Of a DNA stretch of 64,000 bases, positions 1-64,000 are shown one piece after another. The position numbers were made by a program, and so were the translations under genes. Source of the DNA: Chitinophagaceae bacterium C216 (GTDB taxonomy: Bacteria; Bacteroidota; Bacteroidia; Chitinophagales; Chitinophagaceae); NCBI GenBank assembly GCA_028485475.2, contig CP144143.1, forward strand, positions 620,001-684,000, given 5' to 3'. The notes beneath the pieces were generated by a model. That model searched no databases. It was given only the letters and a program-made list of their open reading frames with translations, and was not told the DNA's origin. Each line of letters starts with the position of its first letter. Position 1 is the stretch's first letter.

Positions 1-431
1 CCGGGGGCTAGTTTTTTATCTCCGATAGTAACCGGTTGAAATATATCGAGTTCTGTAGCTTCGTTGGCACCCAAACGCCAATTTTCACCGAACTTTATTA
101 TATCTTCAAAAAGATTACGCCCCTGCAAATGAGGACGACTATATATTACCCTCATCACGGGTAGGGAATCTCCGGAACCTGCCATTTTTAATTGCGGAAA
201 TTTATGCGGATAATAACTCATATCCATTGGAGAAAGGTCTACTTCTGCATAAATTCCTGGTTCTTCTTCTGTTTGTTGTAGCGGTTGGGGCCGCTGAGGT
301 GTTAAGTTAGCAATACTATCATTCTTCACCTGTTGTTCCGCATCCATATTTTCAGCGGCAGTCTTACTATTTTCCTTACAACCGGAAACGAGTATCCATA
401 AAAACAAAACAGCAACCGAAAGACTCTTCAT
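1..431 (-). CDS. DUF2911 family lipoprotein (3' end outside window)
   Basis: Read from the ATG at 429-431, the protein starts MKSLSVAVLFLWILVSGCKE, a lipoprotein signal peptide with lipobox V-S-G-C (Cys18). A polar, Gln/Pro-rich linker follows. The mature part reads YSRPHLQGRNLFEDI, then WRLGANEATELDIFQPVTIG and KKLAPG, which is the conserved core of DUF2911. About 143 residues are visible and the C-terminus lies beyond the left edge. The function of the family is unknown; proteins of this type are common predicted envelope lipoproteins in Bacteroidota. It is the last gene of the leftward run at the window edge, 47 bases downstream of the AcpH-like gene. The family call is from memory of the motif, not a search. 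Confidence 0.8.
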   Translation of the reverse strand, partial: MKSLSVAVLFLWILVSGCKENSKTAAENMDAEQQVKNDSIANLTPQRPQPLQQTEEEPGIYAEVDLSPMDMSYYPHKFPQLKMAGSGDSLPVMRVIYSRPHLQGRNLFEDIIKFGENWRLGANEATELDIFQPVTIGDKKLAP

Positions 432-478
432 CTTAAAGATTTTACAAATGTTTCTTGCTAATAAATATTATTAATTCT

Positions 479-1072
479 TTATTGCTGCAATAACGTTTCA
501 AAAGTATAGCGGGCAAAGGGTTTCATGTCCTGCCACAACGCATCAAAACATTCCTTCAAGAAGTCGTAATGCAGCTCGAAAATTTCCACAGCCTGCGAAC
601 TGTCATGCAAATATGCGGCTCTTTTTACTAAGCCACCAAAACTTTGATAAATTCCTTCTCTTGTTCTGTAACTATACAGCCAGTTCTGGCTACGCATATA
701 GAAAAACATGCGCCGGAAAGCTTCGGGCATAACAGCTTCTTGTTTTTCTAAAAGATGATACGTTGTTTGGGAAAACTCGAACAGCGAGTCTTTGGTAAAG
801 GTTGCGGTGTCTAAAGCAAGAAAATGATCGTTTACTACATCAATAAACGCTCCGCTATATAAACGATAGGCTTTTTTAAAAACAGTTTTAGCCTCTTTAG
901 TTGCAGCATGAATATCGGCAAATGCATCGATGGCTCTATGCAATACAATCCCTTTATGAACAGATTGGGGATAATTATATTGTTGTTTGCCCTTTACAAA
1001 ATCGCTGATCATATTCCCCAGTAAAATCTGTTCATGGTTGAAGGATAAATATGCATGTGCCAAATAGTTCAT
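479..1072 (-). CDS. Acyl carrier protein phosphodiesterase family protein (AcpH-like, DUF479)
   Basis: The 197-residue protein resembles E. coli AcpH (about 193 residues), which removes the 4'-phosphopantetheine arm from acyl carrier protein and so recycles apo-ACP in the cytoplasm. The N-terminus MNYLAHAYLS, the stretch GNMISDFVKG (residues 19-28), the LHRAIDAFAD block (44-53) and the IDVVNDHFLA block (77-86) match the family, including the His and Asp residues expected to bind the metal (Asp24, His45, Asp49, Asp82, His83). It begins 3 bases after the stop of the upstream alpha/beta hydrolase, so the two are probably co-transcribed. Bacteroidota members are only distantly related to AcpH, so ACP as the substrate is inferred. 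Confidence 0.75.
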   Translation of the reverse strand: MNYLAHAYLSFNHEQILLGNMISDFVKGKQQYNYPQSVHKGIVLHRAIDAFADIHAATKEAKTVFKKAYRLYSGAFIDVVNDHFLALDTATFTKDSLFEFSQTTYHLLEKQEAVMPEAFRRMFFYMRSQNWLYSYRTREGIYQSFGGLVKRAAYLHDSSQAVEIFELHYDFLKECFDALWQDMKPFARYTFETLLQQ

Positions 1073-1075
1073 ATA

Positions 1076-2011
1076 TTATTTCTTAATGAATGTTACTATA
1101 TCTGCAACCAATTGCTGGGGAATGGGCAAATCGGGGCTACTGTAGGACGCGGCTTGTGCTATTCTGTTTCCTGTTGCTTTTTTTAAAACATGATTCATTT
1201 CTTCGATCATTGATAAAGACGATTGTTTATTGCAAGTATGAAGAGCTTCTCCTTCGCTTTGCTGCACCTGCAAATCAGTTGTTCCTTGAATAATTAGCAC
1301 GGGGATGGTCAATTTACCGATTTCTTCGCAAGGATTATACTTCATCCATGAAATGAGATATGGCTGTACACTAGGTCTAAATAGTATATTCAACTCAGGA
1401 GAAATGTTTGCTACAGTTTGTCCATTTTTCAATTGTGGTAGAATAGAATCGGCAGCGGATGCTAATGCTGGCGCTTGTTGTTTCAACTGCCAACTGAGAA
1501 TTTCATCAATGGGTTTGGAAGGGCCGGCAATGGAAATATATTTATCAGCTTTTACTCGTTGCGCGGCTACCATAGCAATCAGAGAGCCTTCGCTATGACC
1601 GGCTAAAACGATCTGCTTCACCCGGCTGTCCTTTCTTAACAATTGTGACCACTCTTCTAAATCTTTTATATAATCTTCGAAAACTATTTTGGATTCATCT
1701 GTAAAAGATTTAGCGCTTGCAGCAATACCGCGCTTATCAATTAACAATGTGGCTATATCGTATCTTGCCAGCGAATCGGCCAGCATACGATAACTATTGG
1801 CTTTTACACCCATTGGGTTATTTCCGTTTCTGTCGGTAGGTCCGGATCCTGGTTGAATGATGACTACATCGAATGAGTTGGTATTGGCAGGAACAATGAG
1901 ACTTCCATATAAATCGCCAGAGGATGTGTGTAAAGTAAGAGAGTCTTCCTTGTATTGTGCAAATGCTACACTACATAGTATCAGTGAAAAGAATAATAAA
2001 AAGTTTTTCAT
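1076..2011 (-). CDS. Secreted alpha/beta hydrolase
   Basis: The 311-residue protein has a signal peptide (hydrophobic residues 4-17, likely cleavage after AFA) and an alpha/beta-hydrolase fold. The nucleophile elbow G-H-S-E-G (138-142) puts the catalytic Ser at 140. An IIQPGSGPTDRNGN stretch (51-64) forms the oxyanion region, TTDLQV near 245 offers the acid, and MNHVLKKA near 274 offers the His. This layout matches periplasmic serine esterase/aminopeptidase-type hydrolases, but the substrate cannot be told. It lies 37 bases downstream of the SdpI-like gene and 3 bases upstream of the AcpH-like gene, so one leftward operon sdpR-sdpI-hydrolase-acpH is possible. Confidence 0.8.
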   Translation of the reverse strand: MKNFLLFFSLILCSVAFAQYKEDSLTLHTSSGDLYGSLIVPANTNSFDVVIIQPGSGPTDRNGNNPMGVKANSYRMLADSLARYDIATLLIDKRGIAASAKSFTDESKIVFEDYIKDLEEWSQLLRKDSRVKQIVLAGHSEGSLIAMVAAQRVKADKYISIAGPSKPIDEILSWQLKQQAPALASAADSILPQLKNGQTVANISPELNILFRPSVQPYLISWMKYNPCEEIGKLTIPVLIIQGTTDLQVQQSEGEALHTCNKQSSLSMIEEMNHVLKKATGNRIAQAASYSSPDLPIPQQLVADIVTFIKK

Positions 2012-2048
2012 AGTATGGTATTAAAAAGTGAATGTACTGTTTTTAAAA

Positions 2049-2702
2049 CTACTTACCTGTTTTGTATAAATAAATAGAATATGCAATGGGCACAATAATA
2101 ATCAACAGAAACACAATACCCATACCATACAAAGCTGGCTTTAGAGGGAGCACCAATGCCAGCAGTACAATCAATACGCCTCCTGCAAGCCATAGCGGAG
2201 CTGCTAAACGATGGGTTGCTTTCCAGTTATTTTCATCTTCAAGTGTGGTTGCAATTCGGATGCCTATAAAATAATTCGGCTTTATATTATACATATAGTT
2301 GCCCAAAATTGCAAACAATAATCCTACTCCTATAAAGATAAACTTTCCGGTTGAAAGTGTAGTACCATTGGAGGCGCTGTAAATAATTGCCGCTGCAAGT
2401 GCAGATAAAAATACAGCCATGATAACGGATAATTCTTTCATTTTTTTCAAACTATCGGCTGTATATTTCTTCTTAGGATCTATACGGTGGATATTTCTGA
2501 TAAGTAGTGTAGTTAGTATGCTTACCACAACCATTATACCTACTATCGCAGCCAGTTCAGTTTTGCTGCCATATCTATCGGCATTTCCATTTATATCAAA
2601 ATGGAGTGGTACGCGCTCAGGTAGTTCATTCCATATATTCATGAGATATATCAATGGTGCCATAAAAACTACCCATAAAAGCATTTTCAACAGTTGTTTC
2701 AT
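2049..2702 (-). CDS. SdpI-like membrane protein (DUF1648/SdpI family)
   Basis: This is a polytopic membrane protein with about six hydrophobic segments. Near the N-terminus, after the first membrane segment, it carries the DUF1648 signature LPERVPLHFDINGNADRYGSK. The C-terminal part resembles the SdpI domain, with NYFIGIRIATTLEDENNWKATHRLA. In Bacillus subtilis SdpI is both the immunity protein against the SdpC toxin and a signalling protein that sequesters the repressor SdpR. Here an SdpR-like ArsR repressor lies immediately upstream, as in sdpRI. I start it at the ATG at 2700-2702 (MKQLLKMLLW), 11 bases after the repressor stop. An upstream ATG at 2747 would add 15 polar residues and overlap the repressor. 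No sdpABC-like toxin genes are visible, so the immunity role is inferred. Confidence 0.82.
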   Translation of the reverse strand: MKQLLKMLLWVVFMAPLIYLMNIWNELPERVPLHFDINGNADRYGSKTELAAIVGIMVVVSILTTLLIRNIHRIDPKKKYTADSLKKMKELSVIMAVFLSALAAAIIYSASNGTTLSTGKFIFIGVGLLFAILGNYMYNIKPNYFIGIRIATTLEDENNWKATHRLAAPLWLAGGVLIVLLALVLPLKPALYGMGIVFLLIIIVPIAYSIYLYKTGK

Positions 2703-2713
2703 ATTGGTATGTT

Positions 2714-2983
2714 TTATTTCCGATTGTCTTTTAGTTGTATCAACCATTTTAGCATTTCGTCTATGACGGTCGTATTCAGAGAATACTCTACAAATTGCCC
2801 CTTCTTGACAGATACCACCAAATCGGCCTGCTTCAGTAATTCCAGGTGATGGGAAATGCTGGGTTTTGAAATACTGAAATGGTCGGCAATCTCTCCCGCA
2901 GTCATATCTCTTTTTCGCAGTAGTTCTAATATTTCCCTGCGAGTGGCGTCGTTCAGCGCTTTGAAAACAGTATTAATCGTCAC
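2714..2983 (-). CDS. ArsR-family repressor, SdpR-like
   Basis: This is a small winged-helix repressor. FKALNDATRREILELLRKRD and the recognition region AGEIADHFSISKPSISHHLE are strongly ArsR/SdpR-like, and the C-terminus GQFVEYSLNTTV is the SdpR-type wing and end. There is no obvious metal-binding cysteine pair. It sits directly upstream of an SdpI-like gene, the sdpRI arrangement. No ATG is available. A TTG at 3005-3007 would give 97 residues, but that codon lies inside a perfect inverted repeat (2996-3019) that looks like the operator. I therefore prefer the GTG at 2981-2983, which gives VTINTVFKAL and matches the usual SdpR N-terminus. The family call is firm; the start is uncertain. Confidence 0.8.
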   Translation of the reverse strand: MTINTVFKALNDATRREILELLRKRDMTAGEIADHFSISKPSISHHLELLKQADLVVSVKKGQFVEYSLNTTVIDEMLKWLIQLKDNRK

Positions 2984-2995
2984 TTCAACATTTAT

Positions 2996-3019
2996 ATATT
3001 TAGACAAATATCTAAATAT
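2996..3019. promoter_or_regulatory. Palindromic operator in front of sdpR-like gene
   Basis: Perfect 9-base inverted repeat ATATTTAGA - 6 bases - TCTAAATAT, ending 13 bases before the preferred GTG start of the repressor gene. Its size and symmetry suit an ArsR-type dimer, so autorepression is likely. The alternative TTG start lies inside it. Confidence 0.65.
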
Positions 3020-3072
3020 TTTTTCACAAAACCAATCCTTTTTTGAGGTTTTATGTTTTGTGGTATAAACAG

Positions 3073-3080
3073 TACTTTTG
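3073..3080 (+). promoter_or_regulatory. -7 promoter box of the deoxyhypusine-synthase-like gene
   Basis: TACTTTTG matches the Bacteroidota -7 consensus TAnnTTTG and lies 57 bases before the ATG at 3138, which implies a leader of roughly 50 nt. Confidence 0.5.
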
Positions 3081-3137
3081 TCATCCGCATTGTCTCACAG
3101 TTTTGTGATCTGAAGGCGAATAAAAAAAGTTTATATC

Positions 3138-4112
3138 ATGAGTAAAGGACCTGTCTCTAATTTTATTCAGCATCATTACAGACATTTTAATGCTGCCGCA
3201 TTGATGGATGCCGCCAAAGCTTATGAAGCACATTTGCTGGAGGGCGGAAAAATGATGGTGACACTTGCCGGAGCCATGAGTACAGCCGAATTAGGGTTAT
3301 CGCTGGCAGAAATGATTCGGCAGGATAAGATACATATCATTTCCTGTACTGGTGCCAACTTGGAAGAAGACGTAATGAATCTGGTGGCACACAAGCACTA
3401 TAAAAGAGTACCTAATTACAGAGATCTGACGCCGCAAGATGAATGGGACTTATTGGAAAATCATTATAATCGGGTTACCGATACTTGTATCCCTGAAGAA
3501 GAAGCATTCCGTCGTTTGCAGAGCCATCTGGTAAAACAATGGAAAGAAGCAGAAGCCAAGGGCGAACGGTATTTTCCACATGAGTATTTGTATAAGATTA
3601 TCCTTAGTGGAGAGCTGGAGCAGTATTATGAAATTGATCCTAAAGACAGCTGGATCGTAGCTGCTGCAGAAAAAAACCTTCCTATTGTTTGTCCGGGATG
3701 GGAAGACAGTACAACAGGAAACATTTTTGCCAGCTATGTTATCAAAGGCGAACTCCAGGCCAGCACTGTTAAAACCGGTATCGAATATATGGTTTACTTG
3801 ACAGAATGGTACCGCGCTAACAGCGGTGGCAAGGGTGTAGGCTTCTTCCAAATTGGAGGGGGCATTGCTGGAGACTTCCCCATATGTGTAGTACCCATGA
3901 TGTATCAAGATCTGGGTTGGGAAGATGTTCCTTTCTGGAGTTATTTCTGTCAGATCAGCGACAGTACTACATCCTATGGCTCATACAGTGGTGCTGTTCC
4001 TAATGAAAAAATTACCTGGGGTAAACTGGATATTCACACTCCCAAGTTTATTGTAGAAAGCGATGCAACAATTGTTGCTCCGTTGATTTTCGCTTGGGTT
4101 TTGGGTTGGTAA
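3138..4112 (+). CDS. Deoxyhypusine synthase-like protein without the catalytic lysine
   Basis: The 324-residue protein has the deoxyhypusine synthase fold signatures: VTLAGAMSTAELGLSLAEMI (41-60), IISCTGANLEED (67-78), the NAD region QIGGGIAGDFP (238-248) and WGKL near 294. Bacteria have no eIF5A, and bacterial members of this family are thought to act on polyamines (some are homospermidine synthases). In eukaryotic enzymes the reactive Lys follows the GGG motif by three residues (GGGxxKHH). Here that position is Gly245 (GGGIAGDF), so the usual enzyme-imine chemistry cannot occur in the same way. It is a single gene, followed by a strong terminator and preceded by a -7 box. An arginase-like gene of related polyamine/guanidino metabolism lies 1.8 kb away. 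Family sure, activity unknown. Confidence 0.85.
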   Translation: MSKGPVSNFIQHHYRHFNAAALMDAAKAYEAHLLEGGKMMVTLAGAMSTAELGLSLAEMIRQDKIHIISCTGANLEEDVMNLVAHKHYKRVPNYRDLTPQDEWDLLENHYNRVTDTCIPEEEAFRRLQSHLVKQWKEAEAKGERYFPHEYLYKIILSGELEQYYEIDPKDSWIVAAAEKNLPIVCPGWEDSTTGNIFASYVIKGELQASTVKTGIEYMVYLTEWYRANSGGKGVGFFQIGGGIAGDFPICVVPMMYQDLGWEDVPFWSYFCQISDSTTSYGSYSGAVPNEKITWGKLDIHTPKFIVESDATIVAPLIFAWVLGW

Positions 4113-4132
4113 AATTTGTGTTAGTATACTTT

Positions 4133-4170
4133 TTAAAACGGTTCCCAAATGTTTGGGAACCGTTTTTTTA
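4133..4170 (+). terminator. Intrinsic terminator after the deoxyhypusine-synthase-like gene
   Basis: Perfect 13-base stem (4137-4149 with 4152-4164) followed directly by a run of T to 4169. Confidence 0.9.
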
Positions 4171-4273
4171 TTACATCTTTTGGTAAAAACTTTTTTATTG
4201 TAAGTAATATTTATTCACAGCGTTTAACTGTATCGTTATTGTTGAAATCTCTTCACTTTTTATATACGCACAT

Positions 4274-4302
4274 AAAAGCCCGGGTGTAACCGGGCTTTTA
4301 AT
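4274..4302 (-). terminator. Intrinsic terminator after the M28 peptidase gene
   Basis: Ten-base stem AAAAGCCCGG / CCGGGCTTTT with a 6-base loop. It lies 24 bases past the leftward stop at 4326 and is symmetric enough to work in both directions. Confidence 0.8.
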
Positions 4303-4325
4303 AATATGCTTTTTAAAAGGATTCG

Positions 4326-5858
4326 CTATTGATCTAACTTCAGATCGCGTTTCAGCAATTCATCCCTATTGGCCATATCCCAGGCTGTATAAAACACCAG
4401 CTGTGCTCTTTTAGCTAATAGTGGGAAGTTGATTTTATCCACGGTATCGGTAGGCTTGTGGTAATCAGCCTGCAACATGCCATCGTAGAAGAATAAAATA
4501 GGAACGCCTTTTCTGGCAAAATTGTAATGATCGCTTCTATAATAAATCCTATGTGGATCATTGGGATCGTCGAATTTATAATCCAGTACCAATTTGGTGT
4601 ATTTATTATTCATCCCTTCCAAAATTGGCTGCAAATCGGTACTTAATTTATTATGACCAATTACGTATACATAGTTTAGTGTATCAGCGCTTAATCTTTC
4701 GGTATCGATACGTCCAATCATATCGATGTTCAGATTAGCGGTTGTTTTCTCAAGTGGATAAATGGGATTATCGGAATAATACTCTGAACCCCACAAACCT
4801 TTCTCCTCACCACACACCAGCATAAATGCTATACTACGACGAGGTCCTTTTCCGGCTTTTTTGGCTTTAGCAAAAGCTTCGGCCATTTTCATTACAGCAA
4901 CAGTACCGGAACCATCATCATCTGCACCATAATAAATATTACCTTTTTCATCTGTTCCTACATGATCATAATGTGCGGTCACAAAGAGATATTCGTCTTT
5001 TTTGTCCGTACCTTCTACGATACCAATAACATTGCTTACGGTAGCTGTTACTTTTCCAGATTTGTATTCAATATTTACCTGGGCTTCTTCAATCATGGGA
5101 TCTATTACCTGATTGCCAACAAGAGATTTTATTTGATTGATTGTGTAGCCCTTACGAGTCAATACGTTATCATTAATATAGAAGGCAGGGATGGCGCTAT
5201 TTTCTTCTGATACGGCCTGCTCATTTTTGGGACGGTACATGTCCAGTATTTGTCGCGATGGCAGCATCTCGGATATAATTAGCACCGCAGCGGCCCCCTT
5301 CTTTTTGGCATTGGCAATCTTGTTAGAAATAAATACAGGAGATTGTCTGCGGGGTTTATTAGATCGAAACCCTTCGGGCTGACCGTTGAGAAATACAACT
5401 AATTTGCCTTTTACGTCCACATCTTTATAGTCATCGCGATTTTCATCTACAATTCCATATCCTACAAATACATATTCTGAGAAGCGTAGAGAAGCCTGTT
5501 GTGGCATACTAATCCAAGGAGCAAAGTCTACATAAGGCCTAAATGACGCCTCTCCCATTTCCAGCTTTAAATGTGTAGCACTGTCTTTTTCCAGAATAAA
5601 GGGTTGTCTGAAGCTACCCTTGTTGCCGGGTTTTAACCCGAAAGCCTTAAACTGTTGCTCAATGTATTGAGCTGCTTTTTCCAGTCCTGGAGAGGGCGTA
5701 TCGCGTCCGCCCATTTCTTCACTGGCGATGATGGTAAGATGCTTTTGCAGATCTTTTTCGGTAATCGTTTTAGCAAAGGGAACTGGATCGGCTGTTTTTT
5801 GAGCCTGTACACTTAGGCCTACAAAACCTAATGTTATCAATAAGAATTGCTTAACCAT
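4326..5858 (-). CDS. Secreted M28-family zinc metallopeptidase with inserted PA domain
   Basis: The 510-residue protein has a signal peptide (residues 1-19, cleaved near VQA-Q). The M28 core carries the zinc ligands in order: H-Y-D (His296, Asp298), ADDDGSG (bridging Asp near 314), EE (351-352, catalytic Glu and ligand), an Asp in NIDMIGR and the final His in YRSDHYNF. A protease-associated domain lies between residues 110 and 230. Such enzymes are aminopeptidases or glutamate carboxypeptidase-like exopeptidases working in the periplasm or outside the cell on peptides. It is monocistronic between two other leftward or opposing units, with its own terminator. The exact specificity is unknown. 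Confidence 0.88.
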   Translation of the reverse strand: MVKQFLLITLGFVGLSVQAQKTADPVPFAKTITEKDLQKHLTIIASEEMGGRDTPSPGLEKAAQYIEQQFKAFGLKPGNKGSFRQPFILEKDSATHLKLEMGEASFRPYVDFAPWISMPQQASLRFSEYVFVGYGIVDENRDDYKDVDVKGKLVVFLNGQPEGFRSNKPRRQSPVFISNKIANAKKKGAAAVLIISEMLPSRQILDMYRPKNEQAVSEENSAIPAFYINDNVLTRKGYTINQIKSLVGNQVIDPMIEEAQVNIEYKSGKVTATVSNVIGIVEGTDKKDEYLFVTAHYDHVGTDEKGNIYYGADDDGSGTVAVMKMAEAFAKAKKAGKGPRRSIAFMLVCGEEKGLWGSEYYSDNPIYPLEKTTANLNIDMIGRIDTERLSADTLNYVYVIGHNKLSTDLQPILEGMNNKYTKLVLDYKFDDPNDPHRIYYRSDHYNFARKGVPILFFYDGMLQADYHKPTDTVDKINFPLLAKRAQLVFYTAWDMANRDELLKRDLKLDQ

Positions 5859-5932
5859 ATATTTAAAATTATAATGTAAATGTAGAAAAAACGCCCAACC
5901 AATTGTTACCGTTCATCAATAATTATAGCCCA

Positions 5933-7054
5933 TTACCGCTGTTGCGCTCTAAACCAACGTTCAGGAATTTCATCTCTACTCGCCATTAAATAATCCTTAT
6001 AACTGCAGGGTATATAGTTTTTGTTAGGAAGCTGCATCCACCATCTTCCTGTTTTCTTGCTTTGCAGAAAAGAGGTTTCAATTTCAGAAAATGCAATTTG
6101 AAACTCGTTGAAATTATCCAAGTCGCTGATATCGGCCTCTTTGCTTCGACGATGTCGCCCATCTATAATATACCATAACATGTGGGCAATTTGCATTGCG
6201 GTAAGTTCCTCCCTGTCCTGTTGCGGATTGTATCCATAAATACCGATAGACTGCATATTACTACTCATTCCGGCATACTGCATTAGCTTGCAGGCTTCTT
6301 CACCGTTAAAGCCATTGGGTGTAAGCAGGTTGGCTGGCGCATAAGCATTAGCAATCGCATTGATATCAAATGAAAAAATATTGCTGCTACGAATCGCCGG
6401 TTCTACTTCATCCATATCTTCCTTCACATGTCCTACCCGATAAAAATCAAATTTCAGTTTGTCCAGCGTTTGCAACATACCGGGATGAACCAGATAGCTT
6501 TGAAAACCGATATGGTTATAATGTTTCACATAGTTAGGCTCTGAGGTAAACATCTCCATCAAAAAATTATCATTTTTGAATGGAGACTCCATATCCAGAT
6601 CAATTAAGGCATCAACACCTGTTACTTCTACCAGCTGTTCGGCGCTCTTACAGGCATTGTATTGCGAAAGGGTTAGATCGTGCGAGCCGCCCAATATAAT
6701 CACTGTTTTACCCAGAGCAGTGAGATCGCTAATGACCATTTGTAGGGCCACAAGCGTATCGTTGTAAGAAGCTCCTTGTTGAATATTACCAATATCGACT
6801 AGTTTTATTTTTTCATGCCAATAAAACAACTGATAAAATTTTTTTCGGATCATATCTGGAGCCTGTGAAACCGAACCAATGATACCGCCTCCGCGTTGTT
6901 CTCCACAACCCACAATTATAAGTTCGGCTTGTTCCACATCGGGAAACGTTTCGGTATATATATTAATGGTATCTCCCAGCTGTCCGGGCTTGTAACGCTC
7001 ATCGCCGGTAATTTCCAGTATGTTTACCGGTACTAAAAAATCCTGAATTGACAT
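5933..7054 (-). CDS. Arginase/agmatinase-family protein with altered metal site
   Basis: The 373-residue protein has the ureohydrolase fold landmarks: IIVGCGEQRGGGIIG (46-60), LGGSHDLTLSQY (121-132), VDALIDLDME (147-156) and FSFDINAIANAYAP (227-240). The binuclear manganese site of true members needs GG.HD, DAHxDxR and SFDxDxxDP. Here His125, Asp148, Asp152 and Asp230 are kept, but the His of DAHxD is Leu150 and the second Asp of DxD is Asn232. Ordinary arginase or formiminoglutamase activity is therefore doubtful. Such divergent members are widespread in Bacteroidota, so this looks like a conserved subfamily, not decay. No histidine-degradation genes are adjacent. Family sure, function open. 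Confidence 0.82.
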   Translation of the reverse strand: MSIQDFLVPVNILEITGDERYKPGQLGDTINIYTETFPDVEQAELIIVGCGEQRGGGIIGSVSQAPDMIRKKFYQLFYWHEKIKLVDIGNIQQGASYNDTLVALQMVISDLTALGKTVIILGGSHDLTLSQYNACKSAEQLVEVTGVDALIDLDMESPFKNDNFLMEMFTSEPNYVKHYNHIGFQSYLVHPGMLQTLDKLKFDFYRVGHVKEDMDEVEPAIRSSNIFSFDINAIANAYAPANLLTPNGFNGEEACKLMQYAGMSSNMQSIGIYGYNPQQDREELTAMQIAHMLWYIIDGRHRRSKEADISDLDNFNEFQIAFSEIETSFLQSKKTGRWWMQLPNKNYIPCSYKDYLMASRDEIPERWFRAQQR

Positions 7055-7304
7055 GTGTGCAAGATAGCTTTAATTTAAAATAAATAACGGATATTCTGTT
7101 GCACAACACATTACACTACCTTGCAGAAACAGAAGACACCGTTATATAAATCATTTTGCATTAGTGATGTAATGACTCTTTTATAAAATTAAACAATCTT
7201 CCAAACCCTTCTCAATGCAGTGATATAATTTCAATATCTGCCGCTAATTACCGCCTACATACAAATAATTACTTATTTTGCAGCGCACAAAAATTCATCA
7301 CTAC

Positions 7305-8060
7305 ATGAAACTTCTTGAAAACAAAGTAGCCATCGTAACCGGTGCAGCCCGCGGAATTGGCGAAGCCATTGCCGTAAAATTTGCAGAACAGGGCGCAAAT
7401 GTGGCCTTTACTTATGTAAGCGATAGCAGTGCAGAGCGTGCAGCGGCCCTTGAAGAAAAACTGAAAGCACTTAACGTAAAAGCCAAAGCCTATAAAAGCA
7501 ATGCGGGCAATTTTGAGCAGTGTGAAAGTTTGGTTGCTGATGTTTTAAGTGAATTCGGACAAATAGATATTTGCGTTAATAATGCCGGTATCTCTCGCGA
7601 TAATCTCTTGCTTCGGATGAGCCCGGAACAATGGGAAGAAGTATTAAATACCAACCTGAACAGCGTTTTCTACATGACCAAGCAGGTTCTAAAACCCATG
7701 ATGAAAGCCAGAAGCGGCAGCATCATTAACATGAGCTCTGTAATTGGGGTAATGGGAAATGCCGGTCAAGCTAGCTATGCGGCAAGTAAAGCAGGTATTA
7801 TTGGTTTTACCAAAAGCGTGGCGAAAGAATTGGGAAGCCGGAATATTCGTTGTAATGCCATCGCTCCCGGATTTATAGAAACCGATATGACCAGCTATCT
7901 GAATGAAAATTCCGGGGCAGAAAAATATTTAGCAGACATTCCTCTTAACAGATTTGGAAAACCTGAGGACATTGCCAATCTGGCGCTGTTCTTAGCTTCG
8001 GACTTGAGTAGTTATATCACGGGTCAGACGATTAGCGCCTGTGGCGGATTAAATATTTAG
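7305..8060 (+). CDS. fabG: 3-oxoacyl-[acyl-carrier-protein] reductase FabG
   Basis: A short-chain dehydrogenase of 251 residues from the ATG at 7305 (MKLLENKVAI); a TTG at 7278 would add 9 residues and lies in promoter-like sequence. It shows the TGxxxGIG cofactor loop (TGAARGIG), NNAG (CVNNAGISRD), the catalytic Ser in SSVIGVMGNAGQ, YAASK with the Tyr/Lys pair, and the PGFIETDMT and C-terminal SSYITGQTISACGGLNI blocks typical of FabG. It reduces 3-oxoacyl-ACP with NADPH in fatty-acid elongation in the cytoplasm. It stands alone, with a weak hairpin at its stop, so another SDR role cannot be fully excluded, but the C-terminus argues for FabG. Confidence 0.88.
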   Translation: MKLLENKVAIVTGAARGIGEAIAVKFAEQGANVAFTYVSDSSAERAAALEEKLKALNVKAKAYKSNAGNFEQCESLVADVLSEFGQIDICVNNAGISRDNLLLRMSPEQWEEVLNTNLNSVFYMTKQVLKPMMKARSGSIINMSSVIGVMGNAGQASYAASKAGIIGFTKSVAKELGSRNIRCNAIAPGFIETDMTSYLNENSGAEKYLADIPLNRFGKPEDIANLALFLASDLSSYITGQTISACGGLNI

Positions 8061-8084
8061 GGCAGTCTTTCTGGCTGCCCTTTT
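8060..8084 (+). terminator. Short hairpin at the fabG stop
   Basis: GGGCAG / CTGCCC stem with a 9-base loop and only four T, directly after the stop codon. A weak intrinsic terminator or attenuator. Confidence 0.5.
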
Positions 8085-8106
8085 GCCAGAAACTCGAATC
8101 AAATTA

Positions 8107-8667
8107 ATGAAATTTCAAAAACGCTTACTACTTCCGTTATTTGTTTTAGTTCTATACAACGCAGCAGGTCAAACAGTATATGATACTCATCTTCAGGCCG
8201 CACAGAGATCTGGTATACCACTTATACAGAACAATTCTCAGCTAAACGCTCTTGTAAGTAAAAAAAAGCTGGTTAAAGTAGGTGTGCATCGTGGCTATAC
8301 TATTGCAAGACTTACACATAGCAAACCTTACCTTACCCCTCGCTCCTATAAAGTTTTGAAAGACCTCGGCAATACTTTTTATACAAGAAGCAAAAAGAAA
8401 ACTTTTACAGTTACATCGGTTACGCGTACATTATATGATCAGAAACGATTATCGCGTATAAATACTAATGCTGTTACTACCAAACCCAGCTCCCATAATT
8501 ACGGCTGTTCTTTTGATATTTCTTATATAAGATTCAATAATCGTAAAGCTCCCAATACGCGATTGGAAAAATTGTTGGAAACCATTCTGACCGAATATCA
8601 AAAACAGGGCAAGCTGTACTTTATTAAAGAATACCGCGAAAAATGTTTTCATATTACTGTTAGATAG
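8107..8667 (+). CDS. DUF5715 family protein, M15-like peptidoglycan peptidase fold
   Basis: The protein has 186 residues from the ATG at 8107; the upstream TTG at 8083 falls in the fabG hairpin. It has a signal peptide (KFQKRLLLPLFVLVLYNAAGQ). The stretch PSSHNYGCSFDIS carries the H-x-x-G-x-x-x-D zinc arrangement of M15/VanY-type peptidases, and CFHITV near the end offers the last His. SVTRTLYDQKRLSRIN resembles the SGxR substrate region. It is likely a periplasmic peptidoglycan DD- or LD-carboxypeptidase-like enzyme. The family name DUF5715 is from memory. It starts 46 bases after fabG and may be read through the weak hairpin. Confidence 0.7.
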   Translation: MKFQKRLLLPLFVLVLYNAAGQTVYDTHLQAAQRSGIPLIQNNSQLNALVSKKKLVKVGVHRGYTIARLTHSKPYLTPRSYKVLKDLGNTFYTRSKKKTFTVTSVTRTLYDQKRLSRINTNAVTTKPSSHNYGCSFDISYIRFNNRKAPNTRLEKLLETILTEYQKQGKLYFIKEYREKCFHITVR

Positions 8668-8757
8668 CAATTATTATTCATATTTGCGAAATTAGATTCA
8701 TATTTATCCGTTATCTTTAAAAACAATATTCATCACAACTCATTTTTTTCCGCGCTC

Positions 8758-9999
8758 ATGTTGTATTTGCGGCACTTAGAATTTTTAAAGCTGGTTTTCA
8801 TACACGGCCTTACGGCTTTTGGTGGGCCCCAAGCGCATCTGGCAATGATGATGAAAACTTTTGTAAAGCAAAGGCCGTATGTTACTGAGCAGGAATTGAT
8901 GGAGTATACTGCTTTTTGCCAGCTGTTACCCGGAGCTTCTTCTACTCAAACGCTTACATTAATTGGGTTTAAACGAGGAGGTCCAGTACTGGCTATATTA
9001 ACCTTGCTTGTATGGATTTTACCTGCATGCACTATCATGTGTGCGCTTTCCTTTTTTGTAGAGTATATCGAAGGTTCATCTCGGCACACAGATATTTTTA
9101 AATTTATAGTACCCATGGCGGCAGGCTTTCTAATCTTTGCCTGTATCAGCTCTTTACCTTACTCCGTAAAAAATTTGATAACCGGAGTAATTGCTGTAAT
9201 TACCGCCATTGCTACATTTCTATTCTTTGGCAAACCCTATATAGTTCCTATTCTTATTATTGCCAGTGGAATTGTCACCAATCTGAGTCGCAAGCGTATA
9301 CCGCAAACAGACACCAAACCCGGAAAAATCAGATGGTGGAACATCTGGCTCTTTGCGATTATTTTCATTATTGCGGGTGTGCTTAGTGAAACTGCGCGTA
9401 AAAACGACTGGACTTATCGCAAGCCTATCAATTTATTCGAACATACGTATCGTATGGGCAGTCTGGTTTTCGGTGGCGGAAATGTGTTGATGCCGATAAT
9501 GTATGAACAGTTTAGCGTAAGACCTGAAGCAGTGAAAAACAAAAACCCTAATGTTATACAAATAGGAAAAAAGGAAATGCTTACCGGTATCGGTATTGTG
9601 CGTGCCGTACCGGGTCCGGTTTTTTCCATTGCTTCCTATTCGGGCGGACTAGCCCTGAAAGACATGGGACCATCTATGCAAATTCTGGGAGGAGTGATTG
9701 GAATGATTGGCATTTTTCTTCCTAGTGCATTGCTGGTGCTTTTCTTTTTTCCTATTTGGAATATGTTGAAGAAATATGCCGTAATTTATCGATCTCTCGA
9801 AGGTATTAATGCTGCCGTACTAGGTATTATGATTGGTTCTACTTTTTACATTCTGAAAGATGTGATATTGTTTGACGGAAGCACTTTGGGATTTTGGAAT
9901 ATTGCCATCATTCTCGGTTCGGCCTTTGCGCTGATATTTACTCGCATTCCACCACCCATTCTGGTAGCAGTAAGTATTGCATTGGGTTATTTTCTATAA
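8758..9999 (+). CDS. chrA: Chromate transporter family protein ChrA (two-domain)
   Basis: The 413-residue polytopic membrane protein has two homologous halves, the long-chain ChrA (CHR) architecture. The first half has [18 protein letters not shown] and [20 protein letters not shown]; the second has [15 protein letters not shown] and [19 protein letters not shown]. Known members export chromate across the inner membrane, but many Bacteroidota copies have no link to chromate resistance and the physiological anion may differ. It is flanked by fabG/DUF5715 on the same strand and overlaps the 3' end of the convergent nadD by 13 bases. No regulator is adjacent. Confidence 0.85.
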
Positions 10000-10559
10000 T
10001 AGCCGCCCTTTTCAATTTCTTCAATAACGTTGTCGGGTAAAAGGTATTTTACTGATTTTCTTTCCTTGATTAAACGCCTAATATGCGTAGCAGAAATTTC
10101 AAGTAATGGAGCCTCCAATACTTTTACTTTTGATGTAGAATCGACAGAAATATCAAAACATGGTCGATTATATACTAATATTTCATAATTTTCTAATATA
10201 TAAGAGGCGTTTTTCCACCGATGTATATTTTGGAAGCTGTCCCCACCCATAATGATAGCAAACTCGTGCTGTGGATATTTTTCAGTGAGATGTGCTAGAG
10301 TAATTGCTGTGTAAGAAGGTCGCGGTAAAGTAAATTCAATATCACTGGCCTTCATTCGAATATCGCCCTCAATAGCTAGATTGACTAAATGATAGCGGTG
10401 ATTTTCGTTGAGCAGAGATGCAGATTCTTTGAATGGGTTTTGAGGAGATACTATAAACCATACACGTTCTACCCATTCTTCATTCAAGATATGATTTGCA
10501 ATGATGAGATGGCCGTGATGGATAGGATTAAAGGAACCAAAATAAAGTCCGATTTTCAT
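9987..10559 (-). CDS. nadD: Nicotinate-nucleotide adenylyltransferase NadD
   Basis: The 190-residue nucleotidyltransferase has [20 protein letters not shown], holding the HxGH ATP site, and the distal motif [15 protein letters not shown] (the SxTxxR motif), which binds the phosphates. It adenylates nicotinate mononucleotide to deamido-NAD in the cytoplasm. The length fits the family (about 190-215). nadA, an earlier enzyme of the same pathway, is in this window at 19 kb. It lies 8 bases downstream of feoA and is therefore probably co-transcribed with it. Its 3' end overlaps chrA tail to tail. Confidence 0.92.
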
Positions 10560-10567
10560 TAGGGGTA

Positions 10568-10798
10568 TTATTCGCCAGTATGTACAACAATATGTTTTGC
10601 TTCATCTGTTCTAAGGCTTAGCAGATAGCCCGCCACAGAAACAGACATAGGGTCATTGAACAATGCCTTTTGTACTACTTCAATTTTTTCGCCCGGCAAG
10701 CACCCCATTTCCATTAACTTCAAAAAAATTTCCTCGGTAGTAAATTTCACGATAGTTGCTATCTGGCCCGGTTCTAAATCAGACAATAATAATTCCAT
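10568..10798 (-). CDS. feoA: FeoA domain protein
   Basis: A 76-residue SH3-like FeoA protein: LSDLEPGQIATIVKF, LKLMEMGCLPGEKIEVV (the conserved L-x-x-M-G-x-x-P-G) and PMSVSVAGYLLSLRTDEAKHIVV. FeoA is the small cytoplasmic partner of the ferrous-iron permease FeoB. Here it is paired with nadD and not with feoB, which is encoded alone at 45.4-47.6 kb. A TAGCTTTG -7 box ends 5 bases before the ATG, so the mRNA is nearly leaderless. The family is clear; function with the distant FeoB is inferred. Confidence 0.88.
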   Translation of the reverse strand: MELLLSDLEPGQIATIVKFTTEEIFLKLMEMGCLPGEKIEVVQKALFNDPMSVSVAGYLLSLRTDEAKHIVVHTGE

Positions 10799-10802
10799 AA
10801 TG

Positions 10803-10810
10803 CAAAGCTA
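10803..10810 (-). promoter_or_regulatory. -7 promoter box of feoA-nadD
   Basis: TAGCTTTG on the minus strand matches TAnnTTTG and lies 4 bases upstream of the feoA ATG. Confidence 0.6.
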
Positions 10811-10848
10811 AGCATTGTTGTTTGTGTTTTGTTTACGAATTTTGGAAC

Positions 10849-11286
10849 ATGTCGTTAAAAAATTTTTCTATTCGATTTTACTTTCAGAAGCCTATTACTT
10901 TAAAAGAAAGAAGGCGACTAAAAGATTTTTTGATACAGCAATTACGCAAGGTTGGAAAAACCGGAGCTGAAATAAATTATGTGTTTTGCTCAGATGAAGA
11001 ACTTCTTTCCATAAATCAAACACATCTAAATCACGATTACTATACTGATATTATAACGTTCGATCTTTCAGAAAAAAATTCTCCAAATCTGGTATCTGAT
11101 ATTTATATCAGCACAGACAGGGTAAAAGACAATGCGAAAGCTTTTAATGTGCCGCAAAACACAGAGTTATTGCGTGTAATTTTTCATGGCGTGTTACATC
11201 TCATAGGTTATAAGGATAAAACCTTAGAAGATCAAGCTCAAATGAGATCGATGGAGGAACAATGGTTAAAAACCTACCTTTCTTAA
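10849..11286 (+). CDS. ybeY: Endoribonuclease YbeY (16S rRNA maturation, quality control)
   Basis: The protein has 145 residues from the ATG at 10849 (MSLKNFSIRF); a longer reading from 10822 overlaps the divergent promoter region. Family landmarks are VGKTGAEINYVFCSDEELLSIN, the TDIITFDLSE block and ISTDRVKDNA, then the metal motif HGVLHLIGYKDK. YbeY is a zinc RNase needed for 16S rRNA 3' end processing and ribosome quality control. Two His of the classic H-x3-H-x5-H motif are present, but the third is Lys/Asp (GYKDK in place of GYDH). I recall this form as normal in Bacteroidota, where the Asp may serve as ligand. It lies just upstream of the parS cluster and mnmG. Confidence 0.9.
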   Translation: MSLKNFSIRFYFQKPITLKERRRLKDFLIQQLRKVGKTGAEINYVFCSDEELLSINQTHLNHDYYTDIITFDLSEKNSPNLVSDIYISTDRVKDNAKAFNVPQNTELLRVIFHGVLHLIGYKDKTLEDQAQMRSMEEQWLKTYLS

Positions 11287-11311
11287 TCTTTCAAAATACA
11301 TTTTTACTTTA

Positions 11312-11327
11312 CGTTCCACGTGAAACA
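11312..11327. other. parS: parS centromere site 1
   Basis: CGTTCCACGTGAAACA matches the ParB binding consensus TGTTnCACGTGAAACA in 15 of 16 positions. It is the first of three such sites in under 100 bases between ybeY and mnmG. Confidence 0.85.
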
Positions 11328-11351
11328 CTTTGTTTTTCAAACTACTTATTA

Positions 11352-11367
11352 TGTTCCACGTGGAACC
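11352..11367. other. parS: parS centromere site 2
   Basis: TGTTCCACGTGGAACC is a parS variant with a perfect 14-base palindromic core (GTTCCACGTGGAAC). Its centre lies 40 bases from that of site 1. Confidence 0.82.
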
Positions 11368-11392
11368 TTAAACTCTCTTCAAAATTTCGTTC

Positions 11393-11408
11393 TGTTTCAC
11401 GTGAAACA
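11393..11408. other. parS: parS centromere site 3
   Basis: TGTTTCACGTGAAACA is the exact parS consensus and a perfect 16-base palindrome. Its centre lies 41 bases from that of site 2, and it ends 62 bases before the mnmG promoter box. Confidence 0.92.
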
Positions 11409-11470
11409 TAGTTTATCGTATTAATATTGTCATTTCACACATAGGAGGCTGCAGTCGTTTTAATAATTGT

Positions 11471-11478
11471 TACTTTTG
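11471..11478 (+). promoter_or_regulatory. -7 promoter box of mnmG
   Basis: TACTTTTG matches TAnnTTTG. Only 7 bases separate it from the ATG at 11486, so the transcript should be leaderless or nearly so. Confidence 0.65.
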
Positions 11479-11485
11479 CACCCTT

Positions 11486-13354
11486 ATGTTTCCAGAATAC
11501 GATGTTATAGTAGTTGGTGCCGGACATGCCGGTTGTGAAGCAGCAGCGGCTGCTGCCAATATGGGCTCCAAGACCCTATTGGTAACCATGAATATGCAAA
11601 CTATCGCCCAAATGAGCTGTAATCCTGCAATGGGAGGTATTGCAAAAGGTCAGATTATCCGTGAAATTGATGCAATGGGCGGCTACTCAGGGATTGTGAC
11701 GGACCATACTATGATTCAGTTTAGAATGCTGAATCGATCTAAAGGCCCGGCTATGTGGAGCCCTCGTGCACAAAGCGATAGAATGCTTTTTTCTGCAAAA
11801 TGGAGGGAAATGCTGGAACAAACACCTAACCTGGATTTTTATCAGGATATGGTGAAAGGTTTATTAGTAAAAGATAAGCGTGTATGCGGTGTTATTACCG
11901 GATTGGGGCATGAAATAAAAGGAAAAGCAATTGTTTTAACCAATGGAACCTTCCTGAATGGTGTAATTCATATAGGGGAAAAGCAGTTTGGCGGTGGTCG
12001 TGTGGCTGAAAAAGCAGCTAGTGGTATTACGGAGCAGCTAGTGGAACTAGGATTTGAAAGTGATAGGTTAAAGACTGGAACACCTCCTAGAATTGATGGT
12101 CGCAGTTTGGATTATTCCAAAATGGAAATCCAAAACGGAGATGAAGAAATAATAGGCTTTTCATTTACTGATACTCCTAAACTTAACCCCAAACAACAAC
12201 GTTGCTGCTGGATTACTTACACCAATACAAAGGTGCATGATATCTTAAAAACCGGATTCGACAGGAGCCCGATGTTTACCGGTAGAATAGATGGTGTAGG
12301 TCCCCGATATTGTCCCAGCATCGAGGATAAGATTAATCGCTTTGCAGAGAGGGATCGTCACCAATTATTTGTAGAGCCCGAAGGATGGAATACTGTAGAA
12401 ATATATGTGAATGGATTTTCTACATCTTTACCAGAAGAAGTACAATATGAAGCCCTCCGGAATGTACCGGGTTTTGAAAATGCAAGAATGTTTCGTCCGG
12501 GTTATGCAATCGAATACGACTACTTCCCACCTACACAGCTTAAACATACACTTGAAACGAAGTTGATAGACAACTTATTCTTTGCTGGTCAAATCAACGG
12601 TACAACCGGGTATGAAGAAGCGGCATGCCAAGGCCTAATGGCCGGTATTAATGCGCATCTTAAAGTACAGGAAAAAGATGGGTTAGTCTTACAAAGAAGT
12701 GAAGCATACATTGGCGTATTGATAGATGACCTTATCAGCAAGGGTACTGAAGAGCCTTATAGAATGTTTACTTCCCGTGCTGAATATCGTACCCTGCTCA
12801 GACAAGATAATGCAGATGCACGCTTAACTCCCATCAGTTACAAATTAGGCTTGGCCAGTGAAGAGAGAATGGAAAGAGTGACCCAAAAGAACGAAAACGT
12901 GGCTAACATTATTGCTATTCTAAAAAGCACAGTTTTCAAACCCGAGGATATCAATCCATTCCTAAAACACATCAACTCTTCTGAAATTGTAGAAAAGCAA
13001 AAAGCTGATAAAATTCTTCTCCGACCTAGTGTGGAATTGGAAGATTTGGCACAGGCTGTGCCCGCTCTTGGAGAAGCTCTTAAAAAATACAATAAAGAAG
13101 AAATTGAGCAAGCTTCAATACAAGTAAAATATCAGACTTACATCGAAAAAGAAAGAGAAATTGTGGCACGTATGAGCGAGATGGAAAATCTGGTCATTCC
13201 TGAAAACTTTGATTATACAAAAATCAGCTCTTTAGGCAACGAAGCACGCGAAAAATTAAGCAAAGTAAAGCCGCGTACTTTAGGTCAGGCTACCCGTATC
13301 TCTGGCATTAACCCAAGTGATATACAAATTTTAATGGTGTACATGGGTAGATAA
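11486..13354 (+). CDS. mnmG: tRNA uridine-34 modification enzyme MnmG (GidA)
   Basis: The 622-residue FAD protein starts at the dinucleotide-binding motif VIVVGAGHAGCEAA. It has the family blocks AQMSCNPAMGGIAKG (with Cys), MIQFRMLNRSKGPAMWSPRAQ, LKTGTPPRI, CCWITYTN and the C-terminal TLGQATRISGINPSDI. With MnmE it adds the carboxymethylaminomethyl group to U34 of certain tRNAs, using methylene-THF, FAD and NADH. The length is typical (about 620-630). The old name gidA (glucose-inhibited division) comes from its position next to oriC in many bacteria, which fits the parS sites just upstream and the origin candidate 7 kb downstream. It is monocistronic with its own promoter and terminator. Confidence 0.97.
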   Translation: MFPEYDVIVVGAGHAGCEAAAAAANMGSKTLLVTMNMQTIAQMSCNPAMGGIAKGQIIREIDAMGGYSGIVTDHTMIQFRMLNRSKGPAMWSPRAQSDRMLFSAKWREMLEQTPNLDFYQDMVKGLLVKDKRVCGVITGLGHEIKGKAIVLTNGTFLNGVIHIGEKQFGGGRVAEKAASGITEQLVELGFESDRLKTGTPPRIDGRSLDYSKMEIQNGDEEIIGFSFTDTPKLNPKQQRCCWITYTNTKVHDILKTGFDRSPMFTGRIDGVGPRYCPSIEDKINRFAERDRHQLFVEPEGWNTVEIYVNGFSTSLPEEVQYEALRNVPGFENARMFRPGYAIEYDYFPPTQLKHTLETKLIDNLFFAGQINGTTGYEEAACQGLMAGINAHLKVQEKDGLVLQRSEAYIGVLIDDLISKGTEEPYRMFTSRAEYRTLLRQDNADARLTPISYKLGLASEERMERVTQKNENVANIIAILKSTVFKPEDINPFLKHINSSEIVEKQKADKILLRPSVELEDLAQAVPALGEALKKYNKEEIEQASIQVKYQTYIEKEREIVARMSEMENLVIPENFDYTKISSLGNEAREKLSKVKPRTLGQATRISGINPSDIQILMVYMGR

Positions 13355-13377
13355 GCCCCTTCGTTCTCTATTACTAA

Positions 13378-13424
13378 TACCTAGAACATACTATATTTTC
13401 ATTGCTGATGTTCTAGGTATTTTT
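13378..13424 (+). terminator. Intrinsic terminator after mnmG
   Basis: Perfect 12-base stem TACCTAGAACAT / ATGTTCTAGGTA with an 18-base loop, then TTTTT. The remaining sequence to the tRNA (13425-13600) is very AT-rich and holds no gene I can support. Confidence 0.75.
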
Positions 13425-13603
13425 ATCCCTTCTTATAAAGAATAGTATTATATTAAATTATAATAATATATTAATTATAAATAATTTCTCTTCGCCCCTT
13501 CCTGAATTTTCCTATTGCTAACGTAGTATGATAGGATAATCAATAAAGCTAAACGGGATTTTTTATCGGCCTTTCTAAGAATAAAACGAATAAATAAATA
13601 AGA

Positions 13604-13635
13604 AAATAAAAAACCCTTGCCGATTAGCAAGGGTT
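13604..13635 (-). terminator. Intrinsic terminator after tRNA-Phe
   Basis: Nine-base stem AACCCTTGC / GCAAGGGTT with a 6-base loop, followed on the minus strand by a run of T. It begins two bases past the tRNA 3' end. Confidence 0.85.
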
Positions 13636-13636
13636 G

Positions 13637-13709
13637 TGGTGTGGGCCGGAATCGAACCGGCGACACAAGGATTTTCAGTCCTTTGCTCTACCAACTGAGC
13701 TACCGCACC
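13637..13709 (-). tRNA. tRNA-Phe (anticodon GAA)
   Basis: A 73-nt cloverleaf on the minus strand. The acceptor 5' arm is GGTGCGG, the D-arm GCTC...GAGC, the anticodon stem AAGGA/TCCTT with loop CTGAAAA (anticodon GAA at 13674-13676), and the T-arm GCCGG/CCGGC with loop TTCGATT; the discriminator is A73. CCA is not encoded. The 3' acceptor arm reads CCACACC, so six of seven pairs form and position 5-68 is a C-A mismatch, which is unusual. It stands alone between mnmG and recQ with its own terminator. Confidence 0.95.
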
Positions 13710-13783
13710 GACCGTTTTAACGGGGCAGCAAAAATAAAGGTTTTTAATTAAAAATCTATTTTTTATGAAAATTTCTTGCAGAA

Positions 13784-16048
13784 TTACATACCATACTCAC
13801 TAAGGAATTTGATACGCATAATTTTTAACTGCTCCCAGTTGAAATCGAATTCTGCCAATTCCTTTTGTGCCACTTCAAGAGAGGAGGTTTCGCAAGTTTT
13901 GAAGTACTCCATAATTTCATACTGCTCATTCTCATCAAGCATCTCATCGATGGCATAACCGATATTGAGTTTAGTACCGCTGGCAGCTATGGTTTCCATT
14001 TCTTCTAGCAGTTCAGCAGTTTCCCACCCTCTATTCTTGGCAATTGTTTCCAAAGGAATTTTCTTATCGGTTTGTTGAATGATATACACTTTATCACCGC
14101 TTTTATTCACAACACTCTTCATCACGAAATCGTCGGGTTTTTCTATGTTGTTTTCTTCAACATACCGAGCAATCAACTCCACAAAGGGCTTTCCGTAACG
14201 ACGTGCTTTAGCACCACTAACACCCTGGCATTTTTCCAGCTCCTGTAAAGTTGTAGGATACAGTGTTGCCATATCTTGCAGAGATGTTTCCAAGAAAATA
14301 ACCCAGGGAACGAGTCCAATTTTTTTAGCTTCTTTCTGCCGCAGTTCTTTTAACATTTCAAAAAGACGCTCATCTACAACCGCTCCATCTGCCACATTAT
14401 CCATACCTTCATCATCATCTCCCATGGCCTCTTCAAAATTATTGTTCAGGACAATGCTGAAAGATTTTGGTTTTTTGAGGAACGCTGCTCCCTTATCGGT
14501 TATCTTCAATACACCATATTCTTCAATATCCTTGCGCAGCAATCCTTCTAAAATCATTTGTCGGAAAAGCGAGTTCCAAAAATGTGCATCTTTTTCCTTA
14601 CCGATACCAAAACTGGAAAGTCCTTCATGGCGGAACATCTTAACCTGAGGTGTTAGCTTGCCGGTGATAATAGTGACCATATAATCTGTAGCAAACTTTT
14701 CACCCAGCTCCTTGATAGCCTTTAATACAATGACAGCATCTTCCTTGGCCTCTATCTTCTCCTTTGGATTTTTACAATTATCACAGTTTCCACAGTTTTC
14801 TTGCGGAAACTCTTCGCCAAAGTAACTGAGTATTACTTTACGTCTACACACGCCGCTCTCGGCATATGCCACGATTTCATTTATTAATTGTGCACCTACT
14901 TCTCTTTCACTTAACGGCTTATCCCGCATAAGGTGCTCTAGCTTACTTACGTCTTTATGTGAGTAATAAAGAATACATTTTCCTTCTAATCCATCGCGTC
15001 CTGCCCTACCGGTTTCTTGATAATAGTTCTCGATCGACTTTGGAATATTATAATGTATCACAAACCGTACATCGGGCTTATCGATTCCCATACCAAAAGC
15101 GATAGTGGCCACAATCACCTGGACATCCTCACTTAGAAAATCGTCCTGTCTTTTAGCCCGCAATTTGGCATCCAACCCCGCATGATAAGCAACCGCCTTG
15201 ATACCATTTGCTTGTAAAATATCGGCTAGTTCCTCAGTAGTTTTGCGATTAAGGGTATAAATAATACCACTTTTATTTTTCATTCCCTTTATAAAGCGCA
15301 CAATGCTTTCGTGTGTTTGAGATTTTTTGATTTTGGGAATGATTTCATAATAAAGATTTTCCCTGTTGAAAGAAGAGATAAATATGTTGGGTTCTCTAAG
15401 ATCGAGATTCTTAATAATATCACTCTGAACCTTAGGTGTAGCAGTAGCGGTGAGAGCGATAACCGGCAAATTAGGATTAATCTTATCCATCATTTCGCGC
15501 AGTCTGCGATATTCCGGCCTAAAATCGTGTCCCCACTCACTTATACAATGCGCTTCATCTACCGCAAAGAAAGAAATGTTCAGATCGCTGAAGAATGAAA
15601 GATTTTCGGGTTTTGTTAGTGTTTCCGGAGCCACATATAAAAGTTTGGTTTTTCCGGAAATCAAATCGTCATGAACAGCCTTTATTTCCTTTTTGGTTAA
15701 AGTCGAATTTAAAAAGTGTGCAATCTCGTCATTGCTATTATATCCTCTTACCAGATCCACTTGGTTTTTCATTAAGGCTATGAGAGGTGATACGATAATG
15801 GCTACGCCGTCCGATATCATAGCCGGAAGCTGATAACACAGGCTTTTACCTCCTCCTGTTGGCATAATCACAAAAGTGTCTTTACCAGACAGTAAAGATT
15901 CTATTATTTCCTGCTGTTTTCCTTTAAATTGTTTAAAACCAAAGTATTTCTGCAGCGCTTCGTGCAAATCAACCTTTGTCTTCTTCGCAGCCTGCCCAGG
16001 CTCTTTTTTGGCTTTTTTTGGGGCAGCTTTTCCACTTTTGACACCCAT
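13784..16048 (-). CDS. recQ: ATP-dependent DNA helicase RecQ
   Basis: The 754-residue superfamily 2 helicase starts with a Lys/Ala-rich tail (residues 1-30). The helicase core follows: the P-loop PTGGGKSLCYQLPA, VDEAHCISEWGHDFRPEY (DEAH and the aromatic-rich loop), ALTATATP, and motif VI YQETGRAGRDG. The zinc-binding RQC part has CRRKVILSYFGE and CGNCDNC. A winged helix and an HRDC domain (LPWVIF..., CQGVSGAKARRYGKPF) follow, and the C-terminal extension after residue 640 resembles a helix-turn-helix (KIPLETIAKNRGWETAELL). RecQ unwinds DNA in recombination and replication-fork repair. The length is greater than E. coli RecQ (about 610) because of both extensions, a form common in Bacteroidota. 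Monocistronic. Confidence 0.95.
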   Translation of the reverse strand: MGVKSGKAAPKKAKKEPGQAAKKTKVDLHEALQKYFGFKQFKGKQQEIIESLLSGKDTFVIMPTGGGKSLCYQLPAMISDGVAIIVSPLIALMKNQVDLVRGYNSNDEIAHFLNSTLTKKEIKAVHDDLISGKTKLLYVAPETLTKPENLSFFSDLNISFFAVDEAHCISEWGHDFRPEYRRLREMMDKINPNLPVIALTATATPKVQSDIIKNLDLREPNIFISSFNRENLYYEIIPKIKKSQTHESIVRFIKGMKNKSGIIYTLNRKTTEELADILQANGIKAVAYHAGLDAKLRAKRQDDFLSEDVQVIVATIAFGMGIDKPDVRFVIHYNIPKSIENYYQETGRAGRDGLEGKCILYYSHKDVSKLEHLMRDKPLSEREVGAQLINEIVAYAESGVCRRKVILSYFGEEFPQENCGNCDNCKNPKEKIEAKEDAVIVLKAIKELGEKFATDYMVTIITGKLTPQVKMFRHEGLSSFGIGKEKDAHFWNSLFRQMILEGLLRKDIEEYGVLKITDKGAAFLKKPKSFSIVLNNNFEEAMGDDDEGMDNVADGAVVDERLFEMLKELRQKEAKKIGLVPWVIFLETSLQDMATLYPTTLQELEKCQGVSGAKARRYGKPFVELIARYVEENNIEKPDDFVMKSVVNKSGDKVYIIQQTDKKIPLETIAKNRGWETAELLEEMETIAASGTKLNIGYAIDEMLDENEQYEIMEYFKTCETSSLEVAQKELAEFDFNWEQLKIMRIKFLSEYGM

Positions 16049-16265
16049 TTTATCTATATTCCGTATTTTAACTTAAGCAAAATCATGCGTAAAAAAGATA
16101 CGCCAGATATTATTAAAAAAAAAATAATCTTTTTGGTGGTTGCTAAGTTACTGCTCTTAAAGGAACTCTACTAAGCAAAATTGGTTAAATTTTATTATCT
16201 CCAACCTTAATTTATATCCTCTGAAATAAGGTGGATAAACCTTTCGGAATTGACATATAAACCAA

Positions 16266-16273
16266 TACTTTTG
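16266..16273 (+). promoter_or_regulatory. -7 promoter box of the kdsD operon
   Basis: TACTTTTG matches TAnnTTTG and lies 19 bases before the kdsD ATG at 16293. It excludes the TTG at 16278 as a start. Confidence 0.6.
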
Positions 16274-16292
16274 CTTTTTGTTACCCTTGTGT

Positions 16293-17255
16293 ATGAAACC
16301 CAATTGTAAGGATATTGCACAGCGTGTTATAGCACAGGAAGCTGCTGCAGTAGCAGCTCTTCAAAAGTTCGTCGATGATGACTTTGAAAGAGCTATAGCA
16401 CTTTTACTCAATTGCAAAGGCCGTATTGTCTTAAGCGGCATTGGTAAAAGCGCTATTATTGCCCAGAAGATTGTTGCTACTTTTAATTCTACAGGAACAC
16501 CGTCTATTTTCATGCATGCCGCAGATGCTTTACACGGCGATTTAGGGATTATACAGGAAGGGGATGTAGTAATGATTCTTAGCAAAAGTGGAAACAGCCC
16601 TGAAATAAAAGCGCTCATTCCACTCATTAAAAATTTTGGCAATAGCCTCATAGCCATATGTGGTAATGAACATTCGGATTTGGCTAAGCAGGCAGATATA
16701 TTTTTAAATACCACAGTACCTAATGAAGCTTGTCCCAACAACCTGGCCCCTACAACCAGTACTACAGCTCAGTTGGTAATAGGCGACGCCCTAGCCGTGT
16801 GTCTTATGGAAATAAAAGGCTTCAAGGATGAAGATTTTGCTAAATTTCATCCAGGTGGTACACTAGGCAAAAAATTGTACTTACGGGTAGCCGATGTATT
16901 TGTTCACAATGAAAAACCGGCTGTGTACCCCCATCAGTCTTTAAAAGAAGTTATTGTAGAAATGACACAAAAAAGACTGGGTGTTACTGCCGTTATTGAT
17001 GAGGAACAAAATCTGGTTGGAATAATTACCGACGGAGATTTAAGAAGAATGTTGAAAAAAAATACCGATATTGAACATATATCAGCGAAAGACATCATGA
17101 CCATACATCCAAAACATATTTCAAAGGATGAATTGGCCATTACAGCCCTAGATATAATGCGGAAAAACGCCATCACCCAATTGGTTGTTACCGACAATAA
17201 AAAATATTCTGGTATTATTCACATTCACGATTTACTAAAAGAAGGATTGATATAA
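16293..17255 (+). CDS. kdsD: Arabinose-5-phosphate isomerase KdsD (KpsF/GutQ family)
   Basis: The protein has 320 residues from the ATG at 16293. An N-terminal SIS sugar-isomerase domain (about 25-180) contains GRIVLSGIGKSAIIAQK, HAADALHGDLGII, LSKSGNSPEI and the FAKFHPGGTLGKKL signature. Two CBS domains follow (about 200-320), with LGVTAVIDEEQNLVGIITDGD and ITQLVVTDNKKYSGIIHIHD. It converts ribulose-5-phosphate to arabinose-5-phosphate, the first step to Kdo for lipopolysaccharide. kdsB for the later Kdo activation step is at 52.5 kb. It is the first gene of a tight operon with a mannose-1-phosphate guanylyltransferase (3-base gap) and an exonuclease. Confidence 0.93.
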   Translation: MKPNCKDIAQRVIAQEAAAVAALQKFVDDDFERAIALLLNCKGRIVLSGIGKSAIIAQKIVATFNSTGTPSIFMHAADALHGDLGIIQEGDVVMILSKSGNSPEIKALIPLIKNFGNSLIAICGNEHSDLAKQADIFLNTTVPNEACPNNLAPTTSTTAQLVIGDALAVCLMEIKGFKDEDFAKFHPGGTLGKKLYLRVADVFVHNEKPAVYPHQSLKEVIVEMTQKRLGVTAVIDEEQNLVGIITDGDLRRMLKKNTDIEHISAKDIMTIHPKHISKDELAITALDIMRKNAITQLVVTDNKKYSGIIHIHDLLKEGLI

Positions 17256-17258
17256 GTC

Positions 17259-18341
17259 ATGAATAAAAATAATTATGTAGCTATAATGGCCGGCGGTATC
17301 GGAAGCCGCTTCTGGCCAAAAAGTAGAACTTCATACCCCAAACAGTTTCTGGATATCCTAGGCACCGGAAAAACCCTCATACAGGCTACTTTCGAACGTT
17401 ACAGTAAAATTGTACCTACTGAAAATATTTATGTAGTTACTTCAGAAGATTATACAGATATTGTAGCATCACAGCTGCCCTCATTACCAAAAGAAAACAT
17501 TGTTGCCGAACCTTTCAGAAAAAATACGGCACCTTGTATTGCTTACATTGCATTTAAAATTCATGAAAAAAATCCAGATGCTGTAATGATTGCGGCACCT
17601 GCTGATAATCATATTCCCGATTTTGAGAAATTTTCGGTAGTGATTAACAAAGCGCTGGATTTTGTATCCCATATTAATGCGCTTACTACCATCGGCATCA
17701 AACCTACACATCCCAATACAGGGTACGGCTATATTCAACATGAAGATATAGAAGTGGCGCCTGGTATTTATAAAGTAAAAACATTTACTGAAAAGCCTAA
17801 TTTGGAATTAGCCAAAGCTTTTATTAAAAGTGGTGATTTCTTATGGAATAGTGGCATTTTTACATGGAAATGTAAAACCATCATCAAATCCTTTGAAGAA
17901 CATTTACCGGAAATATACGAGCTATTCTATAGTGAAAAAGAAAAATTAAATACTCCCGCAGAAGAAAAAATAATAGAAGAAATATACTCACAATGTCCGA
18001 GCATTTCCATTGATTTTGGAATTATGGAAAAAGCGAGCAATGTATACATTATCCCGGCCGACTTTACATGGACCGACTTGGGAACATGGAACAGTGCTTA
18101 TGCCAATATGGAAAAAGATTATTTTGGAAATGCAGTGGCAGGTAGTGATGTAATTGTATTTGATACTCACAATTCTGTGATTCATGCTCCTGAAAAAAAA
18201 TTAGTACTTGTGCAGGGTATGGAGGATTATATAATTGTAGATACCGAAGATGTACTTTTAATTTGCAAGAAAGATAAAGAACAAGAAATTAAAGATTACG
18301 TTGCTGAAGTAAAAAGAACCAAAGGAGATAAATATCTATAA
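17259..18341 (+). CDS. manC: Mannose-1-phosphate guanylyltransferase
   Basis: The 360-residue nucleotidyltransferase carries the signature AIMAGGIGSRFWPKSRTSYPKQF (residues 9-31) and later the FTEKP motif (VKTFTEKPNLELAK), the FLWNSGIFTWK block and DFTWTDLGTW. It makes GDP-mannose from mannose-1-phosphate and GTP in the cytoplasm, supplying surface glycans. It lacks the C-terminal phosphomannose-isomerase cupin domain of bifunctional ManC/AlgA proteins, so it is the single-function form. It sits between kdsD and a 3'-5' exonuclease with gaps of 3 and 5 bases, so all three are probably one transcript dedicated mainly to envelope sugar precursors. Confidence 0.92.
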   Translation: MNKNNYVAIMAGGIGSRFWPKSRTSYPKQFLDILGTGKTLIQATFERYSKIVPTENIYVVTSEDYTDIVASQLPSLPKENIVAEPFRKNTAPCIAYIAFKIHEKNPDAVMIAAPADNHIPDFEKFSVVINKALDFVSHINALTTIGIKPTHPNTGYGYIQHEDIEVAPGIYKVKTFTEKPNLELAKAFIKSGDFLWNSGIFTWKCKTIIKSFEEHLPEIYELFYSEKEKLNTPAEEKIIEEIYSQCPSISIDFGIMEKASNVYIIPADFTWTDLGTWNSAYANMEKDYFGNAVAGSDVIVFDTHNSVIHAPEKKLVLVQGMEDYIIVDTEDVLLICKKDKEQEIKDYVAEVKRTKGDKYL

Positions 18342-18346
18342 CAGAC

Positions 18347-19063
18347 ATGAATTATCCAATACAAAACATATTATTTCTGGACGTGGAAACTGTTCCGCAA
18401 AAAGCCAGTTATGAATTATTGGATGAAGAGTGGAAAAAACTATGGGATACTAAAGCAAGCTTTCTTTTAAAAAACTATGAAAACGAAACCTCCGAAACTA
18501 TATATGAACGAGCAGGTATTTATGCCGAATTCGGAAAAATTATTTGCATCAGTTGTGGAATAATACATGGATCGGAGAATGAAAGAAAGCTGGTTATAAA
18601 ATCCTTTGCAGGAGATGATGAAAAAAAGATTCTAGCAGATTTTACAGAAATGCTAAACCGATGGAGCAGTAATGAACCCAAATATCTCTGTGCACATAAC
18701 GGTAAAGAATTTGACTTTCCTTATATCTGTAGAAGATTAATTATAAACAATCTTCCTATTCCCGTACTACTTAATATTGCCGGTAAAAAACCATGGGAGA
18801 TAAATCATCTCGATACCATGGAAATGTGGAAATTCGGTGATTACAAAAGTTATACATCTTTAAATCTGCTAGCCCGCACTTTAGGTATTAGCACACCCAA
18901 AGATGATATCGATGGCAGTATGGTAGCCAAAGTATATTACGAGGAAAAAGATATTGACCGCATTGTAACTTATTGTCAGAAAGACGTAATTACAACTGCG
19001 CAAATATTTCTACGTTTTAACGGAGAAAAACAAATTGAAAATACTAATATAGAATTCAAATAA
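18347..19063 (+). CDS. Predicted 3'-5' exonuclease, DNA polymerase B-like (DEDDy, RNase H fold)
   Basis: The 238-residue protein has an exonuclease fold. ILFLDVETVPQ gives the first acidic pair (Asp/Glu, Exo I), LCAHNGKEFDFPYICRR gives Exo II, and DRIVTYCQKDVITTAQIFLR gives Exo III of DEDDy type (Tyr four residues before the Asp). This matches the PolB-like exonuclease domain family (PF10108), stand-alone proteins of unknown cellular role. It is the third gene of the kdsD-GMP operon (5-base gap), an unexpected partner for sugar-nucleotide genes. Its stop lies one base from the stop of the convergent nadA. Confidence 0.82.
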   Translation: MNYPIQNILFLDVETVPQKASYELLDEEWKKLWDTKASFLLKNYENETSETIYERAGIYAEFGKIICISCGIIHGSENERKLVIKSFAGDDEKKILADFTEMLNRWSSNEPKYLCAHNGKEFDFPYICRRLIINNLPIPVLLNIAGKKPWEINHLDTMEMWKFGDYKSYTSLNLLARTLGISTPKDDIDGSMVAKVYYEEKDIDRIVTYCQKDVITTAQIFLRFNGEKQIENTNIEFK

Positions 19064-19064
19064 A

Positions 19065-20075
19065 TTACAATCCGGCTTGCTTACTTATTTCTAGCATTCT
19101 GTCAATAGGCTTTTTAGCTGCCAGACGCAGTTCTTCATCCATTGTAATTTCGGGAAGCTCATATTTCATACACAGGTATATTTTTTCCAATGTATTGCGC
19201 TTCATGTGTGGACAATCGTTGCATGCACAGCCATTATCCGGAGGAGCAGGTATAAATTTCTTATGCGGGCTGGCTTTTTCCATCTGATGCAGAATACCGG
19301 TTTCGGTAGCTACGATAAATTCATCTGCATCACTTTCCATAGTGTACTTCAATAATCCTGTTGTGGAACCTATAAAATCAGCCAGCTTCAACACTTCCTC
19401 TTCACACTCGGGGTGGGCAATAAATTTAGCATTCGGATGCTGTTGTTTCAGCTTTACGATTTTTTCAAGACTAAATATTTCATGCACAATACATGCACCG
19501 TTCCACAACAACATGTTGCGACCTGTAACTTTATTGATGTAGGCTCCTAAATTCTTATCCGGAGCGAAAATTATTTTTTGGTCTTTTGGAAAACTATCCA
19601 CAATAATGCGGGCATTACTACTGGTAACAATTACATCGCTCAGCGCTTTAATACCGGCGCTGCAGTTGATGTAACTTACCACAACATGATCGGGATGTTG
19701 TTCCTTGAACAACTTAAACATGGGAGGAGGACAGCTATCACTCAGTGAACAACCGGCTTTAAAATCGGGAATAACAACTTTCTTAGTTGGATTGAGAATT
19801 TTTGCCGTTTCGGCCATGAAATGCACACCCGCAAAAACAATCATATCGGCATTTGTCTTCTCGGCCTCCTGAGCCAATCCTAGACTATCGCCAATGTAGT
19901 CAGCTATATCTTGAATATCAGCTTCCTGGTAATAATGCGCTAGAATAACTGCATTTTTTTCCTTCTTTAATTTGCTAATTTCTTCAAATAAATCCAGCGT
20001 TGGATCTACCTCAATATCCAAAAATCCCTTTACGTCCAATTCCTGCTGTGCTGTTTCCAAGATAGCTGCTTCCAT
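19065..20075 (-). CDS. nadA: Quinolinate synthase NadA
   Basis: The 336-residue iron-sulfur enzyme has the family blocks [89 protein letters not shown] and the C-terminal [16 protein letters not shown] with the last cluster cysteine. It condenses iminoaspartate with dihydroxyacetone phosphate to quinolinate, the start of de novo NAD synthesis. No nadB or nadC lies beside it. Its start faces the gene-free origin candidate region on the left border. Confidence 0.97.
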
Positions 20076-20145
20076 GATAAAAATTTAAATTCGATATGCA
20101 ATGATACAATGCAATGGCAAATTTTCGCAAACAAATTTTTGCGAT

Positions 20146-20228
20146 TGCTATTATAACACTATTAATAACTATTTTATTATTTTTTAAAAAAAGACCTATT
20201 ACTATTACGGCTGTGAATTAGTGGATAA
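20146..20228 (-). other. Basal unwinding element: tandem DnaA boxes, DnaA-trios, AT tract
   Basis: On the minus strand, reading from 20228, TTATCCACT runs into TAATTCACA, then the spacer GCCG, then TAA TAG TAA TAG (20207 to 20196), then a tract of almost pure A/T down to about 20146. DnaA boxes, a short GC-rich spacer, DnaA-trios and a duplex-unwinding tract in this order form the known core of many bacterial origins. Confidence 0.68.
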
Positions 20229-20507
20229 CTTCCATTTTAGTTCTATTACAAATTTAAAAGTTAATTGTTTTCCACACAATTTGACATCTAATTAACATGA
20301 AAGGTATTAGATCTTGCTTATTTTGGAGGGTTTTCCACAATTATGTGGATATCATTAATGTAAATAAAAAATTTTTTGCTTCACTACGTATTGCTGTGGA
20401 TATCCGATAGTATAATTTTAAAGTAACTCACCGACTAAAAGGGCTTCCACAATATTTTAAAATTTATAACCCAACAATTATGTTTCATATAAACGTTTCA
20501 CGCAGGG

Positions 20508-20516
20508 TTATCCACA
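20508..20516 (+). other. Perfect DnaA box
   Basis: TTATCCACA is the exact consensus R1-type box within the origin candidate. Confidence 0.75.
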
Positions 20517-20667
20517 TAAATCCATTGCTATTCACATATCTTTGGGGAGAAATTTTTGGTTAATGGGCTATTTTTCACAATAATGAAATCCTAAAAACAC
20601 AAATTAGGAACGACACAATATATATCTGTTACCCTGTTCTGTAAAAAACATCTTAATTACATAAGTT

Positions 20668-22830
20668 ATGATTTACGTAAAAAGAATATTATCAGTGTTC
20701 ATCTGCGTATTACTCTTTTCAGTAGCAAAGGCAGATGAAGGTATGTGGTTGCCTCAGCTTCTAGAAGCACTTAATGCTAAAAGAATGAAAGAGCTGGGTA
20801 TGAAAATGAGTCCTAGTGATATTTATAGTATTAACAAGGCAAGTTTGAAAGATGCCGTAGTGAGCTTTGGAGGATTTTGTACCGGAGAAGTTATATCGGA
20901 CAAAGGATTATTGTTGACAAACCATCACTGTGGATTCAGTGCTATTCAGAGTCATTCTACTATTGATAAAAATTTTATAAGAGACGGTTTTTGGGCAAGA
21001 GATTATGCCGAAGAATTACCCAACCCGAACTTGTTTGTAACATTTATTGTAAGAATAGATGATGTAACTGCTCAGGTACTAACAAATGTATCTGAATCGA
21101 TGGCTGAAAACGAACGTCAGTCGCAAATAGCTAGAAATGTTCGTGGGTTATTGAATAATGTTAAAAAAGAAACTTATCAGGATGCATATGTGCGTCCTTT
21201 CTTTGAAGGAAATAAATTTTACCTGTTTGTTACCGAAACCTATCATGATGTAAGATTGGTAGGTGCACCTCCTTCCTCTATTGGGAACTTTGGAAAAGAT
21301 ACAGACAACTGGATGTGGCCGCGCCATACGGGCGATTTCAGTCTATTCAGAATCTATGCTGGAAAAGATAATAAGCCGGCAAAATATAGTCCGGAAAATG
21401 TTCCTTATAAGCCAAAAAAATTTTTATCTATTTCGCTTAGTGGTGTAAAGGAAGGTGATTTTACAATGGTGTTTGGTTTTCCGGGTCGCACCTCCGAGTA
21501 TTTGCCTAGTGAAGCTGTAGAACAAATTATGACAGTGTATGATCCGGCTAAAATTTCAATAAGAGATAAAGCCTTATCTATTCTTGATAAATACATGCGT
21601 AGTGATGGGGCAATAAAGATTCAATATGCATCGAAATATGCCGGAATCAGTAATGCTTGGAAGAAATGGCAAGGCGAAGTATTGGGGCTTACTACTACTA
21701 ATGCAGTTCAGAAAAAATTGAACTACGAAAAAGAATTTACAGCATTGCTGGAGAAAAATCCTACATTAAAAACTAAATATGGTAAAGTATTACCCGAGCT
21801 GATTCAAAAGCATAAGGAGATAAAACCTTATGCACTAGCGCGCGATTATTATTTAGAAACTACTAGTAAAGTAGAATTATTTACAGTTGTCAACAAAATA
21901 CGTGCATTAAAATCGCGAAAAGACAAACAGGGTTATGCAGAAGCTTTGGCCGCTGACATTAGCTGGTTTGAAAAATTTTGGAAAGATTTCAATATTAATG
22001 TAGATAAGGAGCTCTTTGCTGCTATGATGCAACTTTACATAGAAAAGCAAGAACCGAGCTATGTAGCTACTTATGCCAAAGAGCAATATCATCAATATAA
22101 TGATTATGCTAAATGGGCTGACGATGTTTATAGCAAAAGCGTATTTGCCGATAAGCAAAAAGTAATGGATGCTTTAACAAATCAGCCCGAACGATTGTAT
22201 GATGCATTAAATACAGATGTTGCGGCCAAATTGCTTATTGAAATCGCAAATATGTATGATAATGATGTTGCGTTAAAGGTTAATAAAATTCAGGCTGATA
22301 TCAATAAGTTACAGCGCTTGTATATGCAAGCACAGATGGATGCATTTACTCATAAAACATTTTATCCCGATGCTAACAGTACTTTAAGAGTGGCTTTTGG
22401 TAATGTAAGTGGATATAACTCCCCGTCGGGTAAGAAATATGATTATTATACTTATTTAGATGGTGTGATGGAAAAATATAAGCCCGGAGATTATGAATTT
22501 GATGTACCCCAAAAGCTGATAGAACTGCATAAAAAGAAGGATTATGGCATATATGGCGTTAATGGTAAAATGCCAGTATGTTTCATTGCTTCCAATCATA
22601 CTACAGGAGGAAATAGTGGTAGTCCCGCACTTGATGCTTATGGAAATTTGATAGGACTAAACTTTGACCGCGTGTGGGAAGGTACGATGAGTGATATTAA
22701 TTATGATCCTTCCATCTGCCGAAATATTATGGTAGATATTCGTTATGTACTTTTCATTATAGATAAATTTGCCGGTGCCGATCATTTAATAAAGGAAATG
22801 AAGCTGGTATATCCTACTGCCAAAAAATAA
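20668..22830 (+). CDS. S46 family dipeptidyl-peptidase, DPP11-like (acidic P1 specificity predicted)
   Basis: The 720-residue protein has a signal peptide (1-22). The S46 chymotrypsin-fold catalytic parts are CTGEVISDKGLLLTNHHCGF (71-90, catalytic His near 86) and GGNSGSP (647-653, Ser650), with an Asp between. These enzymes remove dipeptides from oligopeptides in the periplasm of Bacteroidota that feed on peptides. In Porphyromonas gingivalis DPP11, Arg673, 18 residues after Ser655, selects Asp/Glu at P1, while DPP7 has Gly there. Here residue 668, also 18 after Ser650, is Arg (FDRVWE), so acidic specificity is predicted. The gene borders the origin candidate and ends in a clear terminator. 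Confidence 0.93.
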   Translation: MIYVKRILSVFICVLLFSVAKADEGMWLPQLLEALNAKRMKELGMKMSPSDIYSINKASLKDAVVSFGGFCTGEVISDKGLLLTNHHCGFSAIQSHSTIDKNFIRDGFWARDYAEELPNPNLFVTFIVRIDDVTAQVLTNVSESMAENERQSQIARNVRGLLNNVKKETYQDAYVRPFFEGNKFYLFVTETYHDVRLVGAPPSSIGNFGKDTDNWMWPRHTGDFSLFRIYAGKDNKPAKYSPENVPYKPKKFLSISLSGVKEGDFTMVFGFPGRTSEYLPSEAVEQIMTVYDPAKISIRDKALSILDKYMRSDGAIKIQYASKYAGISNAWKKWQGEVLGLTTTNAVQKKLNYEKEFTALLEKNPTLKTKYGKVLPELIQKHKEIKPYALARDYYLETTSKVELFTVVNKIRALKSRKDKQGYAEALAADISWFEKFWKDFNINVDKELFAAMMQLYIEKQEPSYVATYAKEQYHQYNDYAKWADDVYSKSVFADKQKVMDALTNQPERLYDALNTDVAAKLLIEIANMYDNDVALKVNKIQADINKLQRLYMQAQMDAFTHKTFYPDANSTLRVAFGNVSGYNSPSGKKYDYYTYLDGVMEKYKPGDYEFDVPQKLIELHKKKDYGIYGVNGKMPVCFIASNHTTGGNSGSPALDAYGNLIGLNFDRVWEGTMSDINYDPSICRNIMVDIRYVLFIIDKFAGADHLIKEMKLVYPTAKK

Positions 22831-22852
22831 ATCGAATTTTAAAAGCAATAGT

Positions 22853-22888
22853 AAAAAGTCTGCTCATAAAAAAGGGCAGGCTTTTTGT
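22853..22888 (+). terminator. Intrinsic terminator after the S46 peptidase gene
   Basis: Eleven-pair stem (two G-U) between 22855-22865 and 22874-22884, then a T run. Confidence 0.8.
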
Positions 22889-22950
22889 TTATACACTAGT
22901 GTGCTTGCAATTTCTCAGGATTTTTTTAACTTGTATAAAATATTCGTACT

Positions 22951-23262
22951 ATGGTAAACAACAAACATATAGCTACATTTATTCTAGGTGCATTGGCAGG
23001 TTTTGCGGCTGGAAAATATGCCAATATGAGCGAAGAAGAAAAAGAAAAAATGATGAATGATTTGAAGGAAAAGGCCAATAAGCTTAAAGAAGAGGCCGGT
23101 AAAACCGCAGAACAAGCAAAAGATTATTTTTCAGAATTAGCTTCTAAAGGAAAAGAAGCTATGAAAGAGTATTTTCCTGAAGCCGAAAAATGGTTTAATG
23201 ATATTTTCGGGAAAAAGGAAAACCCCGATACCGAAGAACAGTCATCTGCTACAGGTGCCTAA
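22951..23262 (+). CDS. YtxH-like small membrane-anchored coiled-coil protein
   Basis: The 103-residue protein has a single N-terminal glycine/alanine-rich hydrophobic segment (residues 8-24, ATFILGALAGFAAGKY). A highly charged helical part rich in Lys/Glu follows (about 27-90), ending in an acidic tail. This layout is that of YtxH-domain proteins, often linked to general stress, but sequence identity is too low for certainty. It lies alone between two terminators' worth of intergenic sequence and ends 18 bases from the convergent NUDIX gene. No catalytic residues are apparent. Confidence 0.65.
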   Translation: MVNNKHIATFILGALAGFAAGKYANMSEEEKEKMMNDLKEKANKLKEEAGKTAEQAKDYFSELASKGKEAMKEYFPEAEKWFNDIFGKKENPDTEEQSSATGA

Positions 23263-23280
23263 TCGGCTTATGATACGTAC

Positions 23281-23988
23281 TTAGAGTAAATCGTTGGGAT
23301 TAGGTACCAGCTTCAATATCTTGTGTAAGTTCTGCTGATAGTGTTTTCTATCCAGCTTGTAGTAGAAGGCTCCCTTTTTAGAATTACTTTTATCCTTTTC
23401 TTTTAGTTTAATAAGAAGGTTGGTAGAGAGCATCTTTCTGCTGAAGTTTCCTTTATCGAAGACAGTGTTAAACACGTCCTCGAAAAGTGTTTGTAACATA
23501 GGGATGGTGAATTTTTCGGGTAATAACTCAAATAAAATAGAATGTGATGCAGCTTTATATTGCAGCCTATTTTGAGCCATCATCACCATCTCATTATGGT
23601 CAAATATGAGAGAAGGAAATTCTTTTATAGGGAACCAATGTGCTTTAAAGTTATCGTGTAATGAGTCTTTGTATTTATTAATATCGATCAGTGCGAAATA
23701 ACCGATAGATATGGTACGCTGTACCGGGTCGCGATCCGGACGCGTAAAGGTGTGAAACTGCTCCAGATAAATACCATCCAGACCGGTAAGTTTTTTCAAG
23801 ACTCTTTTGGCAGCATCTTCAGCACTTTCATCTTTATTCACAAAACCACCCATCAGACTCCATTTACCTTTTTCGGGTTGAAATCCTCTTTTTATTAGTA
23901 GTATTTTCAATCGGTTACCGTCAAATCCGAAAACGATACAATCCACGGCAACCTTCATTTTAGTGCCTACGGAATATTTTTTTCTCAT
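23281..23988 (-). CDS. NUDIX-fold transcriptional regulator (NrtR/AraR-like) with degenerate NUDIX box
   Basis: The 235-residue protein has an N-terminal NUDIX fold (residues 8-140, VAVDCIVFGFDGNRLKILLIK and GKWSLMGGFV) and a C-terminal winged-helix region (about 155-230, TIPMLQTLFEDVFNTVFDKGNFSRKM). This is the architecture of NrtR and of the Bacteroides arabinose regulator AraR. The hydrolase signature Gx5Ex7REUxEExGU reads GFVNKDESAEDAAKRVLKKLTGL: all three glutamates of REUxEE are Val, Lys and Leu, so it should bind but not hydrolyse its ligand. Ligand and targets are unknown; no sugar or NAD operon adjoins it. rho lies upstream on the same strand behind a terminator. Confidence 0.82.
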   Translation of the reverse strand: MRKKYSVGTKMKVAVDCIVFGFDGNRLKILLIKRGFQPEKGKWSLMGGFVNKDESAEDAAKRVLKKLTGLDGIYLEQFHTFTRPDRDPVQRTISIGYFALIDINKYKDSLHDNFKAHWFPIKEFPSLIFDHNEMVMMAQNRLQYKAASHSILFELLPEKFTIPMLQTLFEDVFNTVFDKGNFSRKMLSTNLLIKLKEKDKSNSKKGAFYYKLDRKHYQQNLHKILKLVPNPNDLL

Positions 23989-24033
23989 CGAAGTAATTAG
24001 TAAATAAAAGCTTATAAGTAGTAAAGCTAAAGG

Positions 24034-24070
24034 AAAAGGCTGGAACTTTTGAGAAAGAACCAGCCTTTTT
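24034..24070 (-). terminator. Intrinsic terminator after rho
   Basis: Ten-base stem AAAAGGCTGG / CCAGCCTTTT with a 16-base loop, 17 bases past the rho stop on the minus strand. Confidence 0.8.
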
Positions 24071-24086
24071 ATATTAATATTAAGAC

Positions 24087-25832
24087 TTATGAGTTCATGC
24101 TAGCAAGGAATTCTTCATTGCTCTTGGTGCCCTTCATGCGTTTTAAGAGTTCTGTCATCGCTTCTTCTGTCTTCATATCGGCCAGATATACGCGAAGCAG
24201 ATTCATTCTTTGCAGCACGTCCTTATCAAGCAACAGATCGTCGCGGCGTGTAGAAGACGCTGTGAGATCAATTGCAGGGTAAATGCGTTTATTAGCCAGT
24301 CTTCTATCCAACTGCAGTTCCATGTTACCGGTACCTTTGAATTCTTCAAAGATCACTTCATCCATTTTGCTTCCGGTATCGATAAGGGCTGTAGCTAGAA
24401 TAGTAAGAGAACCTCCGTTTTCAATTTTACGGGCGGCACCAAAGAACTGTTTGGGTTTTTGCATGGCATTGGCTTCCACACCACCACTTAGTACTTTTCC
24501 TGAAGCGGGCGATACGGTATTATGAGCTCTTGCCAAACGAGTGATAGAGTCGAGCAGGATCACCACATCGTGTCCACATTCTACCAGTCTTTTAGCTTTC
24601 TGCAAGGCCATGTTAGACACTTTTACGTGTTTTTCGGCCGGCTCGTCGAAGGTGGAAGCAATAACTTCGGCTTTCACGCTTCTTTCCATATCGGTTACCT
24701 CTTCAGGTCTTTCATCTACCAGTACCACCATTAAGTAACACTCAGGGTGATTTTGGGCAATAGCATTTGCTACTGCTTTCAACAACATGGTTTTACCAGT
24801 TTTGGGCTGAGCTACGATCAAACCTCTTTGTCCTTTACCAATGGGGGTAAAGAGGTCCATAATGCGTGTGGAATAATCTTCCGGTCTGGTAAAGAGGTTT
24901 AATTTTTCGTAAGGGAATAGTGGTGTCAGATAATCGAAAGGTACGCGGTCGCGCACTTCTTCCGGGCTCTTACCGTTGATGGTATCCACTTTTAAGAGCG
25001 CAAAATATTTTTCGCCTTCGCGCGGAGGACGAACAGCTCCATGTACAGTATCACCTGTTTTTAATCCAAATAATTTGATTTGTGAAGGAGATACATATAC
25101 ATCGTCAGGGCTGGATAAATAGTTATAGTCAGAAGATCTTAAAAAACCATATCCGTCTGGCATCATCTCCAACACACCCTCGCTCAAAATCACACCATCA
25201 AACTCTACATTGAAAGCAGCATCTTTTTCTTTCTCTTTTTCTTTTTTCGCTTTGCTGGGTTGAGGAGCTACTTCGTCTATAATTACAGGAGTCGGATTGG
25301 CGTATTTTTCTGTGGCCTTTAGGGCTTTTTCAATAAAAGAAAGCGTAGCTGGATCGAAAGAGAAATCTTTCCCTTCATTTTCATCTTCTTGTTCGCTATA
25401 TGCTTCGGTAGTAGCTTCTTCTACCTCGGTTTTTTCCTCTTTCTTCTTTTTGGTTTCTTTTTCTTCGGATTCTGCTACAGTTTCTTCTTCTTCTTTTTTC
25501 GTTGTAGTTTTTTTCTTTTTAGCCGCAGCTTTAGCTTTTTTAGCTGGCGCTTTGGCCTTCTTTTCTTTGGTTTCTTCTTCCTGTGTGTCAGTTCCTTCGT
25601 CTTCCACAAAAGCTTCCTCCGTTCCTACTGAAGTGGTAGCTTTTACGATGCGTTTTCTCTTAGGTTTTGTTTCAGTTGTTTCTTCCTTAGAACCCGCTAT
25701 CGCCTGGCTGTCAAGGATACGGTATACAAGCTCTTGCTTCGTCAGTTTTTTCGCATCAGGAATATTTAACTGTTTGGCAATGTCCAACAATTCCGGAACG
25801 AGCATGTCGTTCAATTGTAAAATATCATACAT
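24087..25832 (-). CDS. rho: Transcription termination factor Rho with charged N-terminal insertion
   Basis: The 581-residue protein is longer than E. coli Rho (419). The N-terminal Rho_N helix domain ([22 protein letters not shown]) is followed by a low-complexity insertion of about 150 residues (about 55-205), almost entirely Lys, Glu, Ala and Thr. The RNA-binding cold-shock part ([15 protein letters not shown]) and the RecA-like motor then follow, with Walker [27 protein letters not shown], Walker [17 protein letters not shown], the R-loop [19 protein letters not shown] and the C-terminal [10 protein letters not shown]. It is a hexameric RNA-dependent ATPase ending transcription. Insertions here are usual in Bacteroidota. 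Its leader of about 140 nt could serve autoregulation. Confidence 0.97.
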
Positions 25833-26251
25833 AGGGGTAAACTTAATTAATCAAATACCGGCTTTCGCATGCTGATTAACAATAAAAAATAATGAAAATT
25901 GTTTTAGGTGAATCTTATTGAAATGGAAATCAATAATTAGCAGAGATGATCACAAGCCGTAGGTCATTTCTGCTGCGAAAATAATGTGTTTTTATCAAAA
26001 AAAACAAAACATATAAAAAATTTTGACTTTTTTTAAGTTATTAAAAAGGCTTAACACTTGGTGTGGCTTCTCTTGATAATATCGTTTAAAATAGAACGCA
26101 TAATTAACAAGAAAACAAATTTTTTGCCTATTTTGATATATTTTTTCTAAAAATTATTCCTTGTTAATGTAATTTTTCTCGTCCAAATAATATAAATACA
26201 GGCCAAGGTGGAGGATATTAATATTATCTTTGCCGCCCAAAATAAAAGCAA
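25833..26251. other. Divergent rho-asnS intergenic region
   Basis: This 419-base, AT-rich gap separates divergent rho and asnS. A near-consensus -7 box TATTTTCG on the minus strand (25976-25983) would give rho a leader of about 140 nt. The asnS promoter box is at 26225-26232. I see no gene, tRNA or riboswitch structure in the rest. Confidence 0.5.
26225..26232 (+). promoter_or_regulatory. -7 promoter box of asnS
   Basis: TATCTTTG, an exact TAnnTTTG match, 19 bases before the ATG at 26252. Confidence 0.65.
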
Positions 26252-27691
26252 ATGTTCAATAAGAGGATTAAAATAAAAGAGCTGCTACAACAGGAACCTC
26301 AGGAGCAGGAAGTTACGGTAATGGGATGGGTGCGTACTTTCCGTAATAATCAATTTATTGCATTGAACGATGGAAGTACCAATACCAATCTACAAATAGT
26401 GGCAGAATTGGGCCAGTTCGAAGAATCGCTTCTGAAAAGAATCACTACCTCAGCTTCTTTGAAGGTAACAGGAACGCTGGTCCCCTCTTTGGGTAAAGGA
26501 CAAAAAGTGGAGCTGAAAGCGAGAGTTATTGAAATACTAGGAGATAGCGATCCTGAGAAATATCCTCTACAACCAAAGAAACATTCTTTGGAGTTTTTGA
26601 GAGAGATTGCGCATTTGCGTTTTCGTACGAATACGTTTGCTTCGGTATTTCGCGTACGTCATGCATTGGCCTTTGCAATTCATAAGTTTTTTAACGAAAA
26701 AGGATTCGTCTACATACACACTCCTATCATTACTGCTAGTGACGCTGAAGGTGCAGGAGAAATGTTCAGAGTAACCACATTACCCTTCGATAATACACCT
26801 CGCAACGAAGACGGATCGGTAGATTTTAAAGAAGATTTTTTTGGAAAATCGACCAATCTTACAGTAAGTGGCCAGTTGGAAGGAGAACTAGCAGCTACAG
26901 CACTGGGCGAGATCTATACTTTTGGCCCTACTTTCAGAGCCGAAAACAGCAATACTACACGTCACTTGGCGGAGTTTTGGATGATAGAGCCGGAAATGGC
27001 GTTTTATGATTTGGAAGATAATGCCAACTTAGCCGAGGCATTCATCAAGTACATCATAAAATACGTAATGGATCATAATGCTGAGGATCTGGACTTTCTG
27101 GCTAAGCGTTTGGCCGATGAAGAAAAGCAGTTACCCCAGGACAAACGCTCGGAAATGGGATTGATTGAAAAACTAGAATTTGTGCTAAACAATCAGTTTG
27201 AAAGATTAACCTATACCGAAGCCATCGACATTCTGGCGAATAGTAATTATAATAAGAAAAAGAAATTCCAGTATCCTATTACAGGATGGGGTATGGACTT
27301 GCAAAGCGAGCACGAACGTTATCTTGTAGAAAAACATTTCAAAAAACCTGTGATATTGATGAATTATCCGGCCCAAATCAAGGCATTTTATATGCGCATG
27401 AATGATGACGGAAAAACAGTAGCCGCAATGGATATTTTGGCGCCGGGTATTGGTGAAATCGTTGGCGGTTCGCAGCGTGAAGAAAGACTGGATGTGCTGC
27501 TGAAAAAAATGAAGGATATGAACGTTCCCGATGAAGAACTATGGTGGTATCTAGATACCCGTAGATTTGGAACAGTTCCTCATGCTGGTTTCGGACTGGG
27601 ATTTGAACGTATGATTCAGTTTGTTACCGGGATGAACAATATCCGTGATGTAATACCGTTCCCTAGAACACCTAAGAACGCTGAGTTTTAA
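26252..27691 (+). CDS. asnS: Asparaginyl-tRNA synthetase AsnS
   Basis: The 479-residue class IIb synthetase has an N-terminal OB-fold anticodon domain ([22 protein letters not shown], about 20-42). The catalytic core has motif 1 around [16 protein letters not shown], the [30 protein letters not shown] block (motif 2) and motif 3 [12 protein letters not shown]. The retained [21 protein letters not shown] is AsnRS-type. It charges tRNA-Asn. It has its own promoter and shares a bidirectional terminator with the convergent hydrolase gene. Confidence 0.97.
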
Positions 27692-27715
27692 AAAAGAGTT
27701 GGTTTTAAATAATAA

Positions 27716-27745
27716 AAAATAGTGTGGTCTTTGCCACACTATTTT
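27716..27745. terminator. Bidirectional terminator between asnS and dienelactone hydrolase
   Basis: Perfect 12-base stem AAAATAGTGTGG / CCACACTATTTT with a 6-base loop. The stop codon of the leftward gene (27739-27741) lies inside the stem. Confidence 0.85.
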
Positions 27746-28626
27746 AGTTTTTGGTTGAAGAAGTCTATTGTTCTTTTCCACGCCAACTCGGCTGATTCTT
27801 TATCGTAGCGTGGTGTGGTATCGTTATGAAACCCATGATTGGCTTTAGGGTACATATACATTGTGTACTCCTTATTGTGCGCCTTAAGTGCGCTTTCATA
27901 AGCAGGCCATCCCTCATTTACCCGAGTATCCAATTCTGCATAATGAATGAGTAGAGGAGCTTTAATTTTTGGAACATCTTCGTCCTTAGGCTGTCCTCCG
28001 TAAAAAGGAACAGCTGCTCCCAAATCCGGAACACGCACAGCCATCATATTAGCCACCCATCCGCCAAAACAAAACCCTACCACACCTATACGTCCTGTAC
28101 ATTTCGGATGTTTTTTCAGATAATCGTATCCGGCGATAAAATCTTCTAAGATTTCTTCTCTGTTACGTTTAGCCTGCAAGGCGCGACCTTCATCATCATT
28201 ACCCGGATATCCGCCTAATGGTGTTAAAGCATCCGGAGCTAATGCCACAAATCCGGCAAGAGCTGTTCTTCGAGCCACATCTTCGATATAAGGATTCAGT
28301 CCGCGATTTTCATGCACTACAATTACGCCCGCCAATTTTTCTTTAGCATCAGAAGGCATGCACAACAGGCCTTTCATTGTACCGGCACCTTTGGGAGAAG
28401 CATAGGTGATATATTCCGCCTGAATGCGCGGGTCATCTGCCTTAACCTGCGTGCGGTTCTTGTAATCAGGCATTAAAAAACTCATGAGCGAAGAAACGGT
28501 AAGCCCTCCTACTGCGTACAGGGAAAGCTTTTGAACAAATTCGCGTCTATCTATACGATTGTGGGCATAGTCATCGTACAGATCAAAAACTTCTTGTTTA
28601 ATATCTTCTTTTTTGATGTCGGCCAT
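27739..28626 (-). CDS. Dienelactone hydrolase family protein with Tat-like signal
   Basis: The 295-residue alpha/beta hydrolase has a cysteine nucleophile in GFCFGG (Cys186), an acid in [10 protein letters not shown], a His in ANHGFHND, and the ENRGL stretch (106-110), all typical of the dienelactone hydrolase family (PF01738). A twin-arginine motif [16 protein letters not shown] (26-41) before a hydrophobic segment suggests Tat export despite about 25 extra residues in front. The substrate is not known; such proteins in Bacteroidota are not tied to chloroaromatic breakdown. It is divergent from the heparinase gene, across 91 bases containing a palindrome. Confidence 0.85.
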
Positions 28627-28648
28627 AATGAAGGGTTTTTAATTAAAG

Positions 28649-28658
28649 CAAACGTTTG
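28649..28658. promoter_or_regulatory. Short palindrome between divergent hydrolase and heparinase genes
   Basis: CAAACGTTTG is a perfect 10-base palindrome with the central CG typical of LacI-type operators. It sits between two divergent starts. Short, so only suggestive. Confidence 0.3.
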
Positions 28659-28717
28659 AAATAATCCTGAGAGGTAAAATCTCTTATCTTTAAGAACTTT
28701 CCTAAAAAGATTTTATT

Positions 28718-30661
28718 GTGAATTTACTCTACTTTTTTAAAAGAAATTGCGTATTGCTTTGCCTTTTAGTATGGATTACCGGACGTGTGCAAGCCGGCGA
28801 ACCTCGTAATTTGCTACAACAACAAGGCGATGTAAATTTTGTAAAAAAAGTATTGCTTGCTAAAGAAAAGTGGATGCCCTATCCCGCATATCGCGACCGG
28901 AATGCTTGGAATCTTTTTTTAGGAGATTATAAACAAGATCTCATCCAAGAAGGGGAAAAATATTTGACCTATCAGTGGCTTATTGTTAAGGCTACGGATT
29001 ATTTGGAATATTCTCGAAGCGATTCGCGTACGATAATGGAAGAACCTTTTAATAAAAACCTCAAAGCCATATCTACATTATTTCTTGCAGAAATGGCTGA
29101 AGGTAACAAGCGATTTATGGATCAGCTTATCAATGGTGTGTTTGCTCTTTGTGAAATGACTACATGGTCTTTATCGGCCCATCTTTCTTTACAACAGGGC
29201 AATAATAAAAGGTTTCCCGATCATCAGCAGAACATAATCGATCTGTTTGTAGGAGATGTAGGGTCTATGCTGTCCTGGATTCACTATTTTTTGAAAGAAG
29301 AATTTGATAAAGAAAACAAACTCATCAGCGAACGTATAAGATTTGAAATTAAAAAGCGGGTTTTAGATCCTTATATGGAAACCGATCGCTTTTGGTGGAT
29401 GGGCTTTAGTACCAATCCATCGCAGTTGGTGAATAATTGGAATGTGTGGTGCAATAGTAACGTGCTCCAAACTTTTGCTTTAATGGAAGAAGATCAAGAA
29501 AAACTGGCACAGGCGGTGTATAAAACCATGCGTTCCGTAGACCGGTTCATAAATTATGTTCATGAAGATGGCGCCTGTGAAGAAGGACCTTCGTATTGGG
29601 GACACGCTGCAGGCAAGCTATATGATTATTTACAATTCCTACACAACATTACAGGCGGACAAATATCGATTTTTCATGAACCGCTAATAAAAAATATGGG
29701 AGAATACATTTGTCGGAGCTATGTGGGGAATGGTTGGGTTGTGAACTTTGCGGATGCTACGGCAAGAGGCGGCGGCGATGCAGCGCTTATTTATCGCTAT
29801 GGAAAAGCCGTGAATAGTAAGGAAATGACAGCCTTTGCATCCTATCTAATAAAAGAAAGTAGAGATAATTTAAAGCCTAAAGAATTCAGAGATGTATTTC
29901 GCATACTTGAAAGTATTGCTCATAATAAAGAAGTGATCAATACAGCGCCTTCACTGCCTACGGCTTCTTATACATGGTATCCGCAAACCGAATTTTTATA
30001 TGTTAAAAACGTCCACTATTTTCTAGCTGCAAAAGGAGGACATAATAATGAAAGCCATAATCACAACGACGTAGGAACTTTTTCTTTATATGTAGATACG
30101 ATTCCATTTTTTGTGGATGCCGGCGTGGGTACTTATATGAGACAAACATTCGGCAGTGAGCGATATTCTATCTGGACGATGCAAAGCAATTATCACAATT
30201 TGCCCACTATTAATGGGTTTGCTCAGCTTAACGGGGCAAACTATAAATCTTCTGATGCCCGTTTTGATAATCGCTATAATAGATTTAGTTTAGATATTAG
30301 TAAGGCTTATCCAAAAGAAGCAGCAGTTAAAACATGGTATAGAACGTATACTTTGTCTTCCAAAGAATTGAAGATAGAAGATGCTTTTGAACTTACAACA
30401 ACAAAACAACCTCACATCATCAACTTTCTTGTAGCTGCAAAACCAGATACCGTTAAAAAAGGAATTATCAGCTTACGTAAAGAAGGCAAAGAAGTAATAC
30501 TGCACTATCCTTATCAACAATTTGATGTGGAAGTGGATACAATCGAACTTACAGATAAGAAGCTTTCTTCTGTCTGGGGTAAGGAGTTATATCGGATAAA
30601 ATTAGTAGCCAAATCCACTCACATAAAAGGAAAATATGTTTATACGATTCAAAAAAAATAA
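28718..30661 (+). CDS. Heparinase II/III family polysaccharide lyase
   Basis: The 647-residue protein has a signal peptide (LLCLLVWITGRVQA, cleaved before GEP). An alpha/alpha-toroid N-terminal half runs to about 380. The C-terminal heparinase II/III-like beta-sandwich (about 410-640) has the signature GGHNNESHNHNDVGTFSLYV, whose histidines are characteristic of these lyases. They cleave acidic polysaccharides by elimination at a uronic acid, leaving an unsaturated uronyl end, and work in the periplasm. The start is GTG at 28718. It is followed after 74 bases by a GH88 enzyme that acts on just such products, so the two form a degradative pair. No SusC/SusD genes adjoin, so the polysaccharide is unknown. 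Confidence 0.85.
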   Translation: MNLLYFFKRNCVLLCLLVWITGRVQAGEPRNLLQQQGDVNFVKKVLLAKEKWMPYPAYRDRNAWNLFLGDYKQDLIQEGEKYLTYQWLIVKATDYLEYSRSDSRTIMEEPFNKNLKAISTLFLAEMAEGNKRFMDQLINGVFALCEMTTWSLSAHLSLQQGNNKRFPDHQQNIIDLFVGDVGSMLSWIHYFLKEEFDKENKLISERIRFEIKKRVLDPYMETDRFWWMGFSTNPSQLVNNWNVWCNSNVLQTFALMEEDQEKLAQAVYKTMRSVDRFINYVHEDGACEEGPSYWGHAAGKLYDYLQFLHNITGGQISIFHEPLIKNMGEYICRSYVGNGWVVNFADATARGGGDAALIYRYGKAVNSKEMTAFASYLIKESRDNLKPKEFRDVFRILESIAHNKEVINTAPSLPTASYTWYPQTEFLYVKNVHYFLAAKGGHNNESHNHNDVGTFSLYVDTIPFFVDAGVGTYMRQTFGSERYSIWTMQSNYHNLPTINGFAQLNGANYKSSDARFDNRYNRFSLDISKAYPKEAAVKTWYRTYTLSSKELKIEDAFELTTTKQPHIINFLVAAKPDTVKKGIISLRKEGKEVILHYPYQQFDVEVDTIELTDKKLSSVWGKELYRIKLVAKSTHIKGKYVYTIQKK

Positions 30662-30686
30662 ATAACCCAAACCAAGAAAACAGATA

Positions 30687-30713
30687 GGCTTTTTACAAAA
30701 GCCGCAATTTTTT
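30687..30713 (+). terminator. Small hairpin between lyase and GH88 genes
   Basis: Seven-base stem GGCTTTT / AAAAGCC with a 3-base loop and a nearby T run. Weak; it could reduce read-through into GH88. Confidence 0.35.
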
Positions 30714-30735
30714 ATAAAAAAATCCAATACAGTAT

Positions 30736-32022
30736 ATGTACAAAAAAACGATTGTAATTGCATTATCCTTTGTTATTGTTTTTTCTGCTTGTGTTGCAAA
30801 AAAGCAATCCCAAACCGCATTAGCTGATGAGTTCGTGAAGGAAAACTTTTCGCATGCTTCCGTAATGCTGAAAGGACTACTGAAGACGGCTAATGAAAAA
30901 TTCGATGCAGAAAGAGGGGCTTATCCGCGCACGATAAATAAAGAAGAAAAATTAGTTACCACAAATATGTACGATTGGACATCGGGATTCTTTCCCGGCA
31001 GTTTGTGGTATGTATATGAACACACAAAAGACGAGACGTTAAAGGCCGAAGCTTTAAAATGGACCGAAAAATTGGAACCCCTGCAAACTTTTACAAGACA
31101 TCATGATTTGGGATTCATGATGTACTGTAGCTATGGCAATGCTTACAGAATAACCAAAAATGAAAAATATAAGCAGTTGCTCATCAATGGAGCAAAATCT
31201 TTAAGTACGCGATTTAATGAAACCACAGGCTCTATTAAATCGTGGAATGTATTTAGGTCTTGGCATAATACGGATGAATTTTATTTTCCTGTGATTATTG
31301 ATAATATGATGAATTTGGAAATGCTGTTTTTTGCTTCCAAGGTGTCGGGGGATGACCATTTCAGAAAAATAGCAATTAAACATGCTGAAACAACAATGCA
31401 AAATCATTTCAGACCTGATAACAGTTCTTATCACGTAGTATGTTACGACAGTACAACCGGCAAAGTGCTTACCAAGCAAACTGCACAAGGATATGCCGAC
31501 AATTCTACTTGGAGTCGGGGTCAGGCCTGGGCTATTTATGGCTTTACGATGACTTATCGCGAAACGGGTGATCCGCGCTTTTTAAATCAAGCTATAGGAT
31601 TGGCCGATTATTTTGTCAATAATAAGAACTTGCCAGAAGATGGTATTCCTTATTGGGATTTTAATGCTTATGAACAAGGGTTTACGCCTGGAGCTCGCTC
31701 CAATGCAAGAAATATTTCTGTCTTGTACAGAGACGCATCGGCCGCGGCAATAACAGCCTCTGCATTGCTTGAATTAAGTACTTATGCGGATGCATCGAAA
31801 AGCAAGCAGTATAAAGCCATGGCCGTGAAAATTCTGCGTTCCTTGTCTTCGGATGCATACAGGGCTAAACCCGGAACCAATGGCAATTTTATTTTAAAAC
31901 ATTGTGTTGGGAGTATTCCGCATAATTCTGAAATTGATGTTCCCTTGGTATATGCCGACTATTACTTCCTCGAAGCCTTACACCGATATGATAAATTGTT
32001 AAAAGGGCAGAAACTTTTTTAA
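30736..32022 (+). CDS. GH88 unsaturated glucuronyl hydrolase lipoprotein
   Basis: The 428-residue protein has a lipoprotein signal (lipobox F-S-A-C, Cys19). The (alpha/alpha)6 barrel of GH88 follows, with NMYDWTSGFFPGSLWYVYEHT (78-97), FYFPVIIDNMMNLEMLFF, STWSRGQAWAIYGFTMTYRETGDPRFL and SSDASAAAITASALLEL-type blocks. Asp80 and the Asp in IIDNMMN are the probable catalytic pair. It removes the unsaturated uronic acid left at the non-reducing end by polysaccharide lyases, by hydration of the double bond. It partners the heparinase II/III gene directly upstream. Confidence 0.9.
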   Translation: MYKKTIVIALSFVIVFSACVAKKQSQTALADEFVKENFSHASVMLKGLLKTANEKFDAERGAYPRTINKEEKLVTTNMYDWTSGFFPGSLWYVYEHTKDETLKAEALKWTEKLEPLQTFTRHHDLGFMMYCSYGNAYRITKNEKYKQLLINGAKSLSTRFNETTGSIKSWNVFRSWHNTDEFYFPVIIDNMMNLEMLFFASKVSGDDHFRKIAIKHAETTMQNHFRPDNSSYHVVCYDSTTGKVLTKQTAQGYADNSTWSRGQAWAIYGFTMTYRETGDPRFLNQAIGLADYFVNNKNLPEDGIPYWDFNAYEQGFTPGARSNARNISVLYRDASAAAITASALLELSTYADASKSKQYKAMAVKILRSLSSDAYRAKPGTNGNFILKHCVGSIPHNSEIDVPLVYADYYFLEALHRYDKLLKGQKLF

Positions 32023-32058
32023 TATTTAACATCGGAGAGATTAAAAACAATATAAAAA

Positions 32059-32109
32059 ATCCGGAAGCTTTGTGGTCCTAACTATATCAAAAACCACAAG
32101 CTTCCGGAT
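32059..32109 (-). terminator. Long hairpin terminator after the FMN glutamate synthase gene
   Basis: A 16-pair stem with one bulged T (32059-32075 with 32094-32109). On the minus strand it is followed by a T-rich run. It may also end the GH88 transcript. Confidence 0.7.
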
Positions 32110-32129
32110 GCCTTAAAGTTTATAGGATA

Positions 32130-33773
32130 TTAGCCCGCAGTTATCTTGTTATAACCAGTAGCTTCGCTCCAGCTTCCCACAGAATGTACACCCCAATGAT
32201 TTTCATCGGCCATTAAGAAGTCTCTTTTATACTTTTCAGGTATATCACCTTCGAGAAAACATCCTTCTCTTACCGATGGAAATATTTCTTCGAATGTGTA
32301 CATGGCGGTAAGCGATACTCTTCTGTACACGTGCGAGCGTGTGATATCATCCATGCTTCTCAATCCGGCGGCAGCCATTAGTTCTACAAAGGCTTTCACT
32401 GTGTTTTTATGATAATTAGCTACACGATATTTTTTATCGTCTATCACTAAGCCTTTCGTAAGTTTTGGATCTTGTGTAGCCACGCCGGTCGGACACCGGT
32501 TGGTATTGCACAACAGCGCTTGTATACAACCTACGGCCAGCATCATAGCGCGTGCACAGTTGCAGGCATCAGCCCCCAAGGCTGCAGCCCGTGCAATATG
32601 GAAGGCGGTAGTAATTTTTCCTGATGCAATAATTTTTATGTGATGCCTGATGTTTAATCCTCTTAATACATCATCCACAAAAGCCAAACCATCTAATAAA
32701 GGTGCTCCTACATAGTTAGAAAACTCCTGCGGAGCCGCACCAGTTCCTCCCTCTCCCCCGTCTACGGTTATAAAATCAGGATAAGTATCGGCATTTATCA
32801 TAGCCTTGCAAATTGCCATAAACTCGCTCTTATGACCGATACATAATTTGAATCCAACAGGCTTTCCGCCCGATAATTCTCTTAGTTGTTTGATAAATTG
32901 TATGAGCTCCTTCGGAGAAGAGAATGCAGTATGATAGGGGGGCGACTCAACCGTTGTTCCCGGAACAATATGACGAATTCTTGCTATTTCGGGTGTGTTT
33001 TTGCTCGCCGGCAAAATACCCCCATGGCCCGGTTTGGCGCCTTGCGAAATTTTTATTTCTATCATCTTCACGTTTGGAATCTTTGCTTTTTCGGCAAATA
33101 ATTCCGGAGAGAAATTACCATGTTCATCCCTGCAGCCGAAATAACCGGTACCTATTTGCCAAATCAAGTCTCCGCCTTGTTTTAAATGATAATCACTAAG
33201 ACCTCCTTCGCCGGTGTTATGAGCAAAGCCCCCAATTTTAGCGCCGCCATTCATCGCCTCAATAGCATTGGAGCTCAGCGAACCATAACTCATGGCAGAA
33301 ATATTGAGAATACTTCCGTTATACGGTTGTTTGCAATCTTTATTTCCAAACAAAACTCTCGGATTATGGTCCAGCTGCTTAAAATCTACTGGAGCTACGG
33401 AATGACAAATCCATTCATACCCCGGTGCATATACATCCAGCTGTGTACCAAAGGGCATGGTGTCATTGTCCAGCTTAGCACGTTGGTACACGGTAGAACG
33501 ATCCACTCTGTTCAAGGGTCTACCGTCAATATCCGATTCAATGAAATACTGATAAATCTTAGGGCGCAATTCTTCCATTACATAACGCAGCCGGCCAAAT
33601 AGCGGATAAATACGGCGGATACTGTGGCGCGTTTGTAACATGTCGTAATAGCCTAAGCACGAAAGCACAAACACGGCAGCAAAGACCACATACCAGTTTT
33701 TACTGATATAAATCGACAGTAAAAGCGAAATGATAATGGAGAGAACGGATACAATGACAAATATTCGTCTCAT
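32130..33773 (-). CDS. FMN-binding glutamate synthase family protein, membrane-anchored
   Basis: The 547-residue protein has two N-terminal membrane segments (about 4-22 and 28-46). The rest matches the synthase (FMN plus iron-sulfur) domain of glutamate synthase large subunit (PF01645): SYGSLSSNAIEAMNGGAKIGGFAHNTGEGGLSDYH, KISQGAKPGHGG, ITVDGGEGGTGAAP, and the cluster cysteines in CNTNRCPTGVATQDP. It has no amidotransferase domain and no small subunit gene nearby, so classical glutamate synthesis from glutamine is not expected. Stand-alone members of this type are widespread but not characterised well. Transcribed alone. Confidence 0.87.
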   Translation of the reverse strand: MRRIFVIVSVLSIIISLLLSIYISKNWYVVFAAVFVLSCLGYYDMLQTRHSIRRIYPLFGRLRYVMEELRPKIYQYFIESDIDGRPLNRVDRSTVYQRAKLDNDTMPFGTQLDVYAPGYEWICHSVAPVDFKQLDHNPRVLFGNKDCKQPYNGSILNISAMSYGSLSSNAIEAMNGGAKIGGFAHNTGEGGLSDYHLKQGGDLIWQIGTGYFGCRDEHGNFSPELFAEKAKIPNVKMIEIKISQGAKPGHGGILPASKNTPEIARIRHIVPGTTVESPPYHTAFSSPKELIQFIKQLRELSGGKPVGFKLCIGHKSEFMAICKAMINADTYPDFITVDGGEGGTGAAPQEFSNYVGAPLLDGLAFVDDVLRGLNIRHHIKIIASGKITTAFHIARAAALGADACNCARAMMLAVGCIQALLCNTNRCPTGVATQDPKLTKGLVIDDKKYRVANYHKNTVKAFVELMAAAGLRSMDDITRSHVYRRVSLTAMYTFEEIFPSVREGCFLEGDIPEKYKRDFLMADENHWGVHSVGSWSEATGYNKITAG

Positions 33774-33854
33774 GATAAAAGATATTTATTTATACAACGA
33801 ATGTAGAGATTAAATGTTTCTCAAACGTTGAAGCAAGCAATCAATGTAAAAATA

Positions 33855-33884
33855 AAAAAGCACTCCGGTTAAAGAGTGCTTTTT
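33855..33884 (-). terminator. Intrinsic terminator after lysS
   Basis: Eleven-base stem AAAAAGCACTC / GAGTGCTTTTT with an 8-base loop, 23 bases past the lysS stop; symmetric. Confidence 0.85.
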
Positions 33885-33907
33885 AGTATTATCCGAAGCA
33901 CTTTTGA

Positions 33908-35431
33908 TTAATCCATCTTTTCGGGTCTCATCTGAGGGAAGAATAGTACATCCTGTATCGATGATTGATTGGTCATCAACATACATAATCTGTCGATTCC
34001 AAAACCGATTCCCGCAGTTGGAGGCATACCGTATTCCAGAGCACGCAAAAAATCGTAATCGATATACATGGCCTCTTCATCGCCGCGCTCGAGCAATTTT
34101 GCCTGTTCTTCGAAACGCTCGCGTTGTTCCAGTGGGTCGTTCAGCTCACTGTATGCATTGGCAATCTCTTTACCGTTTACCATCAGCTCAAAACGTTCTA
34201 CCAGTCCGGCTTTTGAACGGTGTTTTTTGGTAAGTGGGCTCATTTCTACAGGATAATCGATGATGAATGTGGGCTGAATGTAGTGGTGTTCACATTTTTC
34301 ACCGAAGATTTTGTCCACCAATTTTCCTTTACCCATGGTATTATCCACATGAATGCCTAAGTCGTTACAAACTTTTCTCAATGCGGCTTCATCCATATTG
34401 CTGATATCAATGCCGGTGTGCTCTTTAATAGCATCATAAATGGATACACGCGGGAATGGTGCTTTGAAAGAAATAGTATTATCACCCACAGTAACATCGG
34501 TGGTACCGTTCACATCCAGCGCTACTTTTTCCAAAAGTTGTTCGGTAGTTTCCATCATCCAGAAATAATCCTTATAGGCCACATAGAATTCCAAAACGGT
34601 AAACTCTGGATTGTGCGTACGGTCCATTCCTTCGTTTCTGAAGTTGCGGCTGAACTCGTATACCCAGTCAAAGCCACCCACAATCAGGCGTTTTAGATAT
34701 AATTCATTAGCAATACGCAGATAGAAAGGAATATCTAAGGCATTGTGATGGGTAATAAATGGTCTTGCAGCAGCACCACCCGGAATAGATTGTAGAACCG
34801 GAGTATCTACCTCCAAAGCTCCGCGTTCGTTCAAAAACTCGCGGATGGAGTTGATCATTTTTGTGCGTTTTACAAAAACTTCTTTTACCGAAGGATTAAT
34901 AACCAAATCGGCATAACGCTGACGATAACGGAATTCTGGGTCGGTGACTTCGTCGAATACATTTCCCTGCTCATCGCGCTTTACAACCGGTAACGGTTTT
35001 AAAGATTTGGCCAAAAGCGTAAGTTGTTTTGTGTGCAGAGAGGTTTCTCCGGTTTTAGTAATAAATACATATCCAGAAGCTCCGATAAAATCACCCAAAT
35101 CCAATCCGTGCTTTACCAGTGTATCCCACTCACTTTTATCCTCACCGGGATATAGCTCATCCCGTTTTACGTATAATTGAAAAATGCCCTGTTTATCCTG
35201 AATTTTTATAAAAAACACCTTGCCCTTATCATTGATGCTCATGATACGGCCGGCGACACTTACTTCCGCGAACTGATCTTTGGTCTCTTCAGAAAAGTTC
35301 TTTTTAATATCTTCGGAATAGTGAGTTACCGGAAATAAGGGTGCGGGATAAGGATCAATACCGGCAGCCCTTAATTTTTGCAATTTTTCTCTTCTGATAA
35401 TTTCTTGTTCCGATAATTGTTGCACACTCAT
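33908..35431 (-). CDS. lysS: Lysyl-tRNA synthetase LysS (class II)
   Basis: The 507-residue class IIb synthetase starts with the N-terminal helix EQEIIRREKLQKLRAAGIDPYP. The OB-fold anticodon domain has VAGRIMSINDKGKVFFIKIQD. The core has motif 1 (INSIREFLNERGALEVDTPVL), PFITHHNALDIPFYLRIANELYLKRL, motif 2 (RNFRNEGMDRTHNPEFTVLEFYVAY) and motif 3 (GIGFGIDRLCMLM). It charges tRNA-Lys. The length is typical. A TATCTTTG box lies 24 bases upstream of the ATG. Confidence 0.98.
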   Translation of the reverse strand: MSVQQLSEQEIIRREKLQKLRAAGIDPYPAPLFPVTHYSEDIKKNFSEETKDQFAEVSVAGRIMSINDKGKVFFIKIQDKQGIFQLYVKRDELYPGEDKSEWDTLVKHGLDLGDFIGASGYVFITKTGETSLHTKQLTLLAKSLKPLPVVKRDEQGNVFDEVTDPEFRYRQRYADLVINPSVKEVFVKRTKMINSIREFLNERGALEVDTPVLQSIPGGAAARPFITHHNALDIPFYLRIANELYLKRLIVGGFDWVYEFSRNFRNEGMDRTHNPEFTVLEFYVAYKDYFWMMETTEQLLEKVALDVNGTTDVTVGDNTISFKAPFPRVSIYDAIKEHTGIDISNMDEAALRKVCNDLGIHVDNTMGKGKLVDKIFGEKCEHHYIQPTFIIDYPVEMSPLTKKHRSKAGLVERFELMVNGKEIANAYSELNDPLEQRERFEEQAKLLERGDEEAMYIDYDFLRALEYGMPPTAGIGFGIDRLCMLMTNQSSIQDVLFFPQMRPEKMD

Positions 35432-35455
35432 ATACTCTTAAATTCAAATAGGCTG

Positions 35456-35463
35456 CAAAGATA
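35456..35463 (-). promoter_or_regulatory. -7 promoter box of lysS
   Basis: TATCTTTG on the minus strand, exact TAnnTTTG, 24 bases before the lysS ATG. Confidence 0.6.
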
Positions 35464-35651
35464 GCTGGTATTTAACATTTTGACGGAATCGGATTTTTCC
35501 AAGTGCTTTTGTGGCAAAAGAAGTCCTTTATCAGCGTATAACATTCTCAACATCAACAATTTTGATAAAATTCTTTGTGGACAAGCCAGTGAGAGAACAG
35601 AATAAATAGATATTGCAGGTTCTTGTAAATGCGATTGTGTATATTGCCGAT

Positions 35652-36812
35652 ATGAAAAATAAATTGCTTGCCGTAAAATCCGGATTTATATTGCGTTTAT
35701 CAGGCGTTTTAGCCAGTTTGTTGTGGACATTAGTGATGCATGCGCAAAGCGTACCCCATCCTTATCTCAATCCTCAAAAGTTTGAAAAAGAAATAAATGG
35801 TAAAAAAACCGGGATTGCTTTTCTGAAAAATAAGAAGGGCATGACGGTGGCCATTACCAATTTTGGAGCACGTTTGGTAAGTGTCATTGTTCCCGACAAA
35901 ACAGGAAACCCTGTAGACGTAGTAGTGGGATTTAATTCGATTGATGCATACATTCAGGCTGTGGGCCGAAATTATGGAGCTACTGTAGGAAGATATGCCA
36001 ATCGTATGGCAAAAGGACAATTTACACTAGATGGCACTACCTATCAGCTACCACTCAACAATAACGGAAACAATATTCATGGAGGCCCTAATGGTTTTAA
36101 CGAACAGGTTTGGGACTGGGTGGAAAAGTCAGATCGCGCAGTAACCCTTGCCTATCTTTCAAAAGACGGGGAGAACGGATTTCCAGGAAATCTAAAAGTG
36201 CAGATAACTTTTTCGCTCAATGATCAAAATGAGTTAAAAATTGCCTATACTGCCGAAACGGATAAGAAGACTGTTCTAAATCTTACTAATCATAGCTATT
36301 TTAATCTCGAAGGAGGAGGTTCGGTAACCGGATATCAGGTATATATCAATGCGGATCATTACACTCCCGTTAACGAAGCGATGATTCCTACCGGAGAAAT
36401 TGTACCGGTAACCAATACTCCATTTGATTTAAGAAAGCCCACTATTATCAGCAGTGTAGTAGATGCACCTCATCCGCAATTAAAATATGGAGGTGGGTTT
36501 GATCACAATTTTGTTTTGAACAAACAAAAAGGCGGTAAAACACCCGAATTGGCCGCAACAGCCTACAGTCCCAAAACCGGGATATTAATGAAAGTTTTTA
36601 CTACCGAGCCCGGGATACAGTTTTTTACCGCAAACACTTTGAAAGGTGTAGATAAGGATCGTAACGGAAAACCTATTAATGCCCGGGAAGCATTTTGTTT
36701 TGAAACCCAACACTTCCCGGACGCACCCAATCATCCCAACTTTCCATCAACCGTCTTATCCCCTGGCGAGCAATTTCAGTCTGTAACGATTTATCAGCTG
36801 CTTACTCAGTAA
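35652..36812 (+). CDS. galM: Secreted aldose 1-epimerase (mutarotase)
   Basis: The protein has 386 residues from the ATG at 35652; a longer reading from 35613 adds 13 residues before the signal. The signal peptide (hydrophobic LSGVLASLLWTLVMHA) predicts export to the periplasm. The galactose mutarotase fold has FGARLVSVIVPDK, GRYANRMAKGQF, NGNNIHGGPNGF with the first catalytic His, LTNHSYFNL with the second His, and FETQHFPDAPNHPNFPS with the catalytic Glu. It interconverts alpha and beta anomers of free sugars such as glucose and galactose. Its stop lies 6 bases from the stop of the convergent oxidoreductase. No sugar transporter adjoins. Confidence 0.9.
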   Translation: MKNKLLAVKSGFILRLSGVLASLLWTLVMHAQSVPHPYLNPQKFEKEINGKKTGIAFLKNKKGMTVAITNFGARLVSVIVPDKTGNPVDVVVGFNSIDAYIQAVGRNYGATVGRYANRMAKGQFTLDGTTYQLPLNNNGNNIHGGPNGFNEQVWDWVEKSDRAVTLAYLSKDGENGFPGNLKVQITFSLNDQNELKIAYTAETDKKTVLNLTNHSYFNLEGGGSVTGYQVYINADHYTPVNEAMIPTGEIVPVTNTPFDLRKPTIISSVVDAPHPQLKYGGGFDHNFVLNKQKGGKTPELAATAYSPKTGILMKVFTTEPGIQFFTANTLKGVDKDRNGKPINAREAFCFETQHFPDAPNHPNFPSTVLSPGEQFQSVTIYQLLTQ

Positions 36813-36818
36813 GCCTGA

Positions 36819-38144
36819 TTAAATTTTAGGCAGTTTGTAACCGTTGTGATAAGGAGCCATGAGGTATTGCTGATTGATTTTTTCATCAGTAAACTTACCT
36901 GCGGCCTTGTCCCACACTAATTTCTGGCCACTTCTGAAAGCGATGTTTCCAATTTGACACACAGTGGCAATATGGGCTCCGGCTTCAATGGAACAGTTCA
37001 GGTCTGATTGTTTGCGAGAGCGCAGCACCTCAACAAAGTTTTCCATGTGCTTATCCAATCCGTTGTCAGACCTGCCTTTGAAAGGTACCAGCACTTTGTT
37101 TTCGCTGCGTTTTTCTTCAATCACTTCCCAGCCACCACGGCTTAGTACCAGCGTTCCGTTGTTGCCGATAAAGGCGATGCTGTGGTCGCGGTTGTAATTG
37201 CCGTTATCAATACCCATGGCATGGTCCCAGATGATGTTGAAGCCGTCAAACTCATAAAGTGCGGTGAGTGTATCGGGTGTTTCCTGTGCCAGTTCGGGAT
37301 AGGCAAATTTTCCTCCCAATGCGCTTACTGTTTTGGGAAGTGATGCTTTCATACCCAGAAGTGCGTAGTCCATTAAGTGTACACCCCAGTCCGTCATCAA
37401 TCCTCCTGCATAATCCCAGAACCAGCGGAAGTTAAAATGAAAGCGACTGCTGTTGAAGGGCCTTGTTTTGGCCGGGCCCAGCCACATTTTATAGTCTACA
37501 CCGGGAGGAGGAGCACTGTCAGGTACCACAGGTGCAGGTTTCATCCAGCCTTGATAGCAACACACCTTCACGGTCCTGATATTACCCAGTTTGCCGCTTT
37601 GAACAAATTCAACAGCCTCTCTAAAATGTTGCTGGCTGCGTTGCCATTGTCCGGCCTGCACAATGCGATTGTACTTTTTTTGTGCCGCCACCATGGCCTT
37701 ACATTCTTCAATAGAGTTACCTACAGGCTTTTCTACATATACATCTTTTCCTGCAGCTACGGCATCAATCATCATTAGAGCATGCCAGTGGTCCGGAGTA
37801 CCAATGATTACTACATCCACGTCTTTATTTTCCAGGAGCTTTCGGTAATCACCATAAGTTTTGATTTTGCTGGTATCAATGTTTTTTTTCTGCAGCTCCG
37901 TCATCCTTTCATCCAGAACGGATTTATCCACATCGCATAGTGCTACAATTTGGGTCCCCGGCACTTTTAGGATGGACTGCGTATTGGACCACCCCATACC
38001 TTTTATTCCGATAACGCCAATCTTAATAGTATCCGAAGCGCTCTTATTGATGAAGGAAAAATTTTTGGAATTGAAAGACTGAAGGGCTAACGACCCAAGG
38101 GCAAGCGCTGATGTCTGATAAATAAATTTTCTACGGCTATTCAT
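36819..38144 (-). CDS. Gfo/Idh/MocA family oxidoreductase with Tat signal
   Basis: The 441-residue protein has a twin-arginine signal NSRRKFIYQTSALALGSLAL. The Rossmann domain (about 40-165) has IGVIGIKGMGWSNTQSI and VVIIGTPDHWHALMMIDAVAAGKDVYVEKP, where EKP is the family signature. The C-terminal sheet domain carries RFHFNFRWFWDYAGGLMTDWGVHLMDYALLGM, which supplies an Asp/His substrate site. Exported Bacteroidota members of this family act on sugars or glycosides with tightly held NAD(H); the substrate cannot be told. It is divergent from the TonB receptor gene, with a 14-base palindrome between them that may control either gene. Confidence 0.87.
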   Translation of the reverse strand: MNSRRKFIYQTSALALGSLALQSFNSKNFSFINKSASDTIKIGVIGIKGMGWSNTQSILKVPGTQIVALCDVDKSVLDERMTELQKKNIDTSKIKTYGDYRKLLENKDVDVVIIGTPDHWHALMMIDAVAAGKDVYVEKPVGNSIEECKAMVAAQKKYNRIVQAGQWQRSQQHFREAVEFVQSGKLGNIRTVKVCCYQGWMKPAPVVPDSAPPPGVDYKMWLGPAKTRPFNSSRFHFNFRWFWDYAGGLMTDWGVHLMDYALLGMKASLPKTVSALGGKFAYPELAQETPDTLTALYEFDGFNIIWDHAMGIDNGNYNRDHSIAFIGNNGTLVLSRGGWEVIEEKRSENKVLVPFKGRSDNGLDKHMENFVEVLRSRKQSDLNCSIEAGAHIATVCQIGNIAFRSGQKLVWDKAAGKFTDEKINQQYLMAPYHNGYKLPKI

Positions 38145-38175
38145 GCAAATCGTTTTTTCAAATATATAAAAACAA

Positions 38176-38199
38176 TGTCAATGTCATAAGACGTCTTAT
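38176..38199. promoter_or_regulatory. Operator-like palindrome with flanking TGTCA repeats
   Basis: ATAAGACGTCTTAT (38186-38199) is a perfect 14-base palindrome in the divergent gap between the oxidoreductase and the TonB receptor. TGTCA occurs as direct repeats at 38176, 38182, 38101+... no further copy is claimed on the left; two more copies follow at 38201-38205 and 38212-38216. Confidence 0.45.
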
Positions 38200-38277
38200 T
38201 TGTCAGAAAACTGTCAACAGTTACTAAGAATTATGATTTTTTCCGCATTTCGTAAATATGACGAAGATGAGTGCTGC

Positions 38278-38285
38278 TATTTTTG
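38278..38285 (+). promoter_or_regulatory. -7 promoter box of the TonB receptor operon
   Basis: TATTTTTG matches TAnnTTTG and lies 19 bases before the ATG at 38305. Confidence 0.6.
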
Positions 38286-38304
38286 CGCCTCAAATAAATG
38301 ATTC

Positions 38305-40773
38305 ATGAGAAACATAGTTTACTTTTTGGCTTTGGTGTGGATATCACTAATTAGTTTGGAGGTTTTCGCTCAAACAGGATTTGGAAAAATTACAGGGACT
38401 GTTGTTACCGAAGATAATCAACCCGCAGAAGGTGTGACGATTGTGATTGTGGGAACAGATTACGCAACAGCGGCCAATGCTAGAGGCCGCTTTGGCTTTA
38501 ACAAACTGAATCCGGGAAATTATACCTTGAAAGTTTCTTTGGTGGGATATAATGATGTGGAAAAAGAAGCTGTTGTTACAGAAGGAGCTACCACTTCTAT
38601 ATCCATAGTGCTTGGAGTAAATGCTCGGGAGTTAAGCGAGGTTATTGTAACCGGACGCAAAAACGGGCTGCATACACAAACAGCCTCAAGCTCCTTACGC
38701 GTGCAGACTCCTTTACTGGAGTTACCACAAAATGTACAGGTGATTACTGGAAGAGTATTGTCAGAACAGCAGATTATAAGCACCAGCGACGGATTGTTGC
38801 GGAATGTTAGCGGATTACTTCGTGCGGAGCACTGGGGTGATTTATATACCAACGTAAATATGCGTGGTTCGCGTGTGCAGGCTTTTCGCAACGGATTTAA
38901 TGTGGTAAACTCTTCTTGGGGCCCTCTTACAGAAGACATGAGCATGGTAGAGCGCGTGGAATTTGTAAAAGGCCCAGCAGGATTCATGCTGGGAACCGGT
39001 GAACCGGGAGGGTTATACAATGTAGTTACGAAAAAACCTACTGGAGAGAATAAAGGAGAAGTGTCCTTTGCGGTGGGCAGTTACGATTTGTACAGAGGAA
39101 CGATTGATCTGGATAGAAAGTTGACTGCCGATGGAAAACTGTTGTTCCGCTTTAACGGTGCTTATCAGAAAAAAGGCTCTTTCCGTCCCTTTGAGCATAA
39201 CGACCGTATATCTGTGGCTCCCGTATTCAGTTATGCATTTTCTGAGAAATCAAAGCTGACACTAGAGTATACACTCCAGCATGCGAAGATGACAGATGTA
39301 GGATCCTATTACGTATTTTCTCCCAATGGTTTTGCTTCTTTGCCCAGAAACTTTACACTGGCGCAGCCTGGAACAGAACCTTCCAAAATCAATGATCACA
39401 GCATCTATCTCAATTATCAGCAACAATTGGCTCAAAACTGGAAGCTGACTATTCAAGGGGCTTATTTTTATTACGATCAAACAGGGGGCAATAGCTGGCC
39501 TACAGCCGTAGGACCCGGAGACTATGATTTGGATTATGATGGCGTAATTGATGGAACACTCAGCCCGAACCAAATAATCAGAGGCTATGGTATTTGGGAT
39601 GCACGCAGCAATATGAAATTAGGACAGGCTTTTGTAAACGGTGAAGTGCAAACTGGCGCCATTCGTCACAGACTGTTGTTAGGGATTGATGCTGGGAAAA
39701 AGGATTATGAAGCCGATTGGAGTCAGTCCTTCCCTCTCGACACTCCTGATAAGCCATTTGATGTAAATAATCCCGATTATGGAGCTCCTGCCAACGGATA
39801 TCCGCAATTCGATCGTTCGCTTCCTTTATCTCAGCGCGCCAAAGCCGGTGGCGGCACTATGGGGCAGGAGTATGTTAGCGGATATGCACAAGATGAGTTA
39901 GGCTTTTTTCAAAATAAACTGCGTGTAACGCTGGCCGGTCGTTTTGGCTATTTAAAACAATATCAGTGGGGTGGAGCACCTTATCAGAAAGCACATTTTA
40001 CTCCACGTGCAGGTATCAGCTACTCTCTGCCCGGAAATGCATATGTGTACACTTTGTTCGACCAAGCATTTACCCCGCAATCCGGAATATTGCGCAGCGG
40101 CGAAACAGCCAAACCCATTACGGGTAATAATATAGAGCTGGGCATTAAAAAAGACTGGTTTGGCGGAAAATGGAATACCACACTTGCTGCCTATCGTATC
40201 CTAAAGAAAAACGAGCTTACGGCAGATCCCTCCAATGCCGCTAACGAAAACTATAGTATTGTAATTGGCGAGAAAGAGGCGAAAGGATTTGAGTTCGACT
40301 TAAGAGGAGAAATTCTTCCCGGATTTACTGCTATCGCTAACTATGCTTATACAATCAGTGAAGTGACCAAAGTGGCCGAAGGAGTTACCACGCTTAAAAA
40401 GGGTGAATATGTTCCCAGTTTTGCAAAAAATACGGTAAACACTTGGCTCACCTACACTCTTCAAAGAGGACCGCTTAAAGGCTTCGGCATCAATGGAGGA
40501 TTTACTTATCTAGCTGGACGTGTAGGATGGGGCTATAGCATGGATCATCCCGAACGCAATATGGGCGATTATTTTAAACTGGATGGTGGACTATTCTGGA
40601 GTTGTAAAAAAGTATCCGTAACCGCCAATGTGTTTAATATTCTGGATAAATATCTGTACAGCGGCTCTTATTATACCCAGTACTGGAATTATCCCGATTA
40701 TAATGTAGCAGCTTATTCTTGGCAGGTGGACCCTCCCAGAAACTTTAGAGTATCCGTAACGTATAGATTTTAA
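38305..40773 (+). CDS. TonB-dependent siderophore receptor with CarboxypepD_reg-like domain
   Basis: The 822-residue outer-membrane protein has a signal peptide (1-22). A carboxypeptidase-regulatory-like domain (about 26-112, GKITGTVVTEDNQPAEGVTIVI) is followed by the plug (about 130-245, LLELPQNVQVITGRVLSEQQ, VNMRGSRVQAFRNGF, VERVEFVKGPAGFMLGTGEPGG) and a 22-strand barrel ending in the C-terminal Phe needed for Bam insertion. The plug motifs place it with FhuE/FecA-type ferric siderophore receptors and not with SusC. It imports an iron chelate using TonB energy. A PepSY membrane protein follows after 18 bases, making an iron-uptake operon. No clear Fur box is visible. Confidence 0.93.
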   Translation: MRNIVYFLALVWISLISLEVFAQTGFGKITGTVVTEDNQPAEGVTIVIVGTDYATAANARGRFGFNKLNPGNYTLKVSLVGYNDVEKEAVVTEGATTSISIVLGVNARELSEVIVTGRKNGLHTQTASSSLRVQTPLLELPQNVQVITGRVLSEQQIISTSDGLLRNVSGLLRAEHWGDLYTNVNMRGSRVQAFRNGFNVVNSSWGPLTEDMSMVERVEFVKGPAGFMLGTGEPGGLYNVVTKKPTGENKGEVSFAVGSYDLYRGTIDLDRKLTADGKLLFRFNGAYQKKGSFRPFEHNDRISVAPVFSYAFSEKSKLTLEYTLQHAKMTDVGSYYVFSPNGFASLPRNFTLAQPGTEPSKINDHSIYLNYQQQLAQNWKLTIQGAYFYYDQTGGNSWPTAVGPGDYDLDYDGVIDGTLSPNQIIRGYGIWDARSNMKLGQAFVNGEVQTGAIRHRLLLGIDAGKKDYEADWSQSFPLDTPDKPFDVNNPDYGAPANGYPQFDRSLPLSQRAKAGGGTMGQEYVSGYAQDELGFFQNKLRVTLAGRFGYLKQYQWGGAPYQKAHFTPRAGISYSLPGNAYVYTLFDQAFTPQSGILRSGETAKPITGNNIELGIKKDWFGGKWNTTLAAYRILKKNELTADPSNAANENYSIVIGEKEAKGFEFDLRGEILPGFTAIANYAYTISEVTKVAEGVTTLKKGEYVPSFAKNTVNTWLTYTLQRGPLKGFGINGGFTYLAGRVGWGYSMDHPERNMGDYFKLDGGLFWSCKKVSVTANVFNILDKYLYSGSYYTQYWNYPDYNVAAYSWQVDPPRNFRVSVTYRF

Positions 40774-40791
40774 ACTGAATAGGTGTAGGAG

Positions 40792-41955
40792 ATGAGAATA
40801 AAAAAGGCAATAGGAAAAATTCATTTATGGCTGGGACTCGCTTCCGGCCTTATTGTCTTCTGGTTGGGAATATCCGGCTGTTTGATTGCATTTGAGCGAG
40901 AAATCACTCGTGCGGTGGAGCAGTTTAGATATGTAGAAAATCCGGGAACAAAATATCTACCTCCTACTGTATTGAAAGATTCGGTGGATAAGTATCTGAA
41001 CGGAAAAGAAACTATAATACTCGAGTATCTGGGTCCTCGCGATGCGGCCTTAGCTTATTATTATGATGACAGCGTTTACTATCAGGTTTTCATTAATCCT
41101 TACACTGGCCATGTGCAGAAGGTGAAGAATATGCGAAAAGACTTCTTTCGCATTATTACCATGGGCCATTACGAATTGTGGATGGGAAAGCCGGGAAGAA
41201 TTATCGTTTCAACAGCAACACTTATTTTTCTGATATTGATGATTACAGGTGTAGTGTTGTGGTGGCCGCGAAACAAAGCGGCAGCTCGTCAGCGGTTTAA
41301 ATTTAAGTGGAAGCCCTCCACCCGATGGAAACGGAAAAACTACGATTTGCACAATGTGCTAGGATTTTATATGACCTGGGTGGCTATTTTTCTTGCCATT
41401 ACCGGACTAATTATGGGATTCCAGTGGTTTGCCCGCTCTGTTTATTTTGTTTCTTCCGGAGGCCAAACGATGCCTCCTCATGAGCATCCTGTATCGGATA
41501 GCGCATTGGCTCTTTCGGCAGATCGTTCACAAGTTGTTAATACTGTATGGCTGGAGCTAATGCAGCAAAAACGAAGCGACAATAAGGTGGGGATTGTGTT
41601 TCCACAAGATGAAACAGATGCATTGGAAGGCTTTGTTAACCATAATTTGGACAGTTATTATAACGTCGATTTTTATCATTATGACCAATACACCGGAAAG
41701 GAATTGCCTGCAGAAGGTATTTGGGCGGGCAAGTTTAAGGATGCTTCTTTGGCCGATAAGATTCAGCGGATGAATTACGATATTCATGTGGGGGCCATAC
41801 TGGGCTTTCCGGGCAAACTGCTGGTGTTTTTTGCAAGTTTGATTGCAGCCAGCCTTCCTGTTACCGGGTTTTATATCTGGTACGGTAGAAGAAAAAAGAA
41901 AATCCTGTCTATTGCTAAACAGGATTTCCCACAAAACTATTGTGTGACACCATAA
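40792..41955 (+). CDS. PepSY-associated membrane protein (siderophore reductase-like)
   Basis: The 387-residue inner-membrane protein has four membrane segments: near 13-32 (GLASGLIVFWLGISGCLIAF), about 140-160, 195-215 and 345-370. A PepSY-type periplasmic domain lies between the first two. Histidines in HLWLGLASG, HYELWMG, DLHNVLGFYMTW and NYDIHVGAILGFPG fit haem- or metal-binding positions of the FegB/FoxB/PiuB-like group, which reduce ferric siderophores in the periplasm. It lies 18 bases after the TonB receptor, so it is its probable functional partner. Confidence 0.87.
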   Translation: MRIKKAIGKIHLWLGLASGLIVFWLGISGCLIAFEREITRAVEQFRYVENPGTKYLPPTVLKDSVDKYLNGKETIILEYLGPRDAALAYYYDDSVYYQVFINPYTGHVQKVKNMRKDFFRIITMGHYELWMGKPGRIIVSTATLIFLILMITGVVLWWPRNKAAARQRFKFKWKPSTRWKRKNYDLHNVLGFYMTWVAIFLAITGLIMGFQWFARSVYFVSSGGQTMPPHEHPVSDSALALSADRSQVVNTVWLELMQQKRSDNKVGIVFPQDETDALEGFVNHNLDSYYNVDFYHYDQYTGKELPAEGIWAGKFKDASLADKIQRMNYDIHVGAILGFPGKLLVFFASLIAASLPVTGFYIWYGRRKKKILSIAKQDFPQNYCVTP

Positions 41956-41960
41956 AGTGC

Positions 41961-42530
41961 TTAAGACTTTTTCTGTTGTTGTTTGTATTCTTTTTCGATA
42001 TCCTGCGCTTTTTCAAAGTCGAGAATAACGCCATTGATACAATAGCGCAATCCGGTTGGGGGCGGACCGTCGTCAAATACATGTCCTAAATGCGCTTGGC
42101 AGCGACCGCATTGTACTTCGGTACGAATCATACCATGCGAGCGGTCTTCCAGATAGATTACACTGTTTTTGCTAATCGGCTCATAAAAGCTAGGCCAGCC
42201 ACAGCCGCTATCAAATTTAGTATCGCTTTTAAATAAGGGATTGCCGCAGGCGGCACAATAATAAGTACCTACCTCTTTAAAATTCTCAAATTTGCTGGTC
42301 CAAGGACGTTCCGTACCTTTTTGTCGAGCTATATAATACACCTCCGGTGATAGAATCTTCTGCCATTCTTCATTACTCAGTTTTACCGGGGTAGTATCGG
42401 TACGGGAGTAAACCGGATTTTTTGATTTATCCATGATGGTTGTGTCTTTAGGATGAGAAGATTTCGTTTGCGATTGGCATTGATGAAAAAAACAACCTAT
42501 AAGAATCAATATAATCGCAGACGATTTCAT
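41961..42530 (-). CDS. msrB: Peptide-methionine (R)-S-oxide reductase MsrB, lipoprotein
   Basis: The 189-residue protein has a lipoprotein signal (lipobox L-I-G-C, Cys13). The MsrB fold follows, with zinc cysteines 92, 95, 141 and 144 (YCAACG, CGRC), [12 protein letters not shown], the [21 protein letters not shown] block and catalytic Cys164. It reduces methionine-R-sulfoxide in oxidised envelope proteins. The usual RYCINS reads RYCING here. Its stop lies 5 bases from that of the convergent PepSY gene. No msrA is adjacent. Confidence 0.93.
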
Positions 42531-42702
42531 ATTTATTAAACAAATCCGAATTGAAAAAAGTTTTGCATTAAATCTTATTATTAGAAATTGTATAGAAAAA
42601 ACCTATTTATATAATAAAATTACAATAAAAGGTCCATCAACTAATGAAATTATCCGATGATACAGTATATTTGTTCACTTACATCAAATTAAAATTGCGT
42701 AA

Positions 42703-43287
42703 ATGTTTAATTTAGTTCTATTTGGACCGCCCGGTAGTGGTAAGGGCACTCAGGCACAAAAATTAATTGAAAAATATAAGCTGGTACATCTTTCCACCGG
42801 CGATCTGTTAAGAAACGAAATTGCTAATCAGACGCCGCTGGGACTTGAAGCCAAAAAAATAATGGACAGTGGTCAGCTGGTACCTGACGAGGTCGTAATA
42901 GGCATTATTAATAATTGCCTAGAGAAAAATACAGGAGCCACCGGCTTTTTATTTGACGGATTCCCTCGTACACTTAAACAGGCAGAAGCTTTGGATAAGC
43001 TATTGGTGGAAAAGGCTACCGGAATTAATCTGGTGTTAGCATTGGAGGTAAACGAAAACGAGTTGGTAAGAAGATTGCTCGAAAGAGGAAAAACCTCTGG
43101 AAGGTCCGATGATACCAGTGAAGAAGTAATCAGAAAGCGATTCCAAGTATATAGCAACGATACCGCTCCAGTAGCGGCTTATTATAAAGAGCAAGGTAAA
43201 TTTAAGCCAATCTTTGGTGAAGGTTCGATAGACGAAATTTTTGATGCACTGTGTAAGGAAATAGATTCCGCAACAGCTAAGCAATAA
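42703..43287 (+). CDS. adk: Adenylate kinase
   Basis: The 194-residue kinase has the P-loop GPPGSGKGTQAQK (7-19), LSTGDLLRNEI, the GFLFDGFPRTLKQAEAL block and a short LID (RLLERGKTSGRSDDTSEEVIRKRF) without the four zinc cysteines. It interconverts ATP plus AMP with two ADP in the cytoplasm. The length and short LID are usual for Bacteroidota. Stand-alone gene with a good terminator. Confidence 0.97.
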   Translation: MFNLVLFGPPGSGKGTQAQKLIEKYKLVHLSTGDLLRNEIANQTPLGLEAKKIMDSGQLVPDEVVIGIINNCLEKNTGATGFLFDGFPRTLKQAEALDKLLVEKATGINLVLALEVNENELVRRLLERGKTSGRSDDTSEEVIRKRFQVYSNDTAPVAAYYKEQGKFKPIFGEGSIDEIFDALCKEIDSATAKQ

Positions 43288-43294
43288 AAGCATA

Positions 43295-43325
43295 AAAGCC
43301 CGCAACTCGCGGGCTTTATTTTTTC
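43295..43325 (+). terminator. Intrinsic terminator after adk
   Basis: Nine-base stem AAAGCCCGC / GCGGGCTTT with a 5-base loop and a T-rich tail. It can also serve the convergent lipoprotein gene. Confidence 0.85.
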
Positions 43326-43332
43326 TATTCAG

Positions 43333-43776
43333 TTATTTACTAGATAATACCGAATCGGCTTTGGCGATACTGGAAAGTACAACATCCTTCATTTTATTTA
43401 CCGAGGTCAGTTGCACTCTCAAATAAGCTTGGCGTTGGGTTTCATCATTCTTTAATGAGTCGTACTTAAAGCCGTCCATCCATTCGTTCATGGCGGCATC
43501 GGCATAGTTTAGGTCTTTTATAGTACTGTCTAACAATGCCATTCTTTTTTTATGCACTTCTGTACGCGGGAGATTTTTAAGCGAATCATACTCCGATTGT
43601 GCCTGCTTTAGCAACCGATTTAGTTTTGCCATTTTTGGCATAGCCACGTCGTGTCCGGCCAGAACTTCTGAAAGAAGACTATCTGATAAAGACATATCGC
43701 TATCGTTGTCTCCGGAAGACTGATTCTCACAGGATAGAAAAGCACAAACAAAAATGGCCAACGCGAATTTTCTCAT
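43333..43776 (-). CDS. Hypothetical helical lipoprotein
   Basis: The 147-residue protein has a lipoprotein signal (FVCAFLSC, Cys16), followed by an acidic Ser/Asp-rich linker and a largely helical body. Blocks such as GHDVAMPKMAKLNRLLKQ and LNYADAAMNEWMDGFKYD recall small Bacteroidota lipoproteins often labelled viral A-type inclusion-like, a name without functional meaning. No catalytic motif is visible. It is convergent with adk and transcribed alone. Confidence 0.7.
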   Translation of the reverse strand: MRKFALAIFVCAFLSCENQSSGDNDSDMSLSDSLLSEVLAGHDVAMPKMAKLNRLLKQAQSEYDSLKNLPRTEVHKKRMALLDSTIKDLNYADAAMNEWMDGFKYDSLKNDETQRQAYLRVQLTSVNKMKDVVLSSIAKADSVLSSK

Positions 43777-44014
43777 CTAATATGGTTTTTTACGATTTAC
43801 AATGGCTAATCTTTTCCCAATGACAAGCAAAAATAGCCATATACTACATATCCCTAATTCAGGTGATTGTAAGGTTTATTTGATGTATTAGCTATACTTT
43901 TATATTGTATTAAAGCAAATGTAAAGACCTTAATTTAATATAATAAGGTTTATATAAAAATTTTCTGACTAAACACCGTTCCTGTTGGAAATAAAAATAA
44001 TTAAAATAAATAAC

Positions 44015-45352
44015 ATGAGAGCACTATTATTACTTCTGTCTTTTGTTTGTTGTACAAGCGTATTGTACGGACAAATTTTCGATCCGAAAGTTAAAGCTAA
44101 AAGGGCTGCAGAAAACAGGGTGAATAATCGCATCGATCAGGGAATTGATAAAGGCTTGAATAAAGTAGAAGAAGGCATCGGAAATATTTTCAAGAAAAAG
44201 TCAAAAAATAGTAACAACGACGAAGGAACCAGTAAGCAAAGCTCCTCTGGAAACAAGGGGAGTAACGGAGGCGGTTCTTCATCAAGCGGGAATGACGATT
44301 TTTCGGTATCCGGAAAATTTGATTTTGTTCCTGGGGAAAAAGTTATTGTTGTTGAAGATTTTAGCCAAGACGCATTGGGAGATTTTCCTGCAAAGTGGAA
44401 TACGAACGGGTCCGGAGAATTAGTACGTTTGGGAGATCAATCTTCGAAATTTTTAAAAACATCTAGCGAAGTAGTGTTTTATCCGGAGTTTGTTAAAAAA
44501 TTGCCGGAGAACTTTACTGTTGAGTTTGATCTGGTCGCTTCACCCAATTTCAGCTTTTACAACGGGTTTTTCATTGTGGGTTTCACAAGCGAGCCTAATG
44601 TAGGAGCCAACTGGCGTCTATTCAAAAGATTTGGCAATAGAGCCGAGCCCAAAGCCAATGTGGAAGTGGCGTTTCATCCTACTAGTGCCGGCGGTCAAAA
44701 AGGAAGAACCGTATTTCACAGCTTTGGAGGTGGAAAAGAAATTATAAAGAATGATGCAGAGCAGAGCGTGTTTAAATCCATGGGAAGGGATTTGTTTGCG
44801 CATGTTAGCATCTGGCGTCAAAAAGGAAGAGTAAGAGTATATCTTAATGATGTAAAAATTTGGGATATTCCTAGAGCATTAAATGATGGAGCGGTAATTA
44901 ATTCCATTTATTTCAGAAACGATGGCTCAGGGAAAGACGACCAAGCATTCTTCATCAGCAATCTGCGCGTCGCTGTGGGCGCACCTGATACAAGAAACAA
45001 ATTGATAACTGAAGGAAAATTTGTTACTACTGGAATTTTATTTGATGTAAATAGTGATAAAATTAAGCCTGAAAGCTATGGAGTACTGAAAGAGATTGCC
45101 AATGTATTGCAGGAAAATGAAAGCGTGAAAGTGAAAATCGTAGGTCATACCGATAGTGATGGCGATGATGCATCTAACCTAGCACTTTCCAAACGTCGAG
45201 CCGAATCGGTGAAACGCACACTGGTCTCTAAATTTGGTATCAGCGAGAGCAGAATGGTAACCGATGGAAAAGGAGAGTCTGAACCGGTAAGTCCTAATAA
45301 TACTCCGGAAGGTAAAGCAAACAACAGACGGGTAGAATTTATCAAAATGTAA
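44015..45352 (+). CDS. OmpA family outer-membrane protein
   Basis: The protein has 445 residues from the ATG at 44015 (MRALLLLLSF), giving a clean signal peptide (to VLYGQ); a TTG at 43985 would add ten polar residues. A basic coiled region (KVKAKRAAENRVNNRIDQ) leads to a Ser/Gly/Asn-rich linker (about 65-100), then a predicted beta-sandwich that resembles a laminin-G/concanavalin-like fold (EFDLVASPNFSFYNGFFIVG). The C-terminal OmpA domain (about 340-445) has LFDVNSDKIKPES, VGHTDSDGDDASNLALSKRRAESVK and ANNRRVEF, which bind peptidoglycan. It likely tethers the envelope. It ends at a strong terminator. Confidence 0.85.
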   Translation: MRALLLLLSFVCCTSVLYGQIFDPKVKAKRAAENRVNNRIDQGIDKGLNKVEEGIGNIFKKKSKNSNNDEGTSKQSSSGNKGSNGGGSSSSGNDDFSVSGKFDFVPGEKVIVVEDFSQDALGDFPAKWNTNGSGELVRLGDQSSKFLKTSSEVVFYPEFVKKLPENFTVEFDLVASPNFSFYNGFFIVGFTSEPNVGANWRLFKRFGNRAEPKANVEVAFHPTSAGGQKGRTVFHSFGGGKEIIKNDAEQSVFKSMGRDLFAHVSIWRQKGRVRVYLNDVKIWDIPRALNDGAVINSIYFRNDGSGKDDQAFFISNLRVAVGAPDTRNKLITEGKFVTTGILFDVNSDKIKPESYGVLKEIANVLQENESVKVKIVGHTDSDGDDASNLALSKRRAESVKRTLVSKFGISESRMVTDGKGESEPVSPNNTPEGKANNRRVEFIKM

Positions 45353-45376
45353 TTCATCCCAGCCATTAACTTCATT

Positions 45377-45411
45377 AAAAGAGCGGGTATTGCACCCGCT
45401 CTTTTTTGTTA
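45377..45411. terminator. Bidirectional terminator between OmpA gene and feoB
   Basis: Twelve-base stem AAAAGAGCGGGT / ACCCGCTCTTTT with a 5-base loop and a T run. Confidence 0.88.
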
Positions 45412-45444
45412 AGGGAGAAACGAAAAATTAGTATCGACAAAAAA

Positions 45445-47562
45445 CTATTTCAATAACTGATAGGCGATAAAACTAACGATATAGGCCAGACCGGTCATGT
45501 ATACCAGTTGAATGAGGGGCCATTTCCAACTGCCGGTTTCTCTTTTTACAATGGCCAGTGTACTCATACACTGCATTGCAAAAACGTAGAAGAGCATTAA
45601 GGAAATTCCGGTTGCTAGCGTAAACACTTTGGACCCATCGCTGAAGGTCGCTTGTTGCATTTTTTGCTGTAAGGCAAGGTTTTCCTCGCCGTCATCTTCC
45701 ACACTGTACAATGTGGCCATTGTACCCACAAAAACCTCCCGAGCGGCAAAGGAAGTAATGAGTGCAATACCAATTTTCCAGTCGTAACCCAGAGGACGAA
45801 TAACAGGTTCTATAGCCTTACCCATAAGGCCGGCGTAAGAGTTCTCCAGCTTGGCTGTTCCGTACTGCTCCTCAATAAGCGTGGTGTCGGCTCCGGGTTG
45901 AGCCAGTTGTTGCTCGTATTGCTGATGTACCTGCTCCATTTTTTGTTTAGGTCCAAAAGAGCTTAGGAACCACAACACAAGGCTGATTAACAGAATAACT
46001 TTACCTGCCTGAAACACAAAAATTTTCGCTTTTTCAATCATTGTGTGGAAGGCATTCTTCCAGCGAGGAGCACGATATACCGGCAACTCAAGAATGAAGA
46101 AGCTTTTTTCTTGTATTTTCACAAACCATTTGGCCACATAAGCTACCAGCATGGCAAATACAATACCTATTAAATACAGTCCCATCATCACCAATCCCTG
46201 CACACTGATAAAGCCGGCAATATAGGTTCGAGGAATAACGATGGCCGTTAGAATCAGATACACCGGAAGCCGGGCAGAACAACTCATTAAAGGTGTTACC
46301 AGAATGGTAAGCAGGCGTTCTTTACGATTTTCGATATTACGTGCACTCATAATAGCCGGCACCGCACAGGCAAAGCCGCTAATCATTGGCATAACGCTTT
46401 TACCATTCAATCCTACGGAACGCATGATTCTGTCAGTAAGAAAACTGATGCGTGCCATGTACCCGGTGTCTTCCAGTATGGTAATTAGCCCAAACAGAAT
46501 CATAATCTGCGGAATGAAAATGACAATGCCTCCCAGTCCAGCAACGAGTCCATTAATTAGCAGGTCCGAGAAGTTATTTTCAGGCAATATCGAGCTCAGC
46601 CAGTTGCTAAATGCGGCCGTGCCACTATCAATCCAATCCATAGGATAGGATGCCAGCAGAAAAACACACTGAAACAGCAGAAACAATACTCCCAGTAGAA
46701 TCACATATCCCCAGAAAGGATGCAGGAATATATTGTCCAGCCTTTCTGTCATTCTGGATTGCTTTTGCGGATCGGGGAAGGTTACCGCCACATTCAGTAT
46801 ATGATTGATTCTTGTATAACGTTGTAGAATCTCTTCGGCCTGTGTGCGTGTGGGGTTGAACTGATAATCTTTTTCTGTTTGTTCAATCTGCTCTTGAACA
46901 TCATTGTTCAGTGCAAAGGTTTCATGATTGATAAGGTAATGTACGGCTTCGTACTCGCCCACTCCGGGCAAAATTTGCTGAACTCGCCTTATGGCTTCAG
47001 GGGCCAAAGAGGAGACATCAATAAAGTTGCGAGGTGTGGGTTTGTATAGATTGCCCGAAACCAGCTCTATTGCTTTTTTTAAGGCATCAATTCCTTTATT
47101 CTTGCGCGGATTTACCGCCACAACCGGCACACCCAGCTCCCGCTCCATTTCATTAATATCGATTTGTATACCCTTTTTGCGGGCGATGTCGGTCATGGTT
47201 AATGCAACAACTACCGGACGTTTCAAGTCGATAATTTGGGTGCAAAACAGGAGGTTCCTTTTCAAGCTGCTCGCATCGGCCACAGCCACAATTACATCGG
47301 GATGGATGTGTGGGTCTTGTCCAATAATCACTTTGTATGCCACCTCTTCATCCAAACGACGTGGATACAAGCTATAGGTTCCCGGCAGGTCAATAACCGT
47401 AGCAGCGCGATTACCAATTTTGGTGATGCCCGTTTTTTTATCAACTGTAACACCCGGAAAGTTGCCCACTTTCTGGTTAAGTCCGGTAAGCGCATTGAAT
47501 AGCGAAGTTTTGCCGCTATTGGGATTTCCTGCTAAAGCGATATGTAAGTTTATAGTCTTCAA
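45445..47562 (-). CDS. feoB: Ferrous iron transport protein FeoB
   Basis: About 705 residues. The N-terminal GTPase has G1 GNPNSGKTS, G2 GNFPGVTVDK, G3 DLPGTYS, and G4 reading TMTD, where NxxD is usual. A helical GDI-like domain follows, then a polytopic permease (about 280-705) with two Gate regions (MPMISGFACAVPAIMSARN and LVTPLMSCSARLPVYLIL). It takes up Fe2+ through the inner membrane. There is no ATG: a TTG at 47577 lies inside the -7 box (47575-47582), so I start at the next TTG at 47562, just before KTINLHIALAG. feoA is 35 kb away, not adjacent. Confidence 0.95.
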   Translation of the reverse strand: MKTINLHIALAGNPNSGKTSLFNALTGLNQKVGNFPGVTVDKKTGITKIGNRAATVIDLPGTYSLYPRRLDEEVAYKVIIGQDPHIHPDVIVAVADASSLKRNLLFCTQIIDLKRPVVVALTMTDIARKKGIQIDINEMERELGVPVVAVNPRKNKGIDALKKAIELVSGNLYKPTPRNFIDVSSLAPEAIRRVQQILPGVGEYEAVHYLINHETFALNNDVQEQIEQTEKDYQFNPTRTQAEEILQRYTRINHILNVAVTFPDPQKQSRMTERLDNIFLHPFWGYVILLGVLFLLFQCVFLLASYPMDWIDSGTAAFSNWLSSILPENNFSDLLINGLVAGLGGIVIFIPQIMILFGLITILEDTGYMARISFLTDRIMRSVGLNGKSVMPMISGFACAVPAIMSARNIENRKERLLTILVTPLMSCSARLPVYLILTAIVIPRTYIAGFISVQGLVMMGLYLIGIVFAMLVAYVAKWFVKIQEKSFFILELPVYRAPRWKNAFHTMIEKAKIFVFQAGKVILLISLVLWFLSSFGPKQKMEQVHQQYEQQLAQPGADTTLIEEQYGTAKLENSYAGLMGKAIEPVIRPLGYDWKIGIALITSFAAREVFVGTMATLYSVEDDGEENLALQQKMQQATFSDGSKVFTLATGISLMLFYVFAMQCMSTLAIVKRETGSWKWPLIQLVYMTGLAYIVSFIAYQLLK

Positions 47563-47574
47563 GATGTAAAATCG

Positions 47575-47582
47575 CAAAAATA
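47575..47582 (-). promoter_or_regulatory. -7 promoter box of feoB
   Basis: TATTTTTG on the minus strand, 12 bases before the preferred TTG start. It excludes the upstream TTG at 47577, which is within it. Confidence 0.6.
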
Positions 47583-47658
47583 ACCGACTTAAGGGTAATA
47601 ATGTTTACGAATTACGGAGAATTATGCAAATTAAGTCCCTCCGCCCGTGTATTTGTTC

Positions 47659-47666
47659 TAACTTTA
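47659..47666 (+). promoter_or_regulatory. -7 promoter box of the IPExxxVDY gene
   Basis: TAACTTTA is a near match to TAnnTTTG, 31 bases before the ATG at 47698. Confidence 0.4.
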
Positions 47667-47697
47667 CCTCAAAATTCGCTCGCAAAATAATACAAGA

Positions 47698-48141
47698 ATG
47701 GCCAGCGTGAAATTAGAGTTAGATACCCAGAACATCATTGACAGTTTTTTTGACGAAACAAAGCTGTTAGGTATAGTAACTACCGTAAAGGATTACCGTT
47801 TTTGCTGGAACCTCAACAATATGCTGGGCCTTAATTTTCGCATCAATCACGATATAGAAATAAAGCTGGTAAGAAAAAAACGAACCTATTTCTTCTCTGT
47901 ATACGAATATCGCGAGCCCCATAGTGCACTGTGCCATTATCTGTACAATAATTTATATGACGGAGAGTACTTGTTGCCGGAGTTTAAAAATCTGGATTTT
48001 TTGTGGCTGATGAAGAACGATACGGTAACAGAGGACTATCTAGATCAGATAAAAATCATGCTTCGCAGCATTCCGGGAGTACAGCTGGTAACTGAGCTTA
48101 CCAATGAAAAAATCAAAAACAAAGAATATCTTATCTTTTAA
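47698..48141 (+). CDS. IPExxxVDY family protein
   Basis: The 147-residue soluble protein has no signal or membrane segment. The stretch [15 protein letters not shown] near residue 95 fits the name-giving IPExxxVDY motif, and the N-terminal [16 protein letters not shown] and C-terminal EYLIF are as expected. The family is nearly restricted to Bacteroidota and has no known function. The gene is followed after 11 bases by a pterin dehydratase gene, so the two are probably co-transcribed. Confidence 0.82.
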
Positions 48142-48152
48142 AAATCATCATC

Positions 48153-48383
48153 ATGTGGCAGGAGCAAAACAATAAGCTGTTTAAAAAATTTACTTTTAAA
48201 ACCTTCAGCGAAGCTTTTGCTTTCATGACGCGGGTGGCGCTAGAAGCCGAAAAAATGAACCACCATCCGGAGTGGAAAAATGTGTATAATACGGTAGAAA
48301 TATGGCTTAGCACACATGATGCTGGTGATATCATTACCGAAAAAGACCGATTGCTCGCAGAGAAAATTGACCAATTACAGTAA
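48153..48383 (+). CDS. phhB: Pterin-4a-carbinolamine dehydratase (4a-hydroxytetrahydrobiopterin dehydratase)
   Basis: The 76-residue protein has the PCD signature [20 protein letters not shown] (residues 36-55), with the His pair and Pro-Glu-Trp, and the ending [15 protein letters not shown]. It dehydrates 4a-hydroxytetrahydropterin made by aromatic amino acid hydroxylases, or acts in pterin recycling. It lacks the first 20-30 residues of longer homologues, which is common. No phenylalanine hydroxylase is in the window. Co-transcribed with the IPExxxVDY gene. Confidence 0.9.
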
Positions 48384-48520
48384 AGCTTTGGAAGCCCCTA
48401 CTCTTTATCTCACTGTATTTTGGAGCATACTGTGGCGACGGAATTAAAGAAATTGCCAAAATCATTGTTCAAAACGCCCCATCTTATTTTTCCACAATTT
48501 GTTGATATTTTCAAATACCC

Positions 48521-48528
48521 TATTTTTG
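48521..48528 (+). promoter_or_regulatory. -7 promoter box of the PpiD-like gene
   Basis: TATTTTTG, exact TAnnTTTG, 22 bases before the ATG at 48551. Confidence 0.6.
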
Positions 48529-48550
48529 CCGTCCTTTATAGTAATATATT

Positions 48551-50689
48551 ATGTCGATTATACAGAAAATCCAGGACCAGTACGCCAAGGTAATGGCGGT
48601 AATCATTGCCATTGCGCTTATTGTATTTGTAATAATGCTTGCTTTTGAGAATGGCGGAACTTTATTTAGAGGCGATGTAACGACCGTGGGTAAAGTAAAC
48701 GGCGAAGTAATAGACTACGACCGCTTTCGAATCCAGGTGGAGCAACAAACTATGATGTTGCAACAAAGAGGAATGGGCTCCGGAGAGGCTGTATCCCAGC
48801 AGGCACTGGAACAAGCCTGGAATGGCGAAATTGCAAGAATTTTGCTGAATCAGGAAACCGGTAAGCTGGGTATCGATGTAGGTAAAAAAGAATTGAACGA
48901 TATTTTATTTGGATCCAATCCTCCTCAGGAGCTGCTTCAAGCTTTCCAGGATCCGCAAACTGGACGGTATAATCCGGCGCTGGCTCAGCAACAAATTAAT
49001 CAAATAAAAACCAAAGGAACAGAAGAGCAAAAAGCGCAGCTAAATGCTTTTCTGGAACAGATGGCATTCCAGCGTTTGGCCGAGAAGTTTGATGCACTCT
49101 TCACTACAAGCATCAACTTTCCAAAATGGATGATTGAAAAGGAAAACGCACAAAACAGTCTGCTTTCCAAAATTTCTTTTGTGCGGGAACCTTATAGCAG
49201 CATTCCGGACTCTACAGTAAAAGTGACTAATGAAGACATTCAGAAATACATTGACAAACACAAAGAAGAGTTCAAGCAAACTGAAAGTCGCAGTATTAGC
49301 TATGTAGCTTTCAATGCAGAGCCTAGTGCTGCCGATAGTGCTCAAATTCGTGAAAGTCTTTTAGCGCTTAAACCAGCTTTTGATAGCGTAACAGATGTCA
49401 AAGCTTTCCTAAGAAATCAGGGGGTCAATAACTATTACGATGGTTATATCAGCGCTAATCGCATTCAAGTGCCTATGAAGGATTCCATTTTTAAAGTTGG
49501 CATAGGCAATATTTATGGACCCTACATTGATGCCGGTAATTATGTGCTGGCTAAAGTGGTGGCACAAAGAAATATTCCTGATACCGTAAAAATCAGACAT
49601 ATACTGGTAGGTACAATGCAAATGGATCCGCAAACTGGTCAGCAAATTCCAATCAGAGATGATTCTACCGCCAAAAAACTGGCCGATAGCATTGCACTTG
49701 CCATTCGCAACGGAGCCAATTTTGATTCTCTTGTTGTAAAATTCTCTAATGATCCAGGAAGTGTGAATAACGGTGGGGTGTATGATGGTGTGCCTTCCGG
49801 ACAAATGGTTCCAGAGTTTAACGACTTTATTTTTACCAATCCAGTAGGAGCAAAAGGGGTTGTAAAAACAGATTACGGATATCACTATATAGAAATTCTT
49901 TCTCAAAAAGGTAGCAGTACTGGTTATAAAATTGCATATCTGAACAAGCCTATTGAGGCAAGTGCCGAAACCGATATGGCTGCTAACAGCCAGGCTACCA
50001 AATTTGCAGCACAGGTAAAAGACAGAAAATCTTTCGAAGAGGCCGCGGATAAATTGCAGAAAGAAAAAGGCGTTTACCGATCTGTTGCTCAGGATATTGC
50101 ACCAACCGCATCTTTTGTTCCCGGTTTGGGGGCATCCCGCACCTTTGTGAAAAGTATTTATAATGCAAAACTGGGAGAAATTGTTCAGCCCGAGCGTGTA
50201 GGTGACTACTATGTTGTAGCCATTGTTACCGAAGTGAATAAAGAAGGAACCATGAGCGTAGATAAAGCAAGATTCATGGTAGAACCTTTATTGATAAACC
50301 AGAAAAAAGCTGAGCTTATCTCTCAGAAAATAGGCAAGATTACAACACTTGAAGCTGTAGCCGAAAAACTGAAAAAGCCAATTGAAGTGGCCGACAGTCT
50401 TCGTTTCAGCGGTCAGTTTGCTCAGTCAATCGGTTTTGAACCGAAGGTTATCGGAGCCGCCTTTAATAAGGAAAATGTGAACAAAGTAGTAAATGAGCCT
50501 ATTGCAGGTACACAAGGTGTATATGTAGTAAGAATTGATAACCTGACTGCAACACCCGTAGAAGCAGCTAATGTAGAAGAAACTCGAAAAATGCGTTACA
50601 TGCAAGGCAAACAGCAGGCGCAGTATCAAACCTTCCAGGCTCTTAAAGAGGCTGCCTCTATTAAAGACTACCGGGCTAAGTTCTATTAA
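48551..50689 (+). CDS. ppiD: PpiD/SurA-like membrane-anchored peptidyl-prolyl isomerase
   Basis: The 712-residue protein has one N-terminal membrane segment (about 14-32, VMAVIIAIALIVFVIMLAF), a SurA_N-like helical chaperone domain (about 38-230) and a central rotamase domain (VKIRHILVG, LVVKFSNDPGSVNNGGVYDGVPSGQMVPEF, TDYGYHYIEIL; about 345-455). A second parvulin-like region may be present (RFMVEPLLINQKKAELISQK is C-terminal helical). This is the PpiD layout: a periplasmic chaperone at the exit of the Sec translocon. It has its own promoter and terminator. A tail of about 250 residues resembles that of E. coli PpiD. Confidence 0.87.
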   Translation: MSIIQKIQDQYAKVMAVIIAIALIVFVIMLAFENGGTLFRGDVTTVGKVNGEVIDYDRFRIQVEQQTMMLQQRGMGSGEAVSQQALEQAWNGEIARILLNQETGKLGIDVGKKELNDILFGSNPPQELLQAFQDPQTGRYNPALAQQQINQIKTKGTEEQKAQLNAFLEQMAFQRLAEKFDALFTTSINFPKWMIEKENAQNSLLSKISFVREPYSSIPDSTVKVTNEDIQKYIDKHKEEFKQTESRSISYVAFNAEPSAADSAQIRESLLALKPAFDSVTDVKAFLRNQGVNNYYDGYISANRIQVPMKDSIFKVGIGNIYGPYIDAGNYVLAKVVAQRNIPDTVKIRHILVGTMQMDPQTGQQIPIRDDSTAKKLADSIALAIRNGANFDSLVVKFSNDPGSVNNGGVYDGVPSGQMVPEFNDFIFTNPVGAKGVVKTDYGYHYIEILSQKGSSTGYKIAYLNKPIEASAETDMAANSQATKFAAQVKDRKSFEEAADKLQKEKGVYRSVAQDIAPTASFVPGLGASRTFVKSIYNAKLGEIVQPERVGDYYVVAIVTEVNKEGTMSVDKARFMVEPLLINQKKAELISQKIGKITTLEAVAEKLKKPIEVADSLRFSGQFAQSIGFEPKVIGAAFNKENVNKVVNEPIAGTQGVYVVRIDNLTATPVEAANVEETRKMRYMQGKQQAQYQTFQALKEAASIKDYRAKFY

Positions 50690-50717
50690 TAATACAATTG
50701 TAATAGTGTGATATACC

Positions 50718-50746
50718 AAAATCCCGACACTGTGTCGGGATTTTGC
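50718..50746 (+). terminator. Intrinsic terminator after ppiD
   Basis: Twelve-base stem AAAATCCCGACA / TGTCGGGATTTT with a 3-base loop. Confidence 0.82.
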
Positions 50747-50794
50747 TTTTATTACAGATTGAACAAGTTGCCGGCATATATGTTAATTTAGCGT

Positions 50795-51298
50795 ATGGAT
50801 GTTATCAGAAATAAGGTAGCTGAAAGTGGCATCATTACTTTAAATCTTGAGGAATATTTGCCTAAGGAGGAAATCGTTCTTTTCGATATCAAGGATTATT
50901 TGTTTATGGAAATGATATTGAAAGAAAAGGATTTCCGTGAAGCGTTGAAGCAACACGATTGGCAGCAATATGCCGGAAAAAATGTGGGAATCATTTGTAC
51001 GGCCGATGCTATTATTCCTCATTGGGCATACATGCTTATTGTAAGCTATCTGCAGCCTGTTGCACAATATGTAGCTGCAGGAGATGCAGAAGAGCTGAAA
51101 AAACGCATCCTATTGCATAATATTAATAATCTGGACACAGCATCCTTTTCAGATAAGCGCGTAGTGATAAAAGGCTGCGGGGATGTATCTATTGATGCAT
51201 TTGCTTATGCAGAAATAACCCGAGTACTATTACCTGTTGTAAAAAGCCTTATGTATGGCGAGCCTTGCAGTACAGTTCCTGTATTTAAAAGAAAATAA
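50795..51298 (+). CDS. DUF2480 family protein
   Basis: The 167-residue soluble protein matches DUF2480, a Bacteroidota family without known function: EIVLFDIKDYLFMEMILKEKDFR (25-47), HDWQQYAGKNVGIICTADAIIPHWAYMLI, VVIKGCGDVSIDAFAYAEITR and the ending GEPCSTVPVFKR. Conserved Cys/His residues (GICTAD, KGCG, EPCSTVP) might form a metal or catalytic site, but that is a guess. It stands alone and is convergent with corA. Confidence 0.87.
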   Translation: MDVIRNKVAESGIITLNLEEYLPKEEIVLFDIKDYLFMEMILKEKDFREALKQHDWQQYAGKNVGIICTADAIIPHWAYMLIVSYLQPVAQYVAAGDAEELKKRILLHNINNLDTASFSDKRVVIKGCGDVSIDAFAYAEITRVLLPVVKSLMYGEPCSTVPVFKRK

Positions 51299-51312
51299 TT
51301 GTTGCGGCAGTA

Positions 51313-52419
51313 TTAAAACCATTTTCGTTTCTTAAATAGTAACAACATCCATGCAGGAATCAGCAGCATAGCGGCCACAGCAATCCAAAATCCCCAGTGG
51401 AAGTCAGACATCGGAATATTGGTGAAGTTCATTCCAAAGATGCCACCTATAACCGTTGCCGGCGCTAATAAGCAGGTTACGATAGCCATTACTTTCATCA
51501 CTTCGTTCATCTTTAGATTTACGTTATTGATATACAGGTCCTGTAGTCCCATTATCATATCGCGATAGTTTTCCACCAAATCTATAGCTTGTATGATGTG
51601 GTCGTAAACATCTTTATAAAATCGCTCGTTGAACTCCGTAAGCAAATCACTATCGCTTTTAATAAGGCCGCTGACAACATCTCTCATGGGAAACACGCTG
51701 CGTTTTAGAACGATGAGCTCTTTGCGCAAGGCATTGATATGTGCCAGTGAGCGTTTGGTGGTATGACGTATGATCTCTTCCTCCAAGTCTTCAATACTAT
51801 CGCGCAACTTATCCATCACTATAAAATAATTATCCACGATGGTGTCCATCAGCGTATAGTACAGGTAATCGGCTTCCTTCCCGCGGGTTTTACTGGTAGG
51901 AAGTTTTAACCGCTCCCTTAATGAAGTGAACATGTCTCTGGTAGGATCTTCCTGAAAGGTAATAATGAAATTTTTGCCCAGTACAAGGCTAATCTGCTCA
52001 TACCCCACCGATTTTCGTTCTTCGTTGTAATACAACATATGCGTCAGGCAGAAAAGAATATCATCAATCTCTTCCATTTTAGGGCGCTGATGAAGACTGA
52101 GGATATCCTCTCTAAGCAGCGGATGAATACCGTAACACTCTCCCACCTTATCCACATCATCTTTACGCAAGCCATCGATATTTATCCACACTATATGATT
52201 ATCCTGTTTCAGTGTTAATACCTCTTCAACAGATATGTTTTTATACTCCCGAATATCCTCTTTATTATAAACGTACGCAGTAATGATAACGTTGGTAGCT
52301 TCTTCCCGCACAGGTACAATAGTAGGATTGACGGAAAGTATTTCTTTGGTACGTTCAGTACTGAAAAGTTCTAATAAGTTGGGGAGAAAGAGGTACTTCA
52401 GATATTTTTCCGGACGCAT
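51313..52419 (-). CDS. corA: Magnesium/cobalt transporter CorA
   Basis: The protein has 368 residues from the ATG at 52419 (MRPEKYLKYL); a GTG at 52473 would add 18 residues. The large cytoplasmic funnel domain ends in two C-terminal membrane helices, the first with the selectivity motif G-M-N (GIFGMNFTNIP), the second ending in a basic tail KKRKWF. FERFYKDVYDHIIQAIDLVENYRDM is the long pore-lining helix region. It forms a pentameric Mg2+ channel in the inner membrane. It lies 60 bases downstream of kdsB on the same strand and may share its transcript. Confidence 0.94.
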   Translation of the reverse strand: MRPEKYLKYLFLPNLLELFSTERTKEILSVNPTIVPVREEATNVIITAYVYNKEDIREYKNISVEEVLTLKQDNHIVWINIDGLRKDDVDKVGECYGIHPLLREDILSLHQRPKMEEIDDILFCLTHMLYYNEERKSVGYEQISLVLGKNFIITFQEDPTRDMFTSLRERLKLPTSKTRGKEADYLYYTLMDTIVDNYFIVMDKLRDSIEDLEEEIIRHTTKRSLAHINALRKELIVLKRSVFPMRDVVSGLIKSDSDLLTEFNERFYKDVYDHIIQAIDLVENYRDMIMGLQDLYINNVNLKMNEVMKVMAIVTCLLAPATVIGGIFGMNFTNIPMSDFHWGFWIAVAAMLLIPAWMLLLFKKRKWF

Positions 52420-52479
52420 AATATTTGTTTTTTTAACTATGTTGTCGAAGTAAAAACAGTACTCCTTCCTCACATTGCA

Positions 52480-53208
52480 TTACTGGCTGCTTATCAAGTG
52501 TAGCGCTTTTTCCAGATCTTCAGGCGTATCAATCGCTATATTCTTATAATCAGTTTCGGCCATGTAAATATCTATACCGTTATATAAAAACCGTAGCTGC
52601 TCCAGTTTTTCAATTTGTTCTAATGGTGCTTTGGGCAATGTAGTAAAATGCAATAATTCCGCTTTGCGAAATGCGTATACACCAATGTGCAGATAGTAAT
52701 GAAACTCTGTATTCGCATCTCGTTGATACGGAATCATACTACGGCTGAAGTACAGCGCTTTGTTGTACTTGTTCGTTACCACTTTTACCATGTTGGGGTT
52801 CGAAGCATCTGCCGAATTATCCATTTTTCGCATTAAAGAGGCTACTTTTACTTCTGGATTCTCAAATAAGCGCACCAATTTTTCTAAAGGCTCTTTTTGA
52901 ATAAAAGGCTCATCGCCCTGCACGTTTACCACTACATCCACATCGAGAGAGCGTACAGCTTCGGCAATGCGGTCTGTACCACTATCGTGTTCTTCCCGAC
53001 TCATAAGGGCTTTACCGCCTCGCGAACTGATTTCTTGGAAAATAATATCGCTGTCGGTAATCACATATACATCATGAAATAAACCACTATTTACAGCAGC
53101 CTCATAAGTATGTGTGATTACGGGTTTATCACCCAACATTTTCATCAGCTTGGCAGGAAATCGCGTAGCTGCATAACGGGCGGGAATCATCGCAATTACT
53201 TTACTCAT
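52480..53208 (-). CDS. kdsB: CMP-Kdo synthetase (3-deoxy-manno-octulosonate cytidylyltransferase)
   Basis: The 242-residue nucleotidyltransferase has the N-terminal MIPARYAATRFPAKLM (7-22), the TDRIAEA block (SGTDRIAEAV), NVQGDEPFI with the metal-binding Asp, and HIGVYAFRK. It activates Kdo with CTP for lipid A-core assembly. The length is typical (about 245). It complements kdsD at 16.3 kb. A TACTTTTG -7 box ends 4 bases before the ATG, so its mRNA should be leaderless. corA follows. Confidence 0.96.
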   Translation of the reverse strand: MSKVIAMIPARYAATRFPAKLMKMLGDKPVITHTYEAAVNSGLFHDVYVITDSDIIFQEISSRGGKALMSREEHDSGTDRIAEAVRSLDVDVVVNVQGDEPFIQKEPLEKLVRLFENPEVKVASLMRKMDNSADASNPNMVKVVTNKYNKALYFSRSMIPYQRDANTEFHYYLHIGVYAFRKAELLHFTTLPKAPLEQIEKLEQLRFLYNGIDIYMAETDYKNIAIDTPEDLEKALHLISSQ

Positions 53209-53212
53209 ATAT

Positions 53213-53220
53213 CAAAAGTA
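53213..53220 (-). promoter_or_regulatory. -7 promoter box of kdsB
   Basis: TACTTTTG on the minus strand, exact TAnnTTTG, with only 4 bases to the ATG. Confidence 0.6.
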
Positions 53221-53270
53221 GGGAAAATTATGAGTGGCAACGGAACCATGAACATAGTTGGTAACATTGT

Positions 53271-54095
53271 TTAAGGTTCGTTTTTTCTGATAAAAGGATC
53301 TTTTAAAAGGTTGATAAAATCTTCATCTTTTTCGTTAGGGTAATAACGATCCAATCCGTAGCGAATTTGTGAAGGCTCTAAAGAGGAGAATGTACCGAAC
53401 ATACGATCCCAAATCGAAAACACCGCTCCATAGTTGCTATCGGTATAAGGCTGCTTCCAGTGATGATGTACTTTATGCATATTGGGAGACACTAGTATAT
53501 AGCTTAATGATTTATCCAGCAGTGGGGGCAGACTAATGTTGGCATGAGTAAATGCTGTGGTTACAACAACGAGCGTTTGATAAATCATCACACTGTACAT
53601 AGGCGCACCACTTACAAAAATCAGCAACAAAAAGAAAATACCACGTAACAAACTGTCGCCTGGATGATGTCTTAATCCTGTAGTAACGTCTACTTTATTA
53701 TCGCTATGATGAATAAGATGATAACGCCATAAATAGGCTTTTTTATGCATAACCCAATGCACTAGCCAGCTGCTAAAATCAAGCGCCAGCACACCAATGG
53801 CGATGGCGCCGCCCACTCCCGCATTCAACCAGTATACCAATCCCCAATTAGCTGCTTTGCACCAGTCGCTTAACATAACGATGAAAACAGCAAGCCCTGT
53901 GTGAATAATCAGATGCATTACCGTAAAGCCAAAGTTCACTAATGCATGTTGCAGTTTGTTTTTGCGATAATTCAATCGAAACAAAGGAATGGCTCCCTCA
54001 AGAATCCAGAAGAACAACAAGCCTGCTACCAGCAGTGCCATGCGCTCCAGCGGACGTTGTTCCAAGGTGGAGAAATAGGCGATAATCCGATCCAT
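53271..54095 (-). CDS. Sterol desaturase/fatty acid hydroxylase superfamily protein
   Basis: The 274-residue membrane protein has about four hydrophobic helices. The di-iron histidine clusters of the superfamily (PF04116) are complete: HWVMH, RYHLIHHSD, HANIS and NMHKVHHHW. Members hydroxylate or desaturate lipids such as fatty acids, sphingolipids or carotenoids with O2. The substrate here cannot be told; sphingolipid or alkyl-lipid modification would be plausible in this phylum. It is transcribed alone between kdsB and the SRPBCC gene. Confidence 0.87.
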   Translation of the reverse strand: MDRIIAYFSTLEQRPLERMALLVAGLLFFWILEGAIPLFRLNYRKNKLQHALVNFGFTVMHLIIHTGLAVFIVMLSDWCKAANWGLVYWLNAGVGGAIAIGVLALDFSSWLVHWVMHKKAYLWRYHLIHHSDNKVDVTTGLRHHPGDSLLRGIFFLLLIFVSGAPMYSVMIYQTLVVVTTAFTHANISLPPLLDKSLSYILVSPNMHKVHHHWKQPYTDSNYGAVFSIWDRMFGTFSSLEPSQIRYGLDRYYPNEKDEDFINLLKDPFIRKNEP

Positions 54096-54206
54096 ACAAT
54101 CGTTTTTAAAAAGCCTACAGCATTTTCGTATTGAAGTTACGGAATAATTAAACCCGGCCGGTCATAAATATGATGGGCGGGGTTTATGTCTGTAGCAGCA
54201 ACACTT

Positions 54207-54737
54207 TTATTTTTCAAGAACAGCTTTGAGATTTTCCAGATTTTTTTGAAGGTCTTTTCCTACCATGGCATCCATACATAAATTCAACAGATTAAAAGGA
54301 TAGGCGCTAGTACCGTACATGCTCCAGGTTACTTTGGTTTTATCGGTAGCAACGGCCTCTGTACTGATCGTAGTCATATTGGTGACTTGCATAGGTTCCT
54401 CAAACCGGAGCTCAATATCGATTTTTTGGTTTTCGATAATATTTTTTATTTCTTGTGCGCCTTTTCCTGCGTTTTTATTGCCATCCCAAGCATAAATAAA
54501 TCCCGGAGTACCATCAGTTCCAGTGAACATTTTTTTCATGCTAGGATCTAGCTGATTCCATACACTGTAATGATCCTGATTTTTAATATACCTTACGTAG
54601 CCAAAAACTTCGGATACAGGTTTGTTAATGACAATCTCTCTGGAAATCGAAAACTCTTTTTTCACAAATAGCGCCACAATCAATGCTAGGGCGATAATGG
54701 CCAGTAATACAAAGAGCAAGCGTTTTAAAAATTTCAT
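54207..54737 (-). CDS. SRPBCC (START-like) family membrane-anchored protein
   Basis: The protein has 176 residues from the ATG at 54737 (MKFLKRLLFV); the longer reading from 54803 adds a second, unlikely hydrophobic stretch. One N-terminal membrane helix (about 5-27) precedes a helix-grip domain: REIVINKPVSEVFGYVRYIKNQDHYSVW, MKKMFTGTDGTPGFIYAWDGNKNAGKG and TKVTWSMYGTSAYPFNLLNL. This group (polyketide cyclase-like) binds hydrophobic ligands in a deep pocket; no ligand can be named. Monocistronic. Confidence 0.8.
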   Translation of the reverse strand: MKFLKRLLFVLLAIIALALIVALFVKKEFSISREIVINKPVSEVFGYVRYIKNQDHYSVWNQLDPSMKKMFTGTDGTPGFIYAWDGNKNAGKGAQEIKNIIENQKIDIELRFEEPMQVTNMTTISTEAVATDKTKVTWSMYGTSAYPFNLLNLCMDAMVGKDLQKNLENLKAVLEK

Positions 54738-54825
54738 AGCACCCAAATTGAAAATGTAAGAAAAAGGGGTATTCAAAAATAAAAATAGCCATAAAGCTTT
54801 CACTTGTCTTTTGGCAAGAAAATGC

Positions 54826-55224
54826 TTATGCTATGTCATACTCGTGATTACAGTCGAAGCAGTGATTCACTTTTTTGATCGGCAACGGCGCTCCTACATT
54901 TAAAAGAATGTTTGCAATTGTTCCTAGCCAGTTACGGATGCTTCGAGGTGTGCTTACTACCTCTATATTCAGTGAACCGCATTTGGGACATGCATTTCGT
55001 AACTGATACGCTTCTCGATTTTGGCGAATCAAGTTCAACGCTCTTTCCAGCTGAGGTTCCGCTACCAGTAGTTTAATACCTCCTACAGCATTGGTGAGAA
55101 TCGGGTCAACAGTTACGGTATTTTCATCTTTTAACCAACAACTGATATTTTCCATTTGCAAGCGTCCTAAGACCAGATGTGCGCTGATATAATTATCAAA
55201 AACTGCAGCCACCTTGTAGTCCAT
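54826..55224 (-). CDS. DUF2007 domain and zinc-ribbon protein
   Basis: The 132-residue protein has an N-terminal DUF2007 domain (about 5-68: AAVFDNYISAHLVLGRLQMENISCWLKDENTV, GGIKLLVAEPQLERALNLI), a signal-transducing fold related to PII-like proteins. A C-terminal zinc ribbon follows, with two CxxC pairs (CPKCG near 79 and CFDCN near 122). DUF2007 proteins have no firm role. It is the sole gene of its unit, 88 bases upstream of the SRPBCC gene. Confidence 0.82.
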   Translation of the reverse strand: MDYKVAAVFDNYISAHLVLGRLQMENISCWLKDENTVTVDPILTNAVGGIKLLVAEPQLERALNLIRQNREAYQLRNACPKCGSLNIEVVSTPRSIRNWLGTIANILLNVGAPLPIKKVNHCFDCNHEYDIA

Positions 55225-55316
55225 GACTAAATTTAAGAAAATTTGTTCAATGAATTGAGCGAAGTAGAGTGGATTGTTTCTAAAAAGTCTGATAACCCCG
55301 TTTTAATTGAATAAAA

Positions 55317-55344
55317 AAAAGCAGGAATCTTTGTTCCTGCTTTT
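55317..55344 (-). terminator. Intrinsic terminator after the S9 peptidase gene
   Basis: Eleven-base stem AAAAGCAGGAA / TTCCTGCTTTT with a 6-base loop, and on the minus strand a run of T. Confidence 0.88.
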
Positions 55345-55364
55345 ATACATCGCTTTTATTGCAT

Positions 55365-57638
55365 CTATTTTAAATTCTGATAGAAGAAGCCCATCATTGC
55401 TTTATAGAACTGAATTTGGTTTTCTTCTTTATAGAATCCGTGTCCTTCGTTGTATTTTACAAGATAAGGCACATTGAATCCTTTTGCTCTCAGGGCCTTT
55501 ACGATTTGATCCGATTCGGCAATCTTTACTCGGGGGTCGTTGGCACCCTGTACCACAAAGAGGGGTCTTTTGATTTTATCGATTTGATATACGGGAGAAA
55601 CCTCTTTAGCAATTTTAGCTTCTTCAGGGTTATCTAGGTCGTACCAAATGCTTTTTACCATTTCGGTATAGGGTTTCCAATATTCGGGGAAAGATGCAAA
55701 GAAGGTTTCGATATTGGATACTCCTACATAATCTACACCACAACGGTAGAGCTCCGGGGTTCGAATCATACCCATAAGGGTTGCGTATCCTCCATGTGAG
55801 CCCCCATAAATGGCAATGCGGTCTTTATCGGCCCAGCCTTGTTTAATAATGTATTGTACACCGTCTTCTACATCGGCCATAACATTTCTACCGATTTGCT
55901 TAAATCCGGCTTTCAAGAAGTCTTTACCATATCCTCCCGAAATTCTGAAATTCACTTGAAGGGTTGCGTACCCTCTGCTAGCAAACAGTTGCGCCTCGGG
56001 ATTGAAACCCCAGCTATCACGAATGCCTTGTGGTCCGCCATGGGGGTTTACAATTACCGGAACTTTCTTACCCTGCAATGCTTCTTTAGGCAAGGTAATA
56101 TATCCGTGAATGGTAAGTCCATCCCTGCTTTTAAAGGTTATCGGTCGCATTTCGGCCATATCCGCTTCGTTCAGCTGCGGCATCAGATCGTATAGCAACT
56201 CGGCCTTCCCCGACTTTGTGTCGTAGATATAATATCTGCCGTACAGTTTATCGCTCTGTACAATCACCAGGTATTTATCTTCTTCATCAGTTTTACCTGC
56301 AATATTGAACTGATAGTTTTTAAATTGCGCTGAAAGATTTTGGTGAATCTTCTTAAAGGTTTCACTTACCGGAATAATTTCTACTTTTTCTCCTTCATAA
56401 CCATAATAATCTAGCTCCCAATTCCTTTTTCGGGAAAGGCTTAAAATGCTTGCATCGTAATTGGGATGTGCGAAAACTTCTTTAATGATTTTTTGTGTTT
56501 TAAAATCGTATAGTGCAATCCTGCTTTTGTCTGAATCAAGATTGGTCAATACATACGCTTCGTCTTTATTACCACTTGCATAATTAAAAGCTAAAATAGA
56601 GAATCCCTCATACCAGTTGCTTTCTGTAATCAGCTTAAAGTCTTTTTCTCCATCCAGACGGTAATATAACTGCGTTTTGATACCATCTTTCATTTTATAA
56701 TAAGCCTTCAGCTCCCCGAAGCGATTGAATACATAGTCGGCAATAGGGTTCAACGGGTCTTCATTGGTAAATAGTTTTTCGATGGCTCCTGTGTTGACGT
56801 TGATCTTATAGGGTTCATGAATTTGTTTATTATCCTTGTTTAGGCCCACAATGATAAAGTCTTTATAATCTCTGGAAGCGCTGATAATATTAGCCTGTAC
56901 GCCCTCGAATGGAGTCAGATCAATGGTTTGTGACCCGTCCAAATTGGCTGCATAGAGATGATAGTTTTCATCGCCACCCTTGTCCATTACATACAAAAGT
57001 CGATTATCGTTTACCCATCCATATCCTTTAATAAGCTCATCTTTTTCTTCAATGGCCCGCGTAACCTTGCCCGTTGCAATCTCTTTCACATATACATGTC
57101 TTTTGTTGTTTTCGTCCTTCTCCATGTAGGAAAGATATTTTCCATTGGGCGATAGCTGAAACTGCGAGGATTTAGGTTTTCTGAAATAATCCTCTACGGA
57201 ATATTTGTAAGAGCCTTTATCCATTTCCATCAACTTCTGAATTTCTTCTTCAGAAGAAGGTAGCGATGGATCTCCTGGCAATTCTTTTTTTGTTTTTTTC
57301 AACTGTAAAGGAATTTCTACACCACTTTGAAAGAATTTTCCTTCTATAACCTCTCCTTTCAATACTCCTTTGTAAGTAATACCGAACTGAGAGAGCCCTA
57401 AGGTCACTTCAGGGTTTTTAAACTCTACTTTGTCCAGTGGCAACCCTGTTGCTCCCTGAGCGGGAATATCCAAGCTAGCCGCTAGTGTTCCGTCTTTATT
57501 TTCTTCTACATTAAAGGTCATTTCTATCTTTTGACCCATTCCTTCTAATGTTCCTTTCCAGGTGCCGGATATTTGTGCCATAAGCTCCTGTGAAAGACCA
57601 ATTGCAATGGCCATAATCAGTATTGTATGTTTATACAT
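55365..57638 (-). CDS. Secreted S9 family peptidase with N-terminal beta-rich domain
   Basis: The protein has 757 residues from the ATG at 57638 (MYKHTILIMA); a longer reading from 57740 adds 34 residues ahead of the signal. The signal peptide ends at LMAQ. Residues about 22-125 form a beta-rich domain (ISGTWKGTLEGMGQKIEMTF and later GQFFQSGVEIPLQL-type repeats), more often seen attached to alpha/beta hydrolases. A beta-propeller (about 150-500) and the catalytic domain follow: GGSHGGYATL with the nucleophile Ser, QGANDPRVK with the Asp and NEGHGFYK with the His. It is an acylaminoacyl- or dipeptidyl-peptidase-like enzyme of the periplasm. Confidence 0.9.
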   Translation of the reverse strand: MYKHTILIMAIAIGLSQELMAQISGTWKGTLEGMGQKIEMTFNVEENKDGTLAASLDIPAQGATGLPLDKVEFKNPEVTLGLSQFGITYKGVLKGEVIEGKFFQSGVEIPLQLKKTKKELPGDPSLPSSEEEIQKLMEMDKGSYKYSVEDYFRKPKSSQFQLSPNGKYLSYMEKDENNKRHVYVKEIATGKVTRAIEEKDELIKGYGWVNDNRLLYVMDKGGDENYHLYAANLDGSQTIDLTPFEGVQANIISASRDYKDFIIVGLNKDNKQIHEPYKINVNTGAIEKLFTNEDPLNPIADYVFNRFGELKAYYKMKDGIKTQLYYRLDGEKDFKLITESNWYEGFSILAFNYASGNKDEAYVLTNLDSDKSRIALYDFKTQKIIKEVFAHPNYDASILSLSRKRNWELDYYGYEGEKVEIIPVSETFKKIHQNLSAQFKNYQFNIAGKTDEEDKYLVIVQSDKLYGRYYIYDTKSGKAELLYDLMPQLNEADMAEMRPITFKSRDGLTIHGYITLPKEALQGKKVPVIVNPHGGPQGIRDSWGFNPEAQLFASRGYATLQVNFRISGGYGKDFLKAGFKQIGRNVMADVEDGVQYIIKQGWADKDRIAIYGGSHGGYATLMGMIRTPELYRCGVDYVGVSNIETFFASFPEYWKPYTEMVKSIWYDLDNPEEAKIAKEVSPVYQIDKIKRPLFVVQGANDPRVKIAESDQIVKALRAKGFNVPYLVKYNEGHGFYKEENQIQFYKAMMGFFYQNLK

Positions 57639-57816
57639 AATATAATTTTTTCGAATTATTGTAAATGCAAAGATGCAAAAACTCATTGCCATGTGGGGTT
57701 CACACAGCTCGGTGTTTTGGCTTTTGAAATCTTTTATCAATAGAATCTGAATGAATAACTCAATCCAGTCGAAAAATAGGTTAGTGTATTTATCAATAAT
57801 CCCGGGTACGTTTTAA

Positions 57817-57850
57817 AAAAAGGCAATGTACTACTGTACATTGCCTTTTT
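57817..57850 (-). terminator. Intrinsic terminator after dnaN
   Basis: Fifteen-base perfect stem AAAAAGGCAATGTAC / GTACATTGCCTTTTT with a 4-base loop, the strongest hairpin in the window. Confidence 0.92.
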
Positions 57851-57860
57851 AAACCTATTT

Positions 57861-58976
57861 TTATTGATTCAGCATAAGTGGCATTACCAGCATCAACAGG
57901 TCCTCATTTTCGTCCTGTTCAACAGGCTTGATAAGCCCTGCTTTAGTAGGTGTGCTAAGTTCCAAGTATACATCTTCGCTTTGTGTACTGTTGAGCATTT
58001 CAATCAGGAACTTAGCATTGAAAGCAATTTGGATGTCTTCGCCATTGTACTGACACTTCATGCGCTCATTACCTTCGAAGCTGAAGTCAACATCTTGTGC
58101 TGCTAGCTGTAGTTCACTGCCGCTGATGGTTAAGGCCACCTGATAAGTACTTTTGTTACTGAATACACTTACACGGCGCAGCGCTCCTAGAAACTCTTGT
58201 CTGTTTACAGTTAATCTGTATGGATTTTCGGCAGGAATGACCACTTTGTAATCGGGGAAACGCGCATCTATCAAGCGACAGCTCAATCGGGTGGAGCCAT
58301 GTGTAACAAAGAAGTGGTTGCTATTATAGTTCAGGATGATTTCGTCGTCATTGTCGGGCAAAGCCGATTTCAGTAGGTTCAACGGTTTACGTGGAACAAT
58401 AAAGCTGTCGTTGCCTGCTGCTTCTACGTCGTTACGTTTATAACGCACTAATCTGTGAGCGTCTGTAGCTACAAACTGTACACCGTTTTTGCTGAGTTCG
58501 AAAAATACGCCGGTCATCGCGGGGCGCAAATCGTCGGTGCTAGTAGCAAATAAGGTTTTGTTAATTGCCGTTACTAAGGCAGAAGCAGTCATTTTGAAAG
58601 AGGTAGTATCATCTGCTGATGGTTCTTTCGGGAAATTATCGGGGTTTTCACCCATTACTTTATACTTACCGCTATCGCTGGTTATTTCCACTCCGAAATT
58701 TTTATCGATGGTGAAGGTCAGCGGCTGATCCGGAATATTTTTTAATGAATCAATCAGAATTTTTCCCGGAATACATACTCTTCCGCTATCCTTAGCCTCA
58801 ATTTCCATTTCGGTTCTCATCACTGTTTCCAGATCCGTAGCGACAATGGTAAGCTTATTGGCTTCGATTTCAAAAAGGAAATCCTCCAATATCGGTAAAA
58901 CGGTATTTGCGTTGATGACGCCTGAGAGGTTTTGCAGCTGTTTAAGCAACGCGTTTGATGATGCGATAAATTTCAT
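57861..58976 (-). CDS. dnaN: DNA polymerase III beta subunit (sliding clamp)
   Basis: The 371-residue clamp has three repeated domains: KFIASSNALLKQLQNLSGVIN to DSLKNIPD, FKMTASALVTAINKTLFATSTDDLRPAMTGVFFEL, and YRLTVNRQEFLGALRRVSVFSNKSTYQVAL, ending in LLMLVMPLML. The length is standard (366-378). It encircles DNA and holds the polymerase on the template. It stands alone here, 38 kb from the origin candidate and not next to dnaA, a separation usual in Bacteroidota. A TAGTTTCG box (59020-59027, minus) is a possible -7 element. Confidence 0.98.
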   Translation of the reverse strand: MKFIASSNALLKQLQNLSGVINANTVLPILEDFLFEIEANKLTIVATDLETVMRTEMEIEAKDSGRVCIPGKILIDSLKNIPDQPLTFTIDKNFGVEITSDSGKYKVMGENPDNFPKEPSADDTTSFKMTASALVTAINKTLFATSTDDLRPAMTGVFFELSKNGVQFVATDAHRLVRYKRNDVEAAGNDSFIVPRKPLNLLKSALPDNDDEIILNYNSNHFFVTHGSTRLSCRLIDARFPDYKVVIPAENPYRLTVNRQEFLGALRRVSVFSNKSTYQVALTISGSELQLAAQDVDFSFEGNERMKCQYNGEDIQIAFNAKFLIEMLNSTQSEDVYLELSTPTKAGLIKPVEQDENEDLLMLVMPLMLNQ

Positions 58977-59157
58977 CCGAATAAAAATTTTATAATTTTT
59001 GCCCCGATTTGGGGTGCAGCGAAACTACTATAAAAAAGATTTAACGCAATATAAATTATTTCAGAATATTGGAGCGCTCCCAACTCAAAAGCTTTGTATC
59101 TTTCACCTCCCTCACAGCGTTTCAATACGGAGAGAGGGGGTTAAAAGTAGTTAATGG

Positions 59158-59634
59158 ATGGGCAACTATGGCGAACAGCTGACTAGGGAACAGGCATTGC
59201 AAAAACTCAGGCACTACTGTGCCTATGCCGAACGCTGCCATAAAGATGTGATTAATAAGCTATATGAACTCGATGTGCGTAAAAAAGACCACGATGAAAT
59301 TCTTGCCACTCTCATCGAAGAAAACTACCTGAACGAAGAACGATTTGCAAAGCAGTTTGCCGGCGGCCATTTTCGAATTAAAAAATGGGGACGCAACAAG
59401 ATTATTCAGGCATTGCGACAAAAGGATATCAGCGATTATTGTATCACAGTGGCTATGAAAGAAATAGATGAGGAAGCATACATGCATACACTGGAGCGGC
59501 TTTTTGAGGAAAAATGGAGCAGCCTGAACCGGGAACGTAATCGCTTTATAAAAATGCGAAAAGTATCGGATTATCTGATACAGAAAGGGTATGAACCGGC
59601 CCTGATTAATGAACTTTTTAAGAATTTATCATGA
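59158..59634 (+). CDS. recX: Regulatory protein RecX
   Basis: The 158-residue all-helical protein has three tandem three-helix repeats: LTREQALQKLRHYCAYAERCHKDVINKL, NYLNEERFAKQFAGGHFRIKKWGRNKIIQALRQKDIS and FIKMRKVSDYLIQKGYEPALINELF. RecX binds RecA filaments and limits recombination and SOS. recA is not adjacent. Its stop overlaps the start of the omega-amidase gene by 4 bases, which indicates translational coupling. Confidence 0.87.
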   Translation: MGNYGEQLTREQALQKLRHYCAYAERCHKDVINKLYELDVRKKDHDEILATLIEENYLNEERFAKQFAGGHFRIKKWGRNKIIQALRQKDISDYCITVAMKEIDEEAYMHTLERLFEEKWSSLNRERNRFIKMRKVSDYLIQKGYEPALINELFKNLS

Positions 59635-60455
59635 AAGACAAACTAACGGTCACACTCATTCAGACAGCATTGGCATGGGAAGATAAGGCGGCCAATCTGA
59701 ACAAGCTGCAGCAAAAGATAGAAGGCCTTCAGGAAAAAACGCATATAATCATCCTCCCCGAAATGTTTTCTACAGGGTTTAGTATGAATGCTCCCGTTCT
59801 TGCGGAAACCATGGATGGTCCTACCGTTGCCTGGATGAAAACAATGGCTGCGCAGAAAAAAGTAGTGCTGACGGGAAGTTTGATAATAAAAGAAGACTTT
59901 GGGGCGAATAAACACTCCTATTATAACCGTCTCATATGGATGTTACCTACGGGGCAGTACGGATATTATGATAAAAGGCATTTGTTTGCCTTTGCTGGAG
60001 AAGATGAATCCTATACTGCTGGTGAAAAAAGACTAATAGCATCTGTAAACAACTGGAAGCTGAATCTGCAGGTATGTTATGACCTGCGGTTTCCGGTTTG
60101 GACACGTCAGGTTATAGCCTCACAAACACCCCGACAGGAGATAGCGCCCGAATACGATGTGCTAGTATATGTAGCCAACTGGCCCGAAACGCGTGTACAT
60201 GCTTGGAGAACGCTTCTTCAGGCGCGTGCGATAGAAAATCAATGCTATGTAATAGGCGTTAACCGTGTGGGTACTGATGGCAAGGGTATCCATTACTCCG
60301 GAAACAGTATGGTGGTGGATCCATTGGGAGCCATATTGTATGATAAAAAGGACGAAGAAGATATTTTCACTATTACGCTGGATAAAGAACATTTGAATAC
60401 GGTGCGCCAGAAGTTTCCATTTTGGAAAGATGCGGACCAGTTTAAGATTTATTGA
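59631..60455 (+). CDS. Nitrilase-superfamily amidohydrolase, omega-amidase (YafV/Nit2-like)
   Basis: The 274-residue protein has the Glu-Lys-Cys triad: Glu in IIILPEMFSTGFSMN, Lys in GYYDKRHLFAFAGED and Cys in LQVCYDLRFPVWTRQ. The CYDLRFPVW motif and GEDESYTAG are typical of YafV/Nit2 omega-amidases, which hydrolyse alpha-ketoglutaramate to 2-oxoglutarate, clearing side products of glutamine transamination. It overlaps recX by ATGA and converges with the S41 peptidase (7-base overlap). The link with recX is likely only transcriptional. Confidence 0.9.
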   Translation: MKDKLTVTLIQTALAWEDKAANLNKLQQKIEGLQEKTHIIILPEMFSTGFSMNAPVLAETMDGPTVAWMKTMAAQKKVVLTGSLIIKEDFGANKHSYYNRLIWMLPTGQYGYYDKRHLFAFAGEDESYTAGEKRLIASVNNWKLNLQVCYDLRFPVWTRQVIASQTPRQEIAPEYDVLVYVANWPETRVHAWRTLLQARAIENQCYVIGVNRVGTDGKGIHYSGNSMVVDPLGAILYDKKDEEDIFTITLDKEHLNTVRQKFPFWKDADQFKIY

Positions 60456-61936
60456 ACGTGCTGCGCATTTTTAATCAGTTCAATGGCTTTTTTCATTTTG
60501 TAATCTTCTCTGCGTCGGATGGCTTCAAGGCTTGGCCCTACAAATACATCGGGCGGTACACCTTGCCCTTTTAGGGCTGCATTTTTATTCACTACCATAC
60601 GGAAGAGAGGCAACCGAAAACGCACTTTGCTGTGCGGTAATGTTACATCCGGAATAAGCATGGCCGTATTGCCATAAGCACCCCCACCCGATGGTTCGCC
60701 TACAATTTGCACATTGGATTGTCCTTTCAGGATATTCAACACAATAGTACTGGCTGAATAAGTAAAACCGCCACTCAGCAAAAACACTTGTCCGTCGAAA
60801 TGATATTTCTTTTTAGGTTTGAACACCTGTTTTTCAAGATGGGTATAGTGCAGTTTGCCATTGCGCTTTTGGGTGCCTAATTTGATAATCAGTTTATTCC
60901 AAAAATCCTTTTCGATGTATTTGCTGTACGCGGACTTTGAAGTAATGGCGTAGATAGAATCTGCGAGTTTATAGGAATGGTCGGTCAAGTATCTCAACAA
61001 AGCATTAGCATTGCTAAGTCTTCCGCCTCCGTTCAAACGTAGATCAAGAATCAAATGAGGTATACCTTTTTTATGCAGTTCTTTGAATGATCGCCGAAGG
61101 AAGGATTGGAGCTGTAGCTTTTCCGAAAAACTGTTGAGCTCCATAATGGCATATCCCTCTGCTGCCTTTATCTCAAAAGAACGTGCTTGTTTCAATTTTT
61201 CTTTGCGGGAAATTTTTGGGGTTTTAGAAGCCGGTTTTACATCAAGCGAGTCTTTCTTTGCAGCAATAGGTTTAAAATAAAAGCGGTGAGGTTGACCGGT
61301 TGAATCTTTGAAACTCAGATGCCGGATAAACCTTGTGCCATACAGCAGGGCATACAGATTACCGAAATCGAGGCTGATTCGTTGACTTTTTGCTACCGGA
61401 TTATTACCGTCCGCGGCAACAAAGCGAAACATTGTATCAATGATCGCTGTTACCGGAGTATCATTAAGGGAATCGATCAGGTCGCCCGAATTGATGGGAA
61501 TATTTTTGAGTCGGGACGCTACTACCACTGCTGTGTCGTTCCAGGTTTTGATGGAAAGAGGAAAATTAATGGGAGGTTTATTCTTTTGGAAGTACTTCGA
61601 ATAGCTTTTGGAAGGCTCTACTGTGGTATGTCCGCACTGAATCTGAGAGGACACGGCCATGAGTATTTTCCTGAATTCTTGTTCGGTGAGGCTATCAGTA
61701 ATCAGTTTTCGACCAGCATCAAATACGCTGTCCATATATGCCTTGGAGCTGTGCCAATATAGGCTGGGATGTCTTTCTTCCAATATATTTTGGAACAAAG
61801 TATAATCTTCCTGTAATGCGGCTGCGCTGTATTTTTGGGCAGGATGAAAAGTTTTTTTTGTTGGGGAACAGGAGCAAACCCATACTGCTAGCAGCAACAG
61901 ACCGCACCATCGATAAAAATATGTTTGCCCTAACAT
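60449..61936 (-). CDS. S41 family peptidase lipoprotein
   Basis: The protein has 495 residues from the ATG at 61936 (MLGQTYFYRW), giving a lipoprotein signal with lipobox V-C-S-C. An upstream ATG at 61987 sits one base past thiL but gives a poor signal. A PDZ-like central part (KNIPINSGDLIDSLNDTPVT) is followed by the tail-specific protease domain with HLILDLRLNGGGRLSNANALL, QVFLLSGGFTYSASTIVLNIL (Ser nucleophile in TYSAS) and VGEPSGGGAYGN. Envelope peptidases of this type act on unfolded or tagged proteins, but the target is unknown. It is downstream of thiL and probably co-transcribed. Confidence 0.85.
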   Translation of the reverse strand: MLGQTYFYRWCGLLLLAVWVCSCSPTKKTFHPAQKYSAAALQEDYTLFQNILEERHPSLYWHSSKAYMDSVFDAGRKLITDSLTEQEFRKILMAVSSQIQCGHTTVEPSKSYSKYFQKNKPPINFPLSIKTWNDTAVVVASRLKNIPINSGDLIDSLNDTPVTAIIDTMFRFVAADGNNPVAKSQRISLDFGNLYALLYGTRFIRHLSFKDSTGQPHRFYFKPIAAKKDSLDVKPASKTPKISRKEKLKQARSFEIKAAEGYAIMELNSFSEKLQLQSFLRRSFKELHKKGIPHLILDLRLNGGGRLSNANALLRYLTDHSYKLADSIYAITSKSAYSKYIEKDFWNKLIIKLGTQKRNGKLHYTHLEKQVFKPKKKYHFDGQVFLLSGGFTYSASTIVLNILKGQSNVQIVGEPSGGGAYGNTAMLIPDVTLPHSKVRFRLPLFRMVVNKNAALKGQGVPPDVFVGPSLEAIRRREDYKMKKAIELIKNAQHVQ

Positions 61937-61988
61937 AGGCGGGTCAATAATCCGTCGGATAAAAACATCAACAACGAAAAGAATCATT

Positions 61989-63020
61989 TTATTGAATCGG
62001 GTTCCAGCCCTGTGCTACTAATTTGTGTTTGGCTCCGCCTTTGGTGATGATATGGCAACTTTCTTCTATATCGGCCATATATCCAATAATGCTGATTTGA
62101 TCGTTATCTTTTATTTTATCATAATCATCCTGCGCTACAGTAAATAAAAGCTCATAATCCTCACCGCCGCTGAGAGCGCATAAAGTTGGATCTAGTTCAA
62201 ACTTAAACGCTGCCAATCGGGAATCTTCCGCAATGGGAATTTTTTCTTCATATAATACACACCCCAGATTGCTTTGCTTGCAGATGTGTAAAACTTCGGA
62301 ACTAAGGCCATCGCTTACATCGATCATAGAAGTAGGAACCACTTGTTTTTCTGCAAAAAACTCCACAATGTCTTTTCGTGCTTCGGGTTTTAATAAGCGT
62401 CCGATTACATGCGTTTGTTGTTCTAAATCTGGCTGTACGGATGGTGTTTCCAGAAATATCTTTTTTTCTCTTTCCAGAAACAGCAAGCCAAGATAAGCGG
62501 CTCCCAAATCTCCCGACACACAAATTAGATCTCCTTTTTTAGCAGTACTGCGTTTTACAAATGTATCAGGAGTGACTTCTCCAATAGCGGTTACGGATAT
62601 TACAAACCCTTTTTGAGAAGTTGTGGTATCGCCTCCGACGAGGTCCACTCCATATTTATTGCAGGCCACATATACGCCTTCGTAAAACTCTTCCAAAGCC
62701 TCAAGGCTCATGCGATTGCTAACGCCAATGCTTAGTGTAATTTGAGTAGGAGTGGCATTCATGGCATATACATCGCTCAGGTTTACGATGACACTTTTAT
62801 AACCTAGATGTTTCAATGGCGTATACATCAGGTCGAAGTGAATACCCTCCAGCAACAGGTCGGTTGTGATGACGGTCTGCTTACCGAAATGATCAATAAC
62901 GGCAGCATCATCACCTACTCCCACCAGTGTAGAAGCGTTTTGCAATTCGATGTTTTTGGTGAGGTGGTCTATTAAACCAAACTCTCCCAAATCGGCTATT
63001 TCAGTTCTTTGTTCACTCAT
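61989..63020 (-). CDS. thiL: Thiamine-monophosphate kinase ThiL
   Basis: The protein has 343 residues from the ATG at 63020 (MSEQRTEIAD); the longer reading from 63077 adds 19 residues that overlap the promoter box. ThiL motifs are LGEFGLIDHLTK, GVGDDAAVID with the metal-binding Asp pair, TTDLLLEGIHFD, GGDTTTSQKGFVISVTAIGEV, SMIDVSDGLSSEVLHIC and ALSGGEDYELLFTV. It phosphorylates thiamine monophosphate to the cofactor diphosphate. No other thiamine gene adjoins, and no TPP riboswitch is visible upstream. Confidence 0.95.
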   Translation of the reverse strand: MSEQRTEIADLGEFGLIDHLTKNIELQNASTLVGVGDDAAVIDHFGKQTVITTDLLLEGIHFDLMYTPLKHLGYKSVIVNLSDVYAMNATPTQITLSIGVSNRMSLEALEEFYEGVYVACNKYGVDLVGGDTTTSQKGFVISVTAIGEVTPDTFVKRSTAKKGDLICVSGDLGAAYLGLLFLEREKKIFLETPSVQPDLEQQTHVIGRLLKPEARKDIVEFFAEKQVVPTSMIDVSDGLSSEVLHICKQSNLGCVLYEEKIPIAEDSRLAAFKFELDPTLCALSGGEDYELLFTVAQDDYDKIKDNDQISIIGYMADIEESCHIITKGGAKHKLVAQGWNPIQ

Positions 63021-63056
63021 ATATATGTGTATAAAAGTCGCTTCTAATGCGTGTAT

Positions 63057-63064
63057 CAAATGTA
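63057..63064 (-). promoter_or_regulatory. -7 promoter box of thiL
   Basis: TACATTTG on the minus strand, exact TAnnTTTG, 36 bases before the ATG at 63020. Confidence 0.55.
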
Positions 63065-63134
63065 GGATTGTATACAATAATTATTACGAAGCGCTGATAA
63101 CTTTATCTAAGTTTTCTTTTTTCGTTAGAATTAT

Positions 63135-63905
63135 TTACTGATTGTGGATCACCTTCAACATTTGTTCATGAATCAGACCATTGGTGGCCAAAATCCGGTG
63201 TTGGTAAGGGCTGTAAGGGTTTCCATCAAAATCGGTAACCTTACCTCCTGCTTCTTCAACAATCAGAAATCCTGCTGCGCTATCCCAGGGTTGTAATCTG
63301 TGTTCGTAAAAACCATCCAATCTGCCACAAGCCACCCAGCAAAGGTCTATGGCGGCAGCTCCTAAACGACGCACCGGCACTCCTTCGGTAATAAGACGTT
63401 CGAAAACCTGCAGAGGCCCGTTTTGCTCGTGGATATAAGTATAAGGGAATCCTGTAACCAGACAACTTTTCATGGCGTCGGTTTCGCTACTCACTTTAAT
63501 GGGTTTTCCGTTAAGCGTAGCACCGCCTCCCCTTTCGGCAAAGAACAACTCGTTCATATGAGGATTGTACACCATTCCCAGAATCATTTCGCCGCTTTTT
63601 TCCACCGCCACTGAAATACAGTTGATAGGAATGCCGTGGGCAAAATTGATGGTTCCATCTATGGGATCAATAATCCATTTATATTCAGAGTGTTGGGGCA
63701 GATCGCCACTTTCTTCGGTTAAAATATGATGATCGGGATAGGTTTTTTTTATGACTTCGATAATCGCTTTTTCTGAGGCTTCATCGGCTTCTGTAACGAG
63801 ATTGTTACGACCTTCCTTGTACTTGATATCAAAAGTCTGATTGAAATATTTTACTACCTGTTCCGCACCGGCCATAACGGCTTCATGTAATACTGATTTT
63901 AGCAT
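63135..63905 (-). CDS. suhB: Inositol monophosphatase family protein (SuhB-like)
   Basis: The 256-residue phosphatase has the metal-binding motifs in order: EESGDLP, KWIIDPIDGTINFAHGIP (DPIDGT) and LQPWDSAAGFLIVEEAGGKVTD (WDxAAG). It hydrolyses inositol phosphates and related sugar phosphates in the cytoplasm; SuhB homologues can also bind RNA polymerase. The length fits (about 260). A TATCTTTG box ends 5 bases before the ATG. Downstream, after 58 bases, the thiL promoter box begins. Confidence 0.92.
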   Translation of the reverse strand: MLKSVLHEAVMAGAEQVVKYFNQTFDIKYKEGRNNLVTEADEASEKAIIEVIKKTYPDHHILTEESGDLPQHSEYKWIIDPIDGTINFAHGIPINCISVAVEKSGEMILGMVYNPHMNELFFAERGGGATLNGKPIKVSSETDAMKSCLVTGFPYTYIHEQNGPLQVFERLITEGVPVRRLGAAAIDLCWVACGRLDGFYEHRLQPWDSAAGFLIVEEAGGKVTDFDGNPYSPYQHRILATNGLIHEQMLKVIHNQ

Positions 63906-63910
63906 AAGGG

Positions 63911-63918
63911 CAAAGATA
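63911..63918 (-). promoter_or_regulatory. -7 promoter box of suhB
   Basis: TATCTTTG on the minus strand, exact TAnnTTTG, with 5 bases to the ATG. The rest to the right edge (63919-64000) holds no gene I can support. Confidence 0.6.
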
Positions 63919-64000
63919 ACATTGATTTACTATATCGCTTGGTTTACTGTATGTGTAGTATCTTCCCTTAAGAAAGGGGAAAAATCCCGTTTCCTTTAGA

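Follow-up and report, generated by a model that had tools for sequence, protein, structure and literature searches.

A probable DnaA-type replication origin flanked by nadA and an S46 peptidase gene, far from dnaA, and its signature in the Chitinophagales

In many bacteria dnaA adjoins oriC. The locus considered here raises the question of whether a chromosome begins its replication in a 592-bp intergenic gap that has nadA on one side and an S46 peptidase gene on the other. The gap lies at 20076-20667 of the window, the whole 64,000-bp stretch of DNA that was analysed (bases 620,001-684,000 of a single contig of 3,342,126 bases; positions above 64,000, and those given in kb or Mb, are positions of the contig). 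A first-pass annotation of the letters had proposed a probable chromosomal replication origin at this place, and the proposal is now supported by a GC-skew minimum, an excess of DnaA boxes, parS sites, conservation and a DnaA-trio element. We put the probability that the gap is oriC of the 3.34-Mb chromosome, working by the DnaA mechanism proposed below, at about 0.96. It is almost certainly a normal DnaA-type origin, and notable mainly for the distance of dnaA.

The gap is, as had been claimed, AT-rich (27.5% G+C) and the longest interval without ORFs of at least 100 aa in the window's ORF list. Pfam bears out the identification of both flanking genes; the closest named records to this NadA include Niabella species (85-87% identity). 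Exactly four 9-mers in the gap fit TTWTNCACA (at 20268, 20331, 20508 and 20571), one of them, at 20508, a perfect TTATCCACA, again as annotated. Two further statements hold in part. DnaA boxes do exist on the reverse strand, but each of these is mismatched and all four exact ones are on the forward strand. The count of at least nine boxes stands if one mismatch to TTWTNCACA is allowed (12 boxes, some overlapping), but falls to seven when the reference is TTATCCACA, matched exactly or with one mismatch. That the density is beyond chance is clear from dinucleotide shuffles of the gap: four exact boxes were reached by none of 5000 (maximum 3), 12 by none of 1000 (mean 3.25, maximum 9) and seven by none of 5000 (maximum 4). 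One mark of a DnaA-type oriC, an intergenic box cluster beyond chance, is thus present. A denser cluster elsewhere would have counted against the proposal; in the 861 kb scanned (26% of the genome) the gap is the densest place, with four exact boxes in 600 bp, and the next separate one, at 791,970, has three. Genome-wide, TTWTNCACA occurs 472 times versus 358 for its reversed control, and the perfect TTATCCACA 46 times versus 48, which is no excess.

A second mark, a cumulative GC skew that reaches its minimum at the site, had been predicted by the first-pass annotation. Over 303 contiguous kb (501,001-804,000) this minimum is base 640,660, which is 20660 in the window, at the edge of the gap; the same base is the minimum over 600-704 kb. 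For the entire chromosome the minimum rests on samples (twenty 20-kb stretches and three from the window), and these agree: skew is negative in 6/6 stretches before 640 kb, positive in 11/11 between 640 kb and 2.02 Mb and negative in 6/6 from 2.17 Mb onward. The sign changes in the sampled 20-kb stretches only at the gap and in the 2.02-2.29 Mb region. Finer samples, with small values of mixed sign at 2.13-2.28 Mb, put the second change, the sampled skew maximum, at about 2.26-2.29 Mb, close to the gap's antipode at 2.31 Mb. Four relatives (G004, G008, G020 and G034) were sampled in 20 stretches of 20 kb each, the sampling steps of G034 assuming a slightly short length. Their best skew boundaries fall 0, 1, 2 and 1 of 20 steps, respectively, from the nadA gap. 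In all four, mean skew is above zero on the clockwise side of that gap and below zero on the counter-clockwise side, with 9, 9, 8 and 8 of 10 clockwise stretches positive and 7, 10, 7 and 10 of 10 counter-clockwise stretches negative; the skew of G020, whose boundary is two steps off, is weak.

Nearness to parS is a usual, not a defining, feature of oriC. The palindrome TGTTNCACGTGNAACA, which we take to be the parS consensus, occurs with at most one mismatch at four places in the genome, and three of these are clustered 9 kb from the gap, between ybeY and mnmG/gidA (Table 1). The remark that the neighbours of the gap are not classic origin markers is therefore right for nadA and the S46 peptidase gene, but ybeY, parS and mnmG/gidA lie only 7-10 kb leftward. 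(The fourth palindrome, with one mismatch, is at 2,282,327-2,282,342, in locus L033, near the skew maximum; it is probably a chance occurrence.) A parS match is present in 55 of 59 relatives; the four that lack one include two of the same genus, G002 and G007. The reversed control of the pattern matches many genomes, up to five times in one. Among the genomes listed with both parS and nadA (at least 20), 18 of 20 have the two on one contig, 2.8-34.3 kb apart, and in 17 of those 18 the distance, among the matches listed, is within 11.2 kb. In G021 and G048 parS appears, among the matches listed, only on contigs other than that of nadA.

Table 1. Features of the proposed origin and its surroundings (window positions). 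Row counts refer to 19 aligned gaps, mismatches are to TTWTNCACA unless stated otherwise, and box counts are inflated by a permitted 3-column slide (see text).
Feature	Position	Strand	Basis
ybeY, left of parS cluster	10822-11286	+	TIGR00043
parS, one mismatch to TGTTNCACGTGNAACA	11312-11327		genome pattern search
parS, one mismatch	11352-11367		genome pattern search
parS, no mismatch, TGTTTCACGTGAAACA	11393-11408		genome pattern search
mnmG/gidA, right of parS cluster	11486-13354	+	TIGR00136
nadA, quinolinate synthase	19065-20075	-	left flank, transcription away from gap; PF02445, NF006878
putative oriC, whole intergenic gap	20076-20667		box excess, skew minimum 20660, conservation in 19 gaps
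candidate AT-rich DNA unwinding element	20148-20195		low stability; AT-rich in 19 aligned rows
DnaA-trio array 5'-TAA TAG TAA TAG-3'	20196-20207	-	sequence; trios as defined in PMC8287927 and PMC6669920 (passages)
GC-rich spacer GCCG, separating boxes from trios	20208-20211	-	sequence
DnaA box TAATTCACA, trio-proximal	20212-20220	-	<=1 mismatch in 16/19 rows
DnaA box TTATCCACT, trio-distal	20220-20228	-	<=1 mismatch in 18/19 rows
DnaA box TTTTCCACA	20268-20276	+	exact 8/19, <=1 mismatch 18/19 rows
DnaA box TTTTCCACA	20331-20339	+	exact 9/19, <=1 mismatch 19/19 rows
DnaA box ATATCCACA, facing 20331 box	20344-20352	-	<=1 mismatch 10/19, <=2 18/19 rows
weak DnaA box ATATCCACA	20395-20403	-	<=1 mismatch 3/19, <=2 19/19 rows
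right conserved block TTTCATATAAACGTTTCAC...TTATCCACA...TATTCACA...TTTGGGGAGAAA	20481-20554	+	densely conserved alignment columns
perfect DnaA box TTATCCACA	20508-20516	+	TTWTNCACA 14/19, <=1 mismatch 19/19 rows
DnaA box CTATTCACA	20528-20536	+	<=1 mismatch in 16/19 rows
degenerate inverted box TTCTCCCCA, closes right cluster	20543-20551	-	<=2 mismatches 19/19, <=1 2/19 rows
box TTTTTCACA, not conserved	20571-20579	+	exact 1/19, <=2 mismatches 2/19 rows
S46 peptidase gene	20668-22830	+	right flank, transcription away from gap; PF10459

Comparison with the same gap in relatives, to which the first-pass annotation had pointed as informative, finds the gap and its box positions conserved. Of 59 relatives, 47 gave a NadA match; 30 nadA loci were fetched, and up to 1.5 kb upstream of nadA was examined in all 30. 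Nineteen rows, from 16 members of the genus and three other genera of the family, were aligned (the remaining 11 loci were left out), each row ending at the next ORF (545-637 bp), except that L045 and L050 were trimmed manually at 620. The blocks that recur in the 19 rows are GCAATGATAC by nadA, an AT-rich stretch, CTATTATTATTA-nnn-TGTGAATTAGTGGATAAC, individual boxes and, on the right, a block that ends in TTTGGGGAnAAA. The counts of conserved boxes allow a slide of three columns, which inflates them: each true box is counted up to seven times and 59 of 1168 position-strand pairs reach 10/19. Among the 30 gaps examined, no exact box occurs within 800 bp upstream of nadA in L052, L058 or L062, and in L061 the exact boxes of that segment are confined to the reverse strand. 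The GCAATGATAC block (20098-20107) adjoins nadA, is identical, as judged by eye, in 15 of the 19 aligned rows, and is perhaps a nadA promoter or leader.

One part of the gap is a tandem box, GC spacer and DnaA-trio array that spans 20196-20228 and is conserved in the 19-row alignment, its TATTA-n-TATTA block being present in 19/19 rows. The minus strand reads TTATCCACT-AATTCACA-GCCG-TAA-TAG-TAA-TAG, followed by A/T-rich DNA; the two boxes share base 20220, and the better one, TTATCCACT, is 12 bp from the first trio. DnaA boxes, spacer and DnaA-trios stand in this order in the B. subtilis origin as described in passages of PMC8287927 and PMC6669920. According to passages of PMC8287927, the layout is predicted in 1755 of 2070 bacterial origins, spacer length peaks at 10-13 bp, and the basal unwinding system (BUS) is recognized by a DnaA box with at most two mismatches, a spacer of at most 16 bp and at least three trios with a central A. 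The element described here has one mismatch in TTATCCACT, a 12-bp spacer, which falls inside the published peak, and four trios. With its tandem boxes, short GC-rich spacer, DnaA-trios and AT-rich stretch, the nadA gap resembles B. subtilis incC/BUS as set out in those two sources; it differs in its place, with nadA and an S46 peptidase gene as neighbours instead of dnaA, and in having an extra right-hand box cluster and an inverted degenerate box. By nearest-neighbour energies, only two 60-bp stretches in the window are less stable than 20148-20207; its rank is fifth at 100 bp and fourth at 150 bp, where the AT-rich segments 13367-13516, 42523-42672 and 43865-44014 are less stable. A candidate AT-rich unwinding element beside the boxes, a third mark of a DnaA-type oriC, is thus present, though it is not unique in the window.

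How such an origin would work can be sketched by analogy with B. subtilis and other model origins, which supply the binding by DnaA, the point of opening, the loading of the helicase and the action of ParB; the site, the change of skew, parS, the conservation and the order of the motifs are computed here. DnaA, whose gene is 1.44 Mb distant, would bind the conserved boxes, and the tandem pair at 20212-20228 would guide it on to the trios at 20196-20207. Opening would then be expected in the AT-rich stretch to their left (20148-20195), with further DnaA supplied by the boxes in mid-gap and by the right-hand cluster (20481-20554). Helicase would be loaded next and two forks would depart in both directions, the new origins presumably being segregated by ParB on parS at 11312-11408.

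Clusters of DnaA boxes can also titrate or regulate DnaA, as at datA and DARS. The nadA gap might be a cluster of that kind, or the divergent promoter region of nadA and the S46 peptidase gene, with oriC elsewhere. Two divergent promoters probably do lie in it, the GCAATGATAC block is kept in 15/19 rows, and the excess of boxes extends to the whole window (22 exact TTWTNCACA versus 8.4 expected). Promoters do not, however, predict a chromosome-wide change of skew, and the skew minimum at the edge of the gap, parS 9 kb off, the trio element and the same linkage in relatives combine to make this a very improbable account of the gap. An origin near dnaA, at 2.54 Mb, would be in the usual place for many bacteria; we give it next to no chance, since the 20 kb that hold dnaA (L123) nowhere have three or more exact boxes in 600 bp and have no parS match, and skew contradicts it, being plainly negative there (-0.036 at 2505-2525 kb and -0.073 at 2525-2545 kb). 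The promoter-only gap and the dnaA-proximal origin were both rejected on these grounds.

Another alternative accepts the region and moves the point: the origin would be nearby, for example 9 kb leftward, around parS and mnmG, and the box cluster just a part of it. Cumulative skew hardly moves between 636 and 640 kb (-529 and -530, respectively), and a gidA-adjacent oriC is, in passages of PMC6323995, preferred for some gammaproteobacteria. Yet the strict minimum of skew is at 20660, and there is no exact box from 4220 to 14102, while the nadA gap has four, together with the trio array and conserved boxes. We consider the displaced origin a shade less probable even than the titration or promoter account.

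Of 396 genomes of the order, 59 contain exactly one copy of a degenerate 32-nt pattern of the box-spacer-trio block, at most two mismatches being allowed; the reversed control of the pattern occurs in none. Forty-five of the 59 belong to the window's family, 13 to a family designated f18 and one to another, f4. The pattern was derived from the alignment of the window's own family, so that its presence there is partly circular; the matches in other families are not. A sample of 395 genomes of the class has it in 5 of 14 from the order and in 1 of 381 outside. Since only 59 of the 396 genomes of the order carry the signature, its absence says nothing. NadA is beside it in 28 of 30 loci, the window's own included, the exceptions being L091 and L097.

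Eight of the 14 signature loci outside the window's family were fetched, and neither NadA nor S46 was found in those eight by tblastn. In the seven f18 loci among them (L284-L289 and L291) the gap that contains the signature measures about 0.5-1.45 kb from one ORF of at least 100 aa to the next, and the fetched 3.1-kb segments contain 15, 13, 11, 11, 2, 5 and 7 exact boxes, respectively, a few of which fall inside ORFs. Pfam identifies COX15-CtaA (2/2 tested), SRAP (2/2) and D-Tyr-tRNA deacylase (1/1) as neighbours in f18, and YbeY and AnmK near the f4 match; the remaining neighbours outside the window's family were judged by eye from translations. Sixteen signature genomes were tested for parS: the 13 of f18, the one of f4 and, from the window's family, the two in which NadA does not adjoin the signature. 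In 14 of the 16, parS shares the contig of the signature at a distance of 1.2-30 kb; the exceptions are G412, whose sole match is weak and 130 kb off, and G218. That the signature keeps company with parS but has other neighbours in other families supports its being an origin marker and not a feature of the nadA promoter. The putative f18 origins (seven of 13 fetched) thus share with the nadA gap the signature, a large gap and, in six of seven genomes, parS on the same contig; they differ in having no nadA beside them but, where neighbours were tested, COX15/CtaA together with SRAP or D-Tyr-tRNA deacylase, and 2-15 exact boxes per 3.1 kb. Four of them, L284-L287 (from G283, G350, G406 and G412), combine large gaps and 11-15 exact boxes per 3.1 kb with a neighbouring CtaA gene, identified by Pfam in L287 and by eye in the others, and these gaps are likely to be oriC of another family of the Chitinophagales. 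At the f4 locus (L290, from G058) two parS matches sit where ybeY ends (3'), at a distance of 1.2 kb from the signature, a layout that echoes the ybeY-parS-mnmG order of the window (10822-13354).

The only dnaA is outside the window, so the assertion that this origin is not next to it was correct, and adjacency to dnaA, a common but not a defining feature of oriC, is absent. The single gene, at 2,539,354, encodes 477 aa with N-terminal, ATPase and HTH domains; the 1.44 Mb between it and the gap amount to 86% of the distance to the terminus. An oriC far from dnaA is not novel in itself: it is commonly the case in the Bacteroidetes according to passages of PMC4755523, which cites DoriC. Sixteen genomes carry dnaA and an origin marker on a single contig that makes up at least about 97% of the genome and is assumed to be circular (nine distances computed, seven measured by hand; shorter contigs, and G003 with its completeness of 72%, were set aside). 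As percentages of the half contig, the computed distances include 64 in G004, 56 in G008, 70 in G020, 79 in G034, 50 in G011, 94 in G283, 94 in G350 and 39 in G406; those measured by hand are about 94 in G360, 95 in G338, 47 in G359, 39 in G389, 34 in G385, 29 in G254 and 29 in G030. The notion that dnaA is always close to the terminus was dropped, the distance ranging from about 29% to 95% over the 16 genomes. In G283, G350, G360 and G338 dnaA is about 94-95% of the half contig from the signature, near the presumed terminus.

These distances have a practical side. Among the dnaA places listed, at least five large contigs start at dnaA (G008, G283, G350, G360 and G406), and their base 1 is far from the origin, about 94% of the way toward the terminus in three of the five. 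Taking base 1 as the origin misleads analyses of gene order, dosage and peak-to-trough growth rate. More speculatively, and with the odds rather against it, one and the same 32-nt box-spacer-trio core might mark oriC throughout the Chitinophagales, while the gene neighbours turn over (in one family nadA, in another CtaA with SRAP or dtd) and dnaA stays remote from the core, almost at the terminus in some lineages. Were this so, the initiator gene would be among the last genes to be copied, its dose relative to the origin would drop when initiation speeds up, and these lineages would constitute a natural experiment on whether the position of dnaA matters for the control of initiation.

As to precedent, among the open-licence titles listed we found none on an experimentally tested oriC from the Chitinophagaceae, and no open-licence paper pairing the DnaA-trio with Bacteroidetes or a Chitinophagaceae oriC with GC skew. 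The site, or related ones, may already be in DoriC or in the table of predicted origins of PMC8287927. A close parallel is the oriC predicted for chromosome I of Prevotella intermedia (Ori-Finder/DoriC; passages of PMC4755523), likewise a box cluster at a change of skew with dnaA distant; those passages mention neither trio nor parS, and the likeness lies in the features described. Added here are a conserved arrangement of the parts of the origin and a signature of 32 nt; in a second family the signature also marks gaps that are rich in boxes, mostly linked to parS and flanked by other genes. The origin of what is apparently the chromosome of a Niabella-like member of the Chitinophagaceae is pinned to a named gap, and its boxes, trios and AT-rich stretch offer a minimal origin that can be tested.

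Two minor observations concern the gap and its surroundings. An Rfam snoRNA match at 20572-20647 is sub-threshold (28.5 bits versus a gathering cut-off of 50, E 0.13) and was taken as chance. Genes of NAD metabolism are gathered within 14 kb around the origin: nadD (9987-10559), nadA (19065-20075) and a gene for a Nudix/NrtR-like regulator (23281-23988).
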